A DNA stretch of 28,693 bases. Origin: a virus. The stretch is from the IMG/VR virus record IMGVR_UViG_3300020445_000048, positions 1 through 28,693 of that record. One strand, given 5' to 3'. Each line of letters starts with the position of its first letter. Within the stretch, counting starts at the first letter, position 1. Under the pieces are notes generated by a model, which worked only from the letters and a program-made list of their open reading frames with translations, did not search any database and had not been told where the DNA came from. This document shows, piece by piece, positions 1-28,693 of the stretch. Position numbers and translations under genes: made by a program.

Positions 1-3000
1 AGGAGTCAGAATGATAGATTCCTAGATGCTGTTGAAATGATTCAGACTAACAAGAAGGTAATTGCTACCGAAGTTGTTTCAATCATGAATGACATGTCCA
101 AGTTTGAAGGACTTAACATTCCTGGTGGATCTGTTAATTGTGAAGATGACGTTATCGATATGATTGATAGCATTTGTCATGACATACAGTATGATTGCAA
201 TGAGAAGACATATGATGCTGCTGCATTGTATATTGAGACAGAAAATAATTCACTTAAGCATATTGAAGGTGAATACGAAGCAACTATTGCTACCGTTAAG
301 ATACTACGTGATGTTTGTGCTCTAACTATGCGTAATGCATTTGGTAGAGACTATTGGGAAGGTGGTTTTAACACAACAACTCCTGTCCAAGGTTATGAGC
401 AGAATCCAAGAGATACCGTATTTAAACTCTGTGGAGATGCCATTGATGGAAACATTAGATACATCGCAGAGCAAGCAGTTGCTGCTGGAACTGTCCAATT
501 CCCATCACTTAGCATTCCTGGTGGACCTATCAATTGTGTCCATGACGTTACTGATATCCTTAGATCTTTAGTATTCAACCTGAAGTATGGTGGCAATAAC
601 ATGCTGCAATACTCTACTGAGTTCTATGTTAACTCTGGTGGTAACCTACTTCACGTAACCTCTCAGTCAACTGAGACTACCTGGATCATGAATAAGGCAA
701 AAGAATTTGCCATTCGTGCCATGAAGGACCAAGTAATTACTAACAATGCTGGTCACAACGTTGGACAGAGATACTATGATGCAGTGCCTAAGCCTACCAA
801 CCAACTATTAATATCTGAGAAAGCAGGTACTGGTGGTGGTGGAACTGGTGATTCTGGTGGTATCACAACTACAATGAATAATATCGTTACTAGAGAATTT
901 GACTTTGGTAACACTATTATCAGCACTACCGATAGTTCAACAGGTTTAGTTGCTGATGAAGATGCTGTATTCCGTTGCATCACTAAACTTCCATCTTCTC
1001 CTATAGATGGAGTTATATTTGAATCAGGTGGAACTACTGCTGGTGTATGGTTTGGTGTTAGAGACAGCGGCACATATCTAAGATTACGTGCTGGTAATGG
1101 TGCTAACAGTTATGCTGCTGGTGCTTCTTATGCATCTGATACTGGTCTTGCAATGCTTGACCTACAGATAAGCACTCTTTCAGCATACTTTGATGGTGGC
1201 GACCATGAATTAGTATGGGAGATTCGTGTTGGTGGTAACGTTGGTACTGGTGCAGGACGTGTTAAGTTGTGGATTGATGGTGTGTCAGTTGGAGAAGCAA
1301 CTACACCAGGAACCGCAAGTACTGGTTTGACAGGTGGTAGTGGTATATTCACTGATACTAATGCAGCAGGATTTGGTGCATCAACATCATCAGTACCTTC
1401 TGGAGAAGCATCTGCTCAGAATACATTCACTGTTAACGTTGGAGCAACTCCTAAGATTGCATATGACGTTTCTACTGCTGCATATGATGCAACAACTGGT
1501 GACTTAGTATTGAATGTTGGATCTCACGACTTTACTAATAATACAAGAATTCAACTGAAGACTAACTCTTTAATCTTTAGTTGCACAGAAGACGATAATG
1601 CTACTAACCATTCCTATCCTAGGTCTGGTGACCCAGCAGGTAACACTGCTATTGATATCATTGATGTTGGAGTTGTACCATTTACTCCAACTCAGGCAGT
1701 CTATAAGCCTAAGACGGGCATTATGACCCTGACTGTTGCTAACCACAACTTTGCTGATTCCACCAATTATACAGCAACTGATGCTGAGTATGACCCTGAT
1801 TCTGGAATCATAGAGATAACTGTTAATAATCATGGATTCACAACTGGTGACCAAGTTAAGATTAATACAGGGTCTCTAATATTCACCTGCTCACAAGACA
1901 ATCATGCTTCTAAGCACGGTTATCCTAGGGAGAAAGACCCTGCTGGTGACAGATGGTTGGCGATTGAAGAAGTAACAACTCATACATTCAAGGTACAAGT
2001 TGGTCAGACTGCTAAGAGAGAATATAATGTATCTAATGCAATCTATGACCAAGCAACTGGTGAGCTTCAGTTAGAAGTTGGTGACCATAACTTCGTTGAG
2101 GCTACCAGTCATGTAGCAGAAGATGCTGAGTTTACTGCTAAGACTGGTATGCTCAAGATATCATGCTCACAGCATGGATTCGGTGATGGTGACCAGATCC
2201 TGATTCAGGATAACTCCATGACATTCACATGTGACATGGACAACCATTATACCAATCACGTATATCCAAGGACAACTGACCCTGCTAGTGGTAAGTGGTT
2301 ATCAGTAGAGAATTCAACTGATAATGACTTTGAGGTTAATATTGGTGAATCTCCAATCAAGCATTTCACACCAACAGGTGCTTCTTACAACTCTGCAACA
2401 GGTGCTTTGACCCTAACCATTGGGACACACACCTTGACTGTTGGTACTCATGTCAAACTTGATGGTTACTCACTCAAGTTTACTTGTGCAATGGACAACT
2501 ATAAGACCATTCACAGCTATCCTAGAGTATCAGACCCTTATCATAACGAGCCAATTAGTATTACTGCTGTAACAGCAGATACCATCACTATTAACGTTGG
2601 TACTACTCCACAAGTTAATCATGTGCCTACCGATGCCGATTACGATCCTCTAACAGGTGACATGGTATTGGCAATTGGTGCTCATGACTTACGTCCGATG
2701 AGTAGGTATTCAGTATCTAATGCTGTATACAATCCAGCAACAGGTCTGATGACTATCACATCCAATGCACATAACATTGGTACTGGTGATATGGTTAAGA
2801 TTCGTCCTAACTCATTGACATTCACTTGTGCTATGGATAGCAATGCTACTCAGCACTCATATCCAAGGACTACCGATCCTGTTGCAGGTCAGTGGTTACC
2901 AGTTACTGGTTCTACTGCTAATACCTTTGACGTTAACGTTGGTATCTCCAATAGCATTAACTACACACCTTCTGCTGTTGACTTCACACCTACTACAGGT

Positions 3001-6000
3001 GACATGAAGATGACAATCGGTAATAACTGGTTGAAGGGCACTGAGACACATAAGAATAGCAATGCTGCATATAACCCAACAACGGGTATTATGACACTGA
3101 CTGTTGTTAATCATGGATTCTCAAATGGTGATACAGTTAAGATTGCACTAGAGTCACTGAATTTCACATGTGCATTAGATGGTAACTTCAGCGAGCACCG
3201 TTATCCACGTGCTACCGACCCAGGTAACACTGACAATATGTGGATGACAGTTATGAATGTAACTGACGATACCTTTGATGTCCAAGTATTAAACACAGTA
3301 CCTTCCACTAATACCTCTGCTCACGTATACGTTCCTGAGACTGGTATTACACCTACTGGTGCTGCATTTAACACCACAACAGGTGTTATGACTATTACAT
3401 CTGCTGCTCATTACCTACAGAATGGTGATTACATTAAGATTGCAGATGGTGCAGTAACATTCCGTTGTGATGAAGATGGTCAGGCAACCGATCATGCTTA
3501 TCCACGTGTTACCGACCCTGTAAGTGGTAAGTGGGTTAAGGTATCTAACGTTACTAACACAACATTCGACTTCCAATGCTTAGAGAATGTCCCTTGCACT
3601 AATGCTACTACTCACGTATTCCAGTCTGCTGTTGCTAACAGTATTGAGAGAGGAAACGTTGTTAAGGGTGGTGATTCAGTCAAGATTCAGACTAACTCTC
3701 TAACATTTACTTGTGACCAAGATAGTCATGCTACTAACCATACCTATCCTAGGTCTACTGGATCCAGCTACACTGGTAACTCAGGTGCTGACCCATATTA
3801 CAACACTTCTATTCCAATCGCAGATGTAGAGACTACTAATCATACTGCTACTACTGCTGATTACAACCCACTAACGGGTGTAATGACCCTGACTGTGCCT
3901 AACCATGGTTTAACTACACATACAGCAATGACTGCTACTGATGGTAGTTACAACCCTGCTACGAGTGTATTGACACTTAAGGTTGGTGCCCATGGAATGA
4001 AGGATGGTGATAAGATTCTACTCACTGACGGTGCTGTAACATTCCGTTGTGATAAGGATGACAATTCAACATCTCACACATATCCACGTGCTACTGACCC
4101 TGTATCTAACAAGTGGTTAACAATTTCTAACGTAACTACTGATTACTTTGATGTAGTCACAGGTCGTTTCTTCGGTCAGAATGCAATTACAAATAATTCA
4201 GTCCATACATTCTCCTCAGGTGCTCAAGGTGGTATCTACAAGGCGAATGATAAGGTTAAGATAGACCCTGAAACTCTCGTATTTACATGTGCTAAGGATA
4301 ACAACGTTACTAACCATGCTTATCCTAGAAGGACTGACCCATCTCATCATGAGTGGTTACCAGTATTCTCTGCTGCAACAAATACCTTCCTGGTTCATGT
4401 AGGTAAGTCACAGGATACATCAACACATACATTCGTTAGGGCACTACCTAGTGGAATCGAAAGACCTACTGGAGTTATCACACTTAACGTTGGTAAGTCA
4501 TCTAACACTACTACTCATACATTCATATCTGCTGCTACTGGAGCACTACAGACTGGTGGAAACCACGTCCACTCCTTTGTTGCTGCAACTGCTCTAACAC
4601 CTACTAACGCTGGTTATAACCCAACTACAGGTCTTATGACTCTGACTATTAACGGTCATGGTCTACAGTTTGGTGACAGGGTAATGCTTAACGATAGTGC
4701 AGTAACATTCCGTTGCGACCAAGACGCACAAGCATCTGACCACTCATATCCACGTAATACTGACCCAACAAGTCGTCAGTGGTTACCAATTCAGTCCGTC
4801 ACAGAAAATACTTTTGACATTAAAGTCCTATTTGACGTACCATCTACTAACGTAACAACTCACGTATTCCAATCTGCTGCTTCTAATAGCGTTAACACAT
4901 ATGCTATTGAGAGAGAAGGTGACAGCATTCAAATCGGTACTGAGTCACTCATCTTCACATGTGGAATGGATTCACATGCGACTAACCACCTATATCCAAG
5001 AGCATCCGACCCTGTTGGTTCTAATTCCATCAAGGTATTAGATGTAACAAGTCAACTTAAGAGTGCTACTAACGCTGCTTATACCGCTTCTACAGGTGTG
5101 ATGACACTTACCATGGGGTCATCTCATGGCATCTCTAACGGAGATAGAATTAAGATTAATCCTTATTCAATCACACTGAAATGTGAGAAGGATAACTATG
5201 CTACTGAGCACAAGTATCCACGTCCTACAGACCCATATTTCGACCAGTGGTTGACTGTTTCTAATTCTCAAGCAACTACTATTGATGTTAACGTTGGCAT
5301 TTCTGGTGATAATGACAAGTATGCACATACCTTCCATCAAGCAGATGCTAATAGTATTCAGCATCAGTCTGGTCATATTAGAGTTAACGTAACTGATGGT
5401 AAAGCAACCTCTAACACAACTGAGCATAGATTCGTTGGATATACAGGTTTAACTCCAATTATTGCTGGTGGTAACTATAGTCACCAGTTTGTAAGTGCAA
5501 ATTCTGGTGCTCTCCACACTGGTGGTAATTACGTCCATAAGTTTGTTTCTGCAACACACTTGACACCTACTGGTGCTAACTACAACCCAACAACGGGTGT
5601 CATGACACTAACCAAGTCTTTACATGGTCTAGTTAATGGTAGTTACATTAAGATGGCAGAAGGTGCTGTAACCTTTACATGCACACAGGATAGCAATGCA
5701 TCCTATCACTCATATCCAAGGTCTTCTGACCCAATGAATGATACATGGATGAGGGTATTCGATGTTACTAATAATAACTTCAGTGTCCAAGTATTAAACG
5801 ATGCTCCATCTGTCAATACAACTGCTCATACATTCAAGTCTGCTGCTAAAAATAGCGTTACTATTGCTACCTTCCAGAAAGCAAATGATACTGTTTCTCT
5901 AGCACCTAACTCCTTGACATTTACATGTGCAATGGATAGTAATGCTACTAACCACACATATCCAAGGACATCTGACCCTGCATACAATGAGTCATTGAAG

Positions 6001-9000
6001 GTTATTGATGCTGGTATTACTACACATACTCCAACAGGAGCAACTTATACACCATCTAGCGGTAACCTTGACCTAACAGTTACTGGTCATAACTTCTCTA
6101 ATAGTGACAAGATAATGATTGAGGATGATGCCCTTCATATGACTTGCACAATGGATGGTAACTCATCTACTAAGTCATACCCAAGAGGATCTGACCCAAT
6201 CAGTAGACAGTGGAGAGAATTGAGTGTTGTTGATGCTAACACTATTAGAATTAACGTTGGTACAACTGCTAACACAACTAAGAATGTCTTAGATGCTGAC
6301 TATACTCCATCTACAGGTAAGATGGAACTGAATATCGGTGCTCACACCCTTAAGTCAGGTCAGAATATCAAGTTGGCAGACAACTCACTGACATTCACAT
6401 GTGACCAAGATAGTCATGGTAGCAACCATACTTATCCAAGGACAACTATTGACACACATACAGCAACTGCTGCTACTTACGATGGTAATACTGGTTATCT
6501 GAATCTATACGTTGCTGGTCATGGACTAGATGACGGGTCACTTGTTAAGATTACTGATAACACTATGACCTTCCGTTGCTCCTTTGATAGCAATGGTTCT
6601 GACCATACATATCCACGCTCCTCTGACCCAATCAGCGGTAAGTGGATGGAAATAAAGAATGCTGATGCCAATACATTTGATATATTCGTAGGTAAGTCAC
6701 CATTCGTAGGTTACGACCCACAAGATGTTGACTACAACCCAACTACAGGTGTAATGAAGGTTGTTGTTGGTAATCACAGTGTTGAGGTTGGTGAGAAGGT
6801 TTGGCTTGCTAAGGAAGGATTCGTATTTACATGTGCTCAAGACAGTCATCAGACTGAGCACAAGTATCCAAGAGCAAGTGACCCTGCATATAATACACCA
6901 GTAACTGTTACTGCTGTAGAAGATGGGTCAATCTCATTTAATATTCTAAGTAGTGCTCCATCTAGTAACACTACTGCTCATACATTCAAGAAGTCTACTG
7001 GAGTAACACCTACTGCTATTGGATATTCATCCTCAACGGGTGCAATGACAATTACAGTTGAAGGTCATGGAATGGTAGATGGTGAAGTAATTAAGATTGA
7101 TGATTATGGACTTACATTTACATGTAATAAGGATAGTCATGCTACTGAGCATCTATATCCTCGTCCTACTGACCCTGCATCTGGTAAGTGGTTAGAAATC
7201 TCTGGTGTAACTACTGATACCTTCGCTGTTAACGTAGGTGCCGCTGCTGATACTAACGACCAACATGCACATACATTCATCACTGCTAAGAAGGGTAGCA
7301 TCACTCGTGCTGCATTCAAGAGTGGTGGTGCTTATACTCATGCTTTCCAGTCAATGACTTCTGGTGGAATATCCCAGAAGCGTGACAGACTTTATGACCA
7401 CTCAATACATATCGAAGGGGTTGGTGATGCTAAGTATACTGCAACTAATGCTGCCTTTACACCTACTACAGGTGACTTGGTACTTACAGTTGCAAATAAC
7501 CCATTCTCGAATGGTGACAAGATTAAGTTAGCAGATAACAGCCTCATATTCACATGTGCAATGGATGCACATGATACTGAGCACTCTTATCCTAGGTCTA
7601 CTGATCCTGCTTCAGACAATTACTTGGTGGTCAAGGATGTAAGTGGAAATAACCTAACAGTCAATGTGGGACCAACTCCTACATCTCCATATAACGTTGG
7701 TGGTGCAACATACGAGCCTACTACAGGTGAGATGGTCCTAACCATAGGAGCTCACCCATTCAGTGCTGCTACATCACATACACCAACAGGTGCGTCATAT
7801 ACTGCCACTACTGGTATGATGACTGTAACCCTTAACGATCATGGATTCGTTATAGGTGACAGAGTTAAGTTTGCTGAGAATTCCTTGTCAGTGTCTTGCA
7901 CAATGGATGGAAACATCACTAACAAGACATACCCAAGAGCATCAGACCCAGTTGCACAGCGTTGGTTAGAAGTCTCGAATATTACACAAAACACATTTGA
8001 TGTAAACGTCGGTGCTTCCCCATTAGAAACATTCAGCGTTACTGCTGCAACATATAACCCAACATCAGGTGATTTGGCACTAACAATTGGTGCTCACTAT
8101 CTGACTGTCGGAGAAAGTATTAAACTTGCAACCGATTCACTTGTATTCACTTGTGACTTCAATGGTGACGGTAACACAACTCAGAAGACATATCCACGTG
8201 CTACTGGATCTACTGCTGTAGGTCAAGGTGGATCTGATTATGTCTACGACACTGCAATTACTATTACTGCGGTAACTGCAACTACCATAACAATGAATGT
8301 TAACGGTGGTCAGGGTGCTATTACAGACCAGACTGCTCACAACTTCGTCCTAACTGGTAGTGCTGCAAACTGTGTAACTGCTGGTGGTGGATACACTCAC
8401 ACATTCGTAAGTGCCGTAACTAACGGTATGAAGAAGTCAAGCAACTCAATTTACATCGAAGATGATAAGTTGATGTTTAAGTGTGCTCAGGACAACTTCT
8501 CTACTACTCACACATATCCACGTGCTGCTGGTGTTACAACATCAACGGTAACTGCTGCTGACTTTAATCCTACTACAGGATTCCTCAGATTAACAGTTGC
8601 TGGTCATGGATATGAGAGTAGTGATTGGATTAAGATAGCAGATAACTCATTAACATTCAGATGTCAGCAAGATAGTTTAGGTAGTGACCACACATATCCA
8701 AGGACTACTGACCCAATTAGCGGTAAGTGGGTGCAGATTCGTAACGTAACTACAGATACATTTGATGTATTTGTAACTGCTACTGCTCCTTCCACTAACA
8801 CTACTGCTCACGTATTCCAGAGTGCTTCTGCTAGCGGTATTACTCATAAGAAGGATCCTTTCTATGATGCTCCAGTATCGATTGAAGCAGTAACTGGTTC
8901 AACCATTACTATTAACGTTGGTAAGTCTCCTAATACAACTGTCCATACATGGTCTGGTGGAGTCAGCGAGGGTGCTATAAGAGGTGGTGGTAACTATACA

Positions 9001-12000
9001 CACGTCTTTAAGTCTGCTGTTGCTGATGGCATCCATTGGAAAGATTCAACAATTATTATTGATGCTGGTGCTGCCACCTATACTGGAGAGCACAGATTCG
9101 TTTCTGCTTCATCTGGTGCAGTCAAGGTTGGTGGTGACTTCACTCATACCTTCACTGGTGCTAAGACAGGTTGTCTACACAGACAGAGTGGATGGATTAC
9201 TCTTGACGTTGATGTAGCACCTTCTGCTAACCAGTATGCACATACATTTGTTTCTGCTCAACCTGGTGCCTTAATTGGTGGTGGTAACTACAGTCACGTA
9301 TTTGTATCTGCTGCAACAAACGGAATTGAGAAGGCAAATGAATACGTCTATATTGAAGATGGAAGTATCGTATTCACTTGTGATAGAGATGACAACAAGT
9401 CTAACCACGGATATCCTAGGGCATCTGACCCAGGTAGCGATGAGTGGTTGGCAGTACATAACACTACATCTACAACATTCGATGTGATGTTAGGTAAGTC
9501 TCCTGACACTTCAGCACATACATTTGTATCTGCTGCACCACATGCAGTTAAGAAACAAGACGGCACTATTACCGTCAACGTCGGAATTGGTAGCTACGAG
9601 CATAAGTTTGTTAGTGGTGTTAGTAACGCTGTGGTTGCTTCTGTTGGTGGTCAATTGACTGCTGCTGCTGGCACATCATACGACCCAGTATCAGGTGAGT
9701 TAGTCCTAGAAGTAGGAAGTCATTCTGTTGCTGCTACTGAGACAATCACTATTGCTAATAATGGATTAACATTCACTTGTGCTAGAGACGCTCACGCTAC
9801 TAACCACACATATCCAAGAGCATCTGACCCTATGAGTGGTCAGAACATTCAAATTGATTCTGTAACTGCTACAACAATTACAGTTAACGTTGGAGTTGGA
9901 CTTGGTGCTGGTAAGACAGACATTCATACATTCGTAAGTGCTATTTCAGGTGCAGTTATTAAGGGTGGCGACTACAGACACTCATTTGTAAGTGCTGCTT
10001 CAAATTGCGTTACTATTGTAGACACTGGTGCTACATTGACACCTACAGATGGTTACTACAACCCAATTACAGGTGACTTAACACTGACAGTTGCATCTAA
10101 CACTTTAAATCAACGTGATAATGTCACACTTGCTCCTGAATCAATAGTATTCACTTGCACAAGTGACCAGAATGCTACTAACCATGCATACCCAAGACCA
10201 ACTGATTATGCTGATGCGAGGGTTCTACCTATCACAGCAGTTAATTCTTGGGCATACCCAGTCAGCACAAAACTCTCCTACTGGAGAAGTCGTCTGGTAG
10301 ATTACAACTACACAGGTAATGAAGCATCACAAGTAGAAACTGATATTGCTACATTAATCCAGTTTGTAACTGATGGTATAGGAAATCCTGGTAATGTTAA
10401 TGGTAGAAGCTACACTATGCCAATTGCATGGCCTGTTAAGTACAGTCCAGAAGTTGTAGTAAGAGACTTAAGTATCACTTACGACTCTGCAAATGGTGGA
10501 TCTGATCAGTTTGGCACATGGAATCAAACATGTCCAGAAAGTGCAGCTGCACTTAGCACATTGACTGATATCTTCCTCAATACAATTACTCAAGCAGCAG
10601 AGAATAATGTTAACTATCTAACTGCTAGTGTAACTAAGACATTCCCATACAACGGTAACGTCAACTATCAGCAAGGTACCTGCTATGATTGCACATCAGC
10701 AGCAGACACCTTATTTGACATCATGGTTGATACCCTTGGTGGTGGATATAAGAATAGTCAGAGAGTTGCTAATGTATTACTATACAACACTCAATCCATT
10801 GCTGGAAGATCATTCGGTGAGACTCTATCAACATATCCAACAACCAACCTTACCATAGCATTCGCTGAGGATGTCCTTAAGGCAGTCCGTTATGACTTGG
10901 TAACTGGTGGTAATGCTGGATCATTCAAGTTATCACAAACATGGTTTGACGGTGAAGGTAACTTCATTGCATTCCCAACTGTTATTAGGTCTCACTTATT
11001 ATTCTGCTTAACACGTATACGTGAGTATATTAAGAGTGTCATGTATCTTCATACCTCTGATACAGTTTGGCAGAACTATGATGTATACATTCCTTCAGAG
11101 AGATTTGAGTGGAATCAGGAAGCAGTTGAATTTATTGTTGACTCTTCACTCAACCCAATAGAATTTGCACTTGAAAGGTCAAGTTTCGCAACTGAAGCAC
11201 GTATACAGTTTATCCCTTCTACTGATGTTACTAACTTAAGTAACAAGTATGAGGTAGGTAAGGACTGGAATACAGACCCTGCACTTGTCCTTCTAACTCC
11301 AGAAGTTGAAGTTGGATTCGAGAGAGCAGAATATAGAGTCCGTATTAATCAACCAAACAACTTCAGACGTGGTGATATTCTTACATATATCCCTGCATCT
11401 TCTCAGTCATTGTCTGGTTTAGCAAATCAACCATACTTCTACTGCTTAACTGCAACTGCTGAGTGGTTAGAAATTGGTGCTTCTTATACTCATGATGGAA
11501 GATTTAGACAATTCCAAGTAGATACATCTAACTCTGGTGCTCAAATCTTAGCAGTAGAGAGAAGAAGTGGTATCGTAAGGACTGCTCCTACATACCCATC
11601 TGACCCTTCTGATACTCCAATTCAGGGTGGATTTAACCCTGCTGACGTTATCTTCGGGGGCACATCTGATGCTTCTGCTGAGGTATCATCTATCACAATG
11701 AATGCAGCGAATGTAAGACAACTATTCACTCACTTTATAACCTCTACTCAGTCACAAAACAACCTTGTTTATGAGACATTCACCAACGGTGAAGAGGTTG
11801 TGGTACAAGGTGCGACAAACAATAAGGGAGTCCTACTACAAGCAGGACCAGTCAGTGATACTGGCACTTCATTCTTGAAACTGCATACGATTGCTGGAGT
11901 AATTAGTGCAGCGGATGTATTGGAAGGTGTTGAAAGTGGTACTACTGCTACTGTTGTTAGCTCCTCGGATCGCTTCTTCACAAATCTTAAGATGGGAAGT

Positions 12001-14019
12001 TTCAATCAAGGTGATTGGTTCTTCGATAGAGATTCTTCAGTTGAAGCTTACATCTCAGAATATGCTAATAAGTCTGGTAGTCTAACAGGTAACACTGGTG
12101 GTCGTATCACTATTGACGTTGAAACAATTAAGGATCCTTGGATCACTGGAGACGTTATTTACGGTAGTGTTACTTCTTACATCCTTGACGTTAAGGGTAT
12201 CAGTGGTACACAACTACAACTTAACCAGTATGTCCACGGACGTAGTGTTTACGAATTAAATCTAGGCACTGCAATTATTGACACTGGTGTTAATGATACA
12301 TTCAACGTTGGTGATGAGGTCATCTTACTACAAGGTACAACAGAGAAGAATCCAGGATTCCATGCAACTGTAACCAAGTATACAAATGACCCAGATAACG
12401 GCATCCACAAACTCTGGATTGGTAACATAGTCCCAGTTGGTATTGGTGCTCCTATATCTGAAATAACCAACCCTAACAACAACATTGGTAAATTGGTAAT
12501 TGGGTCTAACTTCCCAACAATTTACGCTGGTGTTTCTAGTTACACTACATCAGATTACTCATCTTACGCTAAGGTAGTTGCTATCGAGCAAGCAGGTATT
12601 ACTGCTACTGTTTGGGTAGAGGATGCTGTTGGTGAATTCGTTGACAATATGTCACTCGCATCCGATGATGGATGGGGTGGTGCTGTTTCCTCTGCTAGAA
12701 AACTTGAAGGTAGAGTTGACAGATACTTTAGAGGATTTGATGGAGTCCAGACTACATTTGACCTCACTGTTGCTAACGGTGAAGCATACTTCCCAGATCC
12801 TGCTGGTCACTTACTAGCATTCGTTAATGGTATTCTACAACCTCCAGGTGCAACTAACGCATACGTTGCATTCTCTGACAAGATACAGTTTACTGAGCCA
12901 CCTGTAGTTGGATCTCAATTCGTTGGTTACTACGTTGGTAAATTACGTCAGTTAGATGACATATCATTCGAGTTTGACTCCTTGAAGTCTTCCTTCAACC
13001 TCAAGCGTAGTGGATTATTCTACTCCTTGACACTGACTGAGGGTGTTTCTTCTAACGTTATACGTCCAGAAAACAACATCATCGTTTCACTTAACGGTAT
13101 CATTCAGGAACCAGGAGTTGCATACGAGATTGTTGGTTCACGTATCATCTTCGCTGAAGTCCCAAGATACGGTGCAACCTTCGTTGGTTTCTCATACATT
13201 GGTAGTGACGCTGACGTTATCGCTGCTACTGTGGTACCACCTATTGAAGCTGGTGACCACCTCATGATTGAGGGTGAAGAATTCCAGAGAGAAGTTGCTC
13301 TAATTGAGTCTTCTAACTCTTTGATTACATTTGAATACACTGGATCAGTTAAGGGTAGAAACGCTGACGCACTTGCTAACATAACTTCTGGACAAATCAC
13401 TAACGCAATCCTCACCAACCCAGGTGACGGTTACACCTCACGTCCTAACGTTGACGTTATCTCCTCTTCAGGATTTGACTCACGATTGAAGGCACTCATG
13501 GGTGTATCTCGTGTTGACGTTAAGACAGAAGGTTCTGGTTATGCATTACCAGCAATCGCTATCGATAACGAAGTCCCTGATGACTGGACACCTCCTGAAG
13601 GCGGTCCTATTAACGGTGGATTTGACGTACTCGCAGGTGAAGGTCCTGGTAATGAAGAGGGTGGTGGAGTTACTCCTGGCACAATCGCAATTCTTACAGA
13701 CCCAGTTAACGTAACAGTTAACCAAGGTCAGACTGCTGCATTCACAGTGGTTACCACCGTAACTAACAGTGAGACAATGAATTATCAGTGGCAGAAGAAG
13801 GAGTATGGTACATCCACATGGAGTAACATCATTGGTGCTAACACAGCAACATTCAACACAGGAAATACTGCACAGGCAGACGATGGTGATGAATACAGAG
13901 TCGCTATTACCGCCAGTGGCGCAACTCCTGTTTACTCACTATCTGCTGTATTGAGCGTCCAGACTGGAGCGACTGTAATCAGTAACTTCAATCCTACTTT
14001 AATATTTGACGACATCTAA
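1..14019 (+). CDS. Giant modular virion structural / fibre-like protein, 5' end outside window
   Basis: The frame is open from base 1; the first in-window ATG (37) is preceded by twelve sense codons, so the true start lies upstream. Residues below count from that Met. Order of parts: two copies of a helical domain (about 31-120 and 163-240) marked by GG-x-[VI]-N-C-x2-DV-x-D; a Gly-rich linker near 270; a LamG/concanavalin-like domain (about 281-450, with W-E-I-R and KLWIDG); irregular beta repeats with 28 YPR motifs (about 469-3402); a second helical block (about 3407-3682); beta-rich fibre modules, including two copies with NGI-[LI]-Q-x-PG (about 4238-4400); a GDGY/GSGY module; and an Ig-like domain (about 4552-4641) before a short tail ending in FDDI. 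The size and place upstream of gp8 suggest a baseplate-attached fibre or adhesin. T4 has gp7 in the equivalent place, but I see no gp7 similarity. Family-level function is inferred. Confidence 0.85.
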   Translation, partial: RSQNDRFLDAVEMIQTNKKVIATEVVSIMNDMSKFEGLNIPGGSVNCEDDVIDMIDSICHDIQYDCNEKTYDAAALYIETENNSLKHIEGEYEATIATVKILRDVCALTMRNAFGRDYWEGGFNTTTPVQGYEQNPRDTVFKLCGDAIDGNIRYIAEQAVAAGTVQFPSLSIPGGPINCVHDVTDILRSLVFNLKYGGNNMLQYSTEFYVNSGGNLLHVTSQSTETTWIMNKAKEFAIRAMKDQVITNNAGHNVGQRYYDAVPKPTNQLLISEKAGTGGGGTGDSGGITTTMNNIVTREFDFGNTIISTTDSSTGLVADEDAVFRCITKLPSSPIDGVIFESGGTTAGVWFGVRDSGTYLRLRAGNGANSYAAGASYASDTGLAMLDLQISTLSAYFDGGDHELVWEIRVGGNVGTGAGRVKLWIDGVSVGEATTPGTASTGLTGGSGIFTDTNAAGFGASTSSVPSGEASAQNTFTVNVGATPKIAYDVSTAAYDATTGDLVLNVGSHDFTNNTRIQLKTNSLIFSCTEDDNATNHSYPRSGDPAGNTAIDIIDVGVVPFTPTQAVYKPKTGIMTLTVANHNFADSTNYTATDAEYDPDSGIIEITVNNHGFTTGDQVKINTGSLIFTCSQDNHASKHGYPREKDPAGDRWLAIEEVTTHTFKVQVGQTAKREYNVSNAIYDQATGELQLEVGDHNFVEATSHVAEDAEFTAKTGMLKISCSQHGFGDGDQILIQDNSMTFTCDMDNHYTNHVYPRTTDPASGKWLSVENSTDNDFEVNIGESPIKHFTPTGASYNSATGALTLTIGTHTLTVGTHVKLDGYSLKFTCAMDNYKTIHSYPRVSDPYHNEPISITAVTADTITINVGTTPQVNHVPTDADYDPLTGDMVLAIGAHDLRPMSRYSVSNAVYNPATGLMTITSNAHNIGTGDMVKIRPNSLTFTCAMDSNATQHSYPRTTDPVAGQWLPVTGSTANTFDVNVGISNSINYTPSAVDFTPTTGDMKMTIGNNWLKGTETHKNSNAAYNPTTGIMTLTVVNHGFSNGDTVKIALESLNFTCALDGNFSEHRYPRATDPGNTDNMWMTVMNVTDDTFDVQVLNTVPSTNTSAHVYVPETGITPTGAAFNTTTGVMTITSAAHYLQNGDYIKIADGAVTFRCDEDGQATDHAYPRVTDPVSGKWVKVSNVTNTTFDFQCLENVPCTNATTHVFQSAVANSIERGNVVKGGDSVKIQTNSLTFTCDQDSHATNHTYPRSTGSSYTGNSGADPYYNTSIPIADVETTNHTATTADYNPLTGVMTLTVPNHGLTTHTAMTATDGSYNPATSVLTLKVGAHGMKDGDKILLTDGAVTFRCDKDDNSTSHTYPRATDPVSNKWLTISNVTTDYFDVVTGRFFGQNAITNNSVHTFSSGAQGGIYKANDKVKIDPETLVFTCAKDNNVTNHAYPRRTDPSHHEWLPVFSAATNTFLVHVGKSQDTSTHTFVRALPSGIERPTGVITLNVGKSSNTTTHTFISAATGALQTGGNHVHSFVAATALTPTNAGYNPTTGLMTLTINGHGLQFGDRVMLNDSAVTFRCDQDAQASDHSYPRNTDPTSRQWLPIQSVTENTFDIKVLFDVPSTNVTTHVFQSAASNSVNTYAIEREGDSIQIGTESLIFTCGMDSHATNHLYPRASDPVGSNSIKVLDVTSQLKSATNAAYTASTGVMTLTMGSSHGISNGDRIKINPYSITLKCEKDNYATEHKYPRPTDPYFDQWLTVSNSQATTIDVNVGISGDNDKYAHTFHQADANSIQHQSGHIRVNVTDGKATSNTTEHRFVGYTGLTPIIAGGNYSHQFVSANSGALHTGGNYVHKFVSATHLTPTGANYNPTTGVMTLTKSLHGLVNGSYIKMAEGAVTFTCTQDSNASYHSYPRSSDPMNDTWMRVFDVTNNNFSVQVLNDAPSVNTTAHTFKSAAKNSVTIATFQKANDTVSLAPNSLTFTCAMDSNATNHTYPRTSDPAYNESLKVIDAGITTHTPTGATYTPSSGNLDLTVTGHNFSNSDKIMIEDDALHMTCTMDGNSSTKSYPRGSDPISRQWRELSVVDANTIRINVGTTANTTKNVLDADYTPSTGKMELNIGAHTLKSGQNIKLADNSLTFTCDQDSHGSNHTYPRTTIDTHTATAATYDGNTGYLNLYVAGHGLDDGSLVKITDNTMTFRCSFDSNGSDHTYPRSSDPISGKWMEIKNADANTFDIFVGKSPFVGYDPQDVDYNPTTGVMKVVVGNHSVEVGEKVWLAKEGFVFTCAQDSHQTEHKYPRASDPAYNTPVTVTAVEDGSISFNILSSAPSSNTTAHTFKKSTGVTPTAIGYSSSTGAMTITVEGHGMVDGEVIKIDDYGLTFTCNKDSHATEHLYPRPTDPASGKWLEISGVTTDTFAVNVGAAADTNDQHAHTFITAKKGSITRAAFKSGGAYTHAFQSMTSGGISQKRDRLYDHSIHIEGVGDAKYTATNAAFTPTTGDLVLTVANNPFSNGDKIKLADNSLIFTCAMDAHDTEHSYPRSTDPASDNYLVVKDVSGNNLTVNVGPTPTSPYNVGGATYEPTTGEMVLTIGAHPFSAATSHTPTGASYTATTGMMTVTLNDHGFVIGDRVKFAENSLSVSCTMDGNITNKTYPRASDPVAQRWLEVSNITQNTFDVNVGASPLETFSVTAATYNPTSGDLALTIGAHYLTVGESIKLATDSLVFTCDFNGDGNTTQKTYPRATGSTAVGQGGSDYVYDTAITITAVTATTITMNVNGGQGAITDQTAHNFVLTGSAANCVTAGGGYTHTFVSAVTNGMKKSSNSIYIEDDKLMFKCAQDNFSTTHTYPRAAGVTTSTVTAADFNPTTGFLRLTVAGHGYESSDWIKIADNSLTFRCQQDSLGSDHTYPRTTDPISGKWVQIRNVTTDTFDVFVTATAPSTNTTAHVFQSASASGITHKKDPFYDAPVSIEAVTGSTITINVGKSPNTTVHTWSGGVSEGAIRGGGNYTHVFKSAVADGIHWKDSTIIIDAGAATYTGEHRFVSASSGAVKVGGDFTHTFTGAKTGCLHRQSGWITLDVDVAPSANQYAHTFVSAQPGALIGGGNYSHVFVSAATNGIEKANEYVYIEDGSIVFTCDRDDNKSNHGYPRASDPGSDEWLAVHNTTSTTFDVMLGKSPDTSAHTFVSAAPHAVKKQDGTITVNVGIGSYEHKFVSGVSNAVVASVGGQLTAAAGTSYDPVSGELVLEVGSHSVAATETITIANNGLTFTCARDAHATNHTYPRASDPMSGQNIQIDSVTATTITVNVGVGLGAGKTDIHTFVSAISGAVIKGGDYRHSFVSAASNCVTIVDTGATLTPTDGYYNPITGDLTLTVASNTLNQRDNVTLAPESIVFTCTSDQNATNHAYPRPTDYADARVLPITAVNSWAYPVSTKLSYWRSRLVDYNYTGNEASQVETDIATLIQFVTDGIGNPGNVNGRSYTMPIAWPVKYSPEVVVRDLSITYDSANGGSDQFGTWNQTCPESAAALSTLTDIFLNTITQAAENNVNYLTASVTKTFPYNGNVNYQQGTCYDCTSAADTLFDIMVDTLGGGYKNSQRVANVLLYNTQSIAGRSFGETLSTYPTTNLTIAFAEDVLKAVRYDLVTGGNAGSFKLSQTWFDGEGNFIAFPTVIRSHLLFCLTRIREYIKSVMYLHTSDTVWQNYDVYIPSERFEWNQEAVEFIVDSSLNPIEFALERSSFATEARIQFIPSTDVTNLSNKYEVGKDWNTDPALVLLTPEVEVGFERAEYRVRINQPNNFRRGDILTYIPASSQSLSGLANQPYFYCLTATAEWLEIGASYTHDGRFRQFQVDTSNSGAQILAVERRSGIVRTAPTYPSDPSDTPIQGGFNPADVIFGGTSDASAEVSSITMNAANVRQLFTHFITSTQSQNNLVYETFTNGEEVVVQGATNNKGVLLQAGPVSDTGTSFLKLHTIAGVISAADVLEGVESGTTATVVSSSDRFFTNLKMGSFNQGDWFFDRDSSVEAYISEYANKSGSLTGNTGGRITIDVETIKDPWITGDVIYGSVTSYILDVKGISGTQLQLNQYVHGRSVYELNLGTAIIDTGVNDTFNVGDEVILLQGTTEKNPGFHATVTKYTNDPDNGIHKLWIGNIVPVGIGAPISEITNPNNNIGKLVIGSNFPTIYAGVSSYTTSDYSSYAKVVAIEQAGITATVWVEDAVGEFVDNMSLASDDGWGGAVSSARKLEGRVDRYFRGFDGVQTTFDLTVANGEAYFPDPAGHLLAFVNGILQPPGATNAYVAFSDKIQFTEPPVVGSQFVGYYVGKLRQLDDISFEFDSLKSSFNLKRSGLFYSLTLTEGVSSNVIRPENNIIVSLNGIIQEPGVAYEIVGSRIIFAEVPRYGATFVGFSYIGSDADVIAATVVPPIEAGDHLMIEGEEFQREVALIESSNSLITFEYTGSVKGRNADALANITSGQITNAILTNPGDGYTSRPNVDVISSSGFDSRLKALMGVSRVDVKTEGSGYALPAIAIDNEVPDDWTPPEGGPINGGFDVLAGEGPGNEEGGGVTPGTIAILTDPVNVTVNQGQTAAFTVVTTVTNSETMNYQWQKKEYGTSTWSNIIGANTATFNTGNTAQADDGDEYRVAITASGATPVYSLSAVLSVQTGATVISNFNPTLIFDDI
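1441..10245 (+). repeat. Coding repeat array: 28 irregular beta modules with a C-x2-D-x5-H-x-Y-P-R signature
   Basis: This stretch of the giant gene encodes repeats of the type YNPTTGVMTLTV, then HG...GD.(V/I)KI, then a [FT/FR]-C core, then YPR-x-[TS]-DP-x-SGKW and finally TFDVNVG. The YPR tyrosines fall at residues 527, 629, 743, 828, 942, 1056, 1155, 1237, 1349, 1429, 1571, 1653, 1727, 1893, 1975, 2048, 2133, 2192, 2277, 2374, 2518, 2632, 2719, 2827, 2887, 3126, 3259 and 3385. The Cys is present in all 28 copies, the Asp in 27, and the His in 25 (Lys in the copies at 2048, 2632 and 2719). A second small module, H-[TV]-F-x-S-A, is interspersed. The protein pattern is strong, while DNA copies are diverged, suggesting old duplications under selection rather than fresh tandem expansion. 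Confidence 0.9.
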
Positions 14020-14023
14020 ATAA
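14016..14023 (+). promoter_or_regulatory. Late-promoter-like box CTAAATAA overlapping the giant gene's stop codon
   Basis: The octamer CTAAATAA resembles the T4 late promoter consensus TATAAATA (gp55/gp33/gp45 system) and the variants reported for cyanophages. Its first TAA is the stop codon of the giant gene. The start codon at 14034 is only ten bases beyond the box. A transcript starting about six bases downstream would therefore be nearly leaderless and would have no room for a Shine-Dalgarno site. Start-site mapping is needed to confirm use. Confidence 0.5.
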
Positions 14024-14033
14024 AAGTAAAACC

Positions 14034-15635
14034 ATGGCTGCAACTGCCACATACAACTCAGCTACCAAAGCACTCTCGGTGAGCTCGGATGCACTTCCGA
14101 CTCCCGTGAGTTATGGCACGTTCCCTAATAGTGAGAACCCCAACACCGTGCAGGTGCATGATTGGGATCATACCTTTGAGTATCGTGGTGGGACATTTGG
14201 CACTACTAGACAGTTTGAAGACAATACCTGGACACAGGATGGTTTCATTAGGTCTATTAATATATCAGTAAATGATTTAACTAATTTTACTGGTGGGTCA
14301 CCTAATATAGCACCAGGCGATCATATCATGATTGACTTCGGTGACAATAAAAAACAGAAATTTATATTCAGAGGCACAGTATTCACATCTATTGCTGGTG
14401 AATTTTGGTTAGCAACTGATAATAGACTTGATATTATAATGGCAGATTCTGGCACAGGTCAGAATGGCACATATACATTTTATGACCAGAGAAACGGTAG
14501 GACTACTACTCCATTAGGTGCCATTGGCATGTCTGCTAATGGTGTTGCTATATTCAATCCTTCTGCTGGTACAGGTGGTAACCCCCCATCAGGATTCAGT
14601 TGGGTCGCTGGTGGAGACGCACCTTTTGTAGATTTTGGTGAGGATTCATGTGGTGGACACCCTCAAGAGCAGGGAATGTATCATTATCATGATCCAGACT
14701 TTTTAGAATGTTGGAAAGCCAACTCGACGATGGCATCCTACAATGACTACTACGGTAGCACACAATATAATGGTAACAATATTCGTCATCCAGACGGTCA
14801 CTCTAAGATGATTGGAATTTCCTTTGATGGATTTCCTATCTACGGTCCATATGGGTATAGCACCCCATGGAATAGTTTGAGTGGCACTAAAGTCATGACT
14901 ACTTCCTACTCAGTTAAAGCAACTGAAGCACCAGGAAGACCTGACTATGGTAATGACCAAGACAACCCTCCCGCTGGTACCTTAATGGAGGACTGGGAGT
15001 ATGTTGAAGCGACTGGAGATTTGGATAGTTTCAATGGTAGATTTGGTGTAACACCAGAGTATGCTAATGGCACTTATGCTTATTTCGTAACTGTCGATCC
15101 ATTGAATACGGACAATGTTAAGTTCCCATTTATTATAGGACCATTAACTAGAGAGACTATCACTGCACCTGCTAATAACGGGGCAGACCCACAAGGACCT
15201 CCTGGAGGCGGTGGAGATGGTGGTGGTGGCGGACCTGCACCAACATTACAGATTGGAGCACAACCACAAAACGTTACTGTCAATGGTGGTGAGACTGCTA
15301 CATTCACTGTTACATCTCAGATTATACCTGAGAATGGACCTATGGCTTATCAGTGGTATAAGTCTACTGACGGTGGTTATGCATATGCTGCTGTAACTGG
15401 AGCAACAACTAATAGTATATCAGTCACTGCTTTGCAGTATATGACTGGATACAGATATCGTTGTCGTATTACAGGACCAGTAGGAGCTCCTCCAGCAGAG
15501 AATTCGCCATTGGATTCAAATGCTGCAATATTAACCGTAACAGGTGGTGACGGTGGTGGTTCATCTACTGCTAACAGATTCGATAGTACTGCTAGCGGAT
15601 TCGATTCCACACAACAAACCTTCGATGGCACCTAA
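14034..15635 (+). CDS. YHYH-domain virion protein with C-terminal Ig-like domain
   Basis: 533 residues. The YHYH family hallmark is at residues 216-219, followed by HPDGHSK and DGFPIYGPYGYS, which are typical of this domain (roughly residues 140-380). Next come a Gly/Pro-rich linker (about 383-402) and an Ig-like beta domain (about 401-500; NVTVNGGETATFTV, YQW, YRCRI). The C-terminus repeats FDS/FDG three times. The Ig domain resembles the one ending the giant protein just upstream. YHYH domains are found in secreted bacterial proteins and cyanophage structural proteins, and their biochemical role is unknown. The gene begins 14 bases after the giant gene, downstream of a late-promoter-like box and without a visible Shine-Dalgarno site. 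I infer a virion surface or baseplate decoration protein. No signal peptide or membrane segment is apparent. Confidence 0.85.
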   Translation: MAATATYNSATKALSVSSDALPTPVSYGTFPNSENPNTVQVHDWDHTFEYRGGTFGTTRQFEDNTWTQDGFIRSINISVNDLTNFTGGSPNIAPGDHIMIDFGDNKKQKFIFRGTVFTSIAGEFWLATDNRLDIIMADSGTGQNGTYTFYDQRNGRTTTPLGAIGMSANGVAIFNPSAGTGGNPPSGFSWVAGGDAPFVDFGEDSCGGHPQEQGMYHYHDPDFLECWKANSTMASYNDYYGSTQYNGNNIRHPDGHSKMIGISFDGFPIYGPYGYSTPWNSLSGTKVMTTSYSVKATEAPGRPDYGNDQDNPPAGTLMEDWEYVEATGDLDSFNGRFGVTPEYANGTYAYFVTVDPLNTDNVKFPFIIGPLTRETITAPANNGADPQGPPGGGGDGGGGGPAPTLQIGAQPQNVTVNGGETATFTVTSQIIPENGPMAYQWYKSTDGGYAYAAVTGATTNSISVTALQYMTGYRYRCRITGPVGAPPAENSPLDSNAAILTVTGGDGGGSSTANRFDSTASGFDSTQQTFDGT

Positions 15636-15639
15636 ATAA
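15632..15639 (+). promoter_or_regulatory. Late-promoter-like box CTAAATAA overlapping the YHYH gene's stop codon
   Basis: Same octamer as at 14016, and again the first TAA is the upstream stop codon. It lies 22 bases before the ATG at 15662, a spacing that would leave a short leader of about 15 bases. It would drive the fibre-like gene and the gene at 17154, which are separated by one base. Confidence 0.55.
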
Positions 15640-15661
15640 CACTGTAGAAAAGTAACTACCA

Positions 15662-17152
15662 ATGCCTAAGCAAAATCTAAATATTGGCTCGGCAGCTAAC
15701 GACGGGACTGGTGATAGTCTGAGAGATGGTGCTATTAAACTTAATAGTATCATAGATGAGTTATACACAGCTCTCGGTAACGACACCAACCTTCAGATTA
15801 GCGTCGGGACACCAGCAAGCGGTCAATTCCTTAAATGGAATGGAACTGCGTTCGTTGAGGGTGGATTGAATGCACTTTCAGAAGACTTAAGTGTCAACGG
15901 ACATGATATTATATCCTCAAGTAATGGTGATATAACTCTCAAACCTAACGGTACGGGAGACATTAAGTTTTGGACAGGAAGCACTGGATCTGCTCTGACT
16001 ATAATTGATGGTGCTGATGGTAAGTTAAAATGGTCTAATCACTTTGATGAAGCTGCCAATCTACCAGACGCAACTACCTATCATGGTATGTTTGCTCATG
16101 CTCATTCGGAAGGAAAAGGATACTTTGCTCACGCTGGTAACTGGATAGAAATAGTTGATGTCACATCAGGCATTGGTAAACTTAGTGACGTTGACATGAC
16201 AGTTGGAGGTGGACCCTCTGACGGACAAGTATTGAAATGGCAAGCAAGTACCTCGAAATGGATAGCTGCGAATGATGAAACTGCATCTGGTGGAGGCGGT
16301 GGCACGACTCAAAACCTCTTTGAAGGATTCACTGCTGACTCTGGTAGTACTACTGCTAGTGCTGCTACTGATGTCCTTACAGTTGCGGGAGGCACTAACA
16401 TCTCGACTTCGATCTCAGGAGACACCCTGACGATCAACATGACGGGCACCTTAGGTGACCCAGCTCAAAATCTTTACAGTGTAATTGGAAGTGATTCTGG
16501 AAATAAAACTGCTACATCTCAGACTAGCACGATTAACTTCGTTGGTGGTTCTGGAGTATCTACTGCTATCTCTGGAGATAACCTCACAATAACTAATGAC
16601 TCTCCAAACGTAAGTCAAGAAGTTTATAAGACAGTTACTGGAGATACTGGTACCACTACAGCACAGTTGGCAACGTCAACTCTAAGTGTTGTAGGTGCAG
16701 CGAATCATATAGCATCTGCTGTTACATCAAACACTGTAACTTTAAGTATTGTCAACCCATTACCTGCTACTGCAACAGAAGGTGATACTCTCATCTATGA
16801 TGAGCAGAATGGTGTGTGGGTTGTATCAGAGAGTCCTTCTATTGGATTCACTGTTTCGTCATCTGGATCCTCTTCATATAGGTTTACTGGGGGTGGTGTT
16901 ACTTCATCCACTGATAACCCAACCATATATGTCTATAGGGGTTTCACTTATAGATTCTATAACTCAACTGGTGCAGGTCACCCATTTGCCTTAAGGCAGA
17001 CCTCAGGTGGCACCGCTGTTACCAATGGTGTTACTGGAACACAAACAGGTGTGCAATATTGGACAGTCCCTCAGACACTAGCTGCTGGAACAACATATGT
17101 CTATCAATGCACCCTTCACTCTGCAATGGTAGGAAACTTAGTAGTAGTCTAA
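15662..17152 (+). CDS. Tail-fibre-like protein with C-terminal cupredoxin-like domain
   Basis: 496 residues. The N-terminus (NIGSAANDGTGDSLRDGAIKLN, then ELYTAL) matches a module common at the start of phage fibre proteins. Residues about 75-110 form a beta-rich segment with SNGDITLKPNGTGDI. Three degenerate repeats follow (about 221-262, 272-312 and 320-365) of the form DSG-x-TTA ... LTVAGG ... ISGDTLTI. The last 100 residues read as a cupredoxin fold: TIYVYRGFTYRFYN, then GHPFAL, and finally YQCTLHSAMVG. Candidate copper ligands are H440, C483, H486 and M489; the C-x2-H-x2-M spacing is that of amicyanin. The role is presumably a host-contact fibre. Copper binding is an inference from the ligands, and similar domains may be metal-free. 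Its stop is one base from the next start, which suggests translational coupling. Confidence 0.8.
   Translation: MPKQNLNIGSAANDGTGDSLRDGAIKLNSIIDELYTALGNDTNLQISVGTPASGQFLKWNGTAFVEGGLNALSEDLSVNGHDIISSSNGDITLKPNGTGDIKFWTGSTGSALTIIDGADGKLKWSNHFDEAANLPDATTYHGMFAHAHSEGKGYFAHAGNWIEIVDVTSGIGKLSDVDMTVGGGPSDGQVLKWQASTSKWIAANDETASGGGGGTTQNLFEGFTADSGSTTASAATDVLTVAGGTNISTSISGDTLTINMTGTLGDPAQNLYSVIGSDSGNKTATSQTSTINFVGGSGVSTAISGDNLTITNDSPNVSQEVYKTVTGDTGTTTAQLATSTLSVVGAANHIASAVTSNTVTLSIVNPLPATATEGDTLIYDEQNGVWVVSESPSIGFTVSSSGSSSYRFTGGGVTSSTDNPTIYVYRGFTYRFYNSTGAGHPFALRQTSGGTAVTNGVTGTQTGVQYWTVPQTLAAGTTYVYQCTLHSAMVGNLVVV
16322..16757 (+). repeat. Three-copy fibre repeat, about 45 residues each
   Basis: Inside the fibre-like gene, three successive segments share the pattern DSG or DTG, then TTA/KTA, then a hydrophobic strand ending in GG or GA, then I/V-x-T-x-[IV]-SGD-x-LTI. 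The third copy is the most diverged (TSNTVTLSI). Such repeats are typical of beta-helical or beta-prism fibre shafts. The divergence at DNA level makes recent duplication unlikely. Confidence 0.6.
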
Positions 17153-17153
17153 T

Positions 17154-19004
17154 ATGACAAGAACCGTCCCTGGTAGTGGTGCTCAAATAACCCCGATATT
17201 TAATAGTATCTTTGGGGTCAGGGATGTCTATGTGAACGATGGTGGTAAGGATTACGATCCTGCTGACCCACCAAGACTTCGGATAGGCAATTGCGGCACA
17301 CCAATTAGAGATGCAGTATTAAGAGCAGTAATCGCCAATAATGGTGAGATAATTGCTGTTGAGGTATTGGATCCAGGTGAGGGTTATGACCCTTTACGTC
17401 TTGTTATTACTGATGAAAACTCATCTCAGACCGCAGCTGGTAACGTATATCTTAAGGATGATGGTACTGGTGCATTAGACTTTATACAGATAACCTCTCC
17501 AGGTGACCTGTATTTTAATTCTACTGCTGAGATACAAGGTGGTGGTGGGTCAGGTAGTGAGTTAGTCCCTGTTACTGGACTGGTAACTGGTCTTGCTATT
17601 GAAGAAGAAGGAAGAAACTATACTGAGGAAGATGTTAACATCATTATCTCAGGTGGTGGTGGAGACGGTGCTACTGGTGTTGCTAGTGTCAATCGTTTTG
17701 GAGCAGTCACATCTATTACTCTGACTAATCAGGGTGAATTCTTTGAGACACCTCCTCTTATACAAATAATTAAAGGCGGCGGTAGTGGAGCAACGGCCGA
17801 AGCGTTTATTAACCTAGGTGTTATTACAAATATTGACCTCTTGTCTGGTGGTGGGGGATATACCACAGACCCTGAGATTATATTTACTAGAGACACCGAC
17901 CTTGTTAGGTCTGCTAGAAATAGGCAGTCACTTAACTCAGTCCTCTACAACCTCACAGGTCTATTAGAAGACGCAGACTCAAACCAAACTACTCTGCATG
18001 TTGAGACAACCAATCCTTATCCAGGATCAGGTAAAGTCTTGATTGGTAGAGAAGTTATTAGATATACTGGTAAGACTGCTACTTCAATAACTGGTTGTGA
18101 TAGAGGTATTAATTTCAGATTTGACCAGAAGGTTATTCTTGATAACCTACAGGATGACCCAAACACAGGTCTTACTCAGTATAATTTCCAAGTTACTGAC
18201 AAAGTAAGACGTGTTATTGAAAGCTCTACTAACAGAGTTGCTATTGTATATGACTGGGATCCTGTTAATAGGGCACTTTACCTTACCTTCCAAGTTGATG
18301 AATTAGCATTCATCGATGGTGGTAGGTCTAATGAGAAGGCAAAGATTATAGCATTCGTTGCTGGTACTGCTGGTGCGTCAAGCACTGGTGTAGCACCACA
18401 TAATGTGGTTGAATCTATTGGTAATGATATTGTTACATTCACTTCACCCCTTGGTGCTATCCTAAATAGAGCATTCGAGGACATAGCGGAATTAGATGGC
18501 CTTGGAGATGGTATTGCTGACTTAATCAATACTGGCACAGAGTTTGAGAATCAAATCTCACTAGATGGAGGTATAGCTTCCTCACTCTATGGTATCGAAG
18601 AGACATTAGGTGGCACAAACACAACCCTATTCCAGGCTGGTGACCAGATATATGACGGTAGTCAGAATTCATTAGTTGCAACCATACAAGGTGCTGGTGC
18701 ACTGGGTGATGGTGATGCTCATGTATCAGGTGCTGTCATCAAAGCAACATATACTGCATCCTCTGCTGCATTTACTGCGGTTGAGGCATCCGAAGGACTC
18801 ACTTCGGGACTTACAGCAACAAACACAGCAGTTGCCGTTGGAGATACTGCCACGGAAGTTGTTGTAACAGTTAAAAGTATGACTTCAGCAGGTGCAAACT
18901 ATAAGTTCCAGAAGGGCGAAACCCTTAGAGGTAACTCAACGGGTGCAACCGCAGTCATAGATTCTATAGAATATACTACCTACCTCAGAGATGAGGAAGA
19001 TTAG
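17154..19004 (+). CDS. Virion structural protein of glycine-rich beta modules
   Basis: 616 residues, family not identified by name. The first 250 residues hold several copies of a module in which I-x-x-[VI]-x-[VL] is followed by G-x-GY, then P-x-[IL]-x-I and a GGGGSG-type loop (for example the GEGYDP and GGGGYTTDP copies). Around residues 275-330 is a motif with IGREVIRYTG and CDRG, related to the RG-x2-GT element seen in many tail proteins. The C-terminus contains GETLRGNSTGATAVID, a small module that recurs in the DUF4815 protein. The gene starts one base after the fibre-like gene (TAATATG) and has no well-placed Shine-Dalgarno site, so it is probably translationally coupled. Its position directly before gp8 suggests a baseplate or tail-tip component. 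It could stand in for a T4 baseplate wedge subunit, but no sequence evidence supports that. Confidence 0.75.
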   Translation: MTRTVPGSGAQITPIFNSIFGVRDVYVNDGGKDYDPADPPRLRIGNCGTPIRDAVLRAVIANNGEIIAVEVLDPGEGYDPLRLVITDENSSQTAAGNVYLKDDGTGALDFIQITSPGDLYFNSTAEIQGGGGSGSELVPVTGLVTGLAIEEEGRNYTEEDVNIIISGGGGDGATGVASVNRFGAVTSITLTNQGEFFETPPLIQIIKGGGSGATAEAFINLGVITNIDLLSGGGGYTTDPEIIFTRDTDLVRSARNRQSLNSVLYNLTGLLEDADSNQTTLHVETTNPYPGSGKVLIGREVIRYTGKTATSITGCDRGINFRFDQKVILDNLQDDPNTGLTQYNFQVTDKVRRVIESSTNRVAIVYDWDPVNRALYLTFQVDELAFIDGGRSNEKAKIIAFVAGTAGASSTGVAPHNVVESIGNDIVTFTSPLGAILNRAFEDIAELDGLGDGIADLINTGTEFENQISLDGGIASSLYGIEETLGGTNTTLFQAGDQIYDGSQNSLVATIQGAGALGDGDAHVSGAVIKATYTASSAAFTAVEASEGLTSGLTATNTAVAVGDTATEVVVTVKSMTSAGANYKFQKGETLRGNSTGATAVIDSIEYTTYLRDEED

Positions 19005-19007
19005 TCC

Positions 19008-19016
19008 CATAAATAA
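19008..19016 (+). promoter_or_regulatory. Late-promoter-like box CATAAATAA upstream of gp8
   Basis: CATAAATA differs from the T4 late consensus TATAAATA only at the first base. It lies just after the TAG stop at 19002-19004 and 22 bases before the gp8 ATG. A purine-rich GAAGG (19020-19024) follows it but is about 13 bases from the start codon, rather far for a ribosome binding site. The box would serve gp8 and the DUF4815 gene, which are four bases apart. Confidence 0.6.
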
Positions 19017-19037
19017 AAAGAAGGCAATTGTAAAGTA

Positions 19038-20573
19038 ATGGCGTTACTTACCGACCAATTTAGAATATTTACTGCCGAGAGGTTCAGGAAGGCCCTTGAG
19101 GGTCCTGATGCTACACAATCTGACCTATTGGCAGGTGCTAGTCGGGATCGTCTATACGTCTTCATCGGTAGACCACAACCGTGGGATAACGAGAATGCAC
19201 CTCCAGACCCAGTAGATTCATTCCAAGAATTTTCCGATGACTATTCGGATATGATATCCTTGAAGAGAGTGTTAGCTAATGACACCATTCAAGTTATCCG
19301 TCGTACTGACTGGATTCCCCCAGAGCAAACCACTGGTGGTCTGGGTTATGTTTATGATATGTACCGCCATGATTATTCCTCGACTAAAACAGCATCGTCA
19401 GGTGCTACGAAGTTATATGATGCGGACTTTTACGTTGTTAACTCGTCCTATCAAGTATACAAGTGCATTTACAACGGCACATCTCCTTCTGATCCTAACG
19501 GTAAACCTTCTACTGTTGAACCTACAGGAACGTCCACCAGCATTATCACAACTGCTGATGGTTACCGTTGGAAGTATATGTACACGATCCCTGTTGGTCA
19601 AGTCTTAAAATTCTTCTCTAACGAGTATATGCCTGTGCTATCAGATACTGCTGTTGTAGCAGACGCTGTTGGTGGAGAGATTGACACAGTTATTATTGCA
19701 TCATCTGGTGCAGGATATAACAACGGCACCTATGAAAACGTCCCAATTAAGGGTGACGGTGTAGGTGGTCGTGTATCACTCGTTGTTGATGGTGGTCGTA
19801 TTGTATCTGCCACTGTAACATCTGGTGGTAGTGGATATACATTCGGTAAAGTAATTATTGATGAAGTAAACGGTATCGGAGCTGGCACAGGAACAGGTGG
19901 TAGCGTCGAAGTCGTAATTGCTCCAGTTGAAGGTCATGGTGCTGTCCCATCTACTGAGTTGGGTGGTTTCAGAGTCATGATTAATACAAAGTTTACATAC
20001 GATGAGGGTAGTGGTGACTTCCCAACTGATAACGACTATCGTCGTATTGGTCTAGTCATTAACCCAAACAAGTATGGCACTCAGGAGTTAACTTCTGAGT
20101 TAACATTATCTGCAACGAAGGCGGTGATCTTCTCTCCTACGTTTACAGGTAATTTCCAGACTGATGAAATTGTAACCCAGTCCCGAACTGTAGGTGGTCA
20201 GCAAGTGACTGCTAGAGGTCGGGTTATTTCATGGAATGCAATTACTAAAGTTTTGAAATATTATCAGAATAGGATTGACGGTGTATTCCCAGAATTCACT
20301 GGAAACCTAATTGAATTTGAAGGTGGTAACCCAGTTGTGGGTGCTACTTCAGGTGCTTCTGCTGACCCAGACATCAACTTCCCGATTGTTTCTGGATCCT
20401 CTACGAGGGTTATTAACAACGCTGAGTATGATTTGGGTATGGCATTCACTAATGGTTACGCTAAAGCTGAAGTTGACCCCAACTCAGGTGAGGTTATTTA
20501 CATAGATAACAGAGGTGCGATTACTCGTGCTGGCGACCAAATCGAAGACATCAAGATCGTAATCGAGTTCTAA
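19038..20573 (+). CDS. 8: T4 gp8-like baseplate wedge subunit
   Basis: 511 residues. Recognised by collinear matches with T4 gp8 (334 residues). The N-terminal QFRIF ... FIGRPQPW with PPDPVDS corresponds to KFRTE ... FGRSEPW in T4. DGYRWKYMYTIP with NEYMPV (from D174) corresponds to DGYVWEYLFEIP with NEYIVV. Next, RV ... RRIGLVINP corresponds to RV ... RQISIITNP. Finally, SGEVIYIDNR ... DQIEDIKI near the C-terminus corresponds to SGEMIYMENR ... DQTEEINI. The extra length sits in two insertions: about residues 205-300, made of GAGY/GSGY glycine-rich modules, and about 360-480, which includes a GRVISW module. In T4, gp8 is part of the baseplate wedge with gp6, gp7, gp10, gp11, gp25 and gp53. 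The same role is expected here. This is the most secure identification in the window. Confidence 0.93.
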   Translation: MALLTDQFRIFTAERFRKALEGPDATQSDLLAGASRDRLYVFIGRPQPWDNENAPPDPVDSFQEFSDDYSDMISLKRVLANDTIQVIRRTDWIPPEQTTGGLGYVYDMYRHDYSSTKTASSGATKLYDADFYVVNSSYQVYKCIYNGTSPSDPNGKPSTVEPTGTSTSIITTADGYRWKYMYTIPVGQVLKFFSNEYMPVLSDTAVVADAVGGEIDTVIIASSGAGYNNGTYENVPIKGDGVGGRVSLVVDGGRIVSATVTSGGSGYTFGKVIIDEVNGIGAGTGTGGSVEVVIAPVEGHGAVPSTELGGFRVMINTKFTYDEGSGDFPTDNDYRRIGLVINPNKYGTQELTSELTLSATKAVIFSPTFTGNFQTDEIVTQSRTVGGQQVTARGRVISWNAITKVLKYYQNRIDGVFPEFTGNLIEFEGGNPVVGATSGASADPDINFPIVSGSSTRVINNAEYDLGMAFTNGYAKAEVDPNSGEVIYIDNRGAITRAGDQIEDIKIVIEF

Positions 20574-20577
20574 AGAC

Positions 20578-23500
20578 ATGCCACAGAATACTAATTTAAA
20601 CATTAGTCCTTACTTTGATGATTTCGATAAGGACAAGAATTTTTACAGAGTCCTCTTCCGACCAGGATATCCTATCCAGGCAAGAGAACTTACGACTATG
20701 CAATCGATTCTTCAGAATCAGTTGGAGTCTGTTGGTCAGCACTTCTTTAAAGAAGGTGCTATGGTTATCCCTGGTCAGGTCGGATACGACCTACAGGTGC
20801 AAGCAATTGTCCTACAGCAGTCCTTTTTAGGTGTAGATATTGAAACCTATAGGACACAGTTAAGTGGTCAGATTATCGAGGGTATCACAACAGGTATTAA
20901 AGCAAAAGTATTATATTCAATTCCTTCTACAGAGTCTTCACGTGGCTATGTCACTCTGTATGTTAAGTATATTGAGTCAGGTGATACTGTTTCTTCTACC
21001 TCAATTAAAGGTTTCCAACCTAACGAGCAGTTGCTCGCTGAAAATGAGATTACGTTTGGCACAACTCTAATTGAAGTTGGGTCACCATTCGCACAGTTGC
21101 TTCCTGTTGATGCAACTGCTGTCGCTTCTACAGCATATATTAATGCTGGTGTATACTTTATCCGAGGACACTTCGTAGATGTACCATCGTCTCACCTTAT
21201 CCTTGAGCAATATAGCAACAATCCTTCCTACAGGGTTGGACTTGAAGTTTCAGAATCCATTGTTACTCCAGAAGACGATCCGTCTCTTAATGACAATGCG
21301 GCTGGGACATCTAACTACTCTGCTCCAGGTGGTCACAGATTTAGAATTAAAACTTCTCTCGTCAAGAAAGCAATCAATGACGAAACTGACAAAAACTTCA
21401 TTGAATTACTGCGTATTAACAACTCAAAGGTTGAGCAGTTTGTTAATCATACAGCATATTCAGAGCTTGAAAGATCTCTCGCAAGACGGACCTTTGAAGA
21501 AAGTGGAGACTATGTAATTGATACCTTCAGTGTTACTGCAAGGGAGAACCTAGATGATGGATTTAATAACGGTGTATACCGTGCTGGTGAAACTACCTCT
21601 GGTGGTAAGATAGCATCAGATGATTTAATATCTTTCGAGATATCACCAGGTAGAGCATACGTTAAAGGATATAGGACTGAGTTCCTAACCCCACAATATG
21701 TTGATGCTCCTAAACCAAGGGACTTTGAATCAGTCCAAAACGCTATCCTAGCATTTAGATTAGGACAGTTTGTAAAAGTCTATGATGTATATGGATGGCC
21801 CGACCTAACTGGTGAAGGTGTTACATCTGCATACCAGACATTAGAATTATATGATGACTGGACACTCAACACTACTAACACTGTCGTAGGTAGACAGATT
21901 GGTAGGTGTCGTACTGTACAGTTACAAGAAGATACAACAACCACATGGGATTTGTGGATAATGGATGCCCAGATGTGGACTGCCATTAACTTCGTTGCAG
22001 GTAATACTACAGTCAACGTTGGAGATGTATTAGTCGGAAGGACATCAAGAGCAAGAGGATTTGTAGCAGATGCAGGTGCAGGTAACCACTGTATGCTAGA
22101 GCAAGTATCTGGTAACTTTAATCCAGGTGAAGTTATTGAAAGAGACGGTCGAGTAGTTGGTACTCTCGATGCCGTCCATACATTTAACATCACTGATACA
22201 AGAACATGTCGTGGTAGAAACGCAGGTAACACTATTATCTTTGGTGCTAACTGGTTACTCAACGATGTAAGAGAATTAGAAGGGTCAACACACACCCTAG
22301 ACATCACTTCAGGTACCAAAACTCTTACTGGTTTCCGTAGTAAGTATGCAGAAGACCTCCGTGCAGGAGACGTTATTACCCATACAAACTCCACTGGAGA
22401 GGGTGAAGCAAGCACTCGTATTGAAAGAGTAGACCCACAGTATATTAAGGTATATCCTGGTAACACACATGCAGGTTCTTCCTACAATATTTTTGACTAC
22501 CTTACTCAAACGGCCAGGATTGACAATACTCTGACAAAGGGTAGTTTAACTGGTGCTCCTACTGAGTATTCTACAATCGTAAGGATGCGTCCTTTTGTAT
22601 TCCAGAAGGATTATCAGAACGGTGAATTGTCTATTGATACACCTAGGACTTCTATGAAGTCTATCTCTGACGAATCATTCTTTGTCTATAGGACATTCGC
22701 TAACAAGACTGTTGTATCAGGTGGTGTTACTGTATCACTACCAGAATCCGAGCAGTTTGCTACACTGGATGATGAGAACTTCATTCTAACAATTGTTGCT
22801 GAATCAGGAAGTGCATGGAGTGTTGGTGATAACCTTAACATTGATGCATTGAATGACTTAGGTACTTTGACAGTTACCTTTGGTGCTGACAGACAGTCAG
22901 TTACTATTGACCTACTGGCAAACGTATCTACAATTAAATTAACGGCACTGGTATCTAAAAATATCGTATCTAAGAAGATTAAGACTGCCGCTAAGATGAG
23001 AGCGATGAAGGTCATCAGGACTCGTGAGAATAATGATGTCCAAAAATACGGTCTTGCCTATGGTAACTTGTATGGCACACGTATTGAAGATGAAGATATT
23101 TCATTCGCACTGAATGATGTCTATAAGATTCATGCTGTATATGAGTCTGAGAATGACAATGAGGCATTCGCACCTTACTGTGTACTAACAGAAGCAACCT
23201 TCTTTGATAGTGGGACTGTAGTTATAGGTAGCACATCAGGTGCTAGAGGACGGGTTATTCAGTTTATTAACTCCACTTTAAGACTACATTTCACACAATT
23301 AAATGAGATACCATTCATACCAGGCGAAACTATAACTGGTGTAGATGATGATAGTAACCCATTAACGGCAATTATTGACGACGCTGAAGGGTCAGTGGCC
23401 AAAGGTAGTAAAGTTATTACTACTCAGTTTGAATTAGATCCTGGACAGAAAGCACACTACTATGATGTATGTCGCTTACAAAGACTTCCTGGATTCACTC

Positions 23501-26500
23501 CACCTATCCGTAAACTCCTAGTTATCTTTGACTACTTCGTACATGAATCATCTGGAGATTACTTCTCAGCACAGTCATATACTGGTATTGGATATAAAGA
23601 CATACCAAACTATAAACTTGATGGATCAATTAACTTCATACGAGACCAAGTGGACTTCCGTCCAGGTGTCGGTGAGTTAGCATCAGGCACAGGTACTATA
23701 ACTGCACCGTATTATGTAAACTGTGCATCACTAGACTTCGCTGCAAGACAGTTTGATACCTCTGGTGGTGTTGGTGGATCTACTATCTTCGACATACCGA
23801 AGGTAGCAACTGAGATTCGTATGGACTATTCATACTATCTTCCACGGTCAGATAAACTCTTCTTAACACATGATAACCAACTTAAGATAGTTAAAGGTGT
23901 ATCCTCTGAGGATCTACCACCTCCTGATGGGATTCAGAATGCTATGTTATTAGCAGCTCTTGAATATAGACCATATGTTTATGATGTAGAAAGAGATATC
24001 TTAATCACACCTGAGATTATTCGTCGATATACCATGAAGGATATCGGTGACTTAGAGACACGTCTATCTCACGTTGAATATTATACCTCTCTATCATTGC
24101 TTGAAATCCAAGCAGATAATACTAAGACGTATGATGATAATGGTTTCGACCGTCTGAAGAATGGATATGTTGTAGATGACTTCACTGACCACACCTTAGG
24201 TGATGTGCTCAACGTTGACTACAAGTGCTCCATGGACTTTAGGATGGGTCATTTGAGACCATCTCACTTCACAACTAACGTCCCACTAGAATTTAACCTA
24301 TCAGCTTCCTCTAACGTCGTTAAGACTAAAGGTAATATGGTATGTCTACCATATGAAGACCAAGTTGTTATCACTCAACCATATGCATCTAGGGTAGAGA
24401 ATGTAAACCCATTCAACGTGTTTACTTTCATCGGTCGTATTGACCTAACTCCTGCATCTGATGACTGGGTTGACATTAAGAGATTACCAGCTCGTGTAGA
24501 AAACGTAGAAGGAGACTTCTCTGCTGTTGCAAGAGACCTTCAGATTGACCAGAATGGTTTTGCACCTATCCAATGGGGTAGTTGGCAGACAAACTGGACA
24601 GGTGAATCATTACAATCTACAAGTAGATGGAGAAACAGGTCAGGTTCATTCAGTGCAGGTGGTCGTAGACTCGGTAGATTGGGTCACGGACAAGGAAGAC
24701 AGGCACTATTCGTGCACGAAAGAAGGACTTGGCGTGTTGTTAACAACCAGGCAAGGCAAGGTGTAAGGACAAAGGTTGTACCTAAGATTGAAAGAAAGTC
24801 ATTAGGTGATTCACAACTATCACAAAGTGTAATACCTTGGATTAGGTCACGTAACGTTTCATTCAACGTTGACAGAATGAAGCCAAGGACAAGATTCTAT
24901 GCATTCTTTGATGGAGTCAATGTCACTAACTACCTAACCCCTAAGGTTATTGAATTAATTAAGTCATCCACAGCAGACCCACAGACTAACGAGACACCTT
25001 TCGTTGTTGGTGAGACTGTAATTGGATCCACATCTGGATGTAGGCACAAGGTTGCTGCTGCCAATGATGGATATAAGACTGACCCATATGGTGTAGGACA
25101 AGCAACTCTTGCAGAGTCTTATGCATCACAAACTGGTTACCTTAACATCGATACTTCTGTTGCGGCAGAGAGTGTTAACCCAAATTACTTCGGTAATGTT
25201 AACGTCGGTGAGGTGCTAGTAGGCCAGACTTCTGGCGCACGTGCAAAAGTTAGGGATCGTAGGATTCTTACAGACAACATTGGTAATGTCCAAGGGACAT
25301 TCTTCATTCCTAATCCAGGTAATGATTCCAACCCACGTTGGGCAACTGGTACAAGGTCTGTTAGATTTACCACATCAGAAACAAACTCTAAGGGATCAGG
25401 TGAAGTAGATTCAGCCGCTGATACCACATACTCAGCACAGGGTACATTGAAGGTTGTTAGAGAAAACATCCTTGCTATCCGTAATGCTGAATTGGTTAAG
25501 GATACTGTATCTGATGAGAGGACTGTTATTACTACTAGGTCTGAGACACGTCAGGTTGGTTGGTATGACCCTCTTGCACAATCATTTATTGTAGACGAAG
25601 AAGGAGGCATGTTCCTCACAAGTGTTGACATCTTCTTCAAGACTAAGGATGCTAACATCCCCATCTCTTGTCAGATAAGGACTATGGAAAATGGTTATCC
25701 TACTAAGGATATTCTTCCATTCTCCGACACTACCATTTCTCCTGATACTATTGAGTTATCAGATAACGCTGCTATAGCGTCCAAGTTTACATTCAGGTCT
25801 CCTGTATACATTAAGTCATCTACTGAATATGCTCTTATCTTATTGTCTGACTCTAACGAGTATCAAGTTTGGATTTCTCGAATGGGTGACATCGATGTCA
25901 CAGGGACAAGGACTATTTCAGAGCAGCCTTATGCTGGTGTCTTATTCAAGTCACAGAACGCTTCTACGTGGACTGCTGACCAGTATGAAGACCTTAAGTT
26001 TAATGTATATCGTGCCAAATTTACAAGCATGGCCGGAGTTGCAATGCTTAATAATGGTGAGTTAGGACGTGGTAACGGTGGTATTCACAACTTGATTGAG
26101 AATCCAATCCTTACATTAAAACCAAAACAAACTCTACTCCTACCTGTGGGACAAAATTATGACTTCACAGTTGGAGCACGGATAACCCAGAGTCCATCAG
26201 GTGCATCAGGTACTATTAAAGAATTCGATGCAGTATCTGATCCAGAGAAGATTACTATTTCTGATATCAGTGGTTCATTTGCTGCTGGTTTCCTTGATGC
26301 TAACAACGACCCATTCCAGGGGTTAGCGTCATCTCAGTCAGTAGTAACAATAGTATTGTCTGCTATCTACAACGGTGTCTTTGAGGCAGGTGATGTAGTA
26401 ACAGGATCTACTTCTGCTGCTGTAGCAACTGTGACATCTTATACCTCAGGTACTAACACACTGGTGATGAATTATGTTACTAAAGCATTTGACTCTAGTG

Positions 26501-27906
26501 ACACCTTATCTGAACCAGGCGGCACGAGTGCTACTATAACAAGTATTGTTTATAGTGGTGACTCTTATACTGCATACCCAACTCAAGCACCTTCATTCCC
26601 TGAAGATGACAAGGAGATTTCAATACAGCATAGAAACCATGGTATGCATCAACGTGCTAACAACGTTGAATTAACTGGAGTTATATCAGAAGTACCACCA
26701 ACTACACTGACAAGTACATTGTCTGCTGGTGCTACATCTATTCAGTTACAGGATGCATCTCAATTCCATGCCATCATTGGTGGTGCTGCAATCGGTAACC
26801 TAAATCAAGGTTACATTAAGATTGAGGATGAGATTATTCAATACTCTGCTATATCTACTAATGGCCAAGTCCTTACGGTCGCAACCAGTGGTAGAGGAGC
26901 AAGTGGCACAGCAGACGTAGAACATGCTAGTGGTACAGAAGTATTATGTTATAACCTAGATGGTATTCCTTTAACAGAAATCAACAAGGTGCATACTAAG
27001 ATATCCTGTCCATGGATTGATAGTTACATGATTCATATCGACCATGTAGCAACCAATGGTATCCGTGGTGGTGGTGCTGATGTATGGGGAAGTCAGAACG
27101 TCCAGTTTGAGACACTGACACCTACCATTTCTACGATGGTATTACCTGATACAGAGATACTTGCTCGTGTTAATACCACGTCAGGAACATCTGTTGGATC
27201 AGGTGGTGGGGGAAGTAGTGCTCAACCTAGGGATAGTAATTCCTTTATTAACAATGGTCAATATATTGATATTGTATTGAATGAGCAAAACAATTTCAAC
27301 CTCCCACAGTTAATATGCTCCAAGATTAATGAGCAGAATAAGTTAGATGGTAATAAGTCTCTTACTATGTCATTAGACTTGACTACCGAGAAAGATCAAT
27401 TATCTCCGATGATTGACCTCGACCGTCTATCTCTTATCACTACGACCAACAGAATCAACTGGTGGCCTGGTGGTCCACAACCATATGGACAGATAGCACA
27501 GATTGATACCACACAGGATGTTTCAACACAACCAAGTGGTGACCAAAATGATGCTGTTTATATTACACGTCTTGCTCGTTTGGGTAGTGAAGCACGGTCA
27601 ATTAAAGTTGATTATCAAATCACTAGACACCCATCTACTGAGGTGAGGGTTTATTTCCGAACCTTTAAGACAGGTGACAATGCTGATCCTAATACAACTG
27701 ACTGGGCATTGATTGGTGACCCCGTTAAGACTAATGCAGCACAGTATGATGATACTGCTACTGATGAGCCTTTGTGGAAAGATATCTCTTATGAAAAGAG
27801 AGGTCTAACCTTTAACGCTTTCCAATTAAAAATTGTGATGAGGAGTTGGAGTCAAGCAAGAGTACCTCTTATCGCTGACTTAAGGGCTATAGCGTTAGCT
27901 TCATAG
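20578..27906 (+). CDS. DUF4815-type giant structural protein
   Basis: 2,442 residues. The N-terminus (NISPYFDDFDKDKNFYRVLF, PIQARELTTMQS, Q-x-FFKEGAMVIPG) is the hallmark of the DUF4815 family of phage structural proteins; the domain occupies roughly the first 570 residues. Further along, GE/GD-x-[VL]-x-G-x-TS-[GA] modules occur near 480, 877, 1476, 1540 and 1934. A basic stretch (about 1290-1420) leads to an RSR ... RFYAFFDGVNVTNYL segment. Residues about 1660-1780 form a beta domain (DPLAQSFIVDEEGG, SVDIFFKTKD, NGYPTKDILPFS). An RGASGT ... H element is near 2105. The C-terminal block begins near NRINWWPGG. It follows gp8 by four bases, so the two are probably co-expressed. It is likely a tail or baseplate-associated fibre protein; the exact role in the virion is not established by sequence. 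Confidence 0.88.
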   Translation: MPQNTNLNISPYFDDFDKDKNFYRVLFRPGYPIQARELTTMQSILQNQLESVGQHFFKEGAMVIPGQVGYDLQVQAIVLQQSFLGVDIETYRTQLSGQIIEGITTGIKAKVLYSIPSTESSRGYVTLYVKYIESGDTVSSTSIKGFQPNEQLLAENEITFGTTLIEVGSPFAQLLPVDATAVASTAYINAGVYFIRGHFVDVPSSHLILEQYSNNPSYRVGLEVSESIVTPEDDPSLNDNAAGTSNYSAPGGHRFRIKTSLVKKAINDETDKNFIELLRINNSKVEQFVNHTAYSELERSLARRTFEESGDYVIDTFSVTARENLDDGFNNGVYRAGETTSGGKIASDDLISFEISPGRAYVKGYRTEFLTPQYVDAPKPRDFESVQNAILAFRLGQFVKVYDVYGWPDLTGEGVTSAYQTLELYDDWTLNTTNTVVGRQIGRCRTVQLQEDTTTTWDLWIMDAQMWTAINFVAGNTTVNVGDVLVGRTSRARGFVADAGAGNHCMLEQVSGNFNPGEVIERDGRVVGTLDAVHTFNITDTRTCRGRNAGNTIIFGANWLLNDVRELEGSTHTLDITSGTKTLTGFRSKYAEDLRAGDVITHTNSTGEGEASTRIERVDPQYIKVYPGNTHAGSSYNIFDYLTQTARIDNTLTKGSLTGAPTEYSTIVRMRPFVFQKDYQNGELSIDTPRTSMKSISDESFFVYRTFANKTVVSGGVTVSLPESEQFATLDDENFILTIVAESGSAWSVGDNLNIDALNDLGTLTVTFGADRQSVTIDLLANVSTIKLTALVSKNIVSKKIKTAAKMRAMKVIRTRENNDVQKYGLAYGNLYGTRIEDEDISFALNDVYKIHAVYESENDNEAFAPYCVLTEATFFDSGTVVIGSTSGARGRVIQFINSTLRLHFTQLNEIPFIPGETITGVDDDSNPLTAIIDDAEGSVAKGSKVITTQFELDPGQKAHYYDVCRLQRLPGFTPPIRKLLVIFDYFVHESSGDYFSAQSYTGIGYKDIPNYKLDGSINFIRDQVDFRPGVGELASGTGTITAPYYVNCASLDFAARQFDTSGGVGGSTIFDIPKVATEIRMDYSYYLPRSDKLFLTHDNQLKIVKGVSSEDLPPPDGIQNAMLLAALEYRPYVYDVERDILITPEIIRRYTMKDIGDLETRLSHVEYYTSLSLLEIQADNTKTYDDNGFDRLKNGYVVDDFTDHTLGDVLNVDYKCSMDFRMGHLRPSHFTTNVPLEFNLSASSNVVKTKGNMVCLPYEDQVVITQPYASRVENVNPFNVFTFIGRIDLTPASDDWVDIKRLPARVENVEGDFSAVARDLQIDQNGFAPIQWGSWQTNWTGESLQSTSRWRNRSGSFSAGGRRLGRLGHGQGRQALFVHERRTWRVVNNQARQGVRTKVVPKIERKSLGDSQLSQSVIPWIRSRNVSFNVDRMKPRTRFYAFFDGVNVTNYLTPKVIELIKSSTADPQTNETPFVVGETVIGSTSGCRHKVAAANDGYKTDPYGVGQATLAESYASQTGYLNIDTSVAAESVNPNYFGNVNVGEVLVGQTSGARAKVRDRRILTDNIGNVQGTFFIPNPGNDSNPRWATGTRSVRFTTSETNSKGSGEVDSAADTTYSAQGTLKVVRENILAIRNAELVKDTVSDERTVITTRSETRQVGWYDPLAQSFIVDEEGGMFLTSVDIFFKTKDANIPISCQIRTMENGYPTKDILPFSDTTISPDTIELSDNAAIASKFTFRSPVYIKSSTEYALILLSDSNEYQVWISRMGDIDVTGTRTISEQPYAGVLFKSQNASTWTADQYEDLKFNVYRAKFTSMAGVAMLNNGELGRGNGGIHNLIENPILTLKPKQTLLLPVGQNYDFTVGARITQSPSGASGTIKEFDAVSDPEKITISDISGSFAAGFLDANNDPFQGLASSQSVVTIVLSAIYNGVFEAGDVVTGSTSAAVATVTSYTSGTNTLVMNYVTKAFDSSDTLSEPGGTSATITSIVYSGDSYTAYPTQAPSFPEDDKEISIQHRNHGMHQRANNVELTGVISEVPPTTLTSTLSAGATSIQLQDASQFHAIIGGAAIGNLNQGYIKIEDEIIQYSAISTNGQVLTVATSGRGASGTADVEHASGTEVLCYNLDGIPLTEINKVHTKISCPWIDSYMIHIDHVATNGIRGGGADVWGSQNVQFETLTPTISTMVLPDTEILARVNTTSGTSVGSGGGGSSAQPRDSNSFINNGQYIDIVLNEQNNFNLPQLICSKINEQNKLDGNKSLTMSLDLTTEKDQLSPMIDLDRLSLITTTNRINWWPGGPQPYGQIAQIDTTQDVSTQPSGDQNDAVYITRLARLGSEARSIKVDYQITRHPSTEVRVYFRTFKTGDNADPNTTDWALIGDPVKTNAAQYDDTATDEPLWKDISYEKRGLTFNAFQLKIVMRSWSQARVPLIADLRAIALAS

Positions 27907-27912
27907 TACCCC

Positions 27913-27941
27913 TTCCCAACCCTTACATGGTTGATTATAAT
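27913..27941 (+). promoter_or_regulatory. Possible sigma70-like promoter, TTCCCA-17 bp-TATAAT
   Basis: A perfect TATAAT (27936-27941) is preceded at 17 bp by TTCCCA, which matches four of six bases of TTGACA. Initiation near 27948 would give a leader of about 17 bases to the ATG at 27965. This is the longest spacer in the window (58 bases), and it lacks the TAAATA box seen elsewhere. Cyanophage early and middle promoters resemble host sigma70 sites. The surrounding sequence is very AT-rich (ATT repeats), so a chance match is possible. Confidence 0.35.
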
Positions 27942-27950
27942 TATTATTAT
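27917..27950 (+). terminator. Weak hairpin plus AT-rich tract after the DUF4815 gene
   Basis: CAACC (27917-27921) can pair with GGTTG (27929-27933) across a seven-base loop, followed by an ATTATAATTATTATTATT tract. The stem is only five pairs and the T run is broken by A, so termination would be weak at best. The hairpin lies within the spacer of the putative sigma70-like promoter. It might be incidental. Confidence 0.2.
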
Positions 27951-27964
27951 TGCATTTGTCAAGT

Positions 27965-28243
27965 ATGAATGAAGTTTCACCAGATGACCATATACAAACC
28001 TACAACGACGACCTAGTTCCCGTCGAAGGTAAAGAGGGTTGGTTTCGAGACCCTGACTCAAATGCTATTGTGAACTGCAACATGACGCAGTATGATCAAT
28101 ACATGGAGTCGTATAACAAACGTAACAAACGCAACCATGCTTTTGACACTTTACAAACTGAGGTTTCTGAGTTAAAATCAGATATATCAGATATCAAAGA
28201 ACTACTTAGATTAGCAATAGGAGACAAAAACAATGCCAGCTGA
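27965..28243 (+). CDS. Small conserved-type cyanophage hypothetical protein
   Basis: 92 residues from the ATG at 27965 (MNEVSPDDHIQTYN). An in-frame TTG at 27950 would add five residues but has no better signal. The N-terminal half contains LVPVEGKEGWFRDP and NAIVNCNM, which I recall as typical of small proteins in T4-like cyanophage structural clusters. The C-terminal third (LQTEVSELKSDISDIKELLRL) has heptad spacing of a coiled coil. The function is unknown; a virion, chaperone or assembly role is possible from the neighbourhood. Its last 11 bases overlap the next gene. The other unusual point is its own possible sigma70-type promoter. Confidence 0.75.
   Translation: MNEVSPDDHIQTYNDDLVPVEGKEGWFRDPDSNAIVNCNMTQYDQYMESYNKRNKRNHAFDTLQTEVSELKSDISDIKELLRLAIGDKNNAS
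28219..28224 (+). promoter_or_regulatory. Strong Shine-Dalgarno site AGGAGA for the 76-residue gene
   Basis: AGGAGA lies eight bases before the ATG at 28233, inside the 3' end of the preceding gene. It is the only strong, well-spaced Shine-Dalgarno site seen in the window; the large structural genes mostly lack one. It supports the overlapping start. Confidence 0.7.
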
Positions 28244-28463
28244 CGTGACTGAAACTATGGATCAAGGTGAATTACTTGGTCAATTCAAAGAAAGATACTC
28301 AAATTTGATTAACGAGAATCAGCAACTCGCTAAAAAAATCAAAGATAATGAGGGACAAGCGTTAAAATTGCTTGGTGCTATCGAGACACTCGAATACTTG
28401 GCACCACCTGAAGAGACTCCAGAAACACCTGAAGGAGACACAGAAGGGCAACCAGACGCATAA
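28233..28463 (+). CDS. Small coiled-coil hypothetical protein with acidic Pro-rich tail
   Basis: 76 residues. The middle (GELLGQFKERYSNLINENQQ, then KKIKDNEGQALKLLGAIETLEYL) is strongly helical with coiled-coil heptads. The tail (PPEETPETPEGDTEGQPDA) is acidic and disordered. The start is fixed by the AGGAGA site and overlaps the upstream gene by 11 bases in another frame, indicating translational coupling. No family function is recognised. It may act with its 92-residue partner, since both carry coiled coils, perhaps as a tail or fibre assembly factor; this is inference from context only. Confidence 0.75.
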   Translation: MPADVTETMDQGELLGQFKERYSNLINENQQLAKKIKDNEGQALKLLGAIETLEYLAPPEETPETPEGDTEGQPDA

Positions 28464-28466
28464 ATA
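28459..28466 (+). promoter_or_regulatory. Late-promoter-like box CATAAATA overlapping a stop codon
   Basis: CATAAATA contains the TAA stop of the 76-residue gene (28461-28463). The next start codon is 42 bases beyond, leaving a leader of about 35 bases that includes TAGGAT (28492-28497) as a weak ribosome binding site 11 bases before the ATG. It would drive the terminal fibre gene. Confidence 0.6.
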
Positions 28467-28508
28467 AAACAGGTACAACTGTACGCAGTGCTAGGATCCT
28501 TTAAGTAA

Positions 28509-28693
28509 ATGGCAAATAGAATACAATTAAGGCGTGATGGTGCACAGCAGTGGGCTAACGTCAACCCAATCCTTGCTCAAGGTGAGTTAGGTATCGAAAT
28601 CGATACTTCTCGACTGAAAGTAGGAGATGGTGTCACCGCTTGGAACTCTCTTAAATATGAGAGACCGATTGAAACCGAATCCAACACTGCAAA
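28509..28693 (+). CDS. Fibre protein with Mtd-N-like N-terminus, 3' end outside window
   Basis: Translation from the ATG at 28509 is open to the window edge (61 codons). It reads MANRIQLRRDGAQQWANVNP, then ILAQGELGIEIDTSRLKVGDG and TAWNSLKY. This is the classic N-terminal module of many phage fibre and receptor-binding proteins, related to the N-terminal domain of Bordetella phage Mtd: a RIQLRR strand, QW, then GE-x-G-x-E-x-DT-x-R-x-K-x-GDG and W-x-L-x-Y. It probably anchors the fibre to the virion. The receptor-binding part is not visible. A late-promoter-like box and a weak TAGGAT ribosome binding site precede it. Confidence 0.85.
   Translation, partial: MANRIQLRRDGAQQWANVNPILAQGELGIEIDTSRLKVGDGVTAWNSLKYERPIETESNTA

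Follow-up and report, generated by a model that had tools for sequence, protein, structure and literature searches.

A cupredoxin domain with a conserved type-1 copper ligand set in a gp9-like baseplate protein of marine cyanophages

The C-terminal 106 residues (391–496; positions 16832..17149, + strand) of a gp9-like protein are predicted to form a cupredoxin domain that retains the four ligands of a type-1 copper site. The protein is encoded in a 28,693-base virus record (hereafter, the window), which contains a section of the baseplate region of a T4-like marine cyanophage. Judged from sequence, the domain is probably metal-competent, and we are inclined to believe that selection for a metal, most probably copper, has maintained its site; this reading includes a metal-locked role without redox activity.

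The nearest isolates of the window are the cyanophages P-TIM40, P-RSM6, and S-WAM1. The gp9-like gene (15662..17152, + strand) encodes 496 residues, and the whole protein matches PHROG 677, which is labelled "baseplate wedge tail fiber protein connector" (E 2e-141). It is preceded by the gene for a YHYH-domain virion protein (14034..15635, + strand; PF14240, E 7.8e-37), and followed by the genes for a baseplate wedge-related protein (17154..19004, + strand; PHROG 708, E 4.8e-186) and the gp8 baseplate wedge (19038..20573, + strand; PHROG 438, E 5.9e-212, and PF09215). The same gene order, YHYH protein, gp9, gp9-neighbour, and gp8, is found in P-TIM40. The YHYH domain of the upstream neighbour is His-rich and its position is conserved. 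The cupredoxin model is also matched by A0A6J5L0K2, a viral protein whose name includes YHYH, and at one further locus (L122) the protein after gp9 has a weak YHYH match.

The N-terminal domain of the protein (residues 3–62; 15668..15847, + strand) is of the T4 gp9/gp10 type (PF07880, E 4.4e-10, above its cut-off) and is presumed to be the baseplate anchor. It is followed by three fibre-like repeats, recognized by eye in the translation and with approximate boundaries (residues ~217–268, 269–318, and 319–367; 16310..16762, + strand), and by the cupredoxin domain, which was delimited from the AlphaFold2 model, VIA, and the amicyanin profile match. In the PDB, the 496-residue protein matches T4 gp9 (E 1.1e-5) and T4 gp10 (E 1.4e-7). 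T4 gp9 (1qex, 5iv5) resembles it in the N-terminal domain (residues 2–110) and in its place next to gp8, whereas T4 gp9 has no match to the C-terminal part, where the cupredoxin stands instead. The gp9/gp10-type N-terminal domain and the place beside gp8 assign the protein to the T4 gp9-like connectors, and its homology to gp9 suggests that it is part of the virion. The protein has no export signal. The original prediction had called it tail-fibre-like; the tail association and the location of the domain at the C-terminal end hold, but PHROG 677, PF07880, and T4 gp9 identify a fibre connector, not a fibre as such.

The AlphaFold2 model of residues 391–496, calculated from 65 sequences drawn from the window and from viral or genome-contig relatives, has a pLDDT of 96.1, a pTM of 0.88, and nine strand segments. 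The leading PDB structure matches of the domain are all copper proteins, namely rusticyanin, CuNiR, amicyanin, and plastocyanin. Foldseek matched the model to rusticyanin (E 1.3e-4), and the best VIA match (Z = 10.4, 93 residues, rmsd 2.5 Å) is the N-terminal cupredoxin domain of CuNiR from Hyphomicrobium denitrificans (2dv6), which, like rusticyanin (1rcy, 2cal; Z = 8.5–9.3), corresponds to the whole gp9 domain. Both differ from the gp9 domain in their enzyme or electron-carrier context, and the identity is only ~20–25%. These domain-wide matches to solved cupredoxins, together with the amicyanin profile match described below, indicate that the C-terminal ~100 residues adopt the cupredoxin fold, as the original prediction had proposed. 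A chance motif was rejected on the grounds of the amicyanin profile alignment, the model, and the structure matches to copper proteins. No phage protein was present among the PDB matches of the family profile, and no solved member of the family was found.

The four ligands named in the original prediction were confirmed in the 496-residue translation: H440 (16979..16981), a predicted equatorial ligand in the motif GHPF; C483 (17108..17110), the predicted thiolate ligand and the sole Cys of the protein; H486 (17117..17119), the other predicted equatorial ligand; and M489 (17126..17128), the predicted axial ligand, which is Gln in a sister subfamily (all on the + strand). When the family profile was compared with amicyanin (E 7e-4 and 5.6e-4), the four residues aligned column-to-column with the four amicyanin ligands, and the C-x2-H-x2-M spacing is, as predicted, that of amicyanin. 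By fold and alignment, H440 would thus lie with C483, H486, and M489 at the known ligand positions, a placement at the level of the fold. The alignment and the conservation described below point to a type-1 copper ligand set, that is, His, Cys, His, and Met or Gln at the standard positions.

The domain is nevertheless not filed under the Pfam family Copper-bind (PF00127) or under amicyanin (TIGR02657), because its scores lie below the curated cut-offs: 15.8 bits (E 0.019) versus a gathering cut-off of 21.2 bits, and 15.2 bits (E 0.021) versus an equivalog cut-off of 110.2 bits, respectively. PF00127 gave a weak match in 19 of 28 family members, the best family member matched TIGR02657 with E 2.5e-6, and only 6 of 65 members were recognized by the plastocyanin model, with E 0.03 at best. 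The domain is a cupredoxin fold with the type-1 ligand set and a member of neither family. By sequence, amicyanin (1aac, 1sf3) is the best-scoring solved relative and has in common with the gp9 domain the C-x2-H-x2-M loop and the four ligands, whereas amicyanin is a free periplasmic electron carrier with His-Asn and the gp9 domain is part of a predicted virion protein with His-Pro. A Pro follows the first His (H440) invariantly in family 1, by which we mean the domain of the window; family 2 comprises a domain inserted into some gp9s and the domains repeated in the following gene. Asn usually follows the first His in amicyanin and plastocyanin, and multicopper oxidases have His-Pro, so that the Pro after H440 is not fatal to the reading as a copper site.

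A tblastn search with the domain of the window yielded 248 phage records at E<=0.01, all from Synechococcus, Prochlorococcus, "Cyanophage", or uncultured marine phages. A more distant member yielded 352 records, among them 343 named cyanophages, two Pelagibacter phages, one Actinomycetia phage, and one uncultured phage. For scale, gp8 relatives were found in 502 records, 458 of them named cyanophages; the gp8 and cupredoxin sets were counted separately and not intersected, and the record counts, which include many near-identical isolates or GenBank/RefSeq duplicates, are not independent. The domain recurs in gp9, the next baseplate gene, tail fibres, and other structural proteins, and one gp9 (L176:1384-3321) carries two cupredoxin domains, the inner of which has an axial Gln. 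Isolates that carry the domain include P-TIM40, S-SM1, and Syn9. Within the window, neither the family-1 nor the family-2 profile found a further copy. The original prediction had regarded a metal-competent cupredoxin at the end of a phage fibre as unexpected. With hundreds of records, the domain is standard in marine cyanophages, and the word unexpected has to be qualified accordingly.

Outside phage records, the domain occurs with its four ligands intact in a collagen-like protein from a Bacteroidetes (L256:4020-7052) whose start resembles a signal peptide; among the genome-collection matches, L255 aside, this one alone looks truly bacterial. A cellular origin through six other contigs (L249–L254) was rejected, as these proved to be cyanomyovirus-like contigs in genome bins, with gp8 78–95% identical to that of the window. 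They lie in assemblies labelled Nonlabens, Euryarchaeota, Flavobacteriales, and Rhodopirellula, probably owing to binning error or contamination. Recent capture of a host plastocyanin is not supported either: amicyanin models outscore plastocyanin, and no cyanobacterial chromosome with the family was found in one scan of a genome collection, for which the phage-like peptide patterns used make a weak test.

Across families 1 and 2 in all fetched loci, the pair formed by Cys and the second His is kept in 308 of 385 distinct domains and lost as a whole in the other 77, and not one domain is mixed (0/385). Random loss of the ligands across homologues had been named beforehand as the finding that would speak against the original prediction, and it was not seen at this pair. 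All four ligands could be aligned in 305 of the 308 intact domains, with Met in 216 + 57 and Gln in 32; of the remaining three, one (L050) is truncated by a contig end, and in the other two the alignment is faulty at the position of the first His, where one of them (L466/L090) does read GHG. H440 is invariant in all intact family-1 copies. The loop of family 1 varies with the ligands kept (C-x2-H-x2-M in 192 copies, C-x4-H-x2-M in 21, and C-x2-H-x3-M in three), and the axial Met is replaced by Gln in 32 copies, all of family 2. Blue-copper proteins are known to vary in both respects, in loop length among amicyanin, azurin, and plastocyanin, and in the axial Gln of stellacyanin.

The conservation in the first scans was partly built in, because the query peptides contained the Cys and His ligands. 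In a ligand-blind scan, for which the query was the 49 residues before H440 only, His, Cys, His, and Met were present in 51 of 51 untruncated distinct copies, 38 of which were identified by the C-x2/4-H pattern and 13, with C-x4-H-x2-M, were read from the sequences.

The ligands are absent from several relatives. In S-B43-type tail fibres, the His, Cys, and His are replaced by F, A/S, and T/V/I, respectively, and the Met is kept; a ligand-free tail-fibre domain still models as a cupredoxin (pLDDT 85.6, Z = 10.1). One member of the same family, 54% identical (L297), keeps GHPF...YYQCEYHASM. The gene that follows gp9 encodes an intact family-2 copy and, behind it, a second one that lacks the ligands and is highly variable in the columns that these once occupied; the family-2 domains that lost the ligands have ten or more different residues at the axial position. 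A tree calculated without the ligand columns requires at least two separate losses, since well-supported branches force two switches between the intact and the lost state; the tree comprises 131 columns with many forks open, and two losses are few events. A family-1-like domain in a 4908-residue open frame (L473; record G003, 46093-46347) has apparently lost its ligands as well and is a possible third independent loss, outside the tree. As the ligand-free relatives still fold as cupredoxins, the fold does not need the ligands, and therefore the fold alone fails to explain why the ligands are retained as a set.

Alternatively, the domain may be a cupredoxin-derived adhesion or joint module that binds no metal and in which the four residues persist for structural reasons. 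Apo cupredoxins keep their fold, the residues Y481, Q482, P441, Y430, and G427 are as invariant as the ligands, and the tail-fibre homologues manage without them, all of which would favour such a module. However, although the ligand-free homologues still fold, no copy keeps a partial Cys/His set, and a lone, free, reduced Cys kept in every intact copy would be hard to explain without a metal. We regard the metal-free module as unlikely.

The scarcity of copper in the cytosol, the uptake of Zn by cupredoxins in vitro or when over-expressed, and the description of iron as the tail-tip metal of other phages would fit a site that holds a metal other than copper, such as zinc or nickel, as a structural cross-link. 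Such a cross-link is nevertheless improbable, since His-Cys-His-Met/Gln on a cupredoxin fold is the copper set and the alternation of Met and Gln at the axial position is a hallmark of type-1 copper. That the domain serves as a redox or copper sensor, or as a receptor-binding electron-transfer contact with the host surface, appears very improbable: no redox partner is encoded in the 28,693 bases of the window, ligand-free versions work in fibres, and its occurrence in more than one copy, as well as in the following baseplate gene, tail fibres, and the bacterial collagen-like protein, fits a building module better, even though an intact predicted type-1 site at an exposed C-terminus, and the concentration of the domain in phages of marine picocyanobacteria, which are plastocyanin users, could be read in favour of such a contact. 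Electron transfer or copper sensing by the domain has found no support, and the other roles named in the original prediction, stabilization of the tip and binding of a host surface partner, are putative.

The reading that we prefer, selection for a bound metal, would proceed as follows. The predicted fold and the ligand set correspond to those of a blue-copper domain, and, in statistical terms, the ligands are retained together or lost together, irrespective of the fold. From this set-wise retention we infer that a metal is bound, most likely copper, either in the host cell or once the virion is outside it, in seawater or at the host surface; the latter two are considered because the protein lacks an export signal and the cytosol contains little copper. 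More tentatively still, the metal may lock the ligand loops on a trimeric, surface-exposed gp9 with no electron passed, and the locked loops would stiffen or fix the connection to the following fibre part or to a surface partner. Such a structural role is suggested by the location of the domain and the absence of redox partners. The bacterial collagen-like protein, which keeps the domain with its ligands, suggests that a filament, not a redox chain, is the common setting. In our view, the domain is a module for joining or adhesion, locked by a metal and not redox-active.

Many cyanomyoviruses carry the plastocyanin PetE (PMC3037559), which is a cupredoxin like the gp9 domain but is encoded by a separate small photosynthesis gene (an auxiliary metabolic gene). 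The gp9 domain is the C-terminal part of a 496-residue baseplate protein, not a free-standing carrier of the plastocyanin type, and it matches plastocyanin more weakly than amicyanin. A small protein of the gp9-domain type in S-SCSM2R (L083:4743-5249) is annotated as PetE in GenBank and is probably a mis-named gp9-type protein. Domains of the gp9 type can thus pass for plastocyanin photosynthesis genes in annotation.

The iron-bearing phage tail tips of the Ferrojan horse idea have a metal on a tail protein, as proposed here for the gp9 domain, but these are His-only sites on other folds, whereas the gp9 site is a Cys/His/Met site on a cupredoxin. Potential iron-binding domains have been described in the tail fibre of an Alteromonas phage (PMC11705849), and virion proteins of S-SCSM1 have been measured (PMC9602691). 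Cyanophage plastocyanin genes and iron in tails are known; a cupredoxin within a phage virion was not described in any of the open-licence papers searched, a scope within which absence is not proof.

Cyanophages are among the most abundant viruses of the sea. If their baseplates carry a genuine type-1 copper site, copper would join the parts list of the virion, beside the iron known from the tails of other phages, and cyanophages could be affected by the same trace metal that is limiting or toxic to marine cyanobacteria. It is doubtful, but would be of consequence, that type-1 copper centres are carried by the gp9 joint, by the wedge protein next to it, and by some fibres, and that copper from seawater or the host surface is needed for virion stability or attachment; the infectivity of cyanophages would then be tied to ocean copper chemistry.

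Elsewhere in the window, a 4660-residue protein (37-14019) contains 27 copies of the motif FTC-x2-D-x4-H-x-YPR, in which the Cys is kept, and the His in most copies.
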